Part shown: positions 1 to 64,000 of the stretch, one piece after another
How positions within the stretch are numbered: position 1 is the first letter of the stretch
How the letters are laid out: every line of letters starts with the position of its first letter
From: Bacteroidota bacterium
GTDB taxonomy: Bacteria > Bacteroidota > Bacteroidia > Flavobacteriales_D > Crocinitomicaceae
Reading direction: 5' to 3'
DNA length: 64,000 nucleotides
Assembly: GCA_016192075.1 (NCBI GenBank)
Contig: JACPUU010000002.1
Span: 124,001-188,000, forward strand
Position numbers and translations under genes: made by a program
The notes under the pieces: model-generated
What the model saw: only the letters and a program-made list of their open reading frames with translations
What the model was told of the DNA's origin: nothing
Database searches by the model: none

Positions 1-1406
1 TTTTCGCGGCGCTGTTGGATTTTGGATTTCACCTTGCTTACAATGTTCTTTACGCTGAACTTGCGGGTCGCTTCGGCAGCGTTGTCGGTGTTCGCTTTGA
101 TCTGCATTTTCTGTTCACCGATTGACCCCTTCTTAAACAGGCCACCCAACTTTTTAACTAGGGCAGAAATGGAGGCAAGCACACCACTTGCTGCGGTTAC
201 CGCTGCACCGGCTGCTATCGCTGATCCAAGGTTGCCCAGGCCATGCAGCCCGTCAAACCCGGCAAGTTCCTGGTAAAAAATATCGTCTCCCAGGATTTTT
301 TGTAAGTCGTCTTCGTCGCGCACTTCAGGAATGATTGCACCCAATCCGTTTAGCTGAACCAGTTTGTCCTGGTTTCCTTTTCCTTTCAGGATTGATTCTT
401 TCAGCGCGTTTGCATTTCCACCTGCGGTATAGTAAATTTTTTCCAGCTTCACCCTGATCTGTTGGAGCTGGTCAAATTTTTCCATGTCCATCTGGTTCTT
501 TTCTGCTTCTGCTTTTGTCCAGTAGGCAAAGCGCAGGTTACTTGCGACCTTGAATAAATTGAGCTTCATTGAAGCCAGGATTCCGGCACGCAGCAAAGCC
601 GTAGCAGGGTTGAGCTTGTTCACCGCGTTTATTCCTTTTTTGAGCGCCGCTTTTACTTTTGCTTTCACCTGTCCAGGATTCGCTTTGCGCTCTGCTTTTT
701 TTTCCCGGCGTTCAGCTCTTTTTGCTGCATCACCAAGTCCATAGAATTCTATTTCATCCCGAAACAAATCCTCGGCATCTATCGGCAGCTCGTGAATGAA
801 TTTGACCTTTTCGCCAAAATCATTGTCGCGTTCTCCCTCGATGCCATTCAAATACTGTAAATCCATTTGTTCGTCTTTTTTTTGTGTGTATGGCACTTCA
901 TAATTGAATTGATGCACTACACAGTCGATGATTATTTCTTGTCCATCGGGGCTTATTGCTACGGGGTAGATGTGTTCAAAATCTGCCGCCTTGTAGCGGG
1001 TCATTCGCATAATAAATGGTATTCCCAGGTTGGTCAGAATTGACCCGATAAGAACTGTGAAGCAGTCACAATCCACTCCAACGTCTAAGCGGATATTGTC
1101 CCCGCGATCTGCCCAGGAACGTGCCGGTCGCCGCACCTGTTCCTTCCGCTCTTCGTCCTTCTTGTACTGGAAGTGCCAAAAGCAGAAGTTCCAGATTTTC
1201 TTACAGGTCGGTAACACACCCGCTCCCTGTAAATGGTGTGCGATTTTTTTTGTGTCATCAAGCGTCTCTTCGATGACTCTTTTGATAAGCGACATGGTAT
1301 CATCCAACGTCGCTCCTTTTTTGACCATAATGAAGTCTCCTTCAGTCTTTGGAAAGTAGCTGTTAAATTCTCTGCCATTGACGATATTTCTCCAACCAGT
1401 TTTCAC
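1..1406 (-). CDS. Transglutaminase-like (papain-fold) protein, C-terminus cut by window edge
   Basis: An open frame of 468 visible codons runs without a stop from a GTG at 1406 off the left edge. Residues about 95-155 carry a transglutaminase-like core: Cys in DCDCFTVL followed by a helix ending in LGIP, His in FEHIYPVA, and Asp in IIIDC, i.e. the Cys-His-Asp order of the papain fold. A Lys/Arg-rich linker (RAERREKKAERK) follows, then a Gly/Ala-rich helical region containing a possible membrane-active stretch (GSAIAAGAAVTAASGVLA). The GTG overlaps the stop of the LEA-like gene (GTGA), which suggests translational coupling and decides the start; the next ATG is at 1328. Such domains occur in phage and element structural or processing proteins, but whether this one is a protease, a transglutaminase or inactive cannot be told here. 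Confidence 0.75.
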   Translation of the reverse strand, partial: MKTGWRNIVNGREFNSYFPKTEGDFIMVKKGATLDDTMSLIKRVIEETLDDTKKIAHHLQGAGVLPTCKKIWNFCFWHFQYKKDEERKEQVRRPARSWADRGDNIRLDVGVDCDCFTVLIGSILTNLGIPFIMRMTRYKAADFEHIYPVAISPDGQEIIIDCVVHQFNYEVPYTQKKDEQMDLQYLNGIEGERDNDFGEKVKFIHELPIDAEDLFRDEIEFYGLGDAAKRAERREKKAERKANPGQVKAKVKAALKKGINAVNKLNPATALLRAGILASMKLNLFKVASNLRFAYWTKAEAEKNQMDMEKFDQLQQIRVKLEKIYYTAGGNANALKESILKGKGNQDKLVQLNGLGAIIPEVRDEDDLQKILGDDIFYQELAGFDGLHGLGNLGSAIAAGAAVTAASGVLASISALVKKLGGLFKKGSIGEQKMQIKANTDNAAEATRKFSVKNIVSKVKSKIQQRRE

Positions 1407-1921
1407 ACCTCAATTGTTGAAATAGAATCGTAAGGGTAGTTGCCAACTGCGGTGAACACGGTCGAGTTGATCTCTGCCTGAAACTTAACTGCTACTTGCT
1501 CTGCGGACGGGTCAAGCTTGTTTTTGAGTCTGGTTAACAGGTTGGCTCCTGTACCAACCAGTGAAATAAGTGGAAGAAGTATCTTCGTGGAAATAATACC
1601 TGTCTCGTTGTACGGTACTATTCTGATTCGCCCGTTGGCGGTTCTCACCGCTTCCGGAATCTCCACGAGCGCCATTGAACTGGAAGCTAATATCTTGCCG
1701 TTATGAGAGAGCTTCACTAATGGGATAGCCATCTCGATATTGCTGTTGGTGGGGTTTTTGATGTTGAATCTCAGTTCAATCCAAACCCCGTTCAAGGCCA
1801 CTTTATCCACTTTTCCGCTGGCTTCAACAACTGCTTTGTTTTGCGCCCGGTTGAGTGAAAAGAGGTATCTGCCGCCTAAAAAAACGGCTCCTCCGATTAC
1901 TATTATCCCTAATGCTTTCAT
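1403..1921 (-). CDS. LEA14-like (LEA type 2/WHy) membrane-anchored protein
   Basis: This is a 172-residue protein. An N-terminal hydrophobic anchor (residues 4-22, ALGIIVIGGAVFLGG) is followed by a beta-rich domain with the LEA2 pattern: KVDKVALNGVWIELRFNIKNPTNSNIEM, a run of alternating strands in which asparagine and proline (NPTN) mark the first turn, then a second hydrophobic strand and loop set. LEA2 domains are small immunoglobulin-like folds of unclear function, found in plants, archaea and bacteria. It overlaps the gene upstream by 4 bases (ATGA) and the gene downstream by 4 bases (GTGA), so the three genes form one tight unit. The family call is fairly firm; the role in this module is not known. 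Confidence 0.7.
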   Translation of the reverse strand: MKALGIIVIGGAVFLGGRYLFSLNRAQNKAVVEASGKVDKVALNGVWIELRFNIKNPTNSNIEMAIPLVKLSHNGKILASSSMALVEIPEAVRTANGRIRIVPYNETGIISTKILLPLISLVGTGANLLTRLKNKLDPSAEQVAVKFQAEINSTVFTAVGNYPYDSISTIEV

Positions 1922-2127
1922 GCTTTTGTTTTGTTTTCGTTATCCAGCTTGTGCATTCTTTTTTTTACCGATTTGATGTGCGTGTTCACTTTCAAAGACA
2001 TTTCGGAAAATTTTTCTTTCAGCGCATTCACGGTGCGCGTTACCTCTTTGAAATCCCCATGAAAGTCTTTGATGAAATACAGGCAGACTGCCATGAGTAA
2101 ACTGTTGATGATGAGTAATGCTTCCAT
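1918..2127 (-). CDS. Small single-span membrane protein with coiled coil
   Basis: This 69-residue protein has an N-terminal transmembrane helix (residues 3-19, ALLIINSLLMAVCLYFI) and a charged helical remainder with heptad-like spacing (TVNALKEKFSEMSLKVNTHI) ending in a basic tail. No family was recognised. It overlaps the LEA-like gene by 4 bases and lies 19 bases after the 2147-2482 gene, so it belongs to the same minus-strand operon. Small anchored coiled-coil proteins of this sort are common in phage and element structural modules, but that is inference from company, not from sequence. Confidence 0.6.
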   Translation of the reverse strand: MEALLIINSLLMAVCLYFIKDFHGDFKEVTRTVNALKEKFSEMSLKVNTHIKSVKKRMHKLDNENKTKA

Positions 2128-2146
2128 ACTTTTTTGTGTTCATTTT

Positions 2147-2482
2147 TTAATTCAGGAAAACTTTTTCAAAGTCAAAACCCTGTTCTGGTTTTTCATTTTT
2201 ACCCTGTGCTTTGGCTTGCACATGAGCGTCAATTTGCCTGATGAGGCCAGCCAATTTTTTACCATGTGATTTTTCGATCTTGAAATAAATGACAGCTAAA
2301 AACTCTCTGATTTTTTCTGGTGTTGTGCGATAGTTTTTAGCCAGGTCTGCATCATTCATTTCCGTCACGATCCGGTCAAAGAGAAGTTTGAGTTCTATCT
2401 CGCGCAGTACCGCCCAGAGGTCGCCATCCCATTTGATCCAGTTGCCCAGAAGCAAGTCGAATTTGTTTTTATCCAGTTTCAT
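2147..2482 (-). CDS. Hypothetical helical protein, first gene of the left-edge operon
   Basis: The protein has 111 residues, no signal or membrane segment, and is predicted by eye to be mostly helical. Residues 10-45 are rich in Trp, Leu and acidic residues (LLGNWIKWDGDLWAVL); residues 55-85 could form a small helix-turn-helix (AKNYRTTPEKIREFLAVIYF) but the match is weak. It starts at a clear ATG and is the promoter-proximal gene of the 1-2482 minus-strand unit. I do not recognise the family. Confidence 0.55.
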   Translation of the reverse strand: MKLDKNKFDLLLGNWIKWDGDLWAVLREIELKLLFDRIVTEMNDADLAKNYRTTPEKIREFLAVIYFKIEKSHGKKLAGLIRQIDAHVQAKAQGKNEKPEQGFDFEKVFLN

Positions 2483-2588
2483 AAAGCCTCTTTTTTTGTT
2501 TCGGATTGGTTTTTCAGCCCAGGGCTTCTGCCAACCTTTCTACAAATTTCCGTAGGTTTTATGGGGGTTACCAGCAACACACGGATGC

Positions 2589-2604
2589 CGTGGTGACCAC
2601 GTGG
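2589..2604. repeat. Overlapping short palindromes in a divergent intergenic region
   Basis: The gene-free stretch between 2482 (minus) and 2778 (plus) contains CGTGG-TGA-CCACG, and its right arm continues as the palindrome CCACGTGG. It is the only clear dyad in the spacer apart from AGCCC-A-GGGCT around 2519-2529. It lies where divergent promoters should be, so an operator is plausible, but it is not tied to a recognisable promoter box. Confidence 0.35.
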
Positions 2605-2777
2605 AGGTCGAGGTTTTTTTTGAAACGTTAAGATTCTTTAGGGAAAACCCTGGTTACTTTTTTAGTAGTTTTCAGCATCAATAAATAAGCGACAAGCCCC
2701 ATTTAATAAAGGCTGTGAAACATTTTGAAATATTTGCGTTAACTTTTATTGAGGCCCAATTTTTAATCCAAAAACTT

Positions 2778-3221
2778 ATGGCTAACTACAATTATTTGAC
2801 TTGTCAGGAATTAGTAAACCGGTATCGGAAAGATGTTGATCTACTACGCTGGAACGTTTCAAAAATCGGCACTTTCCATAACTGTTATTTACTTCAGGGT
2901 ACAAAATTTGGAAAAAACAAAAGAGTCATTATTATGGAAGAAAGTTTTACAAAATTGATTTCTTACGCATACAGTACGATGGCACTTATAGACGAAAAAC
3001 CCGAATATCTGTCTTATGATGAGGTTATCGAAAGAGTTCCACAAGCAGAATATTATCATTGGACGCCAACAGTTATTGGTGTATTTTTTCACTCAGCTTT
3101 ACTGGTTGGAAAAAAAAGCCACGTGGAATCGCGCAACCTTGTAACACTTCGGAGTGCAGAGAATTTGGCCAAATTCACCCACCAGCGATTTATGGACATA
3201 GGAAATAAACCAATCCAATAA
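2778..3221 (+). CDS. Excisionase-like protein with two copies of a small HTH-like domain
   Basis: Starting at the ATG at 2778 gives about 147 residues (MANYNYLTCQELVNRY); an upstream in-frame start at 2715 adds 21 residues that do not belong to the repeat. The protein is made of two tandem copies of one domain, about residues 5-63 and 78-140. Both read Y-L-[TS], then a helix ending in R, then W-x4-IG-x-F, then a short hairpin and an S-containing helix (first copy YLTCQELVNRY to EESFTKLI, second YLSYDEVIERV to LAKFTH). The shape resembles excisionase/MerR-type winged HTH domains that bind DNA. The next gene carries a third copy. Function is inferred from shape only. Confidence 0.55.
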   Translation: MANYNYLTCQELVNRYRKDVDLLRWNVSKIGTFHNCYLLQGTKFGKNKRVIIMEESFTKLISYAYSTMALIDEKPEYLSYDEVIERVPQAEYYHWTPTVIGVFFHSALLVGKKSHVESRNLVTLRSAENLAKFTHQRFMDIGNKPIQ

Positions 3222-3271
3222 TAATCAGTCAAATAAGATAAAAGTTAATATGACCGAAAACAATAATGTCG

Positions 3272-3296
3272 TATCTTTGCAAGACCAAAAAGGTCT
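3272..3296 (+). promoter_or_regulatory. Bacteroidota -7 promoter box with an inverted repeat over the start site
   Basis: TATCTTTG at 3272-3279 fits the -7 consensus TAnnTTTG exactly. It is followed at once by AGACC-AAAAA-GGTCT (3282-3296), a 5-base inverted repeat that would sit on the transcription start. The box lies inside the longer version of the next reading frame (ATG at 3250), which argues that translation really starts at the ATG at 3304. The dyad would suit a repressor that blocks the start site. Confidence 0.55.
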
Positions 3297-3303
3297 AAAT
3301 AAT

Positions 3304-3582
3304 ATGTCAGGCGAAAAACCAACTTATTATACTGTTGAACAGCTCTTTGAGCGTTATCCTACTATCATGGAACGCGGTTGGACACAAGAGCATATTGGCG
3401 CTTTCGCTGATGGTGATCTTTTTATCAATAAACACCGGGAAGACAATACGGCTGTCCTGGAAATTGAAAAGGAGAGTTTTGAGAATTTTTTAAAGGCGCA
3501 CAATGAGCATCTGCTTAGTCGCGTAAGACGAATCGAAGCCGGGTTTGAGAATCTCAAAAAGAAACCGGTTCCTAAGAAATAA
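3304..3582 (+). CDS. Single-domain excisionase-like HTH protein
   Basis: From the ATG at 3304 this gives 92 residues (MSGEKPTYYTVEQLFERYP). The frame is open from an ATG at 3250, but a promoter -7 box lies between the two, so 3304 is preferred. Residues about 7-65 are a third copy of the domain seen twice in the gene before: YYTVEQLFERY, W-T-x3-IG-AF, then I-x4-SFENFL. The tail is basic and ends in KKKPVPKK. The upstream inverted repeat over the start site suggests it is repressed or self-regulated. A DNA-binding regulator or recombination directionality factor is the most natural guess; no catalytic motif is visible. Confidence 0.6.
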   Translation: MSGEKPTYYTVEQLFERYPTIMERGWTQEHIGAFADGDLFINKHREDNTAVLEIEKESFENFLKAHNEHLLSRVRRIEAGFENLKKKPVPKK

Positions 3583-3680
3583 TCTCCTTTTTCCAAATCG
3601 CACTGAAATTCCATATTACGGAATAAAACAGTCATATTACCTTATAAAATGTTAAGTCTTTATGTTGGTCTTGAGTCCGA

Positions 3681-3926
3681 CTATTTTGCCCGTTTTTGAC
3701 TTGAAACCGGAGTAGAATTTAATAAATCCCGTATATCCACGTCCAACACCAGAGCTATTTTGTATAAAAGTCCCAATGGAGGCTGACTTTCATTTCTGCA
3801 AATCCTGCGAATGGAGGCCGGTGTCTTTTTAACGATCTCCGCTAACTCCGTAGGAGAGACTTTTTTCTCCAGCATTACAAACCGGATTCGGTTTATTTCC
3901 AGTTTGTCTTTGGACTTCTTTTTCAT
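3681..3926 (-). CDS. XRE/Cro-C1 family HTH repressor-like protein
   Basis: This 81-residue protein is nearly all one XRE helix-turn-helix: a first helix with INRIRFVMLEKK, the HTH pair SPTELAEIVKKTPASIRRICR, then NESQPPLGLLYKIALVLDVDIRDLL. The last part is the usual C-terminal helix pair of small Cro-like proteins. It is a clear paralogue of the HTH gene at 23614-23826 (shared core RICRNESQP and IALxLDVDIxDLL). It is transcribed away from the hypothetical gene at 4052 and towards the excisionase-like genes. Confidence 0.85.
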   Translation of the reverse strand: MKKKSKDKLEINRIRFVMLEKKVSPTELAEIVKKTPASIRRICRNESQPPLGLLYKIALVLDVDIRDLLNSTPVSSQKRAK

Positions 3927-3969
3927 ACAGGTTTTAATTAGTGAAAATTGCCCGACTTTTTAACAAATG

Positions 3970-3982
3970 TTTGATTTTCAAA
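3970..3982. promoter_or_regulatory. Possible operator upstream of the XRE gene
   Basis: TTTGA-TTT-TCAAA is a 5-base inverted repeat 44 bases upstream of the XRE start and also upstream of the divergent gene at 4052. Its position fits an autorepressor site, but short AT-rich dyads are common here. Confidence 0.25.
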
Positions 3983-4051
3983 TGGTTGTAAGTCAAATAA
4001 TGATGCGGTTTTTGAAAATTGGCACATATTTTGGATTATTTATTACAAAAT

Positions 4052-4420
4052 ATGAAACATTTTTCAAATATGAAAATAAAATCTAACCACACGCTGACAG
4101 TATCAACCAGCGAACATTCACCGGAAAGGATATACCAGGATACAAAACGGATCATCAATCTCCTTGGCCGTTATCACCGATCATTGGAAACAGGGGATTT
4201 CATTTTCTTTGTAAACATGCAGGAAGGGGATATGAACGGGAGTACGATCATGTACCGGAAAAATGACCTGACCCTGGTAAGTGATAATTACTTTGCAGGG
4301 GAGTATTTGTATGATCTGATGACAGAGCGACCAAATGAATTCACGTATTTGTCGAGGTCAACTAAAGAAAACCTAAGACTGATCAGGAAGGAACATGAAA
4401 AAGAGAGTGAGGTAAATTGA
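4052..4420 (+). CDS. Hypothetical protein divergent from the XRE gene
   Basis: The frame opens at a TTG (4019); ATG codons at 4052 and 4070 are more likely starts, giving 122 or 116 residues. The product is soluble and mixed alpha/beta, with an Arg/Lys-rich end (STKENLRLIRKEHEKESEVN). The stretch FVNMQEGDMNGSTIMYRKNDLTLVSDNYFAGEYLYDLM looks like strands around a Gly/Asn turn followed by a helix. No family was recognised. Confidence 0.45.
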   Translation: MKHFSNMKIKSNHTLTVSTSEHSPERIYQDTKRIINLLGRYHRSLETGDFIFFVNMQEGDMNGSTIMYRKNDLTLVSDNYFAGEYLYDLMTERPNEFTYLSRSTKENLRLIRKEHEKESEVN

Positions 4421-4713
4421 AAGAAGAGAATCTCTTTGAGACATTTTTTCCTTAGAATTGATCTAAAAGTCTAGCAGTCAACCTTGAGTTATATACCCTA
4501 AAACTTGTCGGGTAACTAATGAATATAAAGGCCCATTGAAGTACAAGAGTCAAGATTTGCATGTAAAGGAGCAATTTGAAATGCCCAATAATAATCTTTG
4601 TTCAACTTAATAAATTCTCGAATTTACTAATGGATGGAGGAAGCGCCTTGCAACCTTCCTTTCAGAGTCTCGTCTTAAATCCGTACTGACATTAACTCTT
4701 TATAACTTATGCT
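4421..4713. other. Intergenic region without recognisable content
   Basis: I see no convincing frame, RNA or strong inverted repeat here. It separates the element-like genes from the T9SS protein and should hold the promoter for the gene at 4714, but no clear TAnnTTTG box stands out. Confidence 0.4.
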
Positions 4714-5988
4714 ATGAAAAATGCAATTTCACTTATGGTTGGGATTTACTTTTTTGCAATTCACGCGAATTCAAAAAATTACCCAACCGTTTATGGTCAA
4801 CTATGCTTGCTAAACAAAGAATGGCTGAATAACAAAATTGATGTTCCGCTGCTTTATGAAACCGTTTTGATAAAAACCGATCAGGAATTAATTCAACTTC
4901 ATTTGAGTTTAGTTGAAACAACCTTGCGGAGTAAAGATGTTTTCCATTTAACACGGGAACAAAGGAAAAAAAGAAGTGAATGTCTGGATATTCTGAGTGT
5001 GTATTGGCAAAGAGGAGTTTTTCCGGTCAATTTATACCATTCAGAACGTACTCCCTATTTTATTGATCATCTCGGAACAGCTTGTGCAGTTGGACACCTT
5101 GTAATAGAAACAGGCTACGGTAATTTTGCAAAGCAAATCCAAAACGAGAATAATTACGGATACATTCACGATTTAAATAAACAATATCCGGTTTTAAGTG
5201 AGTGGGCGTTTATTCATGGATTTTCAATGGACGAATTGGCATGGATTCAGCCAACCTATGGAACTTGTTGGAGTGACAGTGTTGGTTATGCACACAGTCC
5301 AACATGCTACGGCTTTAGTGATGGTCATATTTACCTTGAAATTCCTGTTGGAGGAACGCCTCCTTATTCCGTTTCGGGACCACCGTGTTGGAATCTGAGT
5401 GCAGGAACTTATGAGTTCACAATAACAGACGCTAATGGGAATGTTTACGTACAAACTTATACCATTGTCGATCCGGCACCGATCCAAGCTACGGCGACCT
5501 GGATCAGCGATGCGACATCTCTATCGGCGTGCGATGGAGTTGCAACGGCATCCAATACGGGCGGCACAGGCCCCCTTGCATATTATTGGTTTGACTGTTC
5601 TGGTGCGGGTTATGGGAATTCGCAAACGATCAATGCCCTCTGCCCAGGAGAATGTAAGGTGGTAATTAATGATGTAAATGGATGCTCGGGAACAAGTTCG
5701 TGTATAACCATAGATAACCTGGCAAGCGTAGCCGAAAATGCAGTCGATTTCTCCTATTCTATTTTTCCAAATCCGACAAATGAAATGCTAACGATAAGAT
5801 TAACAGGAACCATTGGAAATTCATTCATTGAACTGATGGATATTTCGGGGAGAATTATTCTCAGAATGGAAGCTGGAAAAGATAACCCGATTAACCTTCC
5901 TGATCTTGGATTAGAAAGTGGCTGTTATTTTGTGCGGATTGAGAATAATAACAACTCGGTGGTTGAGAAAATTGCGCTTGTGAAATAG
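4714..5988 (+). CDS. Secreted T9SS protein with SprB-like repeats
   Basis: This 424-residue protein has a signal peptide (MKNAISLMVGIYFFAIHANS). Residues about 30-190 form a conserved-looking domain with RTPYFIDHLGTACAVGHL and ELAWIQPTY. Residues about 205-335 hold two Gly/Pro-rich repeats of the SprB/PKD kind (GGTPPYSVSG to YEFTITDANGN, then GGTGPLAYYW to VVINDVNGC) that typically end in a DxNGC-like turn. The C-terminus is a type A T9SS sorting domain (FPNPTNEMLTIRL, DISGRII, YFVRI, VEKIALVK). It should be exported by the Sec and type IX systems and attached to the cell surface or released. It stands alone, with no operon partner. Confidence 0.85.
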   Translation: MKNAISLMVGIYFFAIHANSKNYPTVYGQLCLLNKEWLNNKIDVPLLYETVLIKTDQELIQLHLSLVETTLRSKDVFHLTREQRKKRSECLDILSVYWQRGVFPVNLYHSERTPYFIDHLGTACAVGHLVIETGYGNFAKQIQNENNYGYIHDLNKQYPVLSEWAFIHGFSMDELAWIQPTYGTCWSDSVGYAHSPTCYGFSDGHIYLEIPVGGTPPYSVSGPPCWNLSAGTYEFTITDANGNVYVQTYTIVDPAPIQATATWISDATSLSACDGVATASNTGGTGPLAYYWFDCSGAGYGNSQTINALCPGECKVVINDVNGCSGTSSCITIDNLASVAENAVDFSYSIFPNPTNEMLTIRLTGTIGNSFIELMDISGRIILRMEAGKDNPINLPDLGLESGCYFVRIENNNNSVVEKIALVK

Positions 5989-6148
5989 GAGTGCATCCTG
6001 ACTTTTCCAATGATACCAAGAACAAATTAGCCAGGTCGATTATGGAAAAAGACCGATTCAAAGCGAAATGTTTGTGTCGTTTATGCGTAATTTAATTTTC
6101 AATGTATTGATAACCTGTAGGCAGGATTTGAGAGGATTACCTGCTTGA

Positions 6149-6721
6149 CTAATTCAACTTTTGAGTTATATATTCCAAAAAGGGCTTTGCTTTCAAATAT
6201 AAATCATATATCTCTTGGGTTGTCTTTTGATCATAGTTATAAGCTGCAAAATTGCTATGCACCAAAATATTACGAAGGTGTCCAATTTCAAGGAAAGCTT
6301 CGATTGAGATTTTTATTTCCGCACGTCTTCCGATCGCATTTTCGTCATCATCTTTTTGAGGTTTCAACTCGTTTTCAACATCTCTTTTGAAACTATCCCC
6401 AAAAAGTCTGAAAAATGCCGCAGCACTTTTTTCAGGTTGGTCTGGTGTGTCTTTTTTTCCCCAACTAAATAGGGTGTGATACTTCTGGCTAATGGCTTGT
6501 TTTTCTAAGAAGCTAATTATTCTTTGATCCTCATTTGATTTTGCCTTGACAAAAGAAATTAGGATTGATGTAATCTGACTTTCAAAATAACTTCCTGCAG
6601 AAAGGAGCAGGACCTTTCTAAAGTTCTTATTCAGATCATTAACCAAAGAAGGCTGTTGCGAAGTTAGATATTCAACCAACGCATCATATTCTTCCTTTAG
6701 TTGTTGTACAGGATCAGCCAT
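6149..6721 (-). CDS. HEPN-domain protein paired with a DUF262 gene
   Basis: The 190-residue helical protein has the HEPN signature R-x4-H at Arg150-His155 (LRNILVHSNF), the RNase active site of HEPN toxins and defence proteins; it most resembles the MAE_28990/RiboL-PSP-HEPN group. The N-terminal half has long helices (VQQLKEEYDALVEYL, AGSYFESQITSILISFV). Its ATG overlaps the stop of the DUF262 gene by one base (TAATG), so the two are co-translated. Pairs of DUF262 (ParB/GmrS-like) and HEPN genes are known in defence islands. An RNase set off by the partner is a reasonable but unproven model. Confidence 0.75.
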   Translation of the reverse strand: MADPVQQLKEEYDALVEYLTSQQPSLVNDLNKNFRKVLLLSAGSYFESQITSILISFVKAKSNEDQRIISFLEKQAISQKYHTLFSWGKKDTPDQPEKSAAAFFRLFGDSFKRDVENELKPQKDDDENAIGRRAEIKISIEAFLEIGHLRNILVHSNFAAYNYDQKTTQEIYDLYLKAKPFLEYITQKLN

Positions 6722-7896
6722 TATAAAATTTCTGCCGCTTTATTAATTCTTAAAATCACGTTGGCCGAACTTGTGGTATTGGATTGGCTCGCCGCGACAA
6801 ATTCATTATCTTCCTTTAATTTTCTGACCTTTTCCATGATTGTAGTTTTGATGGATAAAGATTTTGCGCTATACCCACCTTCGGTTAATACAACAAATAT
6901 TGCCTCATAAATCGTAATATTAAATCTACCCGCTTTCGTGAAAAACAACTTAGGATCTATCCTTACGGCGGTATCGGCAAACTTTACAAATAACTTTTCA
7001 AAATAGTCAATTTCTTGATCGGAGTATTTTCGAGCTTTAGCGGAAAAATTATTTAAAAATTTGGTTAGACTTGGTTTATAGTTCTCATGATCAACCAACA
7101 TAGCAAAACCCCTCAACAAAATTTCAACATCCTTCATGTTTAAATCTGGAGTGCCTTGTGGAGTTAGTTTTCGCCAGTTCTCGTCCAGATTAATACGATA
7201 GAGCATATCATAGAATTTGGAATGATATAAACTCGTCCTAATTTCTTGAGGTTTTAAATTTACACCGCCAGAATTTAGTCTATTAAAAATTTCAAAAACC
7301 ACCGAATCCCCATCGTCCGGAGTATTTTGTTTTATAATAATGTTTCGTATAGTTCTTAAGTCAAACGCTATTCTGTCCTCTTCATCCAAGGTAGCATAAT
7401 TCCTTTTGTTAAATCGATTTTTCTTGTCTGGCAACTGTTCTGGCAGCGCTAAATTAAAATCTACGAAATAATCATTGTCAGCTAAAATACTCTCTGGAAT
7501 TCCCTTACTATCTTCAAAAATTCTCCTCAATTCAAAACGCTTCTCTTTTTTTGGAAAACGTTTATTTTTAAAAAAGTATATTGTAAAATATCTTTGTTGA
7601 CCATCTATAACCAAAAAATTGTTCTTCGCCTGTTCGTACAGGAAAATTTGAGGAATTGGAATCCCTATGAGCAAAGACTCAATTAATTTTGAAGCTCGTT
7701 TTATATCCCAAACGTAATTTCTTTGAAAGCCCGGTATCTTTACAATACCTGAATTAATAAAATCGTATAGTGTTCTAATATTAAAGTCATTCGGTGAAGC
7801 CGAAATTTCGTATTCAGTGAAGCTTGTGTCGCTATCTTGGGGGTCACTGTCTCCTTCATATCGCTGATCGTCGCTTATTTCATTTTCTTCTATCAT
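6721..7896 (-). CDS. DUF262 (ParB/GmrS-like NTPase-nuclease) protein
   Basis: This 391-residue protein starts with an acidic, Ser/Asp-rich leader (about 40 residues). The DUF262 core follows: IPGFQRNYVWD around residues 55-65, FLYEQ and the hallmark D-G-Q-Q-R at residues 98-102. The C-terminal part is helical. DUF262 proteins belong to the ParB/Srx fold, hydrolyse NTPs, and in GmrSD and BrxU-type systems help cut modified DNA. This one lacks a fused DUF1524 HNH nuclease; the effector is more likely the HEPN protein translated right after it (TAATG junction). This two-gene unit is a candidate antiphage or toxin system. Confidence 0.8.
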   Translation of the reverse strand: MIEENEISDDQRYEGDSDPQDSDTSFTEYEISASPNDFNIRTLYDFINSGIVKIPGFQRNYVWDIKRASKLIESLLIGIPIPQIFLYEQAKNNFLVIDGQQRYFTIYFFKNKRFPKKEKRFELRRIFEDSKGIPESILADNDYFVDFNLALPEQLPDKKNRFNKRNYATLDEEDRIAFDLRTIRNIIIKQNTPDDGDSVVFEIFNRLNSGGVNLKPQEIRTSLYHSKFYDMLYRINLDENWRKLTPQGTPDLNMKDVEILLRGFAMLVDHENYKPSLTKFLNNFSAKARKYSDQEIDYFEKLFVKFADTAVRIDPKLFFTKAGRFNITIYEAIFVVLTEGGYSAKSLSIKTTIMEKVRKLKEDNEFVAASQSNTTSSANVILRINKAAEIL

Positions 7897-8047
7897 ATTT
7901 ATTCTTTTCTGTATAAATTTATTTATGACCTAGGAGTCAAACTTATGGTTCATCTTATTAATTCCACTCGTAACGAAATCCAATTGTAATTTTTGACCAA
8001 ATCTCAATGAGTGAAAGATCAGAAAATCATTCGATAAAAAATATGAT

Positions 8048-9394
8048 CTAATAAAGGGAATCATCCTTGATAAACTTTGATAACAACACCATATTCCCGT
8101 CCGTTACTCTGATGAAATAAATGCCCGGACTTAGATGCTCAATACCCAATGTTATTGGGCTATTTTGCATATCAGAATTTACGTTTTCTAACGATAGAAG
8201 CTTTCTGCCATGAACATCAGCTAATTCAATCTGAATGTCTGCTGACAATGACCGACTCAATGATAAAGTGATTGTTGAATTAGCCGGGTTTGGGTAAATG
8301 TTGAATGATTGATTTTGATTTTCCGGAACGGAATTCAATTCTGCATAGCGAGCAATATAGTTGTGCTCACTTCCACCTCCTTCTGTAAAACCTCCTCCGG
8401 CATAAAGATCACCGTTATATTCACATAAGGTTTGAACCCAATCATTAAGTCCATCTCCGGCCATTTCCCATTGTCCATTACCACGTTTCCAAACTGTGCT
8501 CCCGTAGTTATAACTTTGATCCCCGCCACCTCCGTAGAGTTCTCCTTCAAAAATCAATGTGGGTCCAAATCCACTCATAGCTTGCCATGTATACCAGTCG
8601 AAGTTAATACCATCCCAAAAATGAATTTCGTTCATGTAGTTACTGCCCATATCAGAAGCACCATAACAGAAAAGTAAAGTGTCTTGCCATTCAACCATTG
8701 AGACGGGAAAGGGGGGCAAGGTAACAGGAATTGTACCCCATGCAAGACCATCCCAATATGCAATATTTTCACATTCAATTACCCCTGCGCTATCAATGTT
8801 ACCAGATACAAAAAGTTTACTGTCATAAACTACTGAATTTCGACCGCCTCCGTGACCTGAACCATTTCTTACACCCTGTGCTACATTTTGCCAACCACCT
8901 CCGGTCCATTTGGCTATGCCTTTGGCTTCTATTCCCCCAATCGAATCAAATGTCCCAATCACATATAGTTCATCATTAAATACTTCAATTGATTCGGTAA
9001 AAATATAGCTTTGGTTCCCTAAAGAGAACCAACTATTTCCATCCCATCCAGCAACATTGAAGCAAGAAACTACACCAGCCGTATCAAAGCTACCAATAAC
9101 AAAAAGGCTATCATGATAAACTTTCATGTAGCGGGGATATGCAAGTCCTCCATACAATGTAAAACCATTACCCATAACAGACCATGAACTACCATCCCAG
9201 GCGGCAATTCCATTTACTGGTTCGTCACCAGCCATTGTAAATGTTCCACAGGCAACAAGCTGACCTTGAAATTCGACCAGATCAAAAACGCTACCACCAC
9301 TCAATTCTTGAGGTAATGAAAACCAGTTACGTTCTTGAGTGAATCCTGAATAAATACGAAGAAATACTGAAAGAACAATTAATACCTTTTTCAT
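8048..9394 (-). CDS. Secreted T9SS beta-propeller protein
   Basis: A 448-residue protein with a signal peptide (MKKVLIVLSVFLRIYSGFTQ) and at least six propeller-like repeats. Each has a WDG or WTG turn followed by W plus a hydrophobic strand (IAAWDGSSWSVMG, VAGWDGNSWFSLG, IAKWTGGGWQNVA, IAYWDGLAWG), then a strand ending in G with S-x-G or F-x-G. The C-terminus is a T9SS type A sorting domain (NIYPNPANSTITLSL, DVHGRKLLSL, GIYFIRV). It starts 3 bases after the stop of the large subtilase upstream, so the two form an operon. It probably binds a surface polymer or the partner protease; no enzyme motif is visible. Confidence 0.8.
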   Translation of the reverse strand: MKKVLIVLSVFLRIYSGFTQERNWFSLPQELSGGSVFDLVEFQGQLVACGTFTMAGDEPVNGIAAWDGSSWSVMGNGFTLYGGLAYPRYMKVYHDSLFVIGSFDTAGVVSCFNVAGWDGNSWFSLGNQSYIFTESIEVFNDELYVIGTFDSIGGIEAKGIAKWTGGGWQNVAQGVRNGSGHGGGRNSVVYDSKLFVSGNIDSAGVIECENIAYWDGLAWGTIPVTLPPFPVSMVEWQDTLLFCYGASDMGSNYMNEIHFWDGINFDWYTWQAMSGFGPTLIFEGELYGGGGDQSYNYGSTVWKRGNGQWEMAGDGLNDWVQTLCEYNGDLYAGGGFTEGGGSEHNYIARYAELNSVPENQNQSFNIYPNPANSTITLSLSRSLSADIQIELADVHGRKLLSLENVNSDMQNSPITLGIEHLSPGIYFIRVTDGNMVLLSKFIKDDSLY

Positions 9395-9397
9395 AGC

Positions 9398-12300
9398 TTA
9401 TTGTTTCACAACTCTGATGTGTTGCACCTCATCACCCAGACTTATTTTATAAATGTACAAACCTTTGGGCAAATTTGCTAATGATACGGGTATTTGCACT
9501 TTGGTATCATAAGTTCTTCCTGCGAAGACAGGTTTGATTAGTTTTCCAGTTAAATCAAAAAGCTCAACTGTTAAATCAGCATGTGCAAACCCCTCAATAA
9601 GTAAAACCTGACTTTCATCCGTTGGATTTGGGTAAACGGCTACATTAAAATTATACTCCGTTTCAGGAACATCTGCTGTGATTAAATTGGTATCACAGCG
9701 AAAAACAGTAAATGAAGCCTCAGGCTCGATAGCTGAACCTGATGGATCAAATGGTGCCCAGCCATAAAAGGATCCAAATTTCTTAATACGATAAGCGTAT
9801 CCTTTTATAGTCGCTGAGTTTTCGTCCACATCAATAATTTCAATTCTTTCTCTTGGGTACAGTTTATTCCCAGTTTCCAATTCTCCGAATAAATTGGATG
9901 AACTATGTCTTTCCCAAGCAGCCCTAAGGGTATCAGTCACAATAGCATACGGATAAGTGAAATTGAACGTAATTTCATAAACATCTGCGGTAAATTTAGT
10001 CTCAAGATTGTTCGGGTCATAAGGGAGAAAACTCACATTTGATTCGTTTTTATAGAATTCCGTAAAACGAACAGAATCCGATCCAATCATAGTAATTGAG
10101 GTAGTATAACTTGTTGAATCACTCACTCCGTAATGAATTATGTAGCAATTATCTTCTGCTAACATACTTACCGCATTTCCTATATTTAGCCTTCCATAGC
10201 CGGTATAATCGTCATATCCGGGAGCATCAGTATCAAATGCACTCAATTGAATAAGGTATTCACAATCTTCTGGAGCCAAATTGGCCGGGTCAGCGAACGG
10301 TTGATTGTGGTAACTCATTAACAGTGCAACTGCACCCGTGACGTGTGGAGTAGCGATAGATGTTCCTTCCATGATGGTATATCCAGTAGGAGCGTTGGTT
10401 GTCCATGTCCACAATCCGGAAGCAGGAGCTGCGACATCAACGCCTAGGCCATAACTCGGCAATGTGTATGGACCACCACCACCACCTCCATCAGCATAGT
10501 AGTCACCATCCCAATATTCACCGTCGCCTCCAGTGCCTCCAACGTTTAATACCCAATTGTCATCGAGACAAGCTGGCATCACCGGAGCAGCGGTTCCTAA
10601 ATTTCCACGGGCGGCAACAAAAGTGACTTGCGCCCGGTTTGCAAACCGAATAGCTTCTCGTAAACTAATCATATTATCAATTGTTTGATTCTCACTCTTA
10701 AGAATCCAGCTATTGTTAGACACATTAATTCCATACCCAAGGTTAGCGCTGGTGTCAATTGAACTAATCATAATTGCATCACATAGGTCAGAAATATCTG
10801 CCGGATATAACAGGTCTTCATCACTTTGAACCCTAAAATCATACAGGGATACTCCTTTGTTGCCGATAGAGTCATTTCCGCCCGCAATTCCAGCCATTCC
10901 TATCCCGTCGTTACGGGTGGCTCCAATAATTCCTGTGACCCAGGTACCGTGGTAACTTGGACCATAGGGAGTTGAAAATATAGAGTATCCGCTACCATGA
11001 AAATCCCAACCATCTGCAATTTTTGTTGAGCCTGTTCCATTTTGGAAGTCAGGATGATTTAATGAAATGCCAGTATCGAAAACACCGACTTTTACAAATG
11101 GTTCTCCTACTGCATGATCCCATGCTGGTTCTACATTGACGTGACATGAATCAAAGGGGTCGAACGTATGCAAATTACCTTGATAAATATAGTCTGGATC
11201 ATCAGGTACGCCCGCCATTTGAACAATCAGGTTCAGGTCGGCGTAGTGTATTTCTGGAAATAACAGCATTAAAGTATCAGATGCCTCTTTAATGTCTACT
11301 CCTTCAGGAAATTCAAAAACAAAAGTTGACCAAAATTGTGGAATTTTTATTGGTTTTGCAAGGCGTGAAGTAGTGAGAGTATCGGTGGTTTTTAATTTAT
11401 GATACATTCGATAAATTGTTATTTTGCATTCGGGGTCGTCACAAACATTTTCAAGGTTACGATAAAGCGAAGTGACAAACGCTGGTTCAAAAATTTCTTC
11501 AGGCGTCCAGAAATCTATTTCCATTTTGTTCACCTGGTCAAAGTTGATGTGTGATGTGTCGACGCACACAAGCAGATCACGCCTTTTGTAGACCGGTTCT
11601 GGTATTGTATCATAAACCATTGCAGTATCTTTTTCCTGCAACGAATACTTGATGCTTGTCATCCGGGTTCCGCTCACTGTTTCCGTAAACCCAGTAATGT
11701 AAACGTCATTTCCATCAACCTGAATGTCGAAACCATCATCGTCCAATGTGTCTGCCTGATACGACTTTAGTATCTTCATTGTTCCCTCAGCGTTGTATTT
11801 TGCAAACGCAAAGGAGTTAAGATTGTCTCGCCCTTGGCTTCCTGTCAGATAAACATCACCTGATGGTTCCACCGCCATTTTGCGGAATTTGATACCGTCT
11901 TCGGTAACAGTGTTTCCTAACAGCTCTGTCCATAGTGTATCTCCATTGGTCGCGTACTTAATTGTAATCCCTTTATATTTCCCGGTAGTTTCTTCCGTGT
12001 ATCCTGTAATATAAACATTACCGCTAGCATCAATTCCAATGTCATTCGCAACGTCTTCCAGATTTTCTTCGTAATCCGCAATCCACTTGAGAGAAAGTGC
12101 GGAATCTAATTTGATCGTTTGGATATTCTTATTCCCTGAAACGGTGGCGTACCCGGTAATGTAAATACCGTTCAAAGAATCAGTAGCCATTGCATTTGCT
12201 TCAACCATCGTTGCTCCGGTAATTCCTGTGCGGTTTGAACTTATTACAGCGCCGGTTGTTTTATTGTATCTTATTGTAGCTATGTCCCAATCATTTACAG

Positions 12301-12961
12301 CAGCAGCTGACCCGCCAGATACAAGCAAATAGGAACTGGAAAATGAAAGCGAAGTTGCTCCATCATGAAGGGAATTATAATCATAGTAGGAAGACCAAAC
12401 CAATACATTCGAATTACTTACCAAAATTGTACCGTAATTAGAAAAGCCATTACTTGCTTCAGATCCCCCGGTTACATAAATAGCCGAAGTCCCGTCAATG
12501 ATTAAATTTGCAGGAATGTCATCACCATTACCTGCACCGTTCCAATTCCTGGCCCAAATCTGGCTTCCAGTAGAGGCATCGTATTTTAGCAGGCAGTAGT
12601 CGTATCCTGTACTGGTATTTTTTGCCGTACCCACAACGTAAATGTATCCATCGGAAGAATATTTTAACTCAATCCCGTAATCATTTTCACTCGCTGATCC
12701 TGCATAGGTAGCACTCCAAAGTGTATCGCCGTTGGAATCCAGTTTGAGCGTGTAAATATCCGTGTTACCGCCTCCATTGAGTACATTACCAGTAACATAC
12801 AATTTGCCAGCCACGACAATGGTAGAGGTGTGGTAATAGCCCGTTCCCACGACAGGACCAGTTTCTACCCATTCGCGGTTGGCATAAATTTGAGAATAAC
12901 TTTGCATAGAGGCTAACACGCTAAATAGCAAAAAGAGAATTTTTTGGATTTTTGGATTCAT
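9398..12961 (-). CDS. Giant secreted subtilase (S8) with SBBP propeller and T9SS domain
   Basis: The protein has 1,187 residues. After a signal peptide (FLLFSVLASMQSYSQ), residues about 45-450 hold repeated propeller blades of the SBBP kind (IYVTGxxxxxxGNxDIxTIKLDS pattern). Residues about 600-900 are a subtilisin-like peptidase with the full triad: Asp629 (VFDTGIS), His671 (YHGTWVTG) and Ser868 (EGTSIATPHVTG). A beta-sandwich and a T9SS sorting domain (VYPNPTDESQ, DLTGKLI, GLYIYKI) finish it. It is a paralogue of the protein at 14755-18258 with the same layout. The following gene (8048-9394) is read from the same transcript. It should act outside the cell as a protease. Confidence 0.9.
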   Translation of the reverse strand: MNPKIQKILFLLFSVLASMQSYSQIYANREWVETGPVVGTGYYHTSTIVVAGKLYVTGNVLNGGGNTDIYTLKLDSNGDTLWSATYAGSASENDYGIELKYSSDGYIYVVGTAKNTSTGYDYCLLKYDASTGSQIWARNWNGAGNGDDIPANLIIDGTSAIYVTGGSEASNGFSNYGTILVSNSNVLVWSSYYDYNSLHDGATSLSFSSSYLLVSGGSAAAVNDWDIATIRYNKTTGAVISSNRTGITGATMVEANAMATDSLNGIYITGYATVSGNKNIQTIKLDSALSLKWIADYEENLEDVANDIGIDASGNVYITGYTEETTGKYKGITIKYATNGDTLWTELLGNTVTEDGIKFRKMAVEPSGDVYLTGSQGRDNLNSFAFAKYNAEGTMKILKSYQADTLDDDGFDIQVDGNDVYITGFTETVSGTRMTSIKYSLQEKDTAMVYDTIPEPVYKRRDLLVCVDTSHINFDQVNKMEIDFWTPEEIFEPAFVTSLYRNLENVCDDPECKITIYRMYHKLKTTDTLTTSRLAKPIKIPQFWSTFVFEFPEGVDIKEASDTLMLLFPEIHYADLNLIVQMAGVPDDPDYIYQGNLHTFDPFDSCHVNVEPAWDHAVGEPFVKVGVFDTGISLNHPDFQNGTGSTKIADGWDFHGSGYSIFSTPYGPSYHGTWVTGIIGATRNDGIGMAGIAGGNDSIGNKGVSLYDFRVQSDEDLLYPADISDLCDAIMISSIDTSANLGYGINVSNNSWILKSENQTIDNMISLREAIRFANRAQVTFVAARGNLGTAAPVMPACLDDNWVLNVGGTGGDGEYWDGDYYADGGGGGGPYTLPSYGLGVDVAAPASGLWTWTTNAPTGYTIMEGTSIATPHVTGAVALLMSYHNQPFADPANLAPEDCEYLIQLSAFDTDAPGYDDYTGYGRLNIGNAVSMLAEDNCYIIHYGVSDSTSYTTSITMIGSDSVRFTEFYKNESNVSFLPYDPNNLETKFTADVYEITFNFTYPYAIVTDTLRAAWERHSSSNLFGELETGNKLYPRERIEIIDVDENSATIKGYAYRIKKFGSFYGWAPFDPSGSAIEPEASFTVFRCDTNLITADVPETEYNFNVAVYPNPTDESQVLLIEGFAHADLTVELFDLTGKLIKPVFAGRTYDTKVQIPVSLANLPKGLYIYKISLGDEVQHIRVVKQ

Positions 12962-13386
12962 GATTTTTTACGATTAAAAGTATATTGAATGTTTAAATGG
13001 GCGTAATTGTTGAACCAGTTGCTTAATTTGATCTGTGAAAATGTTCGCCAAGATAAAACAACAAAATAAATTATGAGTACCAAAAAAATTCTAAATTATA
13101 CCTTTTGTATACATCTCTTCTCCATACTCTGTCAATATTGAGAATTGCATTTATTTATTTTTGAAAGTTCCAGGGTTTCATTCACAAAAACGTAATTTCC
13201 ACATGACAAAAAACGTATTTTCCACCTGACAACTGCGGGAAATACGGTGACAAAAATTCAGAATTCTCAGTCAACGCTTGTATCATGAAAAAAATGGGTT
13301 ACGGCAACATCGAGAAATTTTTTTGATTTCATTTGGCAGCTACAATCACCTATATCGGATAGGTTAATTAGAAGGGGCGTCAAAGG
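12962..13386. other. Intergenic region with a repeat cluster
   Basis: There is no gene here. It holds the upstream region of the subtilase operon and, at 13190-13252, a cluster of near-identical 20-base repeats listed separately. A dyad around TATAC-CTTTT-GTATA lies near 13100. Confidence 0.4.
13190..13252. repeat. Two 20-base direct repeats plus an inverted third copy
   Basis: ACGTAATTTCCACATGACAA (13190-13209) is repeated as ACGTATTTTCCACCTGACAA (13213-13232), 18 of 20 bases identical, with a period of 23 bases. Just beyond it GGGAAATACG (about 13237-13246) is the reverse complement of the repeat start with one change. Evenly spaced repeats of this kind are typical of operators or iteron-like binding arrays. 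No function is shown. Confidence 0.5.
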
Positions 13387-13599
13387 TTACCATTCCTTAG
13401 GAAATATTTTTGCCACGCGTCTGCACGTCAGTATTCGATGAGGTTCAAAACATAATTCTTCTGCAAGTCCAGATTTGAAATTTGCAAGTAGCTTTTCAAA
13501 ATCCTTTTCGGTTTCTCCTGTTTCTAAAGTCAGTACTACGGTTTTTTCCTGCCCCGTTCTTATAATTTCGACTAAAATGCAGTATATTTCAATGTGCAT
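13387..13599 (-). CDS. Small hypothetical protein
   Basis: The ATG at 13599 gives 70 residues (MHIEIYCILVEIIRTGQEKT); a longer frame from 13635 adds 12 residues. The middle is acidic and Thr-rich (VVLTLETGETEKDFEKLLANFKSGL), which suggests a beta strand followed by a helix, and the end is Cys/Arg-rich (PHRILTCRRVAKIFP). It lies alone between two subtilase operons. I do not recognise it, and it could be a chance frame. Confidence 0.4.
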   Translation of the reverse strand: MHIEIYCILVEIIRTGQEKTVVLTLETGETEKDFEKLLANFKSGLAEELCFEPHRILTCRRVAKIFPKEW

Positions 13600-13718
13600 G
13601 ACTATAAACAAGCTCTGTAAACTGAAAGCCTTCAAAAGGGATTATTTAGAGATCATTTTTCTCGGTCAATCCCCAGATTGCGTAAATTTTATTCTGATAA
13701 TTTGAAGTGATCACGAAC

Positions 13719-14777
13719 TTATTCGCCAATCACCTGTTCAGTGCCGCACCCGTCAATTTCAAGCAGCCATACTTCGTTTTGTACATCAATATTAACTTCG
13801 TCCAAAGGAGTAGAAATAACTTTTTGTACTAACAATTTACTGCCGTCATTTGATATGCTTAAATGGTGATAATACCGCGTTCGGCAACCAATTTTTATTT
13901 TGGACCGTGAGCCGTCAGAAGTACTTCCTTTATAAAGTGCTTCCCGGAATCTGGTGTAATAAACATTTCCGTTGGCATAAACTATATCAGTAACCAAACC
14001 AATAGGAGAAGATGAATACAATGAAACGACAGGGCTGGAAGTAACATTATCCAAATCGCTGCTTACTCTGTAAATCCCACTGTATATTCCTTCAAATTCG
14101 CCAACGAAAAAAAATTGGTTATTCTCATCGACAGCCGCAGTCGTCCAATTCTGATAATAATTACCTGGAACCACGTGCGGCGCCATCACTGAATCAACAA
14201 AATTGCCGTTCAGGTCAATAACCATCATTTTATATTCATTGTATAAATCAGGATTGGCCTCAAGTTCAAAATTGGTATAATTTTTCATTCGGGCATAAAT
14301 CACCCTGTCACCTTCAAAATTGAACATTGGAAACTGGTCATTTACATCAAACGTTAGTTGTGTTAATTGCGTACCATCATCCTTAATTTTCCAAACTTTC
14401 CAATTTGTTGTTGAGAATACGATCCAACCTTGTTTTCCCCATTTGGGGGCTGTGGCTATTGGAACTGAATTGCACAATACACTTTCTTCTTTAGTAGAGA
14501 TTGTGTATTTTACTAACTCAGCGTTAGCAGAGACACCCGTGCGAAGAAAAACAAATTCATCGTTGTTGTTTGGATTAAAACACGGTGATAGGTATTGTGT
14601 ACCTGATGATGTGAATACGTAACCGAAACCGGGCTCCGGTGGAAAGTCATGACACCAATCTTCTGTACATCCATCAGGAGGATTTGGAATTACAGGTACT
14701 GGGGTGTCTTTGCGACACCCCAGTACTGCTACTGTAATTACTATAAATGTTATGTTATTCCTTAATGAATTTTTCAT
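13719..14777 (-). CDS. Lipoprotein with TolB-like beta-propeller
   Basis: From the ATG at 14777 this gives 352 residues with a lipoprotein signal (ITVAVLGCRKD, Cys likely lipidated) and a Pro-rich linker. The rest has WD40-like TolB/PD40 blades: YLSPCFNPNNNDEFVFLR, IATAPKWGKQGWIVFST, FPMFNFEGDRVIYAR. The start overlaps the end of the subtilase gene by 23 bases, so they form an operon that mirrors the one at 8048-12961: subtilase first, propeller second. Here the propeller is lipid-anchored instead of T9SS-exported. It may bind peptides or glycans for the protease. Confidence 0.75.
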   Translation of the reverse strand: MKNSLRNNITFIVITVAVLGCRKDTPVPVIPNPPDGCTEDWCHDFPPEPGFGYVFTSSGTQYLSPCFNPNNNDEFVFLRTGVSANAELVKYTISTKEESVLCNSVPIATAPKWGKQGWIVFSTTNWKVWKIKDDGTQLTQLTFDVNDQFPMFNFEGDRVIYARMKNYTNFELEANPDLYNEYKMMVIDLNGNFVDSVMAPHVVPGNYYQNWTTAAVDENNQFFFVGEFEGIYSGIYRVSSDLDNVTSSPVVSLYSSSPIGLVTDIVYANGNVYYTRFREALYKGSTSDGSRSKIKIGCRTRYYHHLSISNDGSKLLVQKVISTPLDEVNIDVQNEVWLLEIDGCGTEQVIGE

Positions 14778-17700
14778 AATAGAACTCATCATTAACAGCA
14801 ATCTTTACAACGTAAGTACCTTTGGAAAGGTTGTTCACGTCAAAATTGACAAATTGTTGTCCTTGACTATAGGATCTTTGCTCAATTGATCGAACCAGTC
14901 TGCCTTGAAGATCAAACATCTCAATCGAAATTTGAGAATCCTGTACAGGCATAAACATAACTGTTAGGTTACTAGACGTTGGATTCGGATAACATGAGTA
15001 ATGGAATTCATTTGCAACAATTTCCCCGACACCTGCATAGTCCGATTCCAAATGTAAGGTATATGCGTAATTAATTGTTGCTCCTGGTGCAAAAGGATAC
15101 CATATATCAACCGGATTTCCATCCTCATCCTCGGTTAAATGGATTATTCTACCAGTCCATGTTGCAGTTGAATTATTAACTCCAGACAGGCTCATTTGAC
15201 CATAGTAATTTGGCTTGTTGTTTGAAAAAGTATTAAGAGCCAACAGGTTGGTGTGATAATGCAATGGCCAAGAGTTAAGGATTATATCGCCCGGATTGAG
15301 GACATGTGAATGTGTTCCTGTAGCTTCCCATACCTCACCCTTATAAGTGCCATAAGCATATCCGCCACCTGGACTTATACCGTAAAAAGTAGTCAACGTA
15401 CCACCACAATTTAAGCATGTTGAAGATCCTGTATTAAATGTTGCTGAACCATAGTAGTGTCTTATGACGTATTGTGATTTGTCTATTTTGTCAAAAACTG
15501 CCCCAGCATTAAGAAGTCCCCAGCCTGTATAGTTATCATATCCAGCTGTTGCAGGAGCTGTAGCATTATCAACTGCATAACGTTGCATCAAAAACTCAAC
15601 GTCTTCAGGCGTTAAATTGCTCGGTGTAGCTGTTTGGTCGTTGATATAACTTAGCATCAGTCCTGCTACACCTGAGACAAAAGGTGCTGATGCTGATGTT
15701 CCTGAGAATGCAGCATACGCATTATTAGAGGTGTTGTGTGTTGACATAATGGTAACCGGATCGGAAGGAGCCATAAGATCGACATTATCATGCCAACTTG
15801 ACTGTGGATGATGGTTTCCAAGGGAATCACTTCCTCCAACAGACATTACCCAATATTCTTTCCTGGCATGTGACGGATATAATTCATCTCCAAAACCTGA
15901 ATTGCCTTTGCTGCAAACCAATAATGTCCCATTTCTAAAAATTTGATTTTGTGCAGATGCCATTAAACTTTCAGAGTATGAATCATAATCATAGTCTTGA
16001 CCAAAGCTGCAATTCATAATATGTAAACCGTATCCATATCCTTCGGTTGTATTGGATGAGCCTTCCAACAGAGCTGAGGTAATGACATCAACACCGTATA
16101 AAAAAAGGTTGCCTGGTTGGGAGACCCTGAATCCATAAAGTGATAATCCATCCATACCACCAGCACCTCCGCCAACACCCGCAACACCTTCGCTGTTATG
16201 GCGGTACGCGCCAATTATTCCTGCAACTGAAGTGCCGTGTCCGTTATACCAAGTCGTAATCGGGTCTCCTCCATTTGCTATCGAACTAAGATCTCCGCCG
16301 GTTCCATAGTCTTTACCACCTTTAATTACTGTAGTACCACTAATGATTCCTTGAAAATCAACATGAGAATATTTTATCCCTGAATCGTAAATTCCAATCT
16401 CTATAGTCGATTTACCTGTTTCGCGGCTCCATGCAGGAAGGATATTTATATCGCAATTGGGGTAGTCGCCTCCGTAGAGTGAATACTGATCAGTGTAAAG
16501 ATCATCGTTTGTAGTAAAGGCAAAAAGAAAGTTAGTTTGCGCATACTCAATGTGAGGTGAAAGAGTAGAATCAATTGAATCTATAATTGCTAATTCATTC
16601 TCGCCTGGAACTGATAAGACAAGGGTTGACCAAAAACTTGGAAAGGGAATTTCATGGCCTTGACGGGTTATTGCAAGTGTATCTGTAGTTGTTAGCCCAA
16701 TGAAAATTTTGTAAGTCCGAACCTTATTCCAATCCACACTTGGATATTTATTGTCGAGTAAATTAATTATACCTGGCTCTACAAATTCATCCAATGTGCC
16801 AAATGTGATTTCCTTGTTATCAATAATCTCATGCTTTATTGAATCAGGATTAAATGAAATAATTACTTCATCACCTATATAGTTTGCTACATCGTTGGTA
16901 TCTAAAACAGGCGTCATTGTCCTTTCATCAATTGAATATTTCAAAATATTCAAGCGGTTGATACCTACTGTTTTTTCAAGTCCGGTGATATACACCTCTT
17001 TTCCGTAAACATTAATATCATACGCTTCATAATTCACTGTATCGCTTTGGTAATCTCGTACTAATTTTATTTCACCATCTGTATCATATTTCACAAACAA
17101 CATTTTGCTTTGGCCTCCAATAGTTGATGTTCCGGTCAGGTAAACATCACCGTTACTGTCTACACTCATTTTTTCAGCCCGCGCATTTTCAAGTGGCCCG
17201 GAATTTCCAATTTCACGAACCCATTGCTGCGTGCCTGAACTGTTGAATTTAATGGTGAGGAAATTTGACCCACCGTTTTGCAGATAGGTAACCCCGGTTA
17301 CATAGACATTTCCACTGGCATCTACACCAATGTCTTTTCCGATGTCATCGTAATCGCCTTGGTAATTGACGATGTAGACCAAGGAAAGATTTGAGTCCAA
17401 CTTTACTAATTGTAAATCCTTATCCCCGGAAAGTGCATACCCGGTAATGTACACGTTATTGAGTGCATCAGTTGTCATGGCAAAAGCCTCTTCCATTGTT
17501 GCACCGGTAACGTTCGTCCGGTTGGTATTGGAAATAACTCCGGTGGATTTGTTTACAGTAACGGTAGCAATGTCCCAATCTCCGGCATCAGCGGCAGATA
17601 CCCCCGTTACATTGTAGGTAGTTGACCCACCGCCAGCAAAACCGGACGCCCCGTCATGCAAATGGGCGTAATCGTAATACTGGCTATATACAAGTGATCC

Positions 17701-18258
17701 CGTGCTGGAAATTTTTACTATACCATAGTCAGACAGGCCATTGGAAGACTCCGACAAACCAACTACATAGGAGCCGATTGCACCGGCTCCGTCAATGTTA
17801 ATTGCCGTTGGCACATCGTCCCCGTTAGCGACTCCGTTCCACGTATAACTCCACTGCAAACTACCCGCTGAATTGTATTTTAAAATGCGGTAATCATAGC
17901 CGGTATAAGTATTTTTAACCGCCGCCACCACGTATACGTTTCCACTGGCATCGGCCTTGAGGTCAACTCCGTAATCGTCTCCGTTGGCGGATCCACTGCT
18001 GGTCACCATCCACAAAGTGTCTCCATTGGAATCGTACTTAATGGTCAATACATCAGCATCACCATTTCCGTTAATGGTGTTACCTGTTACGATCAGTTTA
18101 CCCGATTGCACAATAGATGCGGTATGAAACAGGGCATTGCCGACAATAGGCGTCCTATCAACCCATTCAAGGTTGGTGTAGTTCATTTGTGCAAAGCCGC
18201 CGGAAGTTACAAAAATGCCTCCCGCCAAAAGCCATGCGCTTTTTAGTATTCGTTTCAT
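14755..18258 (-). CDS. Second giant secreted subtilase (S8) with SBBP propeller and T9SS domain
   Basis: The ATG at 18258 is chosen because it starts a good signal peptide (MKRILKSAWLLAGGIF to GGFAQ); this gives 1,167 residues, and an in-frame start at 18303 adds 15 non-signal residues. Layout matches the 9398-12961 protein: SBBP propeller blades (residues about 30-450), then the S8 domain with Asp625 (IYDSGIK), His674 (GHGTSVAGI) and Ser855 (SGTSASAPFVSG), then a beta region and a T9SS domain (CYPNPTSSNLTVMF, DLQGRLV, GTYVVKI). The N-termini (TNLEWVDRTPIVG versus ANREWVETGPVVG) are clearly homologous. A duplication within the island is likely. Confidence 0.9.
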   Translation of the reverse strand: MKRILKSAWLLAGGIFVTSGGFAQMNYTNLEWVDRTPIVGNALFHTASIVQSGKLIVTGNTINGNGDADVLTIKYDSNGDTLWMVTSSGSANGDDYGVDLKADASGNVYVVAAVKNTYTGYDYRILKYNSAGSLQWSYTWNGVANGDDVPTAINIDGAGAIGSYVVGLSESSNGLSDYGIVKISSTGSLVYSQYYDYAHLHDGASGFAGGGSTTYNVTGVSAADAGDWDIATVTVNKSTGVISNTNRTNVTGATMEEAFAMTTDALNNVYITGYALSGDKDLQLVKLDSNLSLVYIVNYQGDYDDIGKDIGVDASGNVYVTGVTYLQNGGSNFLTIKFNSSGTQQWVREIGNSGPLENARAEKMSVDSNGDVYLTGTSTIGGQSKMLFVKYDTDGEIKLVRDYQSDTVNYEAYDINVYGKEVYITGLEKTVGINRLNILKYSIDERTMTPVLDTNDVANYIGDEVIISFNPDSIKHEIIDNKEITFGTLDEFVEPGIINLLDNKYPSVDWNKVRTYKIFIGLTTTDTLAITRQGHEIPFPSFWSTLVLSVPGENELAIIDSIDSTLSPHIEYAQTNFLFAFTTNDDLYTDQYSLYGGDYPNCDINILPAWSRETGKSTIEIGIYDSGIKYSHVDFQGIISGTTVIKGGKDYGTGGDLSSIANGGDPITTWYNGHGTSVAGIIGAYRHNSEGVAGVGGGAGGMDGLSLYGFRVSQPGNLFLYGVDVITSALLEGSSNTTEGYGYGLHIMNCSFGQDYDYDSYSESLMASAQNQIFRNGTLLVCSKGNSGFGDELYPSHARKEYWVMSVGGSDSLGNHHPQSSWHDNVDLMAPSDPVTIMSTHNTSNNAYAAFSGTSASAPFVSGVAGLMLSYINDQTATPSNLTPEDVEFLMQRYAVDNATAPATAGYDNYTGWGLLNAGAVFDKIDKSQYVIRHYYGSATFNTGSSTCLNCGGTLTTFYGISPGGGYAYGTYKGEVWEATGTHSHVLNPGDIILNSWPLHYHTNLLALNTFSNNKPNYYGQMSLSGVNNSTATWTGRIIHLTEDEDGNPVDIWYPFAPGATINYAYTLHLESDYAGVGEIVANEFHYSCYPNPTSSNLTVMFMPVQDSQISIEMFDLQGRLVRSIEQRSYSQGQQFVNFDVNNLSKGTYVVKIAVNDEFYYEKFIKE

Positions 18259-18741
18259 TGATAAAAATTTTAGTGAATAATTGAAAGTAAATGTTTGACT
18301 CATTCCAAAGAAAACCCAAAGTCATGGGGGACAGTTTTTACGTTTGACAAACAAAACCAACTGAATATGTTTCCTATGTGAAAAATATCTTTCAGCGTTC
18401 ATAGTATCAAAATTACGGGGCTCTTAAAAAATAAAAAGTCTTTTTCTAAAGACTCAGCGCGGTGAAATTTACTTCATGAAGACGGAATTCTGATCCATGA
18501 AGGAAGGTCTAAATTAGAATTAAAAAGCCTATCGATTGTAAACGAATAATATACAATTGGGATTTTAACAAAGGGACGTAATTCCCGCATTCAATTATTG
18601 CGGGTACCCGCATATCAAATTGAAAAATTTAGCGGAAACCCGCAATAAAATAACCTGATTTGTTTAGGGAAAACCCTTAATTGAAAATCCGTAATAATAT
18701 TCGTCCAATGAAACCGTTAATAGCTTTACTAGAAAAGAAGT
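18259..18741. other. Divergent intergenic region
   Basis: There is no gene here. The stretch separates the second subtilase operon (minus) from the T9SS gene at 18742 (plus) and contains the perfect palindrome at 18599-18612 and several CCCGCA copies. Confidence 0.4.
18599..18612. repeat. Perfect 14-base palindrome in a CCCGCA repeat cluster
   Basis: TGCGGGTACCCGCA is its own reverse complement. Further CCCGCA copies lie at 18584-18589 and 18639-18644, so the first copy and the palindrome can also form a hairpin. The region is otherwise AT-rich, which makes the GC blocks stand out. It could be a regulator site or a transcription end signal between divergent genes. Confidence 0.4.
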
Positions 18742-21000
18742 ATGAAATTTTGCGCCACTTACATTTTGGGACTTGTGACATTTGTTGCGAATGCACAAAC
18801 CGAATTTGTCTCTCCACTTTTGAATAACCCCAATATACAAGCAACTCCCACTCAGATGCGTTCCGGTGAGAGCATAGACAGCACGTTTGTATATCATATT
18901 GATACACTCAATTTGCCTGTTTATGACGATTTTTCTGTGAGCAGATTTGAAAAATATGATGCGAATTATATCGATCCCAATGTTACTTCTCAGCAATATT
19001 TCTATTTAATGAATAGCACCAATGACATTCCTCAAAATCCTACGGCTATATTCTGCGATTCTTCGCACAATCGTCATGAAACAGTTTCAGTTGTTGCAGG
19101 AATTCCAACGACAAGCATTGATTATTTTTCTGCCGCGATGCCAATTTGGGTAAATGATCTTAGTTTGTTTCCTGTTCAAGGCGAAATCAAAAATGTGTTT
19201 CAGGAATGCTATACGCTTCGAGATACGGTTATAGATGGAATTCCAGACCCGGATCAGGATACTATTTTCTATACATCATTGCCTGATTATATTCAGGACT
19301 CCGCAAATGTTTTCTTTGTTGATATTGATGCCCAGGATAGAATCTGGGTTGATAATTACGCGTATCACAATTACACTTTTTCAGTTGCTCCCTGGTCACT
19401 TGGCGTTGCTACTTTGGACGGTGTTGATGAGAATGGGTGGCCTTATGATTTTGATAATTTGTCTGCCCAGGGATCGGCGGATGTTCTTACCTCAAAGCCA
19501 ATAAATCTTGCCGGGAAAACAAATGTGTGGCTGACTTTTTTATACCAGGCCAAAGGATATGGTGATGATCCGGAACCCAATGACAGCTTAATCCTTGAAT
19601 GGTGGCTGCCAGACTACAACGCATGGTTACCGAGTACGTGGTGGGTGGTGGGAAATATACCAAATGACGTGTGGAAACTCAGACATCAAGCCATTCCCAC
19701 ATTAGCATTGGACAACGGATTCAGATTTAGATTCAGAAATGTTGCTTCGACTTCCGGTGCCCTGGATCACTGGCATATTGATTATGTGATACTGAAGGAC
19801 AATCAATTTGCTGGAGATACAATTATCAATGATCTTGCTATTTCAGAACCAATAAAAAGTTTTCTTAATACCTATACGGCAGTTCCCTGGGATCATTTCC
19901 AGAACACTACCTCTGGAGATAAGATGCTGACAACCCTCAAAGTGACCGCATTCAACAGTGCAACAACACCTACTAATTTTGACGATGGAGAATTGGAAGT
20001 AACTTATTCAGGAATCCTCCAGGGTGGTGGTCCATTTGTATTACCAAATCCTGGAGTCGCTCCTGGTTGGACAGGGAATTGGGAGATTGGTATGAATCAA
20101 TACCCGTATGCCTTGTCTTCAAATTACATTTACGATCAGTCAGTAACTTCAAATCCCCAAGCCAGATTTGATGTGAAGCTGAACATCGCGGCGGCGGTAG
20201 CTGGTTCAAATGTGTATGCAGAAAATGATACCACCTATTTTTCTCAGAGGTTTGATAACTATTATGCTTATGACGATGGTTCAGCAGAAGCAGCATACGG
20301 CATAACCGGCGATCACGCGCTCCTTGCTTACAAGTTTACCGCGTATGAAGAAGATACACTTACCGGAATCCTAATGCACTTTGTTCCGAGTGTAAATGAT
20401 GTAAGTGATGAGACTTTTCTTTTGACCATTTGGGATGACAATGGAGGCGTTCCCGGAAACATTATTTATCAGGACGATTATTTCAATACGCATTCACCAA
20501 TTTATAGTGGAGGTATCAGCGCATTTAAGTACTACAAATTTATGAATGAACAGCATGTTGTTGTACCTCAAACTTTCTACGTTGGATGGGAACAAATTGA
20601 ATCCATTAGTTTAAATGTGGGGATGGACAGAAACATTAATAACGGTTCCAAAATATACCGGAACAATACGGGAACATGGCTGACCTCTTCTTTCCAGGGT
20701 TCGTTGCTCATTCGTCCGGTATTTTCAACAGACTTAAATTATACACTTTCAAAGGATCAAAATCAGGTTGAAGAAACCGAAATTTTGGTCTATCCTAATC
20801 CGACTGAAAATTTTATTTCAATTCTTGGAGCAAGTGGAGACTTCATTGTTACGGTTTATGATTTAAGTGGCCGGGCTGTGGCACAATCGGAGAACGAAAA
20901 CAGAATTGATGTTTCAGGACTTCAAACGGGAATATATCTTGTCAACATTGAAGACCAGAGTGGGACTTCCTTATTTTCTGGCAAAATTGCAAAGCTTTAA
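18742..21000 (+). CDS. Large secreted T9SS sorting-domain protein
   Basis: This is a 752-residue protein with a signal peptide (MKFCATYILGLVTFVANAQT). The body is beta-rich and Asp/Asn/aromatic-rich; residues about 200-370 look like a jelly-roll or MAM-like module (DNLSAQGSADVLTSKPI, VWLTFLYQAKGYGD, FRFRFRNVAS, DHWHIDYVIL), and residues about 500-650 like a second sandwich. The C-terminus is a T9SS type A domain (VYPNPTENFISIL, DLSGRAV, GIYLVNI). No catalytic residues were recognised. It probably acts as an adhesin or matrix protein at the cell surface. Confidence 0.8.
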   Translation: MKFCATYILGLVTFVANAQTEFVSPLLNNPNIQATPTQMRSGESIDSTFVYHIDTLNLPVYDDFSVSRFEKYDANYIDPNVTSQQYFYLMNSTNDIPQNPTAIFCDSSHNRHETVSVVAGIPTTSIDYFSAAMPIWVNDLSLFPVQGEIKNVFQECYTLRDTVIDGIPDPDQDTIFYTSLPDYIQDSANVFFVDIDAQDRIWVDNYAYHNYTFSVAPWSLGVATLDGVDENGWPYDFDNLSAQGSADVLTSKPINLAGKTNVWLTFLYQAKGYGDDPEPNDSLILEWWLPDYNAWLPSTWWVVGNIPNDVWKLRHQAIPTLALDNGFRFRFRNVASTSGALDHWHIDYVILKDNQFAGDTIINDLAISEPIKSFLNTYTAVPWDHFQNTTSGDKMLTTLKVTAFNSATTPTNFDDGELEVTYSGILQGGGPFVLPNPGVAPGWTGNWEIGMNQYPYALSSNYIYDQSVTSNPQARFDVKLNIAAAVAGSNVYAENDTTYFSQRFDNYYAYDDGSAEAAYGITGDHALLAYKFTAYEEDTLTGILMHFVPSVNDVSDETFLLTIWDDNGGVPGNIIYQDDYFNTHSPIYSGGISAFKYYKFMNEQHVVVPQTFYVGWEQIESISLNVGMDRNINNGSKIYRNNTGTWLTSSFQGSLLIRPVFSTDLNYTLSKDQNQVEETEILVYPNPTENFISILGASGDFIVTVYDLSGRAVAQSENENRIDVSGLQTGIYLVNIEDQSGTSLFSGKIAKL

Positions 21001-21019
21001 AAAATGGATAGAAACAAAC

Positions 21020-21802
21020 CTAGCAGATATTCTTTGATATTGTCAAGACATACCCCACTACCATGCCAGTATCTCTTATTTGGTCATAATAATCATAGTT
21101 GTATCTTTCGTGCCAGCCACCATTAGCCTCCAGGGAAGCATAAATAATTTCAAACATTTCTACATTAAAATTCAGTATCGGGTAAATTAGCTTAAGATCT
21201 TCGCACTTTTTTTCCCAATAACTTTGCTCCTCGGCTGTTCTTGATTTTATAAAATCATCTGTGACAAGAATATTGTCCTTATCAATTCGCCTTAGAAAAC
21301 CGCAAAAGCAATACTCGATGCTATTTGGAGAAATATTATCCGATCTTATCATTGCATCACTCATTCTCTTCACATCATGAATAATATCCCCTGCGACTTT
21401 ATTTATACCCTTTAATTCTATTCCTACTAAGGTTCTTTCTTCCATGAACGTACTATTCCCTAACTCTTCCCTCGTTATTGCAATGTCAATTTTTTGGTGA
21501 TGGTTTTTGGTAGGAGAATGCCCATCTTGTCTAAAAGTCGGTTCTCTATCATAAAAATCCTTTATGTTCCAGTCCATTTCACTAAAAGCATTGTTAAAAA
21601 AATACAGGACTGGATATTCAATTCGAATTTTGAAAGAATAATCCTGATTCCACTCAAGTAATTGTTGAGCGACATTAACGGTGAGTAAATATTCACGTAC
21701 CTGATCAGTAAAGTTTGTATAGGAACCTATAAGAAGGATATTCTGTCTATATCCTTTCCTCAATCCTATTTTAATACTCTCCTTTATCTCAGTTGAATTC
21801 AT
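21020..21802 (-). CDS. Probable PD-(D/E)XK nuclease-fold protein
   Basis: The protein has 260 residues and no signal. The middle has the restriction-nuclease pattern: Asp106 in KIDIAI, then 23 residues later Glu129-Leu-Lys131 in VGIELKG. This D..ExK spacing on two strands with charged helices around it fits a PD-(D/E)XK core, as in HNH-free restriction enzymes and many defence effectors. The N-terminal part may be a specificity or dimer region. It lies convergent to the T9SS gene and next to the four-gene unknown cluster. Family not recognised; the nuclease call rests on motif spacing alone. Confidence 0.5.
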   Translation of the reverse strand: MNSTEIKESIKIGLRKGYRQNILLIGSYTNFTDQVREYLLTVNVAQQLLEWNQDYSFKIRIEYPVLYFFNNAFSEMDWNIKDFYDREPTFRQDGHSPTKNHHQKIDIAITREELGNSTFMEERTLVGIELKGINKVAGDIIHDVKRMSDAMIRSDNISPNSIEYCFCGFLRRIDKDNILVTDDFIKSRTAEEQSYWEKKCEDLKLIYPILNFNVEMFEIIYASLEANGGWHERYNYDYYDQIRDTGMVVGYVLTISKNIC

Positions 21803-21942
21803 TTTGGACGTCGGAGTTTGTTAATTTCATATTTCCACGAAGACGGTCTTGTGAATAGAACAATCACAAAAAAATTCAACACATATTTTATTTTTTTCAT
21901 TTCTTAAAACTTAAAGATGTTATTCAAGTTTAATCGAGAGTT

Positions 21943-22380
21943 TTACTTCATGAGATCGAAATCATCATTGGTAGAAATGGGGAAATTTGAACCAGATGTT
22001 TCTTTTGTCTTTATTGATTTTCTAACCCTGATAAGCGCTTCCTGGTTTATTAAATCCTGGAGCAGATTTTCATAATATTTAATCGGTTTCTCGGTCTTCA
22101 GGTTATAAACATTTTTCATTTTCCGGATTTGATGTCTAATAACTTCCTGCATATTATCTTTAAGAAAGGTGACACAAAATTTTTGCGCTTCTGGTCGCGT
22201 ATCAAGAATAATTCGATTGGTCGTGCTTACATCTGCCAGCGTTGGAAGAATTACCCAACATCGTCTATCCTCAGTTTGTTGGATAACGAAACGACTATAA
22301 CTGTCCGGTAACTCAGGACAAAATCCCTCAATTTCTTTTGAAGAACCCTTGGCCGCTCTCCATTCTATCTCATCAAACAT
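21943..22380 (-). CDS. Hypothetical protein, last gene of a four-gene unknown cluster
   Basis: The ATG at 22380 (MFDEIEWRAAKGSSKEIEGF) gives 145 residues; a TTG at 22404 would add 8. The product is soluble: a short N-terminal helix with IEW, then strands (SYSRFVIQQTEDRRCWVILP, TNRIILDTR), then a long basic helix (QEVIRHQIRKMKNVYNL), and an acidic tail (NDDFDLMK). A perfect 10-base inverted repeat lies 37 bases upstream, which suggests its own regulated promoter. No family recognised. Confidence 0.5.
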   Translation of the reverse strand: MFDEIEWRAAKGSSKEIEGFCPELPDSYSRFVIQQTEDRRCWVILPTLADVSTTNRIILDTRPEAQKFCVTFLKDNMQEVIRHQIRKMKNVYNLKTEKPIKYYENLLQDLINQEALIRVRKSIKTKETSGSNFPISTNDDFDLMK

Positions 22381-22416
22381 AACCTTTTCTTCAAACGACG
22401 CCAAAAGTTACGAATA

Positions 22417-22439
22417 AAAACGTAAACGATTTACGTTTT
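22417..22439. promoter_or_regulatory. Perfect inverted repeat, likely operator
   Basis: AAAACGTAAA-CGA-TTTACGTTTT has two perfect 10-base arms around a 3-base spacer. A further half site TTACG lies at 22408-22412. It sits in the only sizable gap within the minus-strand cluster, directly upstream of the 21943 gene. The size and symmetry fit a dimeric HTH repressor site better than a terminator, as there is no long GC stem. Confidence 0.55.
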
Positions 22440-22466
22440 AAAGGTTGCTGTTGCAAAAATGCGTGA

Positions 22467-22727
22467 TTATTGATCCTCTCCCAGGATCTCATCCAATTGG
22501 GGCAAATATTTCTCTATAATTTCGTTTGCCTCTTTATCAAATAGATTCATGTGTTCTTTCATTGAAATATTATGGTCGTCCTGGTATCTTTCAAAAGGCT
22601 TGTTTGTTTTTACAATGTCAATTATAGGCCGCATGAATACCCATGTCATAAACTCATCCAGCACAAGGGGTTTGCGGGTTAAATCGCTGAATCTTTTTGA
22701 ATCTGATCGGAATTGAGTGAGATCCAT
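22467..22727 (-). CDS. Small hypothetical acidic protein
   Basis: This is an 86-residue, mostly helical protein (QFRSDSKRFSDLTRK at the N-terminus, EANEIIEKYLPQLDEILGEDQ at the acidic C-terminus) without signal or membrane segment. It follows the 22737 gene by 9 bases and should be in its operon. It has no match I recognise. Small acidic proteins next to HTH regulators are sometimes antitoxins or DNA mimics, but nothing here proves that. Confidence 0.5.
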   Translation of the reverse strand: MDLTQFRSDSKRFSDLTRKPLVLDEFMTWVFMRPIIDIVKTNKPFERYQDDHNISMKEHMNLFDKEANEIIEKYLPQLDEILGEDQ

Positions 22728-22736
22728 ATACAGCCA

Positions 22737-23147
22737 TTACAGGTTTTCAATTCGCTTGTTTGCATATTCTATAAAAAATGCTTTCACCAAGTAGCGAACA
22801 AAATCAATCAATTGTGCTTTAGATAATTTGGGTAAAAAGGGGATGCAGCTCAAGCCTTGATATTCGAGCCTCTCGCATGAAATGTAGAATTGAAAATTCC
22901 CTGGATGGCAGAGGAATGGATCTCCCGTTATAATTATTACGGTATGTCGGTAAATGCCGTTTTCAAATGGTTTCCGCAATACGTAAGCCTCAAATTGAAT
23001 AGGAAAGTTCCAAAATGGTCCTTTCGACGGGGAATGATAATTGAATTCAAATTCATCCTCTATATGCTCATCCGGTGCTGGCAGTTCGTATTGCAATTTA
23101 CAACTGTTATTCTCAAAGGGTGGCTTTAATTCTTTGTCCTTGTTCAT
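22737..23147 (-). CDS. Hypothetical protein
   Basis: The product has 136 residues, with an acidic, Pro-rich N-terminal third (PAPDEHIEDEFEFNYHSPSKG), a beta-rich middle (PIQFEAYVLRKPF, YRHTVIIITGDPF, FQFYISCERLEYQG), then a helix (SKAQLIDFVRYLVKAFFIEYANK). It starts at an ATG 3 bases after the stop of the gene upstream and is followed 9 bases later by the 86-residue gene. I do not recognise the fold or family. Confidence 0.5.
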   Translation of the reverse strand: MNKDKELKPPFENNSCKLQYELPAPDEHIEDEFEFNYHSPSKGPFWNFPIQFEAYVLRKPFENGIYRHTVIIITGDPFLCHPGNFQFYISCERLEYQGLSCIPFLPKLSKAQLIDFVRYLVKAFFIEYANKRIENL

Positions 23148-23150
23148 TTT

Positions 23151-23453
23151 TTAGAGATTTTGCAGACAGAGGAAAGCGTAAATTTTCTTAGCGAGATCTT
23201 CTAATTTTTTCCGACCATTTTTTAGATCAATCCTGTGAACCTTTTTGCAATACCTTAGATATTGCTCATAAATACGCTCGTTCTTGGGGTTGTCTTTGTC
23301 AAGCCCCATCAGCTCAAAGATGTTTGAGCTAATGTTCAAGCAATAGTAAGCTGTATCTGGGCTGAGCTGATCGAGAATTATGAGCAGTTTAGTATTTACC
23401 AGGTCGTCTTGAATCATAGACAAGACCAACCGTTGCTTCTTCTTTTTGCGCAT
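23151..23453 (-). CDS. Hypothetical basic helical protein, first gene of the unknown cluster
   Basis: The ATG at 23453 gives exactly 100 residues (MRKKKKQRLVLSMIQDDLVN); a TTG at 23474 would add 7. The sequence is helical: LVNTKLLIILDQL, TAYYCLNISSNIFELMGL, NERIYEQYLRYCKKVHRI. The very basic N-terminus suggests nucleic-acid contact. The promoter region is shared with the divergent XRE gene and carries TATCGTA repeats. Family not recognised. Confidence 0.5.
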   Translation of the reverse strand: MRKKKKQRLVLSMIQDDLVNTKLLIILDQLSPDTAYYCLNISSNIFELMGLDKDNPKNERIYEQYLRYCKKVHRIDLKNGRKKLEDLAKKIYAFLCLQNL

Positions 23454-23500
23454 ATCAAAATTTTTTTTCAACAATTCAAAACTACAAAATAATACTTAAA

Positions 23501-23540
23501 TACGACAAATTTTATCGTATATCAATGAAATTATATCGTA
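23501..23540. promoter_or_regulatory. TATCGTA repeat operator between divergent genes
   Basis: Three half sites lie in the 160-base divergent spacer: TACGA at 23501, TATCGTA at 23513-23519 and TATCGTA at 23534-23540. The two identical copies are 21 bases apart, two turns of the helix, on the same face of DNA, and the first is inverted to them. This is a typical layout for repression by a small XRE protein such as the one encoded from 23614. Confidence 0.5.
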
Positions 23541-23601
23541 ATTAATGTTTTAGATGGCTGATAGCCTAAGAATTAGAAGTAAACAGAAAGGCATTTAATG
23601 A

Positions 23602-23609
23602 TAATTTTG
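23602..23609 (+). promoter_or_regulatory. -7 promoter box immediately before the XRE gene
   Basis: TAATTTTG fits TAnnTTTG and ends 4 bases before the ATG at 23614. Transcription would then start at or just before the start codon, giving a leaderless mRNA as is known for some phage repressors. It could also be chance in this AT-rich spacer. Confidence 0.4.
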
Positions 23610-23613
23610 GAAT

Positions 23614-23826
23614 ATGCCTGATAAACCCGAGAAAATCAACCGCATCAAAGTCGTTCTTTCGGAAAAAGATATGACTATGGCTCAGTTGGCCAAGCTGGTT
23701 GATAGAAATCCCGATTCGATTTCGAGGATATGTAGGAATGAATCCCAACCAACCTTAAAATTGCTTAAGAAAATTGCGTTGGCCTTAGATGTGGACATCA
23801 AAGACTTGCTTATATCAACTAAGTAG
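23614..23826 (+). CDS. XRE/Cro-C1 family HTH repressor-like protein
   Basis: This 70-residue protein is a complete small XRE domain: INRIKVVLSEKDMTMAQLAKLV, the recognition helix region NPDSISRICRNESQP, then LKKIALALDVDIKDLL. It is a paralogue of the 3681-3926 protein. It is divergent from four unknown genes, with TATCGTA repeats between them, and followed after 34 bases by the Ntn-like gene on the same strand. It is the likely regulator of both arms. Confidence 0.85.
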   Translation: MPDKPEKINRIKVVLSEKDMTMAQLAKLVDRNPDSISRICRNESQPTLKLLKKIALALDVDIKDLLISTK

Positions 23827-23860
23827 TTGGTACACAAGGCTGGTTCTAAATAGTGATTTC

Positions 23861-24703
23861 ATGGAAAGTTTGGCATTTATAATCAATCAGTATTTTGCGC
23901 TAATAGCCGTCGACTCGCGATACGAAATTAATACCGGGCCATTTACTGTGAAAATGCCAGCAGCGAAGAAGGTATTCAAATTAGCCGACGCTATTGTCAT
24001 TGCCGGTATCGGTAGCCCTTACAGGGTGACAGATGTAAATAATTATCTTTCTAGACTTCTTGAAAGTGGGCGCGAAATTTCTCATGAATCTATTTTGAAT
24101 GACCTGGATTTTGCTTTTAATAACGCTGAATCTGGATTTTCAAATGAAATAAATGAATTAAAAAATGTGTTGACCCGATTCGTTGATGAAAATGGATACT
24201 TAAGGACGAATGATGTCCTTGAATTCTTTAAAGACGAACCTGCAAAAATAGCCTTGTTGCAAGAGTCAATTTTATTATCCCATAAATCTGTTCCAGGAAT
24301 TACCCAAATCATGCTGATCTCATGGGATAAAGACTTACCGTCATTGCGCGTGACCCTAGTGCTTTCTGTGGGACAAAACCTGGTACGAAATGATCTTGAC
24401 TTTGTTCCGGGTGGTATTTATCTCAAATTGCTGAGCGGACATACCGAGGCTGATCGAATTCTCTCTGTTGAATCGGAGTTAAATGCGCGATTAAACTCAA
24501 TTGTTGAGAATATTAGAGCGTGGGATGAGAATGAGACAAATTACTTTATGGATAATGCAAGGGAATTGCTTGCAGAAGGATTAAGACAAATTTGCCCATA
24601 TTCCGAAGAACCGAATATTTTGTTTTATGAACTAAGTAACCGAACAGATTTTAAAATCACTGAACCGGATTTAAAACTTGATCTTATAAAGTTTAATCGA
24701 TAG
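23861..24703 (+). CDS. Unknown protein resembling the proteasome/HslV (Ntn hydrolase) fold
   Basis: The ATG at 23861 gives 280 residues; the frame also opens upstream within the HTH gene, but that part overlaps it and is unlikely to be used. By eye the order of elements matches proteasome beta-type proteins: a strand FALIAVDSRYEIN, then KVFKLADAIVIAGIGSP (like the proteasome K-I-x-x-L-x-D-x-x-x-x-x-x-G strand pair), a helix with VNNYLSRLLESG, and near the end FVPGGIYLKLLSG (glycine turn) with a helix NARELLAEGLRQICPYS and a last strand ILFYELSNRTDF. No N-terminal Thr, Ser or Cys follows the start Met, so it may not be a self-processing hydrolase. An insertion of about 90 residues splits the fold. 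The assignment is tentative. Confidence 0.4.
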   Translation: MESLAFIINQYFALIAVDSRYEINTGPFTVKMPAAKKVFKLADAIVIAGIGSPYRVTDVNNYLSRLLESGREISHESILNDLDFAFNNAESGFSNEINELKNVLTRFVDENGYLRTNDVLEFFKDEPAKIALLQESILLSHKSVPGITQIMLISWDKDLPSLRVTLVLSVGQNLVRNDLDFVPGGIYLKLLSGHTEADRILSVESELNARLNSIVENIRAWDENETNYFMDNARELLAEGLRQICPYSEEPNILFYELSNRTDFKITEPDLKLDLIKFNR

Positions 24704-24711
24704 AATAATGA

Positions 24712-24909
24712 AATGTTAGTGCAGTAACAAAACTATACTTAGTAGTCCATTATGACGCAAAGAAAAAGAAAGACAAGGCAAAAGAAGCTGGAAAAATTGA
24801 TATGTTTCGGTTAACCTTTGGCGAAGAATTTATGCGCCAACATACTGGTCAAATAATCACTGATCAGAACTTCGCCATTGTCGAACTGATTGCAAATACT
24901 TGAGATGCG
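24712..24909 (+). pseudogene. Remnant of a GHKL/Hsp90-like ATPase
   Basis: An open stretch without a usable start reads LVVHYDAKKKKDKAKEAG, then FRLTFGEEFMRQHTGQ and FAIVELIANT, and stops at TGA (24901). The next two codons are GAT GCG, then another TGA. ELIANT-stop-DA is exactly the GHKL N-box E-x3-N-x2-D-A with the residue before D lost to a stop, which a TGG to TGA change explains. Nothing resembling the rest of the ATPase follows before the convergent helicase gene at 24926. I read it as the dead 5' end of a former gene of this island. Confidence 0.6.
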
Positions 24910-24925
24910 TGAGTCTAGTTGAAAT

Positions 24926-26410
24926 TTATTTCTGATTCAATATTTCTAAACATCTTGCCAATATTTCTTGATTTTTTATTACTACAATTCCGAGTTTTAG
25001 TCGCGTTCTAGAAACAATTTGAAACAGCATTTTTGTTGGATGATAGTAAGGATTATTCTTGTAGTTTCTTGTGGATAAGTAACCACTTTTATAATAAAAA
25101 TGTCCATCAATTACCGCAACTACGTTGTTAAACTCTTGACCAATCACAGTATGTGCATTATCGGATTCAATTTCAAGATTATGTGCTTCATAAGGTAGAG
25201 CATTTACCGTTGAAGGCGTATAATTGATTACCTTCCAATCCTCATCTCTAAGTTGCTTCAAATAAGCTTTTGCCTCTTCGTAATTGTCAAAATAGTTAAG
25301 CTCAATGTTATCATATTTATATTTTTCTAAACTCCTTTTCTTACTGAATAAGCACTGAATGAACGAAGCGACTTCTTTATTTGTCCTTATTTTATTGGTC
25401 AATTCATAGGGGTTAGATGTAAGTTCTTGTTCTATTTTTTCTGCTGCGTTATTGTTTATCTCTCCTTTGCGTAAAGTCTGTTGACCGTCGTAAGAAAAAA
25501 TAATGTTATTTGACAACTTTTTAACTTGACTAATTAAGTGGTTCAATTGACTCGTATATATTCTTTGCGCTTCATCAACAATGATTAAGTGGTATTTAGA
25601 TAGATCCTGGTGCATGACAACTTTGACCGGAATAATATCCCAAGCAAAATTATCACGCAATAGGATTTGTCCATCATTCAAATAACCGCAGTGTACGACC
25701 AGTATTTCTTTCGTGTTTAAAACCTCATTTGCAATATCATAAGTTAGCAAGGTTTTGCCGGTCCCGGCATTTCCTTTTATTGCGAGTATTGAATGTTTAG
25801 GTGAACTTAGCTGCTTCAAAACGTCATTTTTAATTTCTTCTTGTTGCTTAGTCAGAAAATATTTCCTCTTAACAAATTCTTGAGTTGAATTGAATGGAGA
25901 AACCAAGTAGTTTGCTGGGTTAAAATAACTGTCAAGATTGGGTATTCTTTTTACCTTTTGAGAAACCAATTCTCTTATTAATTGCCTTAGACTGACCTCT
26001 TGCAAAATGTTTGCAGGATCAAGGATGTACAGCTTTTTATAATCAGCAACATAAGTGTAACAATTGATAGTCTTATTTAAGAAGCCTAAGTAATATTTAT
26101 TTCTTTGCAATTGAGCAGCAATTGCTTCTTCAGTACTATTCCTTTTCAATTCAATGTTTACAATTGTTTCTTGATCCATTCTTAAAAGGTCAAATTCTTT
26201 ACCAATTTGAGGAATTGAATAGCCAATGAAATATTTATCAAACAGGGCAATACTCTTGCTTAGTCCCTTCAAATGATCTACAAAGACTTGCAAATCCTTC
26301 AATTCACTATTTTTTATCTTGGTTCCGTGATAATTCAGGTATGAGTCAAAAGAATCCTTGTCTAGATTGTTGTAAGCGCTTAGAATGGATATGAGGTTAG
26401 TTTCTTTCAT
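24926..26410 (-). CDS. Nuclease-helicase fusion with DUF2075 (Schlafen-like) helicase domain
   Basis: The protein has 494 residues. Residues about 50-130 form a PD-(D/E)XK-like nuclease (GKEFDLLRM with Asp74, then IELKRN with Glu87 and Lys89). Residues about 205-490 are a DUF2075 P-loop helicase: Walker A GNAGTGKT (213-220), Walker B LIIVDEAQR (Asp279, Glu280), FSYDGQQTLRKGE, and a C-terminal motif DNAHTVIGQEFNNVVAVIDG, followed by LFQIVSRTRLK with the arginine finger region. Proteins of this build occur in defence islands and are thought to process DNA or RNA. It stands alone, with a dead ATPase fragment at its 3' side. Confidence 0.8.
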   Translation of the reverse strand: MKETNLISILSAYNNLDKDSFDSYLNYHGTKIKNSELKDLQVFVDHLKGLSKSIALFDKYFIGYSIPQIGKEFDLLRMDQETIVNIELKRNSTEEAIAAQLQRNKYYLGFLNKTINCYTYVADYKKLYILDPANILQEVSLRQLIRELVSQKVKRIPNLDSYFNPANYLVSPFNSTQEFVKRKYFLTKQQEEIKNDVLKQLSSPKHSILAIKGNAGTGKTLLTYDIANEVLNTKEILVVHCGYLNDGQILLRDNFAWDIIPVKVVMHQDLSKYHLIIVDEAQRIYTSQLNHLISQVKKLSNNIIFSYDGQQTLRKGEINNNAAEKIEQELTSNPYELTNKIRTNKEVASFIQCLFSKKRSLEKYKYDNIELNYFDNYEEAKAYLKQLRDEDWKVINYTPSTVNALPYEAHNLEIESDNAHTVIGQEFNNVVAVIDGHFYYKSGYLSTRNYKNNPYYHPTKMLFQIVSRTRLKLGIVVIKNQEILARCLEILNQK

Positions 26411-26544
26411 TGATGGTAAGAAGACGTTAAGTGCTAAACTTACGTAAAAAAGAGAACTTCAATTTAATCATAACAAACTAGGAAATGGGGTTGACTTTCT
26501 TGCTTATATTCAGTATATTGCACCATTAATTTAAAATTAAATAC

Positions 26545-26685
26545 ATGAAAATTCAAGCCATTAAACCAGGACCGAAACCAATTGCTCCATCAACTGGCAA
26601 GCCAGATCGACGCCGGAGAGATAATAAAAGCACCCCTGGCAACACCCCTGGCTTGAAACCGAGTAAATCAACAAAAAAGAAATAA
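26545..26685 (+). CDS. Lys/Pro-rich microprotein 1
   Basis: This 46-residue frame has no hydrophobic segment and is very basic: KPGPKPIAPSTGKPDRRRRD, then STPGNTPGLKPSKS and KKK. It shares with the next frame the plan K-P-x-P-K, A-P-S, G-x-P, R-x-x, N, and a KKK end. The start is ATG and the two frames are 9 bases apart. The sharp match of plan between neighbours argues that both are real. The role is unknown; such tails suggest RNA or DNA binding, or disordered linkers. Confidence 0.5.
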   Translation: MKIQAIKPGPKPIAPSTGKPDRRRRDNKSTPGNTPGLKPSKSTKKK

Positions 26686-26694
26686 TTAACGTAT

Positions 26695-26817
26695 ATGGCA
26701 AAAACGACTAAACCAGCCCCGAAAAATGCCCCTTCAAAAACGGGTAATCCTTCGGGGGGAAACCGTGGGAATAATCCTCCAAAGGCAAAACCCTCATCAC
26801 CGCCCAAAAAGAAGTAA
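26695..26817 (+). CDS. Lys/Pro-rich microprotein 2
   Basis: This 40-residue frame reads TKPAPKNAPSKTGNPSGG, RGNNPPKAKPSSPPKKK. It is Pro, Lys, Asn and Gly rich with no aromatic residue and is certainly disordered. It looks like a diverged copy of microprotein 1 in the same operon. It ends about 105 bases before the tRNA fragment, so the pair is the last thing coded in the island. Confidence 0.5.
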   Translation: MAKTTKPAPKNAPSKTGNPSGGNRGNNPPKAKPSSPPKKK

Positions 26818-26922
26818 AAAACAGGTGTTTCAAATTGGTGTGTCAAAATGCTGGGTTTTGTAATAAAATGATTAATTTTGCCGTCCTAAGTCCTTTGATA
26901 ATACTGAAAAGCTATAATGTAT

Positions 26923-26972
26923 GGCGGGCTCATAACCCGAAGGCCGTCGGTTCGAGTCCGGCCCCCGCTACT
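26923..26972 (+). mobile_element. 3' half of an initiator tRNA-Met gene, probable attachment-site end
   Basis: The sequence CGGG-CTCATAA-CCCG (26925-26939) is the anticodon arm of an initiator tRNA (CAT anticodon, three G-C pairs in the stem), followed by a T arm (GGTTCGAGTCC) and the acceptor strand CCCCGCT plus A. The 5' acceptor strand and D arm that should lie about 25-45 bases before are absent; the DNA there is unrelated. A tRNA cut in the anticodon arm is the usual scar of a tyrosine recombinase element: the element restores a full tRNA at its other end and leaves the original 3' half here. That places the element to the left. Confidence 0.7.
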
Positions 26973-26977
26973 AAAAA

Positions 26978-27026
26978 ACAGAGCGAGTATGAAAGCGAGA
27001 GCGATCGACTCGCTTTGTTGTTTTTG
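26978..27026 (+). terminator. Rho-independent-like hairpin after the tRNA fragment
   Basis: ACAGAGCGAGT (26978-26988) pairs with ACTCGCTTTGT (27008-27018) with one mismatch. A T-rich run follows. It probably ended the original tRNA-Met transcript and comes from the host side of the junction. Confidence 0.6.
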
Positions 27027-27053
27027 ATTACTAACACTGATTGCTTTATTTTT

Positions 27054-27125
27054 GGCTCCCTAGTTCAATGGATAGAATGAAAGTTTCCGGAACTTTAGAT
27101 CCAGGTTCGATTCCTGGGGGGGCTA
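27054..27125 (+). tRNA. tRNA-Arg (anticodon CCG)
   Basis: The cloverleaf closes: acceptor GGCTCCC with GGGGGCT (two G-T pairs), D stem GTTC/GAAT, anticodon stem AAAGT/ACTTT around the loop TTCCGGA (CCG anticodon, Arg), a 4-base variable loop, and T stem CCAGG/CCTGG around TTCGATT. Discriminator is A and the CCA end is not encoded. It is followed by a good terminator. It is likely functional, and belongs to the host chromosome just right of the island end. Confidence 0.85.
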
Positions 27126-27127
27126 CT

Positions 27128-27176
27128 AAAACAGAATGAGAAACGGAGCGAGAGCGGAGTTTTTTATTCTGTTTTT
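27128..27176 (+). terminator. Terminator of tRNA-Arg
   Basis: AAAACAGAAT (27128-27137) pairs perfectly with ATTCTGTTTT (27166-27175), ending in a T run. The stem starts 2 bases after the tRNA. Confidence 0.65.
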
Positions 27177-27242
27177 CTTCGCTCTGACACTCATTCTCAC
27201 GCTGCTGCAACTCATTCTGGAATAGGGAATTTTCAAATTTTG
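27172..27242. repeat. 71-base direct repeat, copy 1
   Basis: The stretch TTTTTCTTCGC to TTTCAAATTTTG (27172-27242) comes back at 27348-27418 with about nine differences over 71 bases. Both copies directly follow a terminator-like hairpin. No frame or RNA fold is evident in it. Confidence 0.75.
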
Positions 27243-27285
27243 CTAAAGACACCATTGTCCGACACTCCCTGTGTTGCTTCTACAA

Positions 27286-27351
27286 AAACAGCAAGAACAA
27301 GAGCAATAGCACGAGGACCCTGTTGCTCTTGCTGAAACTGTTGCTGATTTT
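27286..27351 (+). terminator. Nested hairpin before repeat copy 2
   Basis: CAAGAGCAA (27298-27306) pairs with TTGCTCTTG (27323-27331), and CAGCAA (27289-27294) with TTGCTG (27341-27346). A T run follows. The bases before it (CTTCTACAAAAACAG) mirror the 3' end and terminator start of the tRNA-Arg unit, so it may be the terminator of a lost tRNA gene; no intact T arm remains. Confidence 0.45.
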
Positions 27352-27418
27352 TCTTCGCGCTCACACTCATTCTCACGCTGGCGCAAATCATTCTGGAATA
27401 GGGAATTTTCAAATTTTG
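27348..27418. repeat. 71-base direct repeat, copy 2
   Basis: This is the second copy of the 27172-27242 repeat. The remaining DNA up to 27555 shows no gene; it is the 3' region of the LytS-type kinase on the minus strand. Confidence 0.75.
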
Positions 27419-27555
27419 CCTGTTCACCTGCTCTCACATCCGTTCCCGTTTTTGGTTAAACTGTTCTTTGCTTTTTTTGATCGTAGATTTTTCTGGGATC
27501 AAGTCCAAAACCTGTGGAATTGAAAAAATCAATGTGCCCTCTGTTTTAATAAACG

Positions 27556-29070
27556 TCAATCCTCAATATCAAAAATCATTTCATCCGTCAAAACGGGCAG
27601 TGTTATTTTTACCAGCGTACCGCGTGGCAACCCAAATTTGTCTTTCAGGTCTTTTACCGTCACCACAAATGAATCACCGTAAAGTTCATTGAGTAATTTA
27701 ATGCGGGTTTCGGTAATATTCATACCCATGGAGAGGTGCTTTTTATTGCCCGAGCGCAGGTTACTAAGTTCTTTTGCTTTTTCACGACCAATGCCATTGT
27801 CCTGGATCGAACACTCAATCTGGTCTTGCTGTTTCAGTACCCGAATCAAAATACGGCTGTCTTTCAGGTTATTTGCCAGGCCGTGAATAACGGCATTTTC
27901 AAGGTAGGGCTGAATAAGCATGGGTGGAATATACAGTTCTTCGGTAGCAACACCATCACCCAGTTCAATGGTATAGGTAAATTTGTTTTCAAGCCGTTTG
28001 CATTCCAGCGCAAGGTATAACTGTAAAAAACTAAGTTCGTCTGAAATGCGAATGAACTCTGATCTTGAATTGGTAAGTGTGCTCCGCATCAGGTGAGAAA
28101 AATCTGCAATAAAATGCAATGCCATTTCAACATCTTCTTTCATCAGCACAAAATACTGCACTGAGTTCAATGCATTAAACATGAAATGCGGATTAATCTG
28201 TGAACTGAGCAGCATGGACTGGTACTTTTTAGTTGCTCTTATTTCATGGCTCAACTGCAATTCAGCAAGTTTTGCCTGGGTGATATCGCTGAGGCTGATT
28301 TGTGAGTGAAATTTTCCATCAATCAAAACTACACACACCAGTGCCTCACCATAAAAAAAAGTGCGTGATGTTTTTTCTATTTTGAATTCCACCTTCTGTT
28401 TCATATCTGGTTTGTCAAACATGTTCTGAAGGTCAAGATCAATCTGAAGGTTCTTTATTATTTCAGTCAGAAAAGCAGATTTTGTAAAATGGCGCCCCAA
28501 AAGTTCTTTGGAGTGAATGCCTGATGAAAGCATCCCTGACCGGTTAATGTTGACAACTACGCCGTCTGTATTGAGCAGTATAACATCTTGCGGAAGTGAG
28601 CAGTAAAGATCCTGGTAAGATATTTCAGCGTCAAGTGCTTTTTTTTCCAGTTTCCGGTTGGCCTGTTCCAGTATAACAGAAGCATGATGCAGTTCCAGAA
28701 AATTTTTCACCTTGAGTAGCAGCAGGGCCTCATCAACCGGCTTGGTCAGGTAATCCAGTGCACCCACCTCATGTCCTTTTCTGAAAAAATCTTTTTCAAT
28801 TACATTGGCTGACAAAAAGAGAATGGGAATGGTTTTGGTTTTACTGTTTCCTTTAATTAATTCAGCAACTTCAAAACCATTCATTTCAGGCATCTGAACG
28901 TCCAGAATAATGAGGCCGTATTTGTTTCTGCGAAGTAATGAAAGCCCCTCGACACCAGATAAGGCTGAATCTGAATCATACCCCGCTTGTTTAAGCGTTG
29001 CTGAAAGTGCCAGCAGGTTTTCATGCAGGTCATCAATCAGTAAAATTTTATAGTTTCGGAGATCACTCAT
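27556..29070 (-). CDS. LytS-type histidine kinase with N-terminal receiver and PAS domains
   Basis: The protein has 504 residues and no membrane span. Residues 1-125 are a receiver (LLIDDLHENL, phospho-acceptor Asp57 in LIILDVQMP, Lys in YLTKPVD). Residues about 130-270 are a PAS domain joined by a coiled coil. From about 285 comes the His_kinase type of LytS/YehU proteins with SSQINPHFMFNALN (His295 the phosphate site) and an ATP-binding domain (NAVIHGL, QDNGIGREKA, GMNITETRI). It overlaps a small frame (ATGA) at its start and lies after the CheR-like, receiver and hybrid-kinase genes in one minus-strand cluster. A soluble switch that takes phosphate from the cluster is likely. Confidence 0.85.
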   Translation of the reverse strand: MSDLRNYKILLIDDLHENLLALSATLKQAGYDSDSALSGVEGLSLLRRNKYGLIILDVQMPEMNGFEVAELIKGNSKTKTIPILFLSANVIEKDFFRKGHEVGALDYLTKPVDEALLLLKVKNFLELHHASVILEQANRKLEKKALDAEISYQDLYCSLPQDVILLNTDGVVVNINRSGMLSSGIHSKELLGRHFTKSAFLTEIIKNLQIDLDLQNMFDKPDMKQKVEFKIEKTSRTFFYGEALVCVVLIDGKFHSQISLSDITQAKLAELQLSHEIRATKKYQSMLLSSQINPHFMFNALNSVQYFVLMKEDVEMALHFIADFSHLMRSTLTNSRSEFIRISDELSFLQLYLALECKRLENKFTYTIELGDGVATEELYIPPMLIQPYLENAVIHGLANNLKDSRILIRVLKQQDQIECSIQDNGIGREKAKELSNLRSGNKKHLSMGMNITETRIKLLNELYGDSFVVTVKDLKDKFGLPRGTLVKITLPVLTDEMIFDIED

Positions 29071-29183
29071 ACAATCGTGTGTTGATTAGAGGTGGCACAA
29101 TAACCGCCGCCGGAAATAGTAAAATTGCCCGGTGTAGAATGCCGGTCTTTATATTCAGTAATATGTTCGACAAAGTTGTTCAT
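29067..29183 (-). CDS. Possible 38-residue protein between the CheR-like and LytS-like genes
   Basis: An ATG at 29183 opens a 38-residue frame (MNNFVEHITEYKDRHSTPGN to SGGGYCATSNQ) whose TGA overlaps the ATG of the LytS-type kinase (ATGA). It starts 8 bases after the CheR-like stop. Without it there would be a 120-base gap inside an otherwise tight operon. No match recognised; a CheB gene is often found in this place in related clusters and is missing here. Confidence 0.35.
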   Translation of the reverse strand: MNNFVEHITEYKDRHSTPGNFTISGGGYCATSNQHTIV

Positions 29184-29190
29184 GGGCAGG

Positions 29191-30003
29191 TTAGCTGGCG
29201 GGCAGTTTTTTCCAGATTCGTTGTCGCCGGTTAAGCGGATAAAAGGTGCTGCCGTAAAGGCTGAAATCAATTCCTTCTTTAGAACCAAGGGCAAGGAATC
29301 CGTTAGATGGCAGGCTGTCAGAAAAAAGCTGAACGACTTTGTTCTGAAGGGTGTGATTAAAATAAATAAGTACATTCCGGCACAAAATGAGATTGAATTC
29401 ATTGAAGCTTTGATCAGCTACCAGGTTGTGGGGAGAAAAAACCATTCTGTTTTTAAATTCTTCATGAAACAAAGCCATGCCTGATACCGGGGTGTAATAA
29501 TCTGAAAGATTTCCGGTGCCTCCGGTTTTTTTATAATTTTCAGCGTATCCGTTTATGTTTTCGAGTGAAAATTTTGCAGCAGATGCTTTTTCCAGCACGC
29601 GTTGATTAATGTCTGTTGCATAAAGCAGGGAGCGCTCCAGCAACCCTGCTTCTTTGAGCAGAATGGCCATGGAATAAACTTCTTCTCCGCTGGAGCAGCC
29701 GGCATGCCAGATGCGGATAAGCGGCTGATCAGTAAGTTCAGGCAGAACTGTTTTACGCAGTGTTTTGTAAAATTCCGGATCACGGAACATTTCTGTTACG
29801 TTGACCGTAATTTCTTCGAGAAATGTATTGAAGAAAAGATCGCTTTCCTGAATGCGGGAACGGAGCTGATGTATATCCGGGATATTAAAACGAATCATGG
29901 CATTGTTTACTCTTCGGGTAAAAGAATCTTTTGAATAATCAGAAAAATCATACCCGTATTTGAGGTAAATCTGCTCAGTGAGTATGAGAATATCTTCTTC
30001 CAT
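29191..30003 (-). CDS. CheR-type SAM methyltransferase
   Basis: This 270-residue protein has the two CheR domains: an N-terminal helical part (YGYDFSDYSKDSFTRRVNNAM, residues 17-36) and the SAM-binding Rossmann part with HAGCSSGEEVYSMA (100-113), YATDINQRVLEKA and LILCRNVLIYF. CheR enzymes methylate receptor glutamates. No chemoreceptor is encoded nearby; in such clusters the target may be a kinase. It follows the single receiver by 17 bases and belongs to the same operon. Confidence 0.9.
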   Translation of the reverse strand: MEEDILILTEQIYLKYGYDFSDYSKDSFTRRVNNAMIRFNIPDIHQLRSRIQESDLFFNTFLEEITVNVTEMFRDPEFYKTLRKTVLPELTDQPLIRIWHAGCSSGEEVYSMAILLKEAGLLERSLLYATDINQRVLEKASAAKFSLENINGYAENYKKTGGTGNLSDYYTPVSGMALFHEEFKNRMVFSPHNLVADQSFNEFNLILCRNVLIYFNHTLQNKVVQLFSDSLPSNGFLALGSKEGIDFSLYGSTFYPLNRRQRIWKKLPAS

Positions 30004-30020
30004 TACGCCTTCTTTGCCTG

Positions 30021-30404
30021 TTATTTATCACGTACTAAAAGTTCCCTGATCTGGTCTAACAATTCATCGATATTAACCGGCTTGGGGCAAAAACAATTGG
30101 CACCCGCCTCAAGGCACCGTTCGCGGTCACCGTGCATAGTTAAAGCTGTTACAGCAATAACAGGCAGTGTTTCAGTCTCAGCATGCGCGCGCAGTATTTT
30201 CAATGTTTCATAACCATCCATCACCGGCATCATCATGTCTAAAAGCACCAGGTTAATTTCAGCGTTCTGCCTGATTTTTTCAAGACAATCAGTGCCGTCA
30301 CGGGCAGTAATAATATTTGGCCCCATTGGTTTAAGGGTAGCTGCAAGTGCCAGAATGTTGCGGTCATCATCGTCTACAAGCAATATTGTTTTTCCTTTCA
30401 GCAT
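30021..30404 (-). CDS. Single-domain response regulator
   Basis: The 127-residue protein is one receiver: LLVDDDDRNILAL (acidic pocket), Asp56 in LVLLDMMMP as phosphate site, T in AVTALT, and KPVN with the conserved Lys. No output domain is present, so it acts as a phosphate shuttle or binds partner proteins. It lies 6 bases after the stop of the hybrid kinase and is closest in sequence to that kinase's last receiver (GDRE-C-x3-GAN). Confidence 0.9.
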   Translation of the reverse strand: MLKGKTILLVDDDDRNILALAATLKPMGPNIITARDGTDCLEKIRQNAEINLVLLDMMMPVMDGYETLKILRAHAETETLPVIAVTALTMHGDRERCLEAGANCFCPKPVNIDELLDQIRELLVRDK

Positions 30405-30410
30405 ACGCGT

Positions 30411-33400
30411 TTATTTATAAAGCCATACTTTCAGCAGTGATACCAACTGATCTGTATCTACCGGTTTGGTGATATAGTCATTGGCGCCCGCTCTGATACA
30501 TTTTTCACGGTCACCCACCATTGCCTTTGCTGTAACGGCAATTATTTTTGTTTTTTTCAGCGTGTTGTGTTCCCTGATTTCAGAGATGGTTTCATACCCG
30601 TCTTTATTGGGCATCATCATATCCATTAACACAAGGTCAATGGTTGGGTCATTTTTTAAAACCGACAGCGCTTCGTTTCCGTCAATGGCCGAACTCACAT
30701 TCATTTTTTTGCTCTCAAGCAGCTTGGTCAGTGAAAAAATATTGCGCACATCATCATCTACAATAAGCACGTGTTTGCCGCCCAGTGCATTTTCATGGAG
30801 GTATGGTTTTTTCAGCCGGCCATCTTCATCCTGCGGGGTTGCCACGTGCAGAAATGAAGAAATTTTTTCAGCTAAGTCCTTAAACGTATCCGATGTTTTT
30901 ACAATCAATTCGCCGGTTAGCTGCCGGATCTTTTTTTCTTCATGGTGTGACAGTGATTTGCCGGTATAGATAACTACAGGTAATGATTTAAGTGCCTGAT
31001 TTTTCTTCAGCACATCCAGAATTTCATACCCGCTGTCATCCGGTAATTCCATTTCCAGCACCAGGCAATCAATGGCCGTGTTTAATAAAAGATCAATGGC
31101 CTCTTCCCGGGTGCGTGCGGTTAAACATTTTATACCGGGTGAGGTAATAAAATCTTTGATGGCGTTTACATGTATTTCATTGTCATCAACCAGCAGCACC
31201 GTTTTTGGTGAAGTACCGCGCAGATAGGCTATACGGTCAAGCATCTGATCAAGCATCCCGGCAATAACCGGTTTTTGAATAAAATCAATGGCTCCAAGAT
31301 CAATATGCCCATTGGTATTTAGCTGATCGGCTGACATCATACATACCGGTATGTGACGGATTACCGGGTCAGATTTAAGTTCTTTGAGCACATCCAGGCC
31401 ACTCTTGTGCGGAAGTTTCAGATCCAGTAAAATTCCCTCAGGCTTGTATTTATGCACAAAATCTTTTACATGTGCGCCGCTTGTGGCAACAATTACCTTA
31501 TACCCTTTCTGGTGCAGCAGATCGGTGAATGATGACACTAAAGGTTTTTCACTTTCAGCAATCAGTATAATTTTATCAGAAGGCGTTATTGTCTGGCGGT
31601 CATCAGCAATTTCATAGTCTGAATAATCTTCCGGTATAAGTATGGTGCTTTCCTGTTTTTTTTCTTTTCGGGCAATGTGCATTTCAGACACACCTGCTTT
31701 GCTGTAATCAACCTTTGTACCATCTGATGGTATAATCAGTGAAAACGAACTTCCCTGCCCGGGTTTACTTTGCAGTAGTACATCACCGCCCAGCATTTGT
31801 GATATTTTGCGGCTGATTGAGAGTCCAAGCCCGGTACCGCCATATTTGCGCCGTGTTGAACCGTCAGCTTGTTTAAAGGCCTCAAAAATCAGGCTGTGTT
31901 TATCTTCCGGAATACCAATGCCGGTGTCTTTAACTTCAAAAACAAGTAACTGATCAGGGTTATGTTTCAATGATTTTATTTCTGAATCATGTGGTAACCG
32001 CACATGCATACTAACGCTTCCCTGTTCGGTAAACTTAATGGCATTGGACATGAAATTTTTGATTACCTGCTCAACCCTTACGCGGTCTGTTTTGATTGTG
32101 CGGGGTACATTTTGTTCACTGGTAATGTTGAATTCAATTCCCTTTTCCTGGGCAAGCGGGCTAAACATATCCAGCGTGGTTTTGCATAAACTCAGCACAC
32201 CTACCTCTTCAATATCAAGCGACATATTGCCTGATTCAATTTTGGATAAATCAAGAATTTCATTAATAAGTTCAAGCAGCCCGTTGCCGGAATTGTTAAT
32301 AATTGTTGCAAATTCGACCTGTTCATCAGTCAGGTTTTTTATCGCATTATCAGAGAGTAATTTACTCAGCAGTAAAATGGAGTTCAGGGGCGTTCTGAGT
32401 TCATGGCTCATGTTGGCCAGAAATTCAGATTTGTATTTGTTACTCAGGGCAAGTTCCTGCGCCTTTAAATGAAGTTCTTGCGAGGCAATGGTGAGCTCGT
32501 CATTTTTTTCAAGGACGGTTTGATTTTTTTCTTCAAGCAGCAGGCTTTTTTCTTCCATTTCAATATTTGCCTGCATCAGCTCTTCCTGCTGGGCTCGTAG
32601 TTCTTCTTCCGAGGCCTGCAGTTTTTGTGCCTGGGCTTCAAGTTCAGCATTCGCCTCTTTCAGCCGGTGTTCTGATTTTTTACGATAGGTATTGTCAAAT
32701 ACAACCGTGCGGCTTTTAACAAAGTCACCATTTTCATTGAACATAGCGGTTGCATTAATGGCCGCCGGAAAAGTGGTTTTGTCTTTTCGCTGAAAATCAT
32801 ATTCACGGTCATTTACAAAACCTTTACTTATAAATTCCTGGTAATTGATCGGGAGATTTTTACGGTGAATTTCGCGGCTTTCAGGTGACAGCAGGTCTTC
32901 AAATTTCATTTTACCCACCACCTCATTTGCCGAGTAACCAAGCCAGTTGAGTAAGGTAAGGTTGATATTGGACACCTCCAGCCCGGCATCGATGGCAATA
33001 TAACCACAGGGAGCATTGTTATACAAGTCACTGTTTTCATTTGAAATCCTCACAATTTCGCGTTCGTCCATCAGGCGTTGTGTCACATCCTGCACCCGGT
33101 GTGTCAGGTAAATGACTTCGTTGTTAGCATTCAGGACAGGCTTGTTAAGCGGGCTCCAGTAACGCTCTTCAAAAGTTCCGTCAGGTTTACGAATATCGTA
33201 CTTCTGCAGTGGCATTTCGTGTGCCTGTTTTGTTTTCAAAACTATTTCAAGCGACTTACGCAGGTTGCTGACCCCGTCTGCATTCGGATCATCCGGATTG
33301 TCAGGAAAAACATCAAACAAATGCTTGCCCAGAATTGCTTCCCGCTTAAGCATGGTTGCCTGCAGGTATTCATCACTGACCGCGCTGATGGTAAAATCAG

Positions 33401-34427
33401 GCAGCAGCACCAGGTAAAGCCCCGGAACGGTTTCAAAGAGTGACTGAAAATTGGTAATGGTGTCTAAACTTTGTTGTAACTGGGCAGTTCTTTCTTGTAC
33501 TTTTTGCTCCAGTGATTCATTGAGATGAATGATTTTTTCTTTCGCTTTTTTCCGCTCGGTAATGTCTGACCGGATAGCCACATACTGAAATGGTTTGCCC
33601 TGATCGTTCAGAAACGGAACAATAGTGGTATCTACCCAATAAATGGTACCGTCTTTGGCTTTGTTTTTAAGTTCACCTTTCCATACTTTGCCTTTGGCAA
33701 TGGTTGTCCATATTCCCTTTATAAATGGTTTGGGGTGATAACCTGAATTGATAATGCGGTGATCTTGTCCTATGAGTTCTTCCCGGCTGTACTTTGAAAT
33801 TTTGCAGAAGTTGTCATTCACATGGGTGATAATACCTTTCTGATCTGTAATGGCAACAATGGCTGATTCATCCAGTGCATATTTATAGTCTGTTACCTCC
33901 TGCAGGGTTTTTTGCAGTTCTTCACGTTCCTCTAAAATGCGATGCTGTTTTTCATCCAGGTAAGCCTCTCCAATAATAGCCATTCCCATGTCAATGAAGC
34001 GGTTCATTCCGTCAAGTGCGGCCAGAAATTTTTCACCCTTGCCATATTCTTTAATCAGGTAGGGGGTGAGATAAACCTTTACGAGAGCAACAATTTCATA
34101 CCATGATTTAAAATCAAAGCCCATTTTGGCATAAACGTGACCTTGCGCAACCTGATGGTCGATATATGGCTCCCAGTTTTCATTTACAATGGCATCCCGC
34201 TGAAGTTTTCTGGAAAGCTGACTTTGCGCATCCATCACATCTTTGGGAGTTGACCGTATAAGCTCACCAAAAACAGGATGCTGTTTTAAATCTTCCAGTG
34301 CTTTTACGGATATTTCATCGTGGTATTTTTCGTAAACGCGGTAGTATGACCGAATGTTGGATTTATCCCGGGCTGATAAGGCGGGAATCAGTTTTTTTAT
34401 AGCAGCTTTTGTATACGTGTTGTCCAT
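30411..34427 (-). CDS. Soluble hybrid histidine kinase: globin-sensor, three PAS, kinase core, three receivers
   Basis: The ATG at 34427 gives 1,338 residues; the frame is open 21 codons further up. Residues about 1-170 look like a globin-sensor (protoglobin) domain, residues about 190-580 hold three PAS domains (FCKISKYSREELIG, DITERKKA; PGLYLVLLPDFTISAV; CGYIAIDAGLEVSNINLTLLNWLGYS), then a long coiled coil. His675 in SHELRTPLN is the phosphate site, with an ATPase domain (VFEVKDTGIGIPEDK, GTGLGLSISRKI). Three receivers follow: the first with a weak acidic pocket (LIAESEKP) but Asp in LLDLKLP, the second with Glu1125 in place of the Asp (LVLEMELP), the third intact (VLIVDDDVRNIFSL, LVLMDMMMP). 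No transmembrane helix is seen. A gas or redox signal is plausible. Confidence 0.85.
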   Translation of the reverse strand: MDNTYTKAAIKKLIPALSARDKSNIRSYYRVYEKYHDEISVKALEDLKQHPVFGELIRSTPKDVMDAQSQLSRKLQRDAIVNENWEPYIDHQVAQGHVYAKMGFDFKSWYEIVALVKVYLTPYLIKEYGKGEKFLAALDGMNRFIDMGMAIIGEAYLDEKQHRILEEREELQKTLQEVTDYKYALDESAIVAITDQKGIITHVNDNFCKISKYSREELIGQDHRIINSGYHPKPFIKGIWTTIAKGKVWKGELKNKAKDGTIYWVDTTIVPFLNDQGKPFQYVAIRSDITERKKAKEKIIHLNESLEQKVQERTAQLQQSLDTITNFQSLFETVPGLYLVLLPDFTISAVSDEYLQATMLKREAILGKHLFDVFPDNPDDPNADGVSNLRKSLEIVLKTKQAHEMPLQKYDIRKPDGTFEERYWSPLNKPVLNANNEVIYLTHRVQDVTQRLMDEREIVRISNENSDLYNNAPCGYIAIDAGLEVSNINLTLLNWLGYSANEVVGKMKFEDLLSPESREIHRKNLPINYQEFISKGFVNDREYDFQRKDKTTFPAAINATAMFNENGDFVKSRTVVFDNTYRKKSEHRLKEANAELEAQAQKLQASEEELRAQQEELMQANIEMEEKSLLLEEKNQTVLEKNDELTIASQELHLKAQELALSNKYKSEFLANMSHELRTPLNSILLLSKLLSDNAIKNLTDEQVEFATIINNSGNGLLELINEILDLSKIESGNMSLDIEEVGVLSLCKTTLDMFSPLAQEKGIEFNITSEQNVPRTIKTDRVRVEQVIKNFMSNAIKFTEQGSVSMHVRLPHDSEIKSLKHNPDQLLVFEVKDTGIGIPEDKHSLIFEAFKQADGSTRRKYGGTGLGLSISRKISQMLGGDVLLQSKPGQGSSFSLIIPSDGTKVDYSKAGVSEMHIARKEKKQESTILIPEDYSDYEIADDRQTITPSDKIILIAESEKPLVSSFTDLLHQKGYKVIVATSGAHVKDFVHKYKPEGILLDLKLPHKSGLDVLKELKSDPVIRHIPVCMMSADQLNTNGHIDLGAIDFIQKPVIAGMLDQMLDRIAYLRGTSPKTVLLVDDNEIHVNAIKDFITSPGIKCLTARTREEAIDLLLNTAIDCLVLEMELPDDSGYEILDVLKKNQALKSLPVVIYTGKSLSHHEEKKIRQLTGELIVKTSDTFKDLAEKISSFLHVATPQDEDGRLKKPYLHENALGGKHVLIVDDDVRNIFSLTKLLESKKMNVSSAIDGNEALSVLKNDPTIDLVLMDMMMPNKDGYETISEIREHNTLKKTKIIAVTAKAMVGDREKCIRAGANDYITKPVDTDQLVSLLKVWLYK

Positions 34428-34911
34428 CCAGGTAAGTGTGTTAACTTTATTAAGTAAGCACACCAAAACAATTCTCCTCCCGGGGCACAATTTATTTCCG
34501 CGCTGAATAAAAATCAGCCAAATCCGGATGTCCTGATTCGTAGTTTAAAAAGGGATCAGAATTTTTTGCTCATCAACTCTTGTTTTGGGTAATTGTTTGG
34601 TAAGCATTAAAATTAATCCAAATAAAAATGGGCTGTTTATTCATCTTCCCAACGGGATGTTTTGGATGGGTTTTGTAAATGATTAGTTTCCCATCGTTCA
34701 CTTTAGAATCGGATTAAATCAACGATACATCATTGTTTATCCCCCAATTGGAGGATAAACCGAATCACAAAGTTGTTATGATAGCTATCGGAATAATCCT
34801 GATCGCAGTTTTTTCTCCGTTATGCTGCAAATGAGAAATTTCTCCACTGCGCTTTGCCAGTATCCAATAGAACAAAAAAGTGCTATAGAGCTGTTTCATT
34901 CAATCAGCCGG
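34428..34911. other. Intergenic region upstream of the hybrid kinase
   Basis: There is no gene here. It should carry the promoter of the kinase cluster (minus) and contains the 26-base palindrome at 34735-34760. The sequence TGTTTTGGATGGGTTTTGTAAA gives no clear -7 box. Confidence 0.4.
34735..34760. repeat. 26-base near-perfect palindrome
   Basis: GTTTATCC and GGATAAAC arms frame CCCAATTGGA, with one mismatched pair. It may be a terminator for the 34912-35301 gene or an operator for the kinase cluster. There is no T run after it on the minus strand, so a protein-binding site is somewhat more likely. Confidence 0.45.
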
Positions 34912-35301
34912 TTATTTTTCTCCACCGGTAAGCCATAAAATAGCAGCCGGTTCGCTGTCAAAAATCCGGAACGGATTTTCAGGTTTGTATTTGTAAAGAT
35001 AATTTCTGGCAAGAATTCTTTGCGCAAGTGTTGGTGCTACGGCAGCTATCATTTGTCCCCTGACAAAGCGTTCTGATTTACGGCAGTATTCCCAAAAGAG
35101 GCGTTCAGTCATTATAAAATCTTCTGCGCAGATCAAAAGTTTTTCTACCCGGTCAATACCCAGTGCCGCACAAATCTCCCTGATCTTATAATTTAATTGA
35201 TGATCAATGAGGATACCCTCTTTAAATTCAAGCCGCACAATGTTGCCCGGGAGCATCTCCAGTTTAGCCGTTTCAAATTCGATACTTTTGTTTCGGGTCA
35301 T
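34912..35301 (-). CDS. STAS/SpoIIAA-like small protein
   Basis: This 129-residue protein has the layout of Bacteroidota STAS-like proteins of the DUF7793 kind: a strand pair with IVRLEFKEGILIDH, a helix REICAALG, a strand LLICAED, a helix with an Arg-rich stretch, then AVAPTLAQRILARNYLY and YKPENPFRIFDSEPAAILWL. Such proteins often sit next to histidine kinases and may modulate them. It lies upstream of the hybrid kinase on the same strand, about 480 bases apart. Family call moderately confident. Confidence 0.6.
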   Translation of the reverse strand: MTRNKSIEFETAKLEMLPGNIVRLEFKEGILIDHQLNYKIREICAALGIDRVEKLLICAEDFIMTERLFWEYCRKSERFVRGQMIAAVAPTLAQRILARNYLYKYKPENPFRIFDSEPAAILWLTGGEK

Positions 35302-35329
35302 TGGTTTACAGAATTATAGAAGTAACAGG

Positions 35330-35566
35330 TTATTTTAAGATGGTCAGGTGTCCGCGAAGACGAATGGTGTTTTGTTCAAAAGTGGTTGTTGCGTCAGTTG
35401 ATGGATCTGGTTCAGATTGAATAGAAACAGTATTGGGGGTTGAATCCGGATAAGCAGTAATGTTAAATGAGCTGAAAACACATCCCAGGAAGTTGTATAT
35501 AATAAGCATATAGGTTAATGCCCTGGCAAGACTTTGTTTTTTTATGAAGTTGTTAATCCGTTTCAT
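35330..35566 (-). CDS. Small hypothetical membrane-associated protein
   Basis: The ATG at 35566 gives 78 residues: a basic start (MKRINNFIKK), one hydrophobic segment (ALTYMLIIYNFLGCVFSS) and a Pro/Ser/Thr-rich, non-conserved-looking tail ending in RLRGHLTILK. The Cys in FLGC could be a lipidation site but the -3 and -2 residues fit poorly. It precedes the STAS-like gene by 28 bases and may share its transcript. Unrecognised. Confidence 0.45.
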   Translation of the reverse strand: MKRINNFIKKQSLARALTYMLIIYNFLGCVFSSFNITAYPDSTPNTVSIQSEPDPSTDATTTFEQNTIRLRGHLTILK

Positions 35567-35578
35567 TCGTGTAATCAT

Positions 35579-35963
35579 TAAGCAATTTGATGGCGGCTTT
35601 ATTTTAAAACCTTAACAAAGGTATGTGCGTGATTTACGAGTACTTAGGACTACTTTCCCAAAGAGTGCAGTGCGCAATGGATCAGGTTATTGACCTAAGT
35701 CATTAAACAGGCACTAAAACGCGTAAAACGGGGAGGGGAAGAAATGAGATTCATCAGAAAGTGCTGAAATTTTTTTTTCAAAGTCCTTCCGTTTGTTTTT
35801 CTGACACAAATTTTCGATAATCAATCTGTTTGCTGCGTTCGGAAATGGTGGTTTCAGTTCACCCGGCACAAACACGGCTGATTTGTGTCAAATGAAAGCC
35901 CTGTTATAAATCTGTATTGTTAAATTTACAGGTAGGTTCGAGTAAAAACACAACAACGCGTTT
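35579..35963. other. Divergent intergenic region with distant inverted repeat
   Basis: There is no gene here. TGACACAAAT (35802-35811) is perfectly inverted at 35881-35890 (ATTTGTGTCA), about 70 bases apart, upstream of the antiporter. Such a spaced pair could bind a looping regulator. Confidence 0.4.
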
Positions 35964-38180
35964 ATGCATTTGTCCGCAATGATTTATGATCTGGCCCTGA
36001 TTTTGGGTGTTGCAGCTGTTGTGACAGTGGTATTTAAAATGCTGAAACAACCGGTTGTGCTGGGGTACATTGTTGCCGGCCTGGTTGTAGGTCCAAACAT
36101 TGCTTTTTTTCCAACAGTGATTGAAATTGAGGGTATAAAAACCTGGGCCGAAATTGGTGTACTTTTTTTATTATTTGGTCTGGGGCTTGAATTCAGTTTT
36201 AAAAAACTGGCCCGGGTTGGCGGGGTAGCTATGGTCACAGCATTAACCGGTGTTGTATTTACACTTTTTTCAGGCTACCTGGCAGGTCTGCTACTGGGTT
36301 GGGGCAACATGGACAGTCTTTTCCTGGGCGGTATTCTGGCAATTGCCTCTACCACCATTATCATTCGTGCTTTTGATGAACTGGGTGTTAAAAGCCAACA
36401 ATTTGCAGGCATTGTTTTAGGTGTTTTGGTGATAGAAGATTTGGTTGCGGTTGTGTTGATGGTTATTCTTTCAACCGTATCTGTAAGCCGCTCGTTTGAG
36501 GGGGTAGAAATGCTGATGTCGGTTTTTAAACTGATCTTTTTTCTGGTGATCTGGTTTATAGCCGGCATTTATTTTCTGCCAACACTCTTTAAGGCATTGC
36601 GCCGGTATCTGAATGATGAAACCCTGCTCATTTTTTCAGTTGCACTTTGTTTTCTTATGGTTGTGCTTGCATCCAGGGCGGGGTTTTCGTCGGCCCTGGG
36701 CGCATTTATAATGGGGTCTGTCTTAGCAGAAACAACCAAGGCAGAACGTATTGAACAAGGTATTAAATCATTGAAAAATTTGTTTGGGGCTATTTTTTTT
36801 GTTTCAGTAGGTATGCTCATTGATCCGGCAATGCTTTCAGCTTATTTTCTGCCCATTTTAACAGCAACCCTGATTCTGCTGATAGGAAAACCTTTTTTTG
36901 TGATTTGCGGTGCATTGCTGGCAGGCCAGCCACTGAAGGTTTCTGTACAATCGGGCATGAGTTTATCGCAGATTGGTGAGTTTTCATTTATCATTGCCAC
37001 CCTTGGCTTAACATTAAATGTTACCAGCGCATTTTTGTACCCCATTGCGGTAGCAGTATCTGTTTTGACCACCTTTACCACACCATTTATGATCCGGCTG
37101 TCAGAACCGGCTTACCATTTTATTGAAAGAAAATTACCCCGTAAATGGAAACGTGCGCTGAATAATTACGGCGCGGGTGCACAAAAAATTTCAGTGGCCG
37201 GAGACTGGAAAAAACTGCTGCGTTTTTACGCTGTGAATGTGATTATTTTCGCCGTTATCATAATCACCATTATATTATTGGTGACCACCTATGTTTATCC
37301 GCTGCTGAACAGAAATTTGCTGAATGATGTTTTACTGACAACAGTTACACTGCTGGTATTGTCGCCGTTTTTGTGGGCGCTTGCGTTTCGGCGTACCGAC
37401 AAAAAATCGTATACCCGTATCTGGGAAAAACCGGTGCAGCGCGGTCCGCTGATTATGTTAATGCTTTCACGCGTATTCCTGGCTATATTTTTTATTGGCT
37501 TTTTGTTTCAGCGATTGTTTTCACCTGCCGCGGCCCTTGGCGGTGTTGTTATTGCGAGTGCAGTTGTTTTTATTTTCAGAAAAAGAATAAAAGGCTTTTA
37601 CGGCAAAATAGAATACCGGTTTTTGTCTAACCTGAATGAGCGGGAGACTTTGCAGCGACCCAAAATTCAAACACCCTGGGATTCTCACCTCACAACCTAT
37701 GAACTCAGCCCCGCATTGCCCTTTATAGGCCAAACACTGCGTGAAGTACAGTTCAGGGAAAAATTTGGTGTCAATGTAGCCATGATTAAACGGGGCGACC
37801 AGGTTATTAATGTCCCCGGGCGGAATGAGCGGCTTTATCCAAATGATGTGCTTTCACTCATTGGTTCAGACAAGCAGCTGGAACAGTTTATGGCGTTTAT
37901 GAATACCTGCCTTGGACAAAACGTAAGTATGCCTGTTGACGCAGATGTGGCACTTCACCAGTTTCAGATTGGGCTAACCGGTGCATTGATTGGTAAAACC
38001 ATTCGCAGTTCTGCAATCAGGGAACTGTCAGGTGGCCTGGTGGTAGGGGTTGAACGCAACGGCAAACGGCTGCTTAACCCCGAGTCTGACTTTGTATTTC
38101 AGGCAAATGACACGGTCTGGATGGTGGCAGATGAAAGCAGGTTAAAGGCTTTTTTAACACAGAATGATATAGTTCAGTAG
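35964..38180 (+). CDS. CPA2 family monovalent cation:H+ antiporter with two TrkA-C domains
   Basis: A 738-residue membrane protein. Residues about 1-390 carry the 12-13 transmembrane Na_H_Exchanger domain (LGYIVAGLVVGPN, FLLFGLGLEFSF, GIVLGVLVIEDLVAVVLM, SLSQIGEFSFIIATLG), close to KefB/KefC and Bacteroidota relatives. A second group of about four helices follows at 410-540. The C-terminus has two RCK/TrkA-C domains (residues about 580-655 and 660-735: YELSPALPFIGQTLRE, VINVPGRNERLYPNDVLSLIGS; then LTGALIGKTIRSS, NDTVWMVAD). There is no nucleotide-binding TrkA-N domain. It exports K+ or Na+ in exchange for protons. Confidence 0.9.
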   Translation: MHLSAMIYDLALILGVAAVVTVVFKMLKQPVVLGYIVAGLVVGPNIAFFPTVIEIEGIKTWAEIGVLFLLFGLGLEFSFKKLARVGGVAMVTALTGVVFTLFSGYLAGLLLGWGNMDSLFLGGILAIASTTIIIRAFDELGVKSQQFAGIVLGVLVIEDLVAVVLMVILSTVSVSRSFEGVEMLMSVFKLIFFLVIWFIAGIYFLPTLFKALRRYLNDETLLIFSVALCFLMVVLASRAGFSSALGAFIMGSVLAETTKAERIEQGIKSLKNLFGAIFFVSVGMLIDPAMLSAYFLPILTATLILLIGKPFFVICGALLAGQPLKVSVQSGMSLSQIGEFSFIIATLGLTLNVTSAFLYPIAVAVSVLTTFTTPFMIRLSEPAYHFIERKLPRKWKRALNNYGAGAQKISVAGDWKKLLRFYAVNVIIFAVIIITIILLVTTYVYPLLNRNLLNDVLLTTVTLLVLSPFLWALAFRRTDKKSYTRIWEKPVQRGPLIMLMLSRVFLAIFFIGFLFQRLFSPAAALGGVVIASAVVFIFRKRIKGFYGKIEYRFLSNLNERETLQRPKIQTPWDSHLTTYELSPALPFIGQTLREVQFREKFGVNVAMIKRGDQVINVPGRNERLYPNDVLSLIGSDKQLEQFMAFMNTCLGQNVSMPVDADVALHQFQIGLTGALIGKTIRSSAIRELSGGLVVGVERNGKRLLNPESDFVFQANDTVWMVADESRLKAFLTQNDIVQ

Positions 38181-38202
38181 CCGTCTTTTCTGCATTTATT
38201 CG

Positions 38203-38210
38203 TATCTTTG
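38203..38210 (+). promoter_or_regulatory. -7 promoter box of era
   Basis: TATCTTTG fits TAnnTTTG exactly and lies 10 bases before the ATG at 38220, leaving a leader of only a few bases. It shows that the Era start is 38220 and not the upstream in-frame TTG at 38208, which is part of this box. Confidence 0.6.
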
Positions 38211-38219
38211 CACCCCTCT

Positions 38220-39095
38220 ATGCAACACAAGGCAGGCTTTGTAAATATTATCGGAAACCCCAATGTTGGTAAATCAACGTTGATGAATCGCCTTGTTGGT
38301 GAACGGCTTTCTATTATTACAAGCAAAGCCCAGACAACACGCCACCGCATTTTGGGAATTGTCAACGATGAACATTATCAGGTGATTTTTTCAGATACAC
38401 CGGGTGTGCTGGTGCCGCATTACAAATTGCATGAAAACATGATGCAGTTTGTTAATACTGCCCTGCAGGATGCCGATGTTATTTTATTTGTGACAGATAT
38501 TTATGAATCTACCATTAACCACCCCGATGTATTAACGCGGTTGCAGAATACCAGCAAACCTGTTATTCTGTTGTTGAATAAAATTGACCTGGGAGATCAG
38601 AAAAAGGCAGAAGAAAAAGCCAATTACTGGCATGAGCAGTTGCCAAAAGCTGAAATTTTACCCATTTCAGCGCTCGAAGGGTTTAACCTTGAACCAATCT
38701 GGAAAAGGGTGGTGGAGCTGCTGCCTGAAAACCCGCCGTATTATGATAAAGAAGAGCTGACCGACAGACCGCTTCGTTTTTTTATCAGTGAAATGATACG
38801 CGAAAAGATTTTTCAGAATTACAACAAAGAAATTCCCTACTCAACGCAGGTTGAAATTGATACCTACGAAGAGGGGCCTAAAATAGACCGCATGCGTGCC
38901 GTTATTTATGTAGAGCGGGCCACACAAAAAGGAATTATCATAGGTCATAAAGGCGAAAAACTCAAAAAAGTAGGCATCGAAGCCCGCAAGGAAATTGAAA
39001 AATTTCTGGGAAAACAAATTCACCTGGAAATGTTTGTGAAAGTAGATGAGAACTGGCGCCAGAATGAGAAAAAACTGAAGAATTACGGATATTAG
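38220..39095 (+). CDS. era: GTPase Era
   Basis: From the ATG at 38220 the protein has 291 residues, the normal length. The G domain shows GNPNVGKS (residues 12-19), DTPGV, NKID and SALEG. The C-terminal KH domain carries VIYVERATQKGIIIGHKGEKLKKVG. Era binds the 3' end of 16S rRNA and is needed for small-subunit assembly, and is found in the cytoplasm or loosely at the membrane. The neighbouring Der GTPase works on the large subunit; the two genes lie side by side here. Confidence 0.97.
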   Translation: MQHKAGFVNIIGNPNVGKSTLMNRLVGERLSIITSKAQTTRHRILGIVNDEHYQVIFSDTPGVLVPHYKLHENMMQFVNTALQDADVILFVTDIYESTINHPDVLTRLQNTSKPVILLLNKIDLGDQKKAEEKANYWHEQLPKAEILPISALEGFNLEPIWKRVVELLPENPPYYDKEELTDRPLRFFISEMIREKIFQNYNKEIPYSTQVEIDTYEEGPKIDRMRAVIYVERATQKGIIIGHKGEKLKKVGIEARKEIEKFLGKQIHLEMFVKVDENWRQNEKKLKNYGY

Positions 39096-39104
39096 TTGAG
39101 GATA

Positions 39105-39224
39105 TAGCTCTTAGGAGTCAGGCAATAGTATTCAGTACAAGGAGTGGAGAGAAAAAGAATGAATCAATGGATTGGCAATTTAAATGTGAGTAAGGGCAAC
39201 TAAATCCTGACTCCTAATGAGCTA
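39105..39224. repeat. Spaced 18-19-base inverted repeat between era and der
   Basis: TAGCTC-TTAGGAGTCAGG (39105-39122) is inverted at 39206-39224 with one extra base in the right arm, the core TTAGGAGTCAGG being identical. About 83 bases lie between the arms and hold no gene. The look is that of a small non-coding mobile element (MITE-like) or dispersed repeat inserted between two core genes, not of a terminator. Confidence 0.55.
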
Positions 39225-39245
39225 ACTCCTAAAAAAGAAAGAAAC

Positions 39246-40553
39246 ATGTCAAATATACTTGCAATCGTAGGCAGGCCCAATGTGGGTAAATCAACGCTTT
39301 TTAATCGCCTGATAGGTTCACGCGTTGCCATTGTGGAAGAAGTTTCAGGTGTAACCCGTGACCGGATTTACGGCGTTTCAGAATGGAATGGAATTGATTT
39401 CAGTGTCATTGATACCGGCGGATACGTAAAAGGATCAGACGATATTTTTGAAGAAGAAATACGCAAACAGGTTGAAATTGCTATTGAAGAGGCCAACGTC
39501 ATTCTTTTTGTGGTAGATGTTACAACCGGTGTTACTGATTTGGATACCGCGGTGGCCAACATGCTGCGTCGCTCCAAAAAGCCAATTTTCATTGTTGCCA
39601 ATAAAGTAGATACCCATTCACGTGCCAATGATTCGATTGAATTTTATTCATTGGGTCTGGGTGAACTACATAACATTTCAGCCATCAATGGTGCCGGTAC
39701 CGGTGAGTTGCTGGATGAGGTTGTGAAAGAGTTCAGCGTTGAAGGTGCGCCGGAAGATGACAGCGGTGTTCCAAAAATTGCCGTAGTGGGTAAACCCAAC
39801 GTGGGCAAATCGTCTTTTATAAATGCCATTACCGGTGAAGACCGCAATATTGTAACGCCTATCAGCGGAACCACCCGTGATGCCGTAGATACACGGTATA
39901 AATTGTTTGGATTTGATTTCAGATTGATTGACACGGCCGGAATCCGCAAACGGGCTAAAGTGCATGAAGACCTCGAGTTCTATTCTGTCATGCGTTCTAT
40001 CCGCAGCATTGAATATTCCGATGTCTGCATTTTTATGATTGATGCTACTGAAGGAATTCAGCGCCAGGATCTGAGTATTTTTTATGTGATTGAAAAAAAT
40101 CACAAAGGGGTGGTTGTCGTTGTCAATAAATGGGATCTCGTTGAAAAAAGCAACAATTCCACCAAAGACTATGAAGACAAATTAAGAGCCCAGCTGGCAC
40201 CGTTTAATGATGTGCCAATTATTTTTACCTCAACCATAACCAAACAGCGTATTCATAAAGTGCTTGAAAAAGCCATGGAGGTTTATGAAAACCGTACCAA
40301 AAAAATACCTACACACAAGCTGAATGAATTTGTGCTGGATATTATGAAACGCACCCCGCCGCCGGCTATTAAAGGAAAATATGTAAAGGTGAAGTTTGCA
40401 ACCCAGCTGCCAACCCACGCTCCTTCGTTTGCCTTTTTCTGTAACCTGCCAAAATACGTGAAAGACCCCTACAAACGCTTCATCGAAAATAAGCTGCGTG
40501 CTGAATTTAATTTTGAAGGCGTTCCCGTCCGCATTTTTTTCAGGGAAAAATAG
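39246..40553 (+). CDS. der: GTPase Der (EngA)
   Basis: This 435-residue protein has two G domains in tandem: GRPNVGKS at residues 9-16 with DTGGY and NKVD, and GKPNVGKS at residues 182-189 with DTAGI and NKWD. A C-terminal KH-like domain ([40 protein letters not shown]) closes it. Der is essential for 50S ribosome assembly. Length and motifs are standard. Confidence 0.97.
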
Positions 40554-40693
40554 ACCTGTCGATTTTTTTCGGTTAGTTATTTTTTTGTTTCACAGGAAGA
40601 AAGGATTGGCAGGACTTGAATAAACCTTGTTTTAAAAATTATTCAAAGGCAGGATTAGTGAATAATTGATTCTGTTAACTTTATGTATTGAAA

Positions 40694-41497
40694 ATGTCTT
40701 TACTTCCAGTACATAATGCGGTGGAAATAAGTCCTACCAAGCTTGAGGGTGGCACAACATTGCCTTTTATTGTCGTTGCAGAAGACGGGAACGCTTATGT
40801 AATAAAGCTTTTTAAAAAGATTCATGCCCGACAGCGCTGTTATACAGCTGCAGAGGCTTTTGGCCACCTAATAGCTAAAAAATTTGAATTGAGAGTTCCG
40901 GAGGCGGCTCTTATTTTGTTGCCTCCGGGTTTAATTAAACTGATAAAAAAAAACAATCCTGATCTATATAAAGAGATTCTAACCAGAGATTATACCAAAC
41001 CGTGTTTTGCAACAAGATACCTTGGAAATTTGCCTACATTTTCTCCTGCTTTACTTAAAAAAAAGCTGGAGACTCATGAGCTTGAAACTATCTTCGCGTT
41101 TGATACTCTTATTTTGAATGAAGATCGTAAAATAATTAAACCAAATATTCTACGTGATAAGAGTGGATATGTACTAATTGATCACGAGAAGGCCTTTGAG
41201 GGAACAGAATATGCTTTGAATAGATTTAAGGCAGGATTGATTTGTGAGTACACTAACAATCATTTGTTTTTCAAAACGCTTCATCAATATGCAAAGCGTA
41301 ATGGAGCGGGGAACATGTTTGAAACTTTTGAAGATTATTTTCGCCAATTGCGTTTAGCAGATCTAAATCAATTAAGGTTGCAACTATCTGATTATAAGTA
41401 TAACACTGAGGAGTGTGTGCTGTGGCAAATATATCTAGAGGATATGAAACGAAATTTTCCTAACTTCGTAAAAATGCTGAGGGGGTCAATTTCGTGA
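40694..41497 (+). CDS. HipA-like kinase domain protein
   Basis: The ATG at 40694 gives 267 residues; a TTG at 40688 is also in frame. The fold of the HipA-like kinases is visible: Lys39 in YVIKLF binds ATP, an N-lobe helix with YTAAEAFGHLIAKKF, then LNEDRKIIKPN (catalytic Asp144, Asn151) and LIDHEKAF (metal-binding Asp163). The second gene starts inside its stop (GTGA), so the two are translated together. Paired HipA-like kinase and DUF3037 genes are known as a unit of unknown function. The genes are more AT-rich than era, der and holA around them. Confidence 0.8.
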   Translation: MSLLPVHNAVEISPTKLEGGTTLPFIVVAEDGNAYVIKLFKKIHARQRCYTAAEAFGHLIAKKFELRVPEAALILLPPGLIKLIKKNNPDLYKEILTRDYTKPCFATRYLGNLPTFSPALLKKKLETHELETIFAFDTLILNEDRKIIKPNILRDKSGYVLIDHEKAFEGTEYALNRFKAGLICEYTNNHLFFKTLHQYAKRNGAGNMFETFEDYFRQLRLADLNQLRLQLSDYKYNTEECVLWQIYLEDMKRNFPNFVKMLRGSIS

Positions 41498-42342
41498 GTA
41501 AATCTGTTTCATATAGTATCTTAAAATATACACATTCAAAACTTCTTGGAGAGGAGTTGAATGTGGGAATCCTTTTTGTCTTTCCTGAGAGCAGAAAAGT
41601 TGCTTTTGTATATCCCCGTTCGCTTATCAGAATTCGGAGAACATATCCGAGCGTTAGCGTTGATTTATTAAAGTCTTACCTGACTGCTTTTAGAAGAAAG
41701 GCTGAGACCCTGGGTGCGCACATTGATCAATATGTCTTTAATTATGATGAATTGATTTCTGAGCAATTCCTTGTTACAGACGGATCCTCTCTCCAATTTA
41801 CGCCTTTTAATCACGCACTTCTTATCGGGGATATTGAGAATACAACGACTCACTATTATAAACTTTATCTTAGTAATTATGATGCGCCTATAGCTTTGGG
41901 GATTGATTTGCGTAAAACCGACAAGTCGATTGTACAGGATTGTAAACGAATTATTTTGAATAAACGTCCCGAAATTGAAGGTCATTTGTATACTGATAAG
42001 TTTGTCTTGCATCATGACAAGGTTGTCTTTAGGCCAGATTTGCGATGGCAAAATGGGACGTTAAATTTGATCAAGGGCGTAAGTTTTGATTTTAAAGACG
42101 AGAATGATATTACAGACAAAGCGCTCTTGATTCAAAATCAGCTAAATTATCTTGAATCAGAAGTCAATGAGTTAAAAGCTCGTGTTGATTTGATAGTTAG
42201 TAAACCTTCCGATTCCAGGTTTCTTGATGCATACAGTTTTGCAATCGACCTTTTAAATGAGTCTAGGTCACATAAGGAGATAATTGAAGAGAAAGATCTG
42301 GATGCTTATACAGATTCTGTTGTAACAGAAATAGAAATTTAG
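41494..42342 (+). CDS. DUF3037 family protein
   Basis: The product has 282 residues. The DUF3037 core covers about residues 1-130 (YSILKYTHSKLLGEELNVGILFVFP at the N-terminus, then LIRIRRTYPSVSVDLLKSYL), followed by a second alpha/beta part and a coiled coil near the end (IQNQLNYLESEVNELKARVDLI). It starts at a GTG overlapping the kinase stop. DUF3037 proteins are nearly always next to HipA-like kinases; a substrate or regulator role for the kinase is inferred from that. No catalytic motif seen. Confidence 0.8.
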   Translation: MSKSVSYSILKYTHSKLLGEELNVGILFVFPESRKVAFVYPRSLIRIRRTYPSVSVDLLKSYLTAFRRKAETLGAHIDQYVFNYDELISEQFLVTDGSSLQFTPFNHALLIGDIENTTTHYYKLYLSNYDAPIALGIDLRKTDKSIVQDCKRIILNKRPEIEGHLYTDKFVLHHDKVVFRPDLRWQNGTLNLIKGVSFDFKDENDITDKALLIQNQLNYLESEVNELKARVDLIVSKPSDSRFLDAYSFAIDLLNESRSHKEIIEEKDLDAYTDSVVTEIEI

Positions 42343-42541
42343 CTTCATAGTTGTTTCGGTTCGAAAAGTTCTTGTCAAGTATTTGTGATTATTCCAACAA
42401 TTGATCAAACATTAGCATAATTTTCTTTTGTTTACAAACGACATAGCTGCAAATCCACGAAGTTTCACCTGGTACTATTTTATAACAGAACTTTGCGCTA
42501 AATTCGCAATCAACTTCGTCTTTCTATACGTTGCGTACAAA

Positions 42542-43549
42542 ATGACCTTTGAAGAAATTATTCAACAATTAAACAACCGTCAGTTCAAGCCCGTTTACTT
42601 TCTTCACGGGGAAGAGCCTTATTACATTGATCAGATTGTAGATCATGCGGCTGCATCTATTTTGGGTGAGGGTGAACGTGATTTTAATCAAACCGTTTTT
42701 TACGCCAAGGATACACAACCCATGTCCATTGTAGATACGGCCCTGCGTTTGCCCATGATGAGTGAATACCAGGTGGTGATTGTTAAAGAAGCGCAGGAAT
42801 ATACAAAGGCAACACAGTGGGAACAGCTTGAAAAATACGTAGACAGTCCGTCAAATTCAACCATTTTGATTTTTGCGCACAAATACAAAACCATTGATAA
42901 GCGCTCACGGTTTTTCAAAGTAATCAGTAAAAAAGGGATTGTTTTTGAATCAACAGGTGTAAAAGATTATCAGCTGGGAGCCTGGATCAAAGATTACCTG
43001 AAAGCCAAAAAATACCAGTGTACAGATAAAGCGGTTTCACTGATTGCTGAGTTTGTGGGTAATGATCTGTCACGCATTGCCAATGAAATTGAAAAGCTGG
43101 CAGTCGTTATTCCGGCTGGTACACAGATCAATGAAAAGCACATTGAGCAGCATATTGGTATCAGTAAAGATTACAACATTTTTGAATTGGTAAATGCCGT
43201 AGCTGACAGAGACATTGTAAAAGCCAATAAAATCATTGCCTATTTCGGGCACAATCCAAAAGCGGCCCCGCTGGTAGTGGTGCTGTCTAATTTACACGGG
43301 TTGTATCAGCGGCTTTTCAAAGCCCATTTTGCCCAAACCGATGATCCGTCAAAAATAGCATCCCTGCTGAAAGTGCATCCGTTTGTAGCCAAAGAACTGG
43401 TTCAAAACAAGCGCAAACATCCGGCCAAGGTAATTTCACGCAATTTTGGCATTCTCAGGGAATATGACATGCTGGGTAAAGGGGTCGGAACCAGCGGTGT
43501 ACCAGAGTCTGAATTACTGAAAGAGCTCATTTATAAGCTGCTGCATTAA
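42542..43549 (+). CDS. holA: DNA polymerase III delta subunit
   Basis: From the ATG at 42542 the protein has 335 residues, the usual length (an upstream in-frame ATG at 42428 adds 38 unlikely residues). It shows PVYFLHGEEPYYIDQI in place of a P-loop, YQVVIVKEAQEY, SRFFKVISKKGIVFE, NDLSRIANEIEKL and LSNLHGLYQRLFKAH. HolA is the part of the clamp loader that opens the beta clamp. Call is firm. Confidence 0.95.
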   Translation: MTFEEIIQQLNNRQFKPVYFLHGEEPYYIDQIVDHAAASILGEGERDFNQTVFYAKDTQPMSIVDTALRLPMMSEYQVVIVKEAQEYTKATQWEQLEKYVDSPSNSTILIFAHKYKTIDKRSRFFKVISKKGIVFESTGVKDYQLGAWIKDYLKAKKYQCTDKAVSLIAEFVGNDLSRIANEIEKLAVVIPAGTQINEKHIEQHIGISKDYNIFELVNAVADRDIVKANKIIAYFGHNPKAAPLVVVLSNLHGLYQRLFKAHFAQTDDPSKIASLLKVHPFVAKELVQNKRKHPAKVISRNFGILREYDMLGKGVGTSGVPESELLKELIYKLLH

Positions 43550-43623
43550 TTCCCGTTTAATCTGCCACTTGTACATTTTAATCAGTCACGCCCGGTTTGA
43601 GGGCGCTATCCGCCTAAATCCAT

Positions 43624-43631
43624 TATATTTG
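43624..43631 (+). promoter_or_regulatory. -7 promoter box of the TonB receptor
   Basis: TATATTTG fits TAnnTTTG and ends 19 bases before the ATG at 43651. A TTTG at 43596-43599 may be the -33 element, though the spacing is a little long. Confidence 0.5.
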
Positions 43632-43650
43632 AGCTTTTAATACCAAACCA

Positions 43651-45963
43651 ATGCGTTTAATCATTACTGCTGCCCTTATTCTTTTTACCTCAAATCTGCT
43701 GCTGGCCCAAACCGGAACTGTGCGCGGAATTGTAAAAAACAGTGAGGACGGCAATGCCATACCTTTTGCCAAAGTTTTGATTTTAGGTACTGATAAATTT
43801 GACGCTACGGATATTGACGGACTTTTTTCAATACCTGAAGTACCCGTTGGAAAGTACACCGTTCGTATCACATCAGCTGCGTTTACAGAATATACACAGG
43901 AAATTCAGGTTACACAAAACGGAATTATTGATTTAAAAGTTGAAATGATTGCCGGTAAAAGCCTGACCCAGGTTGATGTTGTTTTTGATGACAAAGACAA
44001 GGTCACAGATCCACGCACATCGGTTGTAAAAATTACCAATACAGACATTAAACGGGTGCCTGTTACCGGTGGTACGGCAGATATAGCAGGTTATTTCCAA
44101 ACCGTACCGGGTGTTATTTCAACAGGTGACCAGGGAGGCCAGGTGTATGTGCGCGGTGGAACACCTATTCAAAACAAAGTGCTGCTGGATGGTATGACCA
44201 TTTACAACCCGTTTCACTCCATTGGTTTTTACTCTGTTTTTGAAACTGAACTCATTCGTTCGGCAGATATTTATACCGGTGGATTTAATGCCAAATACGG
44301 CGGACGGATTTCATCGGTGATGGACATCTCATACCGTGACGGAAATACCAAACGGTTTGGCGGTGGCATTAGCTTATCACCATTTACATCACAAATTTTG
44401 CTGGAGGGGCCGCTCACCAAAAAACAAAATGTTTCATTTGTTTTTACCGGTAAAGCATCGGTTCTTGAACAAACATCCAAAACACTTTATCCCTATATCA
44501 ACGACGGTGAGGGGTTACCGTTTAATTTTTATGATTTTTACGGAAAAGTGACCATTCATGGTGACCAGGCCAATAAATTTTCAGTGTTTGGTTTTTCATT
44601 CAATGACCAGGTAACCTACCAGGCTGTTTCTAATTTGAAATGGAACAGTTTCGGAGGGGGAAGTAATTTCATTTTTGTACCGAATAATTCTGAGTTATTC
44701 ATGAAAGGCCGCTTTAACTTTTCAACCTACGACATTCTGTTGCAGGAAGAAAATCTGCCTGATCGCAGCAGTGGCATTCTGGGGTCTGAACTGGCATTTG
44801 ATTTCACTTATCACCTGCCGGGTAAAAGTAAACTTGATTACGGTTTTGGATTCAATTATTTTCAGACAGATTTTAAAACATTCAATGAAGTTAACCGGGC
44901 CATTGAGCAAAACAACAGCTCTATTGAGGCCGGGGCTTATGTAACCTACCGGCACGTAACAGAAAACCGCCGCCTGATCATTGAGCCGGGCATTCGTTTT
45001 CAGGGATACGCCTCTGTTGGGCAAATTACTGCTGAACCGCGTTTGAGTGGAAAATACAACATTACTGAAGTAATTCGTATGAAACTGGCGGGTGGTTATT
45101 TTACCCAGAATTTTACTTCAACCACGTCAGACAAAGATGTGGTAAACCTGTTCTCGGGTTTCATTACCGCACCGCAAAACCTGCCGGGTACTTTTGTAAC
45201 ACCTGACGGAACAGAGAAACCCATCAATAACGGATTGCAAAAAGCATGGCACATCATTGGCGGTTTTGAAGTGGATTTGACCAAACGGCTTTCCCTTAAT
45301 GTGGAAGGATATTACAAATGGTTTTCACAAATGACCAATGTCAACAACAACAAAATATTTGAAGACAATGCAATTAACTATGATGTGGCTGATGTTTACA
45401 AAAAAGATTTTATTGTAGAAAGCGGTACCGCTTACGGCGGAGATGTTGTATTTACATTCACCACCAAAAAATTCTACCTGTGGGCCGTTTATGCCATTGG
45501 TAAAGTTACCCGCTGGGATGGGTTTCAGTATTACTCACCGGTTTTTGACCGCCGTCACAACGTTAACCTCATTTCTACCTATACCTTTGGAAAAAATGAA
45601 AGCTGGGAAATTACTGCACGCTGGAACCTGGGAACCGGTTTTCCGTTTAAACAAACCAACGGGGTTTATGAAAAACCAACCATCAGTGACATTGATGCCG
45701 ATTATTGGACCGGTAATGCCAATTCACTGACATTCCTTTACGATGATCAGAATAATGGCCGCCTGCCAACCTATCACCGGTTGGATATGAACATCAAAAA
45801 AACCATTAAACCTGAAAAATACAAGAATATCAAATACGAGCTTATTGCCGGTGTAACCAACATTTACAGCCGTCAGAATATTTTCTACGTAAACCGTGTT
45901 ACCAATGAAAAGGTATACCAGTTGCCTATTATGCCTAGTTTGGCCTTTACCATGAAATTCTGA
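43651..45963 (+). CDS. TonB-dependent receptor with CarboxypepD-regulatory-like domain
   Basis: The protein has 770 residues with a signal peptide (MRLIITAALILFTSNLLLAQ). Residues about 22-100 are a carboxypeptidase-regulatory-like domain (VRGIVKNSEDGNAIPFAKV, PVGKYTVRITSAAFTEY), then the plug (VYVRGGTPIQNKVLLDGM, YNPFHSIGF, YTGGFNAKYGGRIS) and a 22-strand barrel ending in MPSLAFTMKF. It imports a ligand across the outer membrane with TonB energy; the ligand cannot be read from sequence. There is no SusD gene next to it, so it is not a classical glycan pair. Confidence 0.93.
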   Translation: MRLIITAALILFTSNLLLAQTGTVRGIVKNSEDGNAIPFAKVLILGTDKFDATDIDGLFSIPEVPVGKYTVRITSAAFTEYTQEIQVTQNGIIDLKVEMIAGKSLTQVDVVFDDKDKVTDPRTSVVKITNTDIKRVPVTGGTADIAGYFQTVPGVISTGDQGGQVYVRGGTPIQNKVLLDGMTIYNPFHSIGFYSVFETELIRSADIYTGGFNAKYGGRISSVMDISYRDGNTKRFGGGISLSPFTSQILLEGPLTKKQNVSFVFTGKASVLEQTSKTLYPYINDGEGLPFNFYDFYGKVTIHGDQANKFSVFGFSFNDQVTYQAVSNLKWNSFGGGSNFIFVPNNSELFMKGRFNFSTYDILLQEENLPDRSSGILGSELAFDFTYHLPGKSKLDYGFGFNYFQTDFKTFNEVNRAIEQNNSSIEAGAYVTYRHVTENRRLIIEPGIRFQGYASVGQITAEPRLSGKYNITEVIRMKLAGGYFTQNFTSTTSDKDVVNLFSGFITAPQNLPGTFVTPDGTEKPINNGLQKAWHIIGGFEVDLTKRLSLNVEGYYKWFSQMTNVNNNKIFEDNAINYDVADVYKKDFIVESGTAYGGDVVFTFTTKKFYLWAVYAIGKVTRWDGFQYYSPVFDRRHNVNLISTYTFGKNESWEITARWNLGTGFPFKQTNGVYEKPTISDIDADYWTGNANSLTFLYDDQNNGRLPTYHRLDMNIKKTIKPEKYKNIKYELIAGVTNIYSRQNIFYVNRVTNEKVYQLPIMPSLAFTMKF

Positions 45964-46001
45964 TCTGGTACGTGGTTTGCAGCAATAGCTGAAAAACAGG
46001 G

Positions 46002-46526
46002 ATGAAAAGGGTTGGTTTAAGCACATTGATTTTTTTGTTTTCCATTGCAGCTTCGGCCGCGGTGGCAGAATATCCGCAGGACTTGTCAAAATTCAAAAAG
46101 CTGGCTGATTTCAACCGCCGTGCAACATTTCCGGTTGGGTTTAACGCATATGGTTTTGGCCCTGTTGGCGGTCTTGCCCTTACGGTTGATTATTTTATTA
46201 CCCCCAAAGTTGCCCTTGAGTTAGGGGGAGGCTTTCGTGATCAGAACCTGAACAATGGTTTCACCCTGGGTGCCAGGTATCATTTTTTTGGAAAAACTTT
46301 TCTAAGCCTGACCCCATACATTGGCCTTTATACGGCCTTTCACCACAACGGGTCTGACCTGCAGAATTACGGCATTTATATTCCTGCCGGCATTCATAAA
46401 ATAAAAAAGAACGGTTTCTGCTGGTCAGTAGAGGTGGCCTGGCAGCAAAACACCTTTTCGTCACATAAAATAACCGGCGGATTCCGGCTGGGGTATCGTT
46501 TCAAAACAGGTAAATCAGGCCGCTGA
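46002..46526 (+). CDS. Small outer-membrane beta-barrel-like protein
   Basis: This 174-residue protein has a signal peptide (GLSTLIFLFSIAASAAVA) and alternating hydrophobic strands with aromatic girdles (LALTVDYFITPKVALELGGG, FTLGARYHFFG, LSLTPYIGLYTAF, WSVEVAWQQNTF, FRLGYRFKTG), consistent with an 8-strand barrel. It follows the TonB receptor by 38 bases and probably shares its transcript. Function unknown. Confidence 0.65.
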   Translation: MKRVGLSTLIFLFSIAASAAVAEYPQDLSKFKKLADFNRRATFPVGFNAYGFGPVGGLALTVDYFITPKVALELGGGFRDQNLNNGFTLGARYHFFGKTFLSLTPYIGLYTAFHHNGSDLQNYGIYIPAGIHKIKKNGFCWSVEVAWQQNTFSSHKITGGFRLGYRFKTGKSGR

Positions 46527-46635
46527 GGGCTGCGTACCAGTTACATATCCGGCCCGGCGGCAGTTCTGTTTATATCTCGTTAAAAATACAGGGACGATTT
46601 GTGGTTAAATCAGTTTTGTATTTGAGCCAAATCTT

Positions 46636-46643
46636 TATATTTG
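46636..46643 (+). promoter_or_regulatory. -7 promoter box of the LuxR-type regulator
   Basis: TATATTTG fits TAnnTTTG; a TTTTG at 46614-46618 stands 17 bases upstream as a possible -33 element. The GTG start at 46670 follows after 26 bases. Confidence 0.5.
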
Positions 46644-46669
46644 TTTTTATTTAAAACCATTCTAAATAA

Positions 46670-47341
46670 GTGAACCTCATTCTGGCAGATAGTAACGAGT
46701 TGATTCGTATTGGGTTGCGCACCATTTTAAAAGATGAGCAGGTACACATTGTGGGTGAGGCTGAATCGTCTGAAGAGTTATTGAGTCAAATCAAAACCTT
46801 TCCGCCTGAAATAATTCTGATTGACTATACCAGCAAGGGTTTTTCGATTGATGTGATACCAACCATTCTGAACGCCATGCCCATGGTAAAAATTGTGGCC
46901 ATCACTCCTGAGCAATCAGCCCAAACCCTGACGCATGCTATTAAAAGCGGCGTTATGTCATACGTTAAAAAAGATTGCGGTTTAAGTGAAATTGTAGATG
47001 CGGTAAAAGAAACCTACAACGGCAATAAATTTTTCTGCGGGCAGATTCTTGAAACTATCCAGAAAGAGGGTATTGATGTAGAAACCATTTCTGACTTTGA
47101 ATTCTCGTGTGAGCCTATTGTGCTGTCTGAACGTGAGATTGAGGTAATTACTTTAATTGCAGAAGGGCTTACCAACGTAGAAATAAGTGATAAACTGTTT
47201 TTGAGCAAACACACCGTTAACACGCACCGCAAAAACATCATGGCCAAACTGGGTGTTAAAAATACAGCCGGTATTGTGATGTTTGCTGTAAAGCAGAAAT
47301 ACACAACACCCAACAAGTTCCTTTTTGCGGCTGAATCGTAA
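46670..47341 (+). CDS. NarL/LuxR family response regulator
   Basis: This protein has 223 residues starting at a GTG (no upstream ATG in frame). The receiver covers residues 1-120 (LILADSNELIRIGL, phosphate-site Asp in IILIDYTSKG, Lys pair in YVKKD); the acidic pocket has one Asp, not two. The GerE-type HTH lies at about 150-210 (LSEREIEVITLIAEGLTNVE, HTVNTHRKNIMAKLGV). No kinase is next to it. It should control transcription as a dimer. Confidence 0.92.
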   Translation: MNLILADSNELIRIGLRTILKDEQVHIVGEAESSEELLSQIKTFPPEIILIDYTSKGFSIDVIPTILNAMPMVKIVAITPEQSAQTLTHAIKSGVMSYVKKDCGLSEIVDAVKETYNGNKFFCGQILETIQKEGIDVETISDFEFSCEPIVLSEREIEVITLIAEGLTNVEISDKLFLSKHTVNTHRKNIMAKLGVKNTAGIVMFAVKQKYTTPNKFLFAAES

Positions 47342-47343
47342 GG

Positions 47344-47772
47344 TTACTGATTCCCTGCCTGTTCATCAAGCCCGGCTTTGGTCTCGTTCAGAAAAAAGCC
47401 TGTAACCCTGAACCCTGATCCGCGATCAACCAGAAAAAGCCTTTCATACATGGTTTTTGACGGGTAATTAACGGTATAATTTAATTCCACCGTGGTAATG
47501 CCGTTGTTAATGGCAGATTCAAAATCAAAATCTTCATTGCGTGATTCAGCGGTTCCCCAGGTTGCTTCTACGTATTCAAATACCTCAAACCACTCCGCTT
47601 CACCGGTCTCTTCCAGCGTTTCCTTGTCAATCATATTTTCAACAATGTGCATGTATTCGCGGTTATCCAGTTTTTTGTGAAACTCACTGGCGGTATCTTC
47701 AGCCTCCCCAACCCCGCAGGATGAGAAAACACAAGCCATTATAGCTATCAGGGCGTAAAAAGTACGGTTCAT
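47344..47772 (-). CDS. Small lipoprotein, DUF4019-like
   Basis: A 142-residue protein with a lipoprotein signal (IAIMACVFSSC, lipidated Cys19). The rest fits a small NTF2/cystatin-like alpha-beta fold: helix with SEFHKKLDNREYMHIVENM, four strands (TTVELNYTVNYPSKTMYERLFLVD, FRVTGFFLNE). It converges with the LuxR-type gene, stops 2 bases apart. Role unknown; the family label is moderate. Confidence 0.65.
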   Translation of the reverse strand: MNRTFYALIAIMACVFSSCGVGEAEDTASEFHKKLDNREYMHIVENMIDKETLEETGEAEWFEVFEYVEATWGTAESRNEDFDFESAINNGITTVELNYTVNYPSKTMYERLFLVDRGSGFRVTGFFLNETKAGLDEQAGNQ

Positions 47773-47911
47773 AAAAGTTGATTTGGAAGCTAAGATATAA
47801 AATCACTGCAAGAGCGTTGCAAATTTTGCAATCTCAACAAAATCAACTACCTTCAACTTAATTTGAACCTTTTTAGAAACCGGTTGTACTTAATGCCGGA
47901 TCAGTTGACCT

Positions 47912-48907
47912 ATGAAGCACCTCATTTGCTTTTTACTGCTTTTTACAACGGGGCTTTTTGCATTTTCGCAAACGGCAGATCTGTCATTGGCTGAATTGAA
48001 GACCGAATACCTTAAAAAACGGAACAGTTCACTCAGTTCATCCGGCAAAAAAATTCCGGCAGAGCAGCAGGCAGAACTGGATGCACTTGTAAAACAACTG
48101 GAGGCTAAAGATGCTGAATCGTATGAATACAACCTGGTAGCTTACATCAACAGTAATTACAATACTGATTTAAAAGAATCGCTTTTTAAAGCCTATGCCT
48201 TAAAAAGTTCTGAAGAAGAAGTTGTAAAAGAAATGCTGGGTTTTTATGTGATCACGTCCAACACCGCTAAACAAAAAGAGTTTCTGATCAAGGTACAGAA
48301 ATTTTATACACCGGCTGAACTGGCGTATTATGCAGATGCCATGCCATCAGGCAAAACAATTTTGTTTACCTCAAACCAGGAAGATATGTATGGTTTTATG
48401 GTGGCACAAACAAGCAACGGTATTGGTACAGATGTTCAGATTATGAATCTTGACTTTATGAAAAATGAAACCTACCGTGAAATGGTTTCAAATGCTGCCG
48501 GTATTACTGACATGACTTTTTTGGGGAATGAAAAAGCATACCTGAAAACTGTTTTAACATCGTCATCACAAAAAATACAGGTTTCGGCAACCGTTCCGCA
48601 AGACTATCTGTCACTGGTTTCAGACAAAATATATCTGACCGGGCTTTCATACCAGTATGGCAATGTAGATCAGTTTACGGCATTGAATAATTTTTGGTCA
48701 AAGGTTAAAACAAAAGACATGTCTCAGTTTACACTTACCAAATCATCTGAAAATAAACTTTACGGCAATTACCTGCCGCCGCTGCTTACCCTTTATATGA
48801 TGCAGCCGGGTGACCAGGTTTTAAAAACCACCATTCAGGCAATTGCGGCAAAAGTAGGCAAGTCACAAGAGGTTGATGAAATACTGAAAGAGATACAGAC
48901 AGATTGA
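47912..48907 (+). CDS. Exported protein of unknown function, coupled to an ECF sigma gene
   Basis: The protein has 331 residues with a signal peptide (LICFLLLFTTGLFAFSQ). Residues about 22-75 are helical (LAELKTEYLKKRNSS, QQAELDALVKQLEAKD); the middle has beta strands (KTILFTSNQEDMYGFMVAQ, IQVSATVPQDYLSLV) and the C-terminus ends in a helix with VDEILKEIQ. Its TGA overlaps the ATG of the sigma factor by one base (TGATG). An exported protein read with a sigma/anti-sigma pair suggests a sensor or target role. Family not recognised. Confidence 0.7.
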   Translation: MKHLICFLLLFTTGLFAFSQTADLSLAELKTEYLKKRNSSLSSSGKKIPAEQQAELDALVKQLEAKDAESYEYNLVAYINSNYNTDLKESLFKAYALKSSEEEVVKEMLGFYVITSNTAKQKEFLIKVQKFYTPAELAYYADAMPSGKTILFTSNQEDMYGFMVAQTSNGIGTDVQIMNLDFMKNETYREMVSNAAGITDMTFLGNEKAYLKTVLTSSSQKIQVSATVPQDYLSLVSDKIYLTGLSYQYGNVDQFTALNNFWSKVKTKDMSQFTLTKSSENKLYGNYLPPLLTLYMMQPGDQVLKTTIQAIAAKVGKSQEVDEILKEIQTD

Positions 48908-49500
48908 TGAAACTGTTTCGGAAAGATTATAAAACAATGAGCGACGAAGCGTTGATGCGCCTTTATACAAAGGGTGATAAGTCAGCTTTTGAGCAAATTT
49001 ATGATCGCTATGAAAAGTTTATGGTCAATTTTTTTAACCGCAAGCTCTGGAATGATCGTATCAAGGCTGAAGATTTTGCACATGATTTATTTACAAAGCT
49101 GATTGACAATCCGGAACTTTTTGACCCGGAACGCAATTTTAAAGCCTGGTTGTTTTCAGTAGCAAACAACATGTGTAAAAATGAATACAAAAAGCAGGAT
49201 ATCCGCAAAAACACATCGTATGATGTGCCTGAACATTACCAGGGAACAGATACGGCTGATGCACCGGATAAAGAAGTAGACAAAGCCAGTTTTAATGAGG
49301 TATTGAAACGTGAACTGGATAAACTGGGAGACAAACACAAAGAGGTTTTTATGATGCGTCATTTTGACGGTCTTGCGCTGGAAGAAATTGCAGCGGCGCT
49401 GGATATAAATACAGGCACCGTAAAATCACGCCTGCATCATGCAACCAAAACAGTGGCTGAAAAACTGGAAATTTTCAGAAAAATAATAGTGAAAGAATGA
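48907..49500 (+). CDS. ECF-type RNA polymerase sigma factor
   Basis: From the ATG at 48907 this protein has 197 residues. Region 2 is at about 20-90 (RLYTKGDKSAFEQIYDRYEK, AEDFAHDLFTKLI) and region 4 at about 135-190 (LDKLGDKHKEVFMMRHFDGL, EEIAAALDINTGTVKSRLHHA). The start overlaps the stop of the exported protein and the anti-sigma-like gene follows after 67 bases, so a three-gene unit is likely. It should direct a small regulon, possibly answering an envelope signal. Confidence 0.92.
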   Translation: MKLFRKDYKTMSDEALMRLYTKGDKSAFEQIYDRYEKFMVNFFNRKLWNDRIKAEDFAHDLFTKLIDNPELFDPERNFKAWLFSVANNMCKNEYKKQDIRKNTSYDVPEHYQGTDTADAPDKEVDKASFNEVLKRELDKLGDKHKEVFMMRHFDGLALEEIAAALDINTGTVKSRLHHATKTVAEKLEIFRKIIVKE

Positions 49501-49567
49501 ACCAATTAATTTGTCAGGTGTATTTACAAATGACAGTTGATTGATGCGATTGAAATAAGTAATAAAA

Positions 49568-50656
49568 ATGAAAACAGCAGAAGAAATAATCATTTCAAAG
49601 CGGTTCTTTGAGCTTAGCTCTTCTGAAAAGGAGGTGGTTAAAGAATATGCTTCGAATGAGGAGGACTATGAGGCGATGCGCTGGTTTTTGATCAGTACCC
49701 GGGATTCGTTTAATGAAAATAAAATTGAGCCTTCAGCCGACCTGCGCAAAGGTGTGTTGGCCCATTTGCAGCAAAAACCCGCTGCACCCAAAACAATCTG
49801 GCTGAATGGTGCAGGTGCTTTTTTATTCCCTTCTGAAAAAAGGTTTTACCGGTTTCCGGCGTTTCAGATAGCTGCCGTTGCCGCAGTTATTGTGACGGTG
49901 GTATTAATTTATAACAATAATCCAATGCAGCCTGAACTGGCTGTAAACGATCAGCATATTACACCTGTTCCGCCTGAAGAATCAGCTGTTATCAGTTCCG
50001 GTTCTGATGATCAGACAGCGGTGGTTGAAAAGCAAACCGTTGAAGCCCCCGATGCTCCGGCAGATGCGGTTGCGGGCAAAGAGTTTCCGGCTACTGAGGT
50101 TCCTGAACTGGAAAGAGCAGGAGACGCAGTTTCATCGGATGCCTATTACCGTGAGTTATCCGTTGCTGAAGAAGTGAAATTATCAAACAACCTGGATGAG
50201 CTGGAAGATATACCGGCCGTGCAGCAATCCCAGGCAGATCAGAAAACCAATGTAAACAGTGGTATTTATAATGTGGCATCGTCAGACAGGCTGGGTACCG
50301 GCACTACACTTAAGAAGGCTGAAGAGCAGAAAAATGATGGAGTAGTTGTGACAGATAACAAAGAAAGCGTTTCACGCAATGAGGCATATAAAACTGAAGA
50401 CAGCACGGGTAAACGTGACCGTGATGATGCTAACACAACTCTGCCTGCCGGGCCGGTAGTAACGGTTACAGGTGAGGTGGCTGAGAACGATAAAGATACC
50501 GAGAAGAATTACCGGAGCACAACATTTGGGGGTGGGTATGTTGACTCTACCGTAACCACATCTACATCCGTAGCCGATGAGGAAGAGCAGAGTGCTGTTA
50601 AATTCAGCATTACTGAAACCAAAGCGCTGAAAAAGTTGTTCTTTATTGTGAAGTAA
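49568..50656 (+). CDS. Membrane protein, probable anti-sigma factor
   Basis: This 362-residue protein has a helical N-terminal cytoplasmic part (residues 1-90: ISKRFFELSSSEKEVVKEYA, YEAMRWFLISTRDSF), one transmembrane helix (about 99-115, FQIAAVAAVIVTVVLIY) and a long acidic, Pro/Glu/Asp/Thr-rich outside part with little order. This is the plan of sigma-bound, one-span anti-sigma factors, though the classical Zn-type motif is absent. Its place after the sigma gene supports it. Confidence 0.7.
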   Translation: MKTAEEIIISKRFFELSSSEKEVVKEYASNEEDYEAMRWFLISTRDSFNENKIEPSADLRKGVLAHLQQKPAAPKTIWLNGAGAFLFPSEKRFYRFPAFQIAAVAAVIVTVVLIYNNNPMQPELAVNDQHITPVPPEESAVISSGSDDQTAVVEKQTVEAPDAPADAVAGKEFPATEVPELERAGDAVSSDAYYRELSVAEEVKLSNNLDELEDIPAVQQSQADQKTNVNSGIYNVASSDRLGTGTTLKKAEEQKNDGVVVTDNKESVSRNEAYKTEDSTGKRDRDDANTTLPAGPVVTVTGEVAENDKDTEKNYRSTTFGGGYVDSTVTTSTSVADEEEQSAVKFSITETKALKKLFFIVK

Positions 50657-50666
50657 CAAGTATTGG

Positions 50667-51416
50667 TCAGATCCGTTTTAATTCCTCTTCCTGAACCCAG
50701 CCTGAATTTCCATTCACTTCAATTTGTGTCCAGCTGTCGTTTTGCTGAAGCACTTTTACTTTGGCGCCTTCATGCAGCTCAAAACTGATATTGGCTTTAT
50801 CAAGTGGTGAAAGGCGTACCTCTGCTTTTTCTGATACAATGATTGCCTCAGAGTTGTCCAGCACCGCTTCTTTGTGAAAATAGGCGGTGAGGGTACTTAC
50901 GGCAAAGAGTAATCCAAACAACATTCCGCCCATCATACTCATGTTGCGGATGCGGCGTGATCTGGTAAGAATAAATACCAGGATAATTAAACTGAAAATT
51001 AAACTGGAAGCAATGCTCACATACGCCCAGAGATTTGTCTGCGGTCCATACAGCAAGCGTTTCAGCCATTCAGAAAGGGCAGGGTCAGGCTGTTCAATTT
51101 TATCTTCAGTTTGCAGGTTTACAAATTCCAGGTTGAATTTTGCATCTTCATTGCGCGGGTCCAGTTTCAATGCCCGTTCATAAGCCCAGATAGCGAGGCC
51201 AATGCGTTTGCTTTTGTAATAGGCATTGCCCAGGTTGTAATACACCTCTGAGTTCTGGTGTGCTGAGTCCAGGTATTCTTCGTATGATTTGGCGGCAGTT
51301 TTATAATGTTCCTGTGCGTAGTAGTCATTCCCCTCTGTAAACAGGTTCTGCGCACGTAGTGCGGTTGATGCACAAACGGCAAAAAGCAGGCAATATAGAA
51401 TCTTAGATGTTTTCAT
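50667..51416 (-). CDS. batE: BatE, TPR and SH3-like protein of the Bat operon
   Basis: The ATG at 51416 gives 249 residues with a signal peptide (MKTSKILYCLLFAVCAST); the frame is open upstream to 51515 inside batD. TPR repeats follow (NLFTEGNDYYAQEHYKTAAK, SEVYYNLGNAYYKSKRIGLA, IWAYERALKLDPRNEDAKFN), then two transmembrane helices (about 140-200) and a bacterial SH3 domain (AEVRLSPLDKANISFELHEG, DSWTQIEVNG, GWV). It is the last gene of the Bat operon and overlaps batD by 14 bases. Bat proteins protect against oxygen stress; exact roles are unknown. Confidence 0.85.
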   Translation of the reverse strand: MKTSKILYCLLFAVCASTALRAQNLFTEGNDYYAQEHYKTAAKSYEEYLDSAHQNSEVYYNLGNAYYKSKRIGLAIWAYERALKLDPRNEDAKFNLEFVNLQTEDKIEQPDPALSEWLKRLLYGPQTNLWAYVSIASSLIFSLIILVFILTRSRRIRNMSMMGGMLFGLLFAVSTLTAYFHKEAVLDNSEAIIVSEKAEVRLSPLDKANISFELHEGAKVKVLQQNDSWTQIEVNGNSGWVQEEELKRI

Positions 51417-53133
51417 CAAGCTGATCAACCAGTTTTTGAGTTTCACGAATAGTGTCTCCCAGGTTTTGAGACGTAATAGGTGCGTATTGTGCCATTTCAA
51501 TTTTTTTCCAGACATGTGAAAGCTCCAGCATTACCTGGGTAGGGGCTTTTTTATGTTCCAGTTCAGTGGTGATAGATTTTAACGAAAGATTTGAAAGAGA
51601 CAGGTTCAGTTTGGCCATGAGGTAGGTAATCAGCGTATTCTGAAGCAGTTTCAGCGCACCCTTGTCATCACCTGATTTCAAGAGCTGCAACGCCTGTGAA
51701 AGTGATTTTTGTGCAGTTTTGCGTGCACCCTTTTTAGTACTTTCAGCTTTATCTTCAGGGCTGATGTTTTGCTTTTTCCGGCGCAGCAGCATAACCAGGA
51801 ACACCAGTACAGGTGGAACAGTAACGAGCGTTAAATAGGGGAGTGAACCAAAAACAAAGTCATTCAGGTTTACATCAGCATTTGGTTTGTCATGAATAAA
51901 ATGAATATCTGTATTTTCAATATCAATGACTTTTTGCCCCTTGTAAACAGCACCGTGATTTTCATCTCCTTTTTCAACGTGAACTGTAAATTTTTCAGTA
52001 GACAATTGTTTCATGGATTTGGACGAAAGATCAAAATACGAGAAACCAAAAGGTTGTACTTCAAAGTCACCCGGCTCGTTGGCGGTAACAATAAATTTAT
52101 AATTGATGCTACCTCTTAAACCACTGGTTGTCACTTCTGTTTCATCGGTTACCTCAGGGTCAACAAGGGTAAATCCGGCGGGCATGCTCAGTTTGGGTTC
52201 ATCAAAGGCATTAAAGTTTCCGGTACCTGTAATGCGGATATTGAGTTCAAAAGACTGGCCCTGTGTGAGGCTTGTTTTATCAATTTCATGCACCAGGTCA
52301 AAACGGCCAATAAGTCCATTGAAATCTGACGGTGTTTCTACGGGCAATTTTTTTACATCAATGGTCAGTGAATTAGAAGTACCGTCTTCACGCACGGAGG
52401 TAAAAATATCCTGCGAGTGAATCAGCGACGCGTAGTAAGGATCAATAATTATTTTGCCCGCGCGCTCAGCAATGCACAACTCCTGTTTTAATTCCAGCAC
52501 ATAGTATTTTAGCCCGCGGATCGTTTCCTGTGTCATGGTATAGTTCAGCCGGTTCGGGTTCAGGTCTTTTCTCCATATTCCGCTGGCATTGCCATCTTCA
52601 ATGCTTTCAATTTGTGTCGGTTTTTTGACACTGTAAAATTTCAATGTCAGTAGAAACGGTTCACCCACATACACTGAATTTTTATCGGTTGTGATTTTAA
52701 GATAGTAGTTTCCGTTTGACGTGTTTTGCTGTGATGAGTTGTTTCCGGGGTTTCCACCGGCTACTACTTTTATTGTTACTGCGTCTCCGGAATTGACTTT
52801 TTTCAGCTTGCATTTCATGGATGCCGGCGGAATGCTGTACGTTCCTTTTTTAGGCGCCCGCAGGTAAAAGGTCAGTGAATATTGATTTTGTTTGGTGGTA
52901 ACGTTATTAACCGTGTATGAGCTGCTGGAGTATCCTTTTTCAGGTCCGCCTACTACTTCGAGTTCACCAAAATCGGGCGCAGTTACCGGGCAATCCTGGT
53001 TGGCAATAATCTGGTAGGTAAATATTTCTCCCTCTTCTACGGTGGTTTTACTCACACTCACCTCAATTGCGGGAGCCTGGCTCCACAAAACCGGGGTCAG
53101 TAACAAAAATAGTATGGCGATGCTGAATTTCAC
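51403..53133 (-). CDS. batD: BatD (oxygen tolerance protein)
   Basis: This 576-residue protein starts at a GTG directly after the batC stop. It has a signal peptide (FSIAILFLLLTPVLWSQ), a series of BatD beta-sandwich domains (IEVSVSKTTVEEGEIFTYQI, YYLKITTDKNSVYVGEPFLL, TLTQGQSF-like segment LTQGQSFELNI), one transmembrane helix (LPYLTLVTVPPVLVFLVMLL) and a helical cytoplasmic end with ARKTAQKSLSQALQLL. BatD works with the VWA proteins BatA and BatB in the envelope. Family call firm. Confidence 0.9.
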   Translation of the reverse strand: MKFSIAILFLLLTPVLWSQAPAIEVSVSKTTVEEGEIFTYQIIANQDCPVTAPDFGELEVVGGPEKGYSSSSYTVNNVTTKQNQYSLTFYLRAPKKGTYSIPPASMKCKLKKVNSGDAVTIKVVAGGNPGNNSSQQNTSNGNYYLKITTDKNSVYVGEPFLLTLKFYSVKKPTQIESIEDGNASGIWRKDLNPNRLNYTMTQETIRGLKYYVLELKQELCIAERAGKIIIDPYYASLIHSQDIFTSVREDGTSNSLTIDVKKLPVETPSDFNGLIGRFDLVHEIDKTSLTQGQSFELNIRITGTGNFNAFDEPKLSMPAGFTLVDPEVTDETEVTTSGLRGSINYKFIVTANEPGDFEVQPFGFSYFDLSSKSMKQLSTEKFTVHVEKGDENHGAVYKGQKVIDIENTDIHFIHDKPNADVNLNDFVFGSLPYLTLVTVPPVLVFLVMLLRRKKQNISPEDKAESTKKGARKTAQKSLSQALQLLKSGDDKGALKLLQNTLITYLMAKLNLSLSNLSLKSITTELEHKKAPTQVMLELSHVWKKIEMAQYAPITSQNLGDTIRETQKLVDQLDENI

Positions 53134-53901
53134 TTACCAGTCTTTTTTCTTGGATTCTCCTGTGCCTACAACTTTGTTTTTTTCCATTTTTTTGCGCGTG
53201 TCTTTTTCGCTTTTGAGCGCTGCTTCTAATATACGCTTAGCCTGCTCTTTGGATATTTTAGGCTGTATTGGCTGCTTTTTTGAATCGTTCGTGCCGTCTT
53301 GTTTGTCATCCTTATCAGATCCGCTATCTTCTTCTTTGTCATTTTGCTGATCACCCTCGTTGTTTTGATTTCCGTTTTGATCAGATTCATTTTGATTATC
53401 GCCCTCGTTTTCATTTTCATTCTGATCCTGGTTTTTGTCCTGGTTCTCATTTTTATCCTGGTTTTGCTGCTGCTGCTTTTTCAAAAGTTGTGCATAGGCC
53501 AAGTTATAACGTGAATCTTCATCTTTTGGATTCAGTTTCAACGCAGCTTTATAGGCATCAATGGCATCGTCCAGTTTTTGATTCATAAAATACGAATTGC
53601 CCAGGTTATGATATACAAGGGCCCGGTCGTATGCCGTTGGTGCCAGGTCAATAATAGACCCGTATAGATTGGCTGCCTTTTCAAAATCATTTTTACGGAA
53701 ATAGGCATTGGCCATGTTATAATTAGGTTTAAAGCTGAGTGGTGATGCATTCACCGCCTCTTCATAATAACCAATAGCTTCATCAAAGTCACCTTCGTCA
53801 AAAGCCCGGTTTCCGTAATACAGATTCCGTTTCTCCAGGTCTTGCGAAACCGCATTCAGCGATACAAGCCCAATCCCGATCATTACTATCAACCTAACCA
53901 T
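53134..53901 (-). CDS. batC: BatC, TPR protein of the Bat operon
   Basis: The ATG at 53901 gives 255 residues; the frame opens 8 codons upstream at a TTG. A signal peptide (LIVMIGIGLVSLNAVSQ) is followed by three TPR repeats (NRAFDEGDFDEAIGYYEEAV, YNMANAYFRKNDFEKAANLY, YHNLGNSYFMNQKLDDAIDA). The C-terminal part is a long low-complexity Asn/Gln/Asp/Glu/Lys stretch (QQNQDKNENQDKN), then a basic end. It overlaps batB by 8 bases. The disordered acidic tail is longer than the TPR part of many relatives. Confidence 0.87.
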   Translation of the reverse strand: MVRLIVMIGIGLVSLNAVSQDLEKRNLYYGNRAFDEGDFDEAIGYYEEAVNASPLSFKPNYNMANAYFRKNDFEKAANLYGSIIDLAPTAYDRALVYHNLGNSYFMNQKLDDAIDAYKAALKLNPKDEDSRYNLAYAQLLKKQQQQNQDKNENQDKNQDQNENENEGDNQNESDQNGNQNNEGDQQNDKEEDSGSDKDDKQDGTNDSKKQPIQPKISKEQAKRILEAALKSEKDTRKKMEKNKVVGTGESKKKDW

Positions 53902-55051
53902 TATACTCTTGTAGTTTGTGAACAATTCCTGAGCGTTTTTCTGTCAGAAAAAATTCAATGAATAAAAAGATTAATCCAATACCGAGGAACCACTGATACT
54001 GATCTTCATAATCAACATACAGCACTGATTCCATCTCGGTTTTTTCAATTTCACGCACGGTTTCAAGCAAACCTTCCAGGTTAACGTAGGTGCCCTCAGC
54101 CTGCACATAAGCGCCTCCGCCGGCGGCTGCAACTGCCTGCAGCATGGTTGCGTTGAGTTTTGTCAGTACAGTGTTTCCTTCGTCATCCTTTTTATACCCT
54201 TCCACTTTTCCATCTACAAAATTGGGGATGGGTGTTTCGTTGTTTGTGCCCATACCAACGGTGCTGACAATGACATTGTGTTCAAAAGCGCCTTTGGCTA
54301 CTGATTCCGGATTTCCTTCGTGATCTTCACCATCAGAAATGACAATAATAGCCTTGTTTACACCGTTTTCCATGTCAAAACTTTTCATGCATTTGTCAAT
54401 GGCCAGGCCAATATCTGTTCCCTGGTTGGTCATCATTTCAGGACGTACAGAATACAAAAACAGTTTGGCAGCGCGGTAATCATTCGTAAGCGGTACCTGA
54501 ACAAAAGCATCACCGGCAAAAATGACAATACCTACTTTATCACCATGCAGGTTGTTGAGCAAACGTTCAACTGAAAGTTTGGCAACCTGAAGCCGGTCCA
54601 TTTTTGAATCCAGGTCAAGCGCACGCATGGAATTTGAAATATCCAGCGCAATCATAATTTCAATACCGTCAGCTACTGCTTTGTTTTTTCCCTGTCCGTA
54701 TTGTGGATTAGCCATTGCAAGAATCAGAAAAACAATTCCGTTCCGGAACAGAAAATATTTCATGAATGATTTTATGTTGGAAACCGGTGAGGTGAGGTAA
54801 CGCAGTAAACGCTCATCAGCCAGCATGCTGAGTTTTGCATTTTTCCATTGAATAATACTGAAAAAGCCAAGCACCAGCAGCGGCACAATTAGCAGTACCC
54901 ACAACCATTCGGGGTTTTCAAACTGAAAAGCTTCTACCTCTTCAGTCATGTAATAAAACAAACTGAAATAAAGCAGCCAGAAAGCGAGCTCCCAGATCAG
55001 TACAGAAATGACCAGGTTCTTAAAATCATATTTATGCTGACTCAGTTCCAT
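53894..55051 (-). CDS. batB: BatB, VWA membrane protein
   Basis: The 385-residue protein has hydrophobic segments at the N-terminus (about residues 14-32 and 48-64) and another at about 92-112, a VWA domain (residues about 125-310) with the metal site DISNSMRALD and VISDGEDHEG, and a last helix (FLGIGLIFLFIEFF). The metal-ion-dependent adhesion site D-x-S-x-S is present. It starts in TAATG overlap with batA. In the Bat system it pairs with BatA, probably gathering partners at the inner membrane. Confidence 0.9.
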   Translation of the reverse strand: MELSQHKYDFKNLVISVLIWELAFWLLYFSLFYYMTEEVEAFQFENPEWLWVLLIVPLLVLGFFSIIQWKNAKLSMLADERLLRYLTSPVSNIKSFMKYFLFRNGIVFLILAMANPQYGQGKNKAVADGIEIMIALDISNSMRALDLDSKMDRLQVAKLSVERLLNNLHGDKVGIVIFAGDAFVQVPLTNDYRAAKLFLYSVRPEMMTNQGTDIGLAIDKCMKSFDMENGVNKAIIVISDGEDHEGNPESVAKGAFEHNVIVSTVGMGTNNETPIPNFVDGKVEGYKKDDEGNTVLTKLNATMLQAVAAAGGGAYVQAEGTYVNLEGLLETVREIEKTEMESVLYVDYEDQYQWFLGIGLIFLFIEFFLTEKRSGIVHKLQEYNG

Positions 55052-56091
55052 TATGGGATACTTTTCAATAAGGTGTGATGAATGGTGCGGTAAAGCAAAA
55101 TCAAAAAGATTCCCAGTGCCAGTAATCCATAGTATTTTTCAGGCGGATTGACTTTGTATTCCAGCACTTTTACTTTAGATTTTTCCATCTGGTCAATTTC
55201 TTTGTAGATCAGTTCCAGTTCAGTTTCATTTTTGGCCCTGAAATATTTTCCGCCGGTTTCGTTGGCTATTTGTGTCAGTAATTCTTCATCAATTTCTACC
55301 GGCATTTCCTGGGTAATGGTTCCAAAGGGTGTTTGAACAGGATAGGGTGCCGTGCCGTCTTTACCAACACCAATGGTATAGACACAAATGTTATTTTCTT
55401 TGGCAATGGCTGCGGCTGTCAGCGGATCAATTTCGCCGGCATTGTTAACACCGTCAGTCAGCAGAATAATGACTTTACTTTTTGCATCGCTTTCTTTCAG
55501 GCGGTTGGTTGCGGTTGCAAGCCCAAGCCCAATAGCTGTTCCGTCATAAATGATGTCAGAATTGCTGATGTTCTGAACCTGCTCAAACATGACCTTTAAA
55601 AGTTCGTGATCATTGGTAAGTGGTGCCTGCGTGTAGGCCTCTGCCTGAAAAACCACCAGGCCAATGCGGTCTGACGGGCGGTTGGCAATAAAATCAAGTG
55701 CTACTTTTTTGGCTGCTTCAAGGCGGTCAGGTTTAAAATCCTGCGCTTTCATACTGCCAGATGCATCAAGGGCCATCACAATGTCAATGCCCTCCATGTT
55801 TTTCTTTTTGTACTCTTCAATGTCATTTGGAAGGTGGGGCCGTGCCAGTGCCAGTATAACAAAACTTAAACCGGCTATAAATACAAATAAATTGAGATGT
55901 CTGAAAAAGGCTACAAAATTGAATTTTCGTTTTTCAAAATTTTCAAGTGATGAGTAGTTGATGTTTTTGAATTTGCCCGCCTCATGGTATAAATACCAGA
56001 AAATAATTGCCGGTATTACCAGGAATAACCAGAAAGCCTGTTTGTAAACAAACTCGTAGTCAAAAATGGCTATGTCAAAATACTTACTCAC
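55051..56091 (-). CDS. batA: BatA, VWA membrane protein
   Basis: This 346-residue protein starts at a GTG overlapping the previous gene by 8 bases. It has two N-terminal transmembrane helices (AFWLFLVIPAIIFWYLY, LNLFVFIAGLSFVILALA), a VWA domain with DASGSMKAQD and ILLTDGVNN (complete MIDAS), and a C-terminal helix (YGLLALGIFLILLY). It is the paralogue of BatB. Confidence 0.92.
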   Translation of the reverse strand: MSKYFDIAIFDYEFVYKQAFWLFLVIPAIIFWYLYHEAGKFKNINYSSLENFEKRKFNFVAFFRHLNLFVFIAGLSFVILALARPHLPNDIEEYKKKNMEGIDIVMALDASGSMKAQDFKPDRLEAAKKVALDFIANRPSDRIGLVVFQAEAYTQAPLTNDHELLKVMFEQVQNISNSDIIYDGTAIGLGLATATNRLKESDAKSKVIILLTDGVNNAGEIDPLTAAAIAKENNICVYTIGVGKDGTAPYPVQTPFGTITQEMPVEIDEELLTQIANETGGKYFRAKNETELELIYKEIDQMEKSKVKVLEYKVNPPEKYYGLLALGIFLILLYRTIHHTLLKSIP

Positions 56092-57040
56092 CGGTGGTTT
56101 GTTGATTTAGTTCAGCCTGATCATCGTGTTTTTTTGTGCGCTCTACAAATTCAATAGACTGTTTTAAAGAAACAAGTCCGTCGTCGTCAGCCGGACTGAA
56201 TTTGGCAAATTTGACCATATCTGCCTGGTTGAGAATTTTTTTCAGGTATACTTTATCGGTATCACTGATGTCGGCATTTTTAAGGTCGGTCAGAATTTCA
56301 CGCGTGGTTTTTTCAAGGGCATGAATGTCAAACCGCTCTTCCAGGTATCTGCGCACGGTGTCCGTCATGGTTGAATAATAGTCTTTTTTATTGCCCGCTT
56401 TCCAGCTTTCATGCATCATCAGGTCATTAAGCACGGCAAGTGCGGTAATGTGAGCAGGAATTTTGGGTGCCTCAGGTTCAGGTTTTTCTTTGCGGTATTT
56501 TTTCAGCAGCCTGAACAGGAAAAACAGGGCAATGATGGTTCCGGCAATTGCAAAAACATACCAATAGGTTTTGAGCCAGTCTTTGGCCATTTCACTCCAG
56601 GTATAGGTGACATCGTAATTTGGTTTAATATCAACAATTCCTTTGGATGTATCTACTTCTACCGTTTCAACAATCAGTTGCAGCGGGTTGGTTTCAAAAC
56701 GTGATTCATTGAGTTCAATTTCTATGGCCGGAATTTCGAATACGCCTGGTTCAAAGGCTGAAATGGTAAGTTGCTGTTCACGCAAATAGGTTTGGGTATT
56801 GCTGTCAAGGATTGATTCGTAATCAACCGTTTTGTCAATGATTTCAATTTTTTTTGTCAGCGTATCTTCAAACTGGGGCCAGCCAATCAGTGCATCTTCA
56901 TTTGGATTAGCGTATTCAAAAAAGATTCGCAGCACGGTTTGTTCACCAATCCGTATACGGGCAGTATCAAGACTCATGACTGCTTTCTGGCTCAGGGCCA
57001 GCAGCGGAAACAAAAACGTTATGGTTACCAGTTTTTTCAT
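56084..57040 (-). CDS. DUF4381-like membrane protein of the Bat operon
   Basis: The protein has 318 residues with a signal peptide (LVTITFLFPLLALSQ), an N-terminal beta-sandwich (IRIGEQTVLRIFFEYANP, TISAFEPGVFEIPAIEIELN), one transmembrane helix (YWYVFAIAGTIIALFFLF, residues about 168-186) and a helical cytoplasmic part (ALAVLNDLMMHESWKAGNKK, TVRRYLEERFDIHALEKTTR). It sits between the DUF58 and BatA genes where related operons have DUF4381 or BatD-like genes. Overlaps 4 bases upstream (ATGA) and 8 downstream. Confidence 0.8.
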   Translation of the reverse strand: MKKLVTITFLFPLLALSQKAVMSLDTARIRIGEQTVLRIFFEYANPNEDALIGWPQFEDTLTKKIEIIDKTVDYESILDSNTQTYLREQQLTISAFEPGVFEIPAIEIELNESRFETNPLQLIVETVEVDTSKGIVDIKPNYDVTYTWSEMAKDWLKTYWYVFAIAGTIIALFFLFRLLKKYRKEKPEPEAPKIPAHITALAVLNDLMMHESWKAGNKKDYYSTMTDTVRRYLEERFDIHALEKTTREILTDLKNADISDTDKVYLKKILNQADMVKFAKFSPADDDGLVSLKQSIEFVERTKKHDDQAELNQQTTGE

Positions 57041-57924
57041 CCGCGCGTATTAAACAGGTTCATGAGGGGTTTTATATACCCTTCGTCGGTTTGTATTTCA
57101 GCAAAATCTGTTTTAGAGCGGCGGAACAGCTGGCGCAGTTTTTCATCGTGCTCTTTTGATTTTGCGCTGAATTTTTCCCGCACTTTTTTTGACGAGGTAT
57201 TTACCCATCTGCCTTCACCCGTTTCCAGGTCATGGAGGTGAGCTATTCCAATATCAGGCAATGATGCATCTGCCTTGTCCTGCACTTTTAGCGCAACCAC
57301 ATCGTGCCGGCGCGATGCAATTTTCAACGCATCTGCCAGGTTGTTTTTTTTGTCTTCGGTCAGGGGTACCTGAAAATCACTCAACACAAAAGCAATACTT
57401 TTTTTCTTCACCATTCGGGAGAAATATTTCAACCCTTCTCCAATATTTGTTTCACGTCCACTGGGCTCAAAGTTGATCAGTTCACGAATAATGCGCAAAA
57501 TGTGTGACTTTCCCTTTTTAGGGGAGATGTATTTTTCAACGTGATCTGAAAATAAAATCAACCCTATGCGGTCATTATTGGATACGGCAGAAAAAGCAAG
57601 CACCGCACAAAGTTCAGTAATGGTTTCGCGTTTTAACTGGTTGCGTGTACCAAACATACCCGATGCTGAAACATCTACCAGCAGCATTACCGTTAATTCA
57701 CGCTCTTCTTCAAATACTTTGACAAACGGCTCGTTGAAACGCGCGGTTACATTCCAGTCAATGGTTCTTATTTCATCACCTACGGCATATTCCCGAACCT
57801 CGCTGAAAGCCATTCCGCGGCCTTTGAAGGCAGAGTGATACTCACCTGAAAAAATCTGGTTAGAGAGACCCTTGGTTTTGATCTCTATCTTCCGTACTTT
57901 TTTTATGAGTTCTTTGGTTTCCAC
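57037..57924 (-). CDS. DUF58 domain protein (VWA-like) of the MoxR-Bat operon
   Basis: This 295-residue soluble protein starts at a GTG. DUF58 marks are GEYHSAFKGRGMAFSEVREY, DEIRTIDWNVTARF and a VWA-like part with LLVDVSASGMFG and FVLSDFQVP. The family partners with MoxR-type AAA proteins. It follows the unknown lipoprotein by 8 bases. Confidence 0.9.
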   Translation of the reverse strand: METKELIKKVRKIEIKTKGLSNQIFSGEYHSAFKGRGMAFSEVREYAVGDEIRTIDWNVTARFNEPFVKVFEEERELTVMLLVDVSASGMFGTRNQLKRETITELCAVLAFSAVSNNDRIGLILFSDHVEKYISPKKGKSHILRIIRELINFEPSGRETNIGEGLKYFSRMVKKKSIAFVLSDFQVPLTEDKKNNLADALKIASRRHDVVALKVQDKADASLPDIGIAHLHDLETGEGRWVNTSSKKVREKFSAKSKEHDEKLRQLFRRSKTDFAEIQTDEGYIKPLMNLFNTRG

Positions 57925-57932
57925 GGCTTTTT

Positions 57933-58775
57933 TTAATCAATAATTTTCCAGCTTTTCAAAACTGATTTTCCGTCTATGAACTGAACCAGGACAGCTTCAA
58001 TGGTTATTTTTTTATCCAGATCTTCTTCGGTCCAGGGTGCGTGATTGTCCAGGTAATAGGCTTCTGAATCTGCAAAATCCCAGATGAAGGCCGCCTGGCC
58101 ATTAATGTTCATGGTTCGGCCTTCGTACACCTGCTTTTTAACCGGGTTAACGGAAATTGGTTTTATCACCAACCGGTAATAAATCTGTGTGGTGTCTGAG
58201 AACATACCCTGCGGGCTATCAGGTGTTGAATAATATTCACGGGGATATTTTTCTTTGGTAATAATTCCGGTTAACTCCACAAACTCGTTCTGATAACCTG
58301 AATTTGGAATGACATACAGGCCGGCAATTTGTTCGCCGCCTTTTGGGTGTGTTACATTGTCTTTGATTGTAACGGTATCATTCAGTTTGTAGAACGGTTT
58401 GTCATATATATGGTTCATGCCGGTATACATAGCCATGTAAGCCGGTCCGGTAAAATCGTGAATCTCCAGCCGGTTGTCATACATTTGAATTCCGCCTGTC
58501 TGTAGCTTTAAAAAAGGAAGGTCCTGGTCAGGCAGTAATTTGAAATCAGAATCAATGGACATCAGTGTATCAAAAACTTCTTTTTCGTTGTCAAAAAACA
58601 CCGCCTGCATTTCAGTATTGTTGATTTGCGTAAGCCTTATTTCACCGTACTCATTTGCGTAGATACTTGTTTCAGCTTTTTTTATTCCGGCGTTACCATA
58701 GTCTGATTCATTGGCGCACGAAGTGCCCGTAGCCAGAATTCCCAGAAAAGCAATATGCATTTTAGTGTTGAACAT
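57933..58775 (-). CDS. Unknown lipoprotein inside the MoxR-Bat operon
   Basis: The product has 280 residues with a lipoprotein signal (HIAFLGILATGTSC, Cys20 lipidated). The rest is a beta-rich domain with no match: ETSIYANEYGEIRLTQI, MYDNRLEIHDFTGPAY, KPFYKLNDTVTIKDN, GLYVIPNSGYQNEFVELTG and RLVIKPISVNPV. It lies between the MoxR gene (22 bases) and the DUF58 gene (8 bases), where the two are normally neighbours. The context points to a part in the envelope role of this system. Confidence 0.65.
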   Translation of the reverse strand: MFNTKMHIAFLGILATGTSCANESDYGNAGIKKAETSIYANEYGEIRLTQINNTEMQAVFFDNEKEVFDTLMSIDSDFKLLPDQDLPFLKLQTGGIQMYDNRLEIHDFTGPAYMAMYTGMNHIYDKPFYKLNDTVTIKDNVTHPKGGEQIAGLYVIPNSGYQNEFVELTGIITKEKYPREYYSTPDSPQGMFSDTTQIYYRLVIKPISVNPVKKQVYEGRTMNINGQAAFIWDFADSEAYYLDNHAPWTEEDLDKKITIEAVLVQFIDGKSVLKSWKIID

Positions 58776-58797
58776 GAATCCGAAAAATTTAAATCTG

Positions 58798-59814
58798 CTA
58801 AGGCACTTCTACAAAGTCCATAATCTTTCTTACGAGGTCGGCCTGGGTGATATCTTCTGCTTCAGCTTCGTAGGTGAGTCCAATGCGGTGACGGAGCACA
58901 TCCGGGCAAACAGCGCGCACGTCTTCAGGAATTACAAATCCGCGGTGATTGATAAACGCGTATGCTTTGGCCGCAAGAGCCATGTTGATCGAAGCACGTG
59001 GTGATGCGCCGAATCCAATGAGGTGTGCCAGGTCTTTTAATCCGTAATCTGCCGGGTTACGTGTGGCAAAAACCAGATCAATGATGTATTTTTCAATTTT
59101 TTCGTCGAGGTAAACTTCTTTAACCAGGTCTTTGGCGCGCAGAATCTGATCAACGCTGATAACGCTGTTTGCTTTTGGAAATCCGTTGGGTGAAATATTC
59201 TGACGAACAATCAGTTTTTCTTCTTCTTTGGTTGGATAATCCATGTATACTTTCAGCATAAAACGATCCACCTGTGCCTCAGGCAAAGGGTATGTTCCTT
59301 CCTGCTCAATGGGGTTTTGAGTAGCCAGCACCAAAAAAGGCTGCGGTAATTTGTAGGTGGTTTCACCAATGGTCACCTGGCGTTCCTGCATGGCCTCCAG
59401 CAGGGCACTTTGTACTTTGGCCGGGGCCCGGTTGATTTCATCTGCCAGAATAAAGTTTGCAAAAACAGGTCCCTGTTTAACGGTAAACTGCTCTTGTTTC
59501 TGATTATAAACCATAGTACCCACAACGTCGGCAGGTAATAAATCAGGTGTAAACTGAATGCGGTTGAATTTACCGCCAATCGTATCTGACAGGGTTTTGA
59601 TGGCCAGTGTTTTTGCAAGGCCCGGCACCCCTTCCAGCAAAACGTGTCCGTTAGCCAGCAGGCCAATCATTAAACGTTCAATCATGTACTGCTGACCCAC
59701 AATTACTTTGTTGATCTCTGCCTGCATCTGATCCAGAAAGGCGCTTTCCTGCTGAATTTTTGCGTTAATAACCTCAATGCTCTGAGGTGAATTTGATGAA
59801 GAAGTTTCTTCCAT
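58798..59814 (-). CDS. MoxR family AAA+ ATPase
   Basis: The ATG at 59814 gives 338 residues; the frame opens 8 codons earlier. It has Walker A (LLEGVPGLAKT), Walker B (FILADEINRAPAKVQSALLE), sensor 1 (FLVLATQNPIEQEGTYPLPE) and the C-terminal helical lid (GASPRASINMALAAKAYAF). MoxR proteins act as chaperones for VWA proteins, which here are BatA, BatB and DUF58. It is the first gene of the nine-gene minus-strand operon that ends with batE. Confidence 0.93.
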   Translation of the reverse strand: MEETSSSNSPQSIEVINAKIQQESAFLDQMQAEINKVIVGQQYMIERLMIGLLANGHVLLEGVPGLAKTLAIKTLSDTIGGKFNRIQFTPDLLPADVVGTMVYNQKQEQFTVKQGPVFANFILADEINRAPAKVQSALLEAMQERQVTIGETTYKLPQPFLVLATQNPIEQEGTYPLPEAQVDRFMLKVYMDYPTKEEEKLIVRQNISPNGFPKANSVISVDQILRAKDLVKEVYLDEKIEKYIIDLVFATRNPADYGLKDLAHLIGFGASPRASINMALAAKAYAFINHRGFVIPEDVRAVCPDVLRHRIGLTYEAEAEDITQADLVRKIMDFVEVP

Positions 59815-60156
59815 AAAATGCTGTTGATACACTATCACTACAAAACTACAAAGTGTGTACGCCGTATCGGGGAAGCCGGCTGTTAAAAAATGTTAAGCAC
59901 GGAAAGTCTTGTAAATACTGATGTTTTCAGAATTTTTTTAACCTGATTTTTTGGCTTTTTTTTAACACCGGTTTGGAGGTGTTTTCGGGAATGTTTTTTA
60001 GGTTGAAAATGGTATGTCAAAGCTAAAAAGGATCATACCCAAAGCCCGTGGGAGAATTTTGGCATCCTTTTTTTGCCACCAGGATGCGAAGGCAGAGACC
60101 TAACTGCCCACAAGCAGGCTGGGAAACACAACGTACAAATCTGGAAACTGTTTAAA

Positions 60157-60174
60157 TTTTGGCTGGAGTTTCTT
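60157..60174. repeat. 18-base direct repeat, copy 1 of 2
   Basis: TTTTGGCTGGAGTTTCTT is repeated exactly at 60381-60398, 224 bases away. The two copies flank the big palindrome (copy 1 overlaps its left end), as expected if the same repeated unit was inserted or duplicated around it. Confidence 0.7.
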
Positions 60175-60315
60175 CGCTCCGTTACACTTCACTCAGAAAG
60201 ACAAGGGCCCGAAGGAATATATTGGGAGAGGTGTGTTATGCGCCAGTGGCGCATAACACACCTCTCCTCTGAACTTACATCTGAGGCTCTTGTCTTTCTG
60301 AGCAAAGCGAAGAAA
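60169..60315. repeat. Large nested inverted repeat with a perfect 43-base core
   Basis: The core 60225-60267 has two perfect 21-base arms around a single G; the arms begin GGAGAGGTGTG and meet at GCGCCA-G-TGGCGC. Outside it CAGAAAGACAAG (60193-60204) is inverted in CTTGTCTTTCTG (about 60289-60300), and TTTCTTCGCT (60169-60178) in AGCGAAGAAA (60306-60315). About 147 bases can fold into one long hairpin. It lies between two minus-strand genes and is far larger than a terminator. A MITE or REP-like element, or a recombination scar, are the main options. Confidence 0.75.
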
Positions 60316-60380
60316 TCCCTCCCAGATAAACGTCTGGTAAGGTTCGTTTTTAAATAGCTTGCTGGTGGAATCCCGGTGTC

Positions 60381-60398
60381 TTTTGGCTGGAGTTTCTT
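60381..60398. repeat. 18-base direct repeat, copy 2 of 2
   Basis: This is the second exact copy of TTTTGGCTGGAGTTTCTT (first at 60157-60174). Confidence 0.7.
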
Positions 60399-60430
60399 TG
60401 TTTTTCCGCAGGATGCTGCAGCCCGGAGTT

Positions 60431-61249
60431 TTATTTTTTATACCCCTCTACCGCCTTACGTACACTGCCAAATTCAGCCAGCAGCGCATTGGCCTTTTCA
60501 TAATCAACACCCAGTTCATCCATAATCATACGGGTACCGCGGTCAACCAGTTTGTTATTGCTCAATTGCATGTCAACCATGCGGTTTCCTTTTACACGGC
60601 CAAGGCCAATCATGAGGGAGGTTGAAATCATGTTGAGTACCAGTTTCTGAGCGGTGCCTGATTTCATGCGTGTTGATCCGGTTACAAATTCGGGTCCCAC
60701 AACCGGTACCAGGGCATAATCGGCTTTTTCAGTCAGCGGGCTGCCCGGGTTACAGGTAATACCGCCGGTAAGTACACCGTTTTTTTTAGCCATTTCAAGG
60801 GCTCCCAAAACGTATGGGGTGCCGCCTGAAGCTGCAATACCAATCAATATGTCACCTGCGTTGATCTGGTGTTCCTGCAAATCTTTCCAGCCCTGCTGCA
60901 GATCATCTTCAGCAAACTCTACCGCTTTGCGTATGGCCGAATCACCGCCGGCAATAATACCAACTACCAGACCCTGCGGTACACCAAAGGTTGGCGGGCA
61001 TTCTGAGGCATCTACAATTCCAAGCCTTCCGCTGGTTCCGGCACCAATGTAAAACAGTCGTCCGCCCTTTTTCATGCGTTCAAGCGCTGCTGTTACAAAT
61101 AATTCAATCTGAGGCAGAATTTTTTCAACCGCGTCGGGCACCGTTTTATCTTCCCGGTTAATGTTATGCAAAAGCTCACCAACAGGCATCTTTTCAAGGT
61201 TTTCATAGCGTGATGCAGACTCGGTGATTTTTTTATTTTTTTCGCCCAT
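60431..61249 (-). CDS. murQ: N-acetylmuramic acid 6-phosphate etherase
   Basis: The 272-residue protein shows the SIS fold of MurQ: YIGAGTSGRLGIVD (residues 68-80), the catalytic Glu83 in DASECPPTFG, and Glu114 in EFAEDD, at the same numbers as in E. coli. Further marks are GIAASGGTPYVLGAL and GSTRMKSGTAQKLVLNM. It turns MurNAc-6-phosphate into GlcNAc-6-phosphate and lactate in cell-wall recycling. No MurNAc uptake or kinase genes are adjacent. Confidence 0.96.
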   Translation of the reverse strand: MGEKNKKITESASRYENLEKMPVGELLHNINREDKTVPDAVEKILPQIELFVTAALERMKKGGRLFYIGAGTSGRLGIVDASECPPTFGVPQGLVVGIIAGGDSAIRKAVEFAEDDLQQGWKDLQEHQINAGDILIGIAASGGTPYVLGALEMAKKNGVLTGGITCNPGSPLTEKADYALVPVVGPEFVTGSTRMKSGTAQKLVLNMISTSLMIGLGRVKGNRMVDMQLSNNKLVDRGTRMIMDELGVDYEKANALLAEFGSVRKAVEGYKK

Positions 61250-61488
61250 AAACAGGTAGATTAGGAATAACGCCTTTAACTTTTTACCAAAACGCGGTTA
61301 TAGTGTCAGAAGTCTCAGTTTTTTTTGGGATATTTGTAACTTAAGGTCAAACAGGTAAAGGTAGAAGAAAAGGGCTTTTTAGCGGGCCATTCGCCCGGGT
61401 AATTTCCCAACACCGGCTTGTTAAGTCCTTGAAAATGTGTAAAAACAGTGTTTGTTGAACCTTTTTTGATATCAGGGGTATACTAGTA

Positions 61489-64000
61489 ATGATGCGTATA
61501 ATAGGTCTGCTCATAGTGTTATTGATTGGCGGGGTTACCCTTGCCCAGGACAATATCATTGCGCTGAATGTAACGGTAAATGATGAAGATGCCGGCAAAA
61601 GGCTTGCGGGTGCCACCATGGAAATAATGCAGGATGGCAAGCCATTTAAAACGGTTACCAGCGCGTCAAACGGCAAGTTCCCGATTGTGGATATGCCCTT
61701 AAATCATACCTACACCATCTACATCAAAAAAGACGGGTATGTCACCAAGGTGTCAGAAACCAATGCGTATAGCAGCTATCCTGAAGATTTGCCCAAAGTA
61801 CTTTACCAGGAAATGGAAATTTCGATTTTCAAAACCATGGAAGGAGTTGATTTTTCATTCCTTGAAAGCACGCCCATGGCTAAATTCGAAATTACCCAGA
61901 ATGGCTATGTAGAGCATGATCCGGCCTATACCAAAGACATGCTGGCTAAAATCACCAAGCTGAAGGAACAAATGGAGCTTCAGCGACTGGAGAATGAGAA
62001 AAAGGAAGCAGAGAAGAAAAAGGCTGAAGCAGATTTCAATGCTTACATGAAAGCAGGTAATGATGCCATGACAGCGACCAAATATGACGTGGCTATTTCA
62101 CAATATGAGTTCGCCTTAAAAATCATTCCAAACGAACCAACGGCTGTTGCAAAACTGGAAGAGGCAAAGAAAAAGAAAGCAGAACTTGAAAAGGCCAATG
62201 CAGATCAGAAAGCCTATTCAGATAAACTGGCTGCCGCAAAACTAGCCTATGATTCCAAAAAGCTGGAAGAGGCACTTACCTTGTACAAAGAAGCCAGCAC
62301 GCTGAAACCGGCTGAGGCTTTTCCAAAAGAACGTATTTTGGCCATTGAGGCTGAAATTGCAAAACAAAAAGAACAGGTTGAACAGTTCAATAAACTGGTG
62401 GCAGAAGGGGATGCTGCGGTTGGTTCAAAACTGTATGACGACGCTATCACCAAATATACGGCTGCATTGGCAATCAAAGCAGATCCCGCCGTTCAAACCA
62501 AACTGGATAATGCCAAAAAACTGAAACTTGAAAAAGAACAGGGTGAAGCCAAGGCAAAAGAACTGGAGGCAAAATACACAGCCTTAATGAAAGAGGCCGA
62601 TGTGGCTTTTAACGCGCAGAATTATACACTGGCAAAAACCAAATACACAGAGGCTCTGGCTGTAAAAGCCGGTGATCCAACTGCAACGGCGCAGCTTGCA
62701 AAAATTGATGAAATTCTCAAAAAGAAACAGGAAGAATTGGATGCCGCCAATAAAAAGGAGGCTGATTACAAAAAATTAATGGCTGAAGGTGAAACACTGT
62801 TTACACAGAAAAACTGGGAAGCAGCCAAACAAAAATATGTAGCCGCGCTGGAAATTAAACCAAACGATCCGCCTGCGTTAGCCAAAATTGATCTGATCAA
62901 TAAAGAGCTCGAAAAACAAACACTGGAAACCAAAAAGAATGAAGATTACAACCGCCTGATGGCTGAAGCCAAAGTACTGTATGATCAGAAAAAGTATGCA
63001 GAGGCCAAACAAAAATACCAGGAGGCAAGCAATGTAAAACCGGACCAGGCTGACCCAAAAAATCAAATCATTGCCATTGACAAATTATTAGCCGACCAGG
63101 AAAAACTGGCCCTGCAGGAAAAAAACTACCAGGCCCTGATAACCGAAGGAAACAGCCTGAAAGACATTAAAGATTACACGGCTGCCCTTGACCGTTACAA
63201 CAAAGCCCTGCTGATTAAACCGGGAGATGTGACTGCCACGCAGAAAATTGCAGAGATTAATAAGATACTGGATGAGCAGAAAAAACTGGCTGAGCAGGAA
63301 AAATTGTTTGCAGATTATGTAACCAAAGGAGATCAGTCTTTCAACGCAAAAGACTACACAACGGCTAAAATGAATTATCAGAAAGCCCTTGAAATTAAAG
63401 CTGATCCAACGCTTACGGCAAAAATCAAAGAGATTGATGAGCTCATTGCCAAAAGTCAGAATGAGCAGCAGATTCAGGCTAAATACGATGCTGCTATAAA
63501 AGAGGCCGATGCATTTTACAAAGCAGGTGATTTAACCAAAGCGCAGGCTAAATACGAAGAGGCACTGGCTATAAAAAGTGCTGAAGTATATCCCAAAGAA
63601 AAAATTGCTGAAATCAAACAAAAACTTGCTGCTCAGCAGGATCAGGCACAAAAAGATCAGCAGTTCAAGGATTTTGTTGCTGCCGGTGATGCTGCCTATA
63701 CAGCAAAAGAGTACCAAAAGGCGCTGGCCAGTTACCAGGAAGCATTAAAGGTAAAACCAGACCCAACAATTACCCAAAAAATAGGTCAGCTCAACACCCT
63801 TATTGCTCAGCAAACGCAAGAGCAGCAGACAGAAGAACGGTACAAGGCAAAAATAGCAGAGGCAGATGCAGCTTACAATGCTAAGTCGTGGGATACAGCG
63901 CGGAACTTGTATCGCGAGGCGCTGACCATTAAAGTAAATGACACCTATGCCAACGGCCGCATTGCGGATATTGAGAAACAAATGCAGGCTGAGACCAATG
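61489..64000 (+). CDS. Long exported TPR-repeat protein, C-terminus cut by window edge
   Basis: An open frame of 837 codons runs off the right edge. The signal peptide is MMRIIGLLIVLLIGGVTLAQ (the Met at 61492 also fits). Residues about 22-115 are a carboxypeptidase-regulatory-like domain (LNVTVNDEDAGKRLAGATME, YTIYIKKDGYVTKV). From about 165 on come 11 visible TPR-like units of 59-64 residues. A typical unit is YKKLMAEGETLFTQKNWEAA, KQKYVAALEIKPNDPPALAK, then a linker of Glu/Lys-rich helix. Adjacent units differ in detail but keep the A-x-KY-x2-AL-x-IK core. It should lie in the periplasm or at the outer membrane as a scaffold. The rest, possibly with an OmpA-like domain, is not visible. Confidence 0.85.
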   Translation, partial: MMRIIGLLIVLLIGGVTLAQDNIIALNVTVNDEDAGKRLAGATMEIMQDGKPFKTVTSASNGKFPIVDMPLNHTYTIYIKKDGYVTKVSETNAYSSYPEDLPKVLYQEMEISIFKTMEGVDFSFLESTPMAKFEITQNGYVEHDPAYTKDMLAKITKLKEQMELQRLENEKKEAEKKKAEADFNAYMKAGNDAMTATKYDVAISQYEFALKIIPNEPTAVAKLEEAKKKKAELEKANADQKAYSDKLAAAKLAYDSKKLEEALTLYKEASTLKPAEAFPKERILAIEAEIAKQKEQVEQFNKLVAEGDAAVGSKLYDDAITKYTAALAIKADPAVQTKLDNAKKLKLEKEQGEAKAKELEAKYTALMKEADVAFNAQNYTLAKTKYTEALAVKAGDPTATAQLAKIDEILKKKQEELDAANKKEADYKKLMAEGETLFTQKNWEAAKQKYVAALEIKPNDPPALAKIDLINKELEKQTLETKKNEDYNRLMAEAKVLYDQKKYAEAKQKYQEASNVKPDQADPKNQIIAIDKLLADQEKLALQEKNYQALITEGNSLKDIKDYTAALDRYNKALLIKPGDVTATQKIAEINKILDEQKKLAEQEKLFADYVTKGDQSFNAKDYTTAKMNYQKALEIKADPTLTAKIKEIDELIAKSQNEQQIQAKYDAAIKEADAFYKAGDLTKAQAKYEEALAIKSAEVYPKEKIAEIKQKLAAQQDQAQKDQQFKDFVAAGDAAYTAKEYQKALASYQEALKVKPDPTITQKIGQLNTLIAQQTQEQQTEERYKAKIAEADAAYNAKSWDTARNLYREALTIKVNDTYANGRIADIEKQMQAETN

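Follow-up and report, generated by a model that had tools for sequence, protein, structure and literature searches.

What does a tRNA gene reduced to its 3' half mark in a bacterial chromosome, and what kind of DNA lies beside it? The question is raised by the window analysed here, a 64,000-nucleotide stretch of a Bacteroidota genome (C1:124001-188000; the genome comprises 4.65 Mb in 22 contigs), for which a sequence-only reading had proposed an initiator-tRNA 3' half at 26923-26972. Feature coordinates are collected in the table at the end of the second section.

The half tRNA-fMet and its intact partner

The 3' part of a tRNA-fMet was confirmed at window positions 26925-26971, its start lying two bases inside the proposed position; it reads CGGGCTCATAACCCG...CCCCCGCTAC and extends from the anticodon stem/arm to the 3' end. 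Scored with the Rfam tRNA model, the stretch reaches 22.7 bits, below the gathering score of 29, and ARAGORN did not call it in the window, both of which are expected because the 5' part of the tRNA is absent. When the whole genome was searched with the 47-nt sequence, allowing up to three mismatches, two copies were recovered, both exact: the one in the window (C1:150925) and one at C1:107771, within an intact tRNA-Met(CAT) gene (C1:107745-107817). No third copy was found in this search, and no other complete tRNA-fMet was detected in the genome. The chance expectation for a 19-nt piece with three mismatches allowed is 0.01 per window. The longest exact stretch common to the two copies is 50 nt, reaching from the anticodon stem to 3 nt beyond the tRNA. 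The copies lie 43,154 bp apart on the same (+) strand, and their identity ends abruptly on the 5' side, where the upstream sequences are unrelated; the sequence-only reading had described the 5' half as replaced by unrelated DNA. Its expectation that an intact tRNA-fMet with the same 3' 45-50 bases would be found to the left was also borne out, and the first gene beyond this tRNA, after a gap of 136 bp, encodes a tyrosine integrase that has no second match in its own genome. The D-loop region of the intact tRNA-fMet is one base shorter than that of a relative, G004 (GCAGTGGTAGC versus GCAGTTGGTAGC). At window 27190-27420, past the host tRNA-Arg, a stretch of ~55 nt ending CATTCTGGAATAGGGAATTTTCAAATTTTGC occurs in two near-identical copies ~180 bp apart.

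A relative lacking the insertion, which had been suggested for comparison, was found in G004, a single-contig genome of the same family. It carries one intact tRNA-fMet, flanked on both sides by host genes colinear with those here: relatives of C1:94312 and C1:96015 on the left, and, in the same order on the right, relatives of C1:162220, 163246, 166542, 167651, 170002, 170877 and 171347. No element homologs were found in G004 between the flanking host genes. The agreement is one of gene order among the more distant flanking genes, as the ~11 kb adjoining the site on each side lacks homologs in G004; a left-flank gene, C1:95204, has a weak 35% match in G004 on the right side instead. The possibility had also been raised that the same half tRNA would occur in relatives without the element. 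The full half tRNA was not found in G004, whereas an 18-nt copy of the extreme 3' end of the tRNA is present ~330 bp downstream; the site therefore looks like an insertion hotspot that bears older scars and may have been used before. Among the other four regions fetched, G022 and G025 retain gene 96015 only (G022 with an additional weak 27% match), genes 162220 and 163246 lie on the opposite side of the tRNA in G026, and G006 has none of the flanking genes. A homolog of C1:162220 lies 5' of the tRNA-fMet in 12 relatives (L040, L042, L044, L045, L047-L050, L054, L058, L062 and L066), unlike the arrangement here and in G004, so the neighborhood has been rearranged within the order.

Taken together, the paired tRNA copies, the adjoining integrase and the gene order in G004 point to a tRNA-targeted element that is almost certainly integrated in the tRNA-fMet gene, with the half tRNA in the window as its right end, attR, as the sequence-only reading had proposed. 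The whole element spans ~43.15 kb between the 50-nt repeats. From the observed anatomy of repeats and integrase we infer a reaction in which the integrase, encoded at the left end, would recombine the chromosomal tRNA, in its anticodon-arm region, with an element site bearing the 3' part of the tRNA. At the left end (attL) the tRNA would then be completed by the element's own 3' copy, and the chromosomal 3' part, now displaced, would mark the right end.

Operon, cargo and integrase relatives

The left ~19 kb of the element is occupied by an operon on the minus strand, which runs from window position ~2500 leftward and beyond the window. From the 172-aa protein on, it encodes proteins of 172, 596, 207, 235 (capsid-like), 132, 149, 109, 270, 59, 254 and 308 aa, followed by two endolysin-type proteins, a 69-aa protein, a 1740-aa RadC/methylase/helicase protein and a 497-aa ATPase. 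Transglutaminase-like, endolysin-type and capsid-like are predicted designations. Among relatives of the 596-aa protein, 11 of 17 match DUF553 (best E 2.6e-4), and relatives of an endolysin-type protein occur in 24 phage records, mostly of crAss-like and Bacteroides phages.

An alignment search with the 235-aa family screened 159 candidate stretches of genome_contigs and identified 126 relatives, of which the best 80 were taken. Of these best 80 of 126, 78 carry titles of Bacteroidota groups, one is a MAG labelled Saccharospirillaceae (L121) and one is titled 'bacterium' (L111). All nine core genes are present in 68 of the 80 loci, and the order of the operon genes looks constant across them. 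The individual families were counted in 76 (596-aa), 78 (207), 80 (235), 80 (132), 79 (149), 79 (109), 79 (270), 73 (59), 71 (254), 63 (308), 58 (endolysin), 52 (large protein) and 17 (ATPase) of these best 80 loci; since loci end at contig ends or at 10 kb, the distant operon genes are undercounted. By whole genomes, the capsid-like family was found in 26 of 399 from the order and in 3 of 395 from a phylum-wide sample, the genome studied here being included in both.

Between the integrase and the ATPase, a patatin-like remnant of 35 codons was observed (C1:109762-109869; 20 residues are 80% identical to the protein of G162). A full-length patatin-like gene (386-398 aa) stands at the same place in G162, G025, G005 and G010, and was Pfam-tested in G025. 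With the gene reduced to a remnant here and present in four of the five relatives fetched around the operon, this copy of the element may be partly decayed.

The region between the operon and attR, ~24 kb of the 43 kb, carries cargo: five T9SS-sorted proteins, two of which are subtilases, together with defence genes. Five further genes lie between the Tin-like and Nhi-like genes (window 21943-24703), one of which has a 41% relative in a second element on contig C16 of the same genome, described below; PADLOC gave no match for any of the five, and Pfam none for the three scanned.

Relatives of the integrase were sought in 200 genomes of the family at E 1e-30 or better and were found in 23, its own genome included; a tRNA lies nearby in 11 of the 19 loci fetched. 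Four of the five nearest relatives (L225, L226, L228 and the partial L238; integrases 49-53% identical) adjoin tRNA-fMet, and the fifth, L227 (48% identical), has no tRNA within its ~1.5-kb flanks. The integrase of L229 (45%) adjoins tRNA-Val, and more distant integrases adjoin another tRNA-Met type, tRNA-Ala and tRNA-Phe. Among the four genomes with a close integrase at tRNA-fMet, the capsid-like gene was found only in G199, where it is cut off by the contig end; it was not found in G346, G205 and G412, so the same integrase type moves other elements too. Both an integrase relative and a capsid-like gene are also present in G176 and G283.

These distributions bear on whether the DNA between the repeats is a single unit. 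It could be a composite island, in which an old tRNA-fMet integration, with an integrase and right part unrelated to the operon, would have received insertions stacked between the same repeats. Such a history would be consistent with the occurrence of close fMet integrase relatives without the operon in three of four genomes, and with the difference in GC content between operon (0.438) and cargo (0.382), the flanks being at 0.426 and 0.420. It is unlikely, however, given that contig C85 of G283 carries the 45% integrase beside tRNA-Val together with the capsid-like gene at a spacing similar to that found here, that subtilase relatives flank the operon also in L110, L112 and the second copy of this genome, and that the repeat has no third copy in the genome.

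Table. Positions of the features of the element and of its right-hand border (C1, contig coordinates).
Feature	Position	Strand	Remarks
attL, partner of attR	C1:107771-107820	+	same 50 nt; 16.2 kb left of window
Tyrosine integrase, 437 aa	C1:107954-109267	-	PF00589 E 1e-7 (above cut-off), phrog_1 E 1.8e-24
ATPase (497 aa, AAA_24/AAA_25-like)	C1:109887-111380	-
RadC/methylase/strawberry-notch protein (1740 aa)	C1:111388-116610	-	RadC, helicase and weaker methylase matches
Endolysin-like protein	C1:116829-117527	-
Predicted jelly-roll proteins	C1:121562-121960 and 122059-122766	-
596-aa transglutaminase-like gene, end	window 1..1328 (C1:123538-125328)	-	family related to SSIP-1 structural gp34
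Element, right-hand 26.9 kb	window 1..26924		rest (left 16.2 kb, C1:107771-124000) outside window
172-aa operon protein	window 1403..1921	-	N-terminal hydrophobic stretch
69-aa small hydrophobic operon protein	window 1918..2127	-
111-aa operon protein	window 2147..2482	-
Two small related divergent genes (95, 110 aa)	window 2934..3582	+	beside operon in 13 loci
T9SS-sorted protein (Por_Secre_tail)	window 4714..5988	+
Defence pair: RiboL-PSP-HEPN protein and GmrSD_N/NsnA-like protein	window 6149..7896	-
T9SS-sorted protein	window 8048..9394	-
T9SS-sorted subtilase (Peptidase_S8)	window 9398..12961	-	relatives in C16 second element, L110, L112
360-aa cargo protein	window 13719..14801	-	no Pfam match
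Second T9SS-sorted subtilase	window 14755..18303	-
T9SS-sorted protein	window 18742..21000	+
Tin-like defence protein	window 21020..21802	-	PADLOC
Nhi/AbiO-like helicase defence protein	window 24926..26410	-	last large gene before attR
attR, 50-nt direct repeat, element right end	window 26925..26974	+	tRNA bases 26925-26971
Host tRNA-Arg(CCG)	window 27054..27126	+	first host gene past element

Predicted folds, related elements and the nature of the element

Two operon proteins are predicted to be jelly rolls. For the 235-aa family, the L109 relative (83% identical to the protein here) was modelled with AlphaFold2 (pLDDT 81, pTM 0.77); the model has eight strands in residues 76-235, a predicted single jelly roll. 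A Foldseek comparison of this model with the PDB at E 0.001 yielded five matches, namely two EhV-201 capsid chains, the FLiP penton, SPV1 and an endospore appendage, and its top fold match in BFVD is I1ZBH9 (211 aa). The VIA-align Z scores are 8.0 for EhV-201, 8.0 for SPV1 (152 residues, rmsd 4.0), 7.9 for an iridovirus, 7.7 for PBCV-1, 7.4 for PRD1, 7.3 for HHIV-2, 7.1 for HCIV-1, 6.8 for SH1 and 6.6 for P23-77; among the 50 matches listed, 28 belong to viral proteins, and the other 22 all represent the non-viral enzyme PHM (7.3-7.8). The model of a 132-aa family relative is an eight-strand beta barrel (pLDDT 90), for which PHM comes first in VIA-align (8.4), followed by HHIV-2 (8.0), a capsid-unit chain of cyanophage Pam1 (8.0) and SPV1 (7.2); no Foldseek match was obtained at E 0.001 or better. 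A Z of ~8 is the level graded as possibly chance by the fold-comparison tool, and these fold scores are borderline. Taken alone, the values could be due to chance; they gain their weight in combination with the matches to the virus SSIP-1.

By sequence, the best PHROGs match among 58 capsid-like proteins is E 0.0022, for one member. As single queries, neither the capsid-like nor the 596-aa protein matched phage records or IMG/VR, and profile searches of solved-structure sequences gave no useful match for either the capsid-like or the transglutaminase-like family. An alignment-based pattern scan of IMG/VR for the capsid-like family returned two contigs.

The matches to SSIP-1 concern other operon genes. 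When the 29 SSIP-1 proteins were searched with hmmsearch, the ATPase family matched gp40, annotated as a structural protein and ATPase, with E 1.9e-15 (HHalign 98.2%), and the transglutaminase-like family matched the structural gp34 with E 2.1e-13 (HHalign 95.9%). The large protein matched gp43 (structural, methylase) weakly (BLASTP 3e-5 over the methylase part, hmmsearch 2.9e-4, HHalign 0.4%). A sequence relation of the capsid-like family to gp45/gp46 was sought with HHalign and was not significant, 42 of 200 column shuffles scoring as high. The order of gp34, gp40 and gp43 in SSIP-1 differs from the operon order here; the element is therefore treated as related to SSIP-1 and not filed as a member, gene order being no formal membership criterion for SSIP-1, which is itself unclassified. 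In IMG/VR, SSIP-1 gp46 and gp34 matched only one contig, which is 43,788 bp like SSIP-1 and 100% identical in both proteins.

Related elements were examined in five relatives fetched around the operon. In G162 the operon lies between an intact tRNA-Met and its 48-nt 3' copy, 39.3 kb apart, with a tyrosine integrase at the far end. In G025 the tRNA-His, at which a large serine recombinase (PF00239, PF07508) stands, has a 16-nt copy of its end at a distance of 30.7 kb; in G010 a serine recombinase adjoins tRNA-Leu. Bounding repeats were thus found in G162 and G025, whereas G005 and G010 showed none. Four of the five relatives have a tRNA no more than 3.2 kb from the ATPase end, the exception being G122, whose stretch contains no tRNA. 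The serine recombinase genes L210:6961-8571 (G025) and L218:6246-7937 (G010) run into tRNA-His and tRNA-Leu, respectively; according to the authors of the Islander work, tyrosine integrases are the only integrases known to use tRNA genes as targets (PMC4383910).

A second element was found in the genome studied here, at C16:194184-220181 (L191, L192), beside tRNA-Asp and cut by the contig end. Its operon proteins are 29-83% identical to those of the first, a RadC-like protein and a C5-cytosine/N6 methylase fusion replace the large helicase protein, and it has its own subtilase cargo. Up to the contig end, no relative of the integrase was found in it; bounding by tRNA repeats was considered and set aside, no second tRNA-Asp fragment being seen before that end.

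The operon also has a free relative, on the circular 53-kb plasmid pPP10 of Persicobacter psychrovividus (L067), which carries replication and partition genes. Its capsid-like protein (30% identical), 132-aa protein (24%), ATPase (26-31%) and large protein (48-55%) stand in the same order as here, whereas its remaining operon genes correspond only in size and position. The 1.07-Mb plasmid pPP1 of the same strain (L254) carries an internally deleted relative, 92-97% identical where aligned. Bacteroides phage BS-TP4, with annotated portal and tail spike proteins, matches through the large helicase protein only.

The large protein invites a different reading, that of an integrative conjugative or mobilizable element, with a real integrase, transfer by conjugation and an operon serving some other purpose. 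RadC-methylase-helicase proteins are indeed common on plasmids, with matches in 2,835 plasmid records, of which 1,917 are predicted to be conjugative. Nevertheless, Pfam identified no relaxase or type IV secretion family among the 30 of 38 element proteins scanned (all but eight small ones), pPP10 is typed as non-mobilizable, and endolysin-like and predicted jelly-roll proteins are a poor fit to a conjugative element. We consider conjugative transfer quite unlikely as the explanation.

We favor instead the reading, which we judge probable, that the element is a provirus from a lineage of tailless viruses with SSIP-1 as a relation. It would be a temperate, tailless, probably membrane-containing dsDNA virus. 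On the basis of homology, predicted folds and conserved gene order, the products of the operon would include a capsid protein with a single jelly roll, another jelly-roll protein, several hydrophobic proteins, the ATPase, the RadC/methylase/helicase protein and an endolysin, and the provirus would ferry ~24 kb of defence and secreted-protease cargo. The hint of a membrane comes only from the several hydrophobic operon proteins. No FtsK/A32-type packaging ATPase is named among the element proteins.

A capsid-like operon might also have been retained by the host as a virus-derived, non-viral particle or domesticated element, for example for gene or protein delivery, with the defence and protease genes as its cargo. 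The large share of cargo (~24 kb of 43 kb), the two element copies in one genome, the decayed patatin gene and the strong conservation of the capsid-like protein could all be accommodated by such a role. We nonetheless give it little credence, because the three operons that can be delimited (this one and those of G162 and G025) each lie between tRNA-derived repeats with a recombinase and the recombinase types vary between copies, as expected for mobile units, and because a free circular relative exists in Persicobacter.

If the provirus reading is true, the defence genes and secreted subtilases are explained as one block here, and a kind of dormant tailless virus has seemingly gone unnoticed in many Bacteroidota genomes. 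With somewhat less assurance, we lean toward a broader view in which these elements form an unnamed temperate tailless lineage with a single-jelly-roll capsid, spread across Bacteroidota as tRNA proviruses and phage-plasmids, which would have SSIP-1 as a distant cultured cousin, swap tyrosine and serine recombinases, and transfer defence and T9SS-protease genes. Should they be proviruses, SSIP-1 would acquire relatives, and mesophilic Bacteroidota, among them the cultured carriers Lishizhenia tianjinensis, Chitinophaga eiseniae and Persicobacter psychrovividus NBRC 101262, would become a broad home for single-jelly-roll viruses; the entry into lysogeny and cargo movement of such viruses would become directly testable.

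Comparison with known systems

Islander-type islands are described as having a tyrosine integrase and a tDNA with a displaced fragment (PMC4383910). The element shares with them, as described there, an intact tRNA, a 3' fragment in the same orientation, an integrase inside, the anticodon crossover class and a size of 43 kb; no difference in anatomy was seen, but the module that the element carries is unusual. Although the att sites have a textbook anatomy, they mark off cleanly a single unit of a mobile family that goes unrecognised by the phage-family library.

Sulfolobus polyhedral virus 1 (SPV1) and the sphaerolipovirus-type single-jelly-roll capsids (HHIV-2, SH1, HCIV-1, P23-77) are among the nearest solved folds to the predicted capsid-like fold (Z 6.6-8.0), with the differences that their hosts are not the same, that there is no useful sequence match and that non-viral PHM scores alike.

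SSIP-1 is reported to have a T = 49 capsid and a 44-kb genome and is listed as unclassified, with the entry 'single jelly roll?' (PMC6260650). Elsewhere it is treated as a vertical single beta-barrel virus (PMC4958249), described as hardly similar to anything in GenBank (PMC6356626) and counted among the viruses of extremophile Bacteroidetes (PMC7198788). No SSIP-1-like proviruses are described in the literature searched, which is weak evidence of absence as most subscription journals lie outside its coverage. SSIP-1 has a 43,788-bp circular dsDNA genome, comparable in size to the element, and, like it, an annotated integrase; it also has the large structural methylase gp43. Its capsid proteins are not significantly alignable with the capsid-like protein of the element. 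Common to both are the related ATPase (gp40) and the related structural protein (gp34). Unlike SSIP-1, the element is integrated at a tRNA and carries defence and T9SS cargo.
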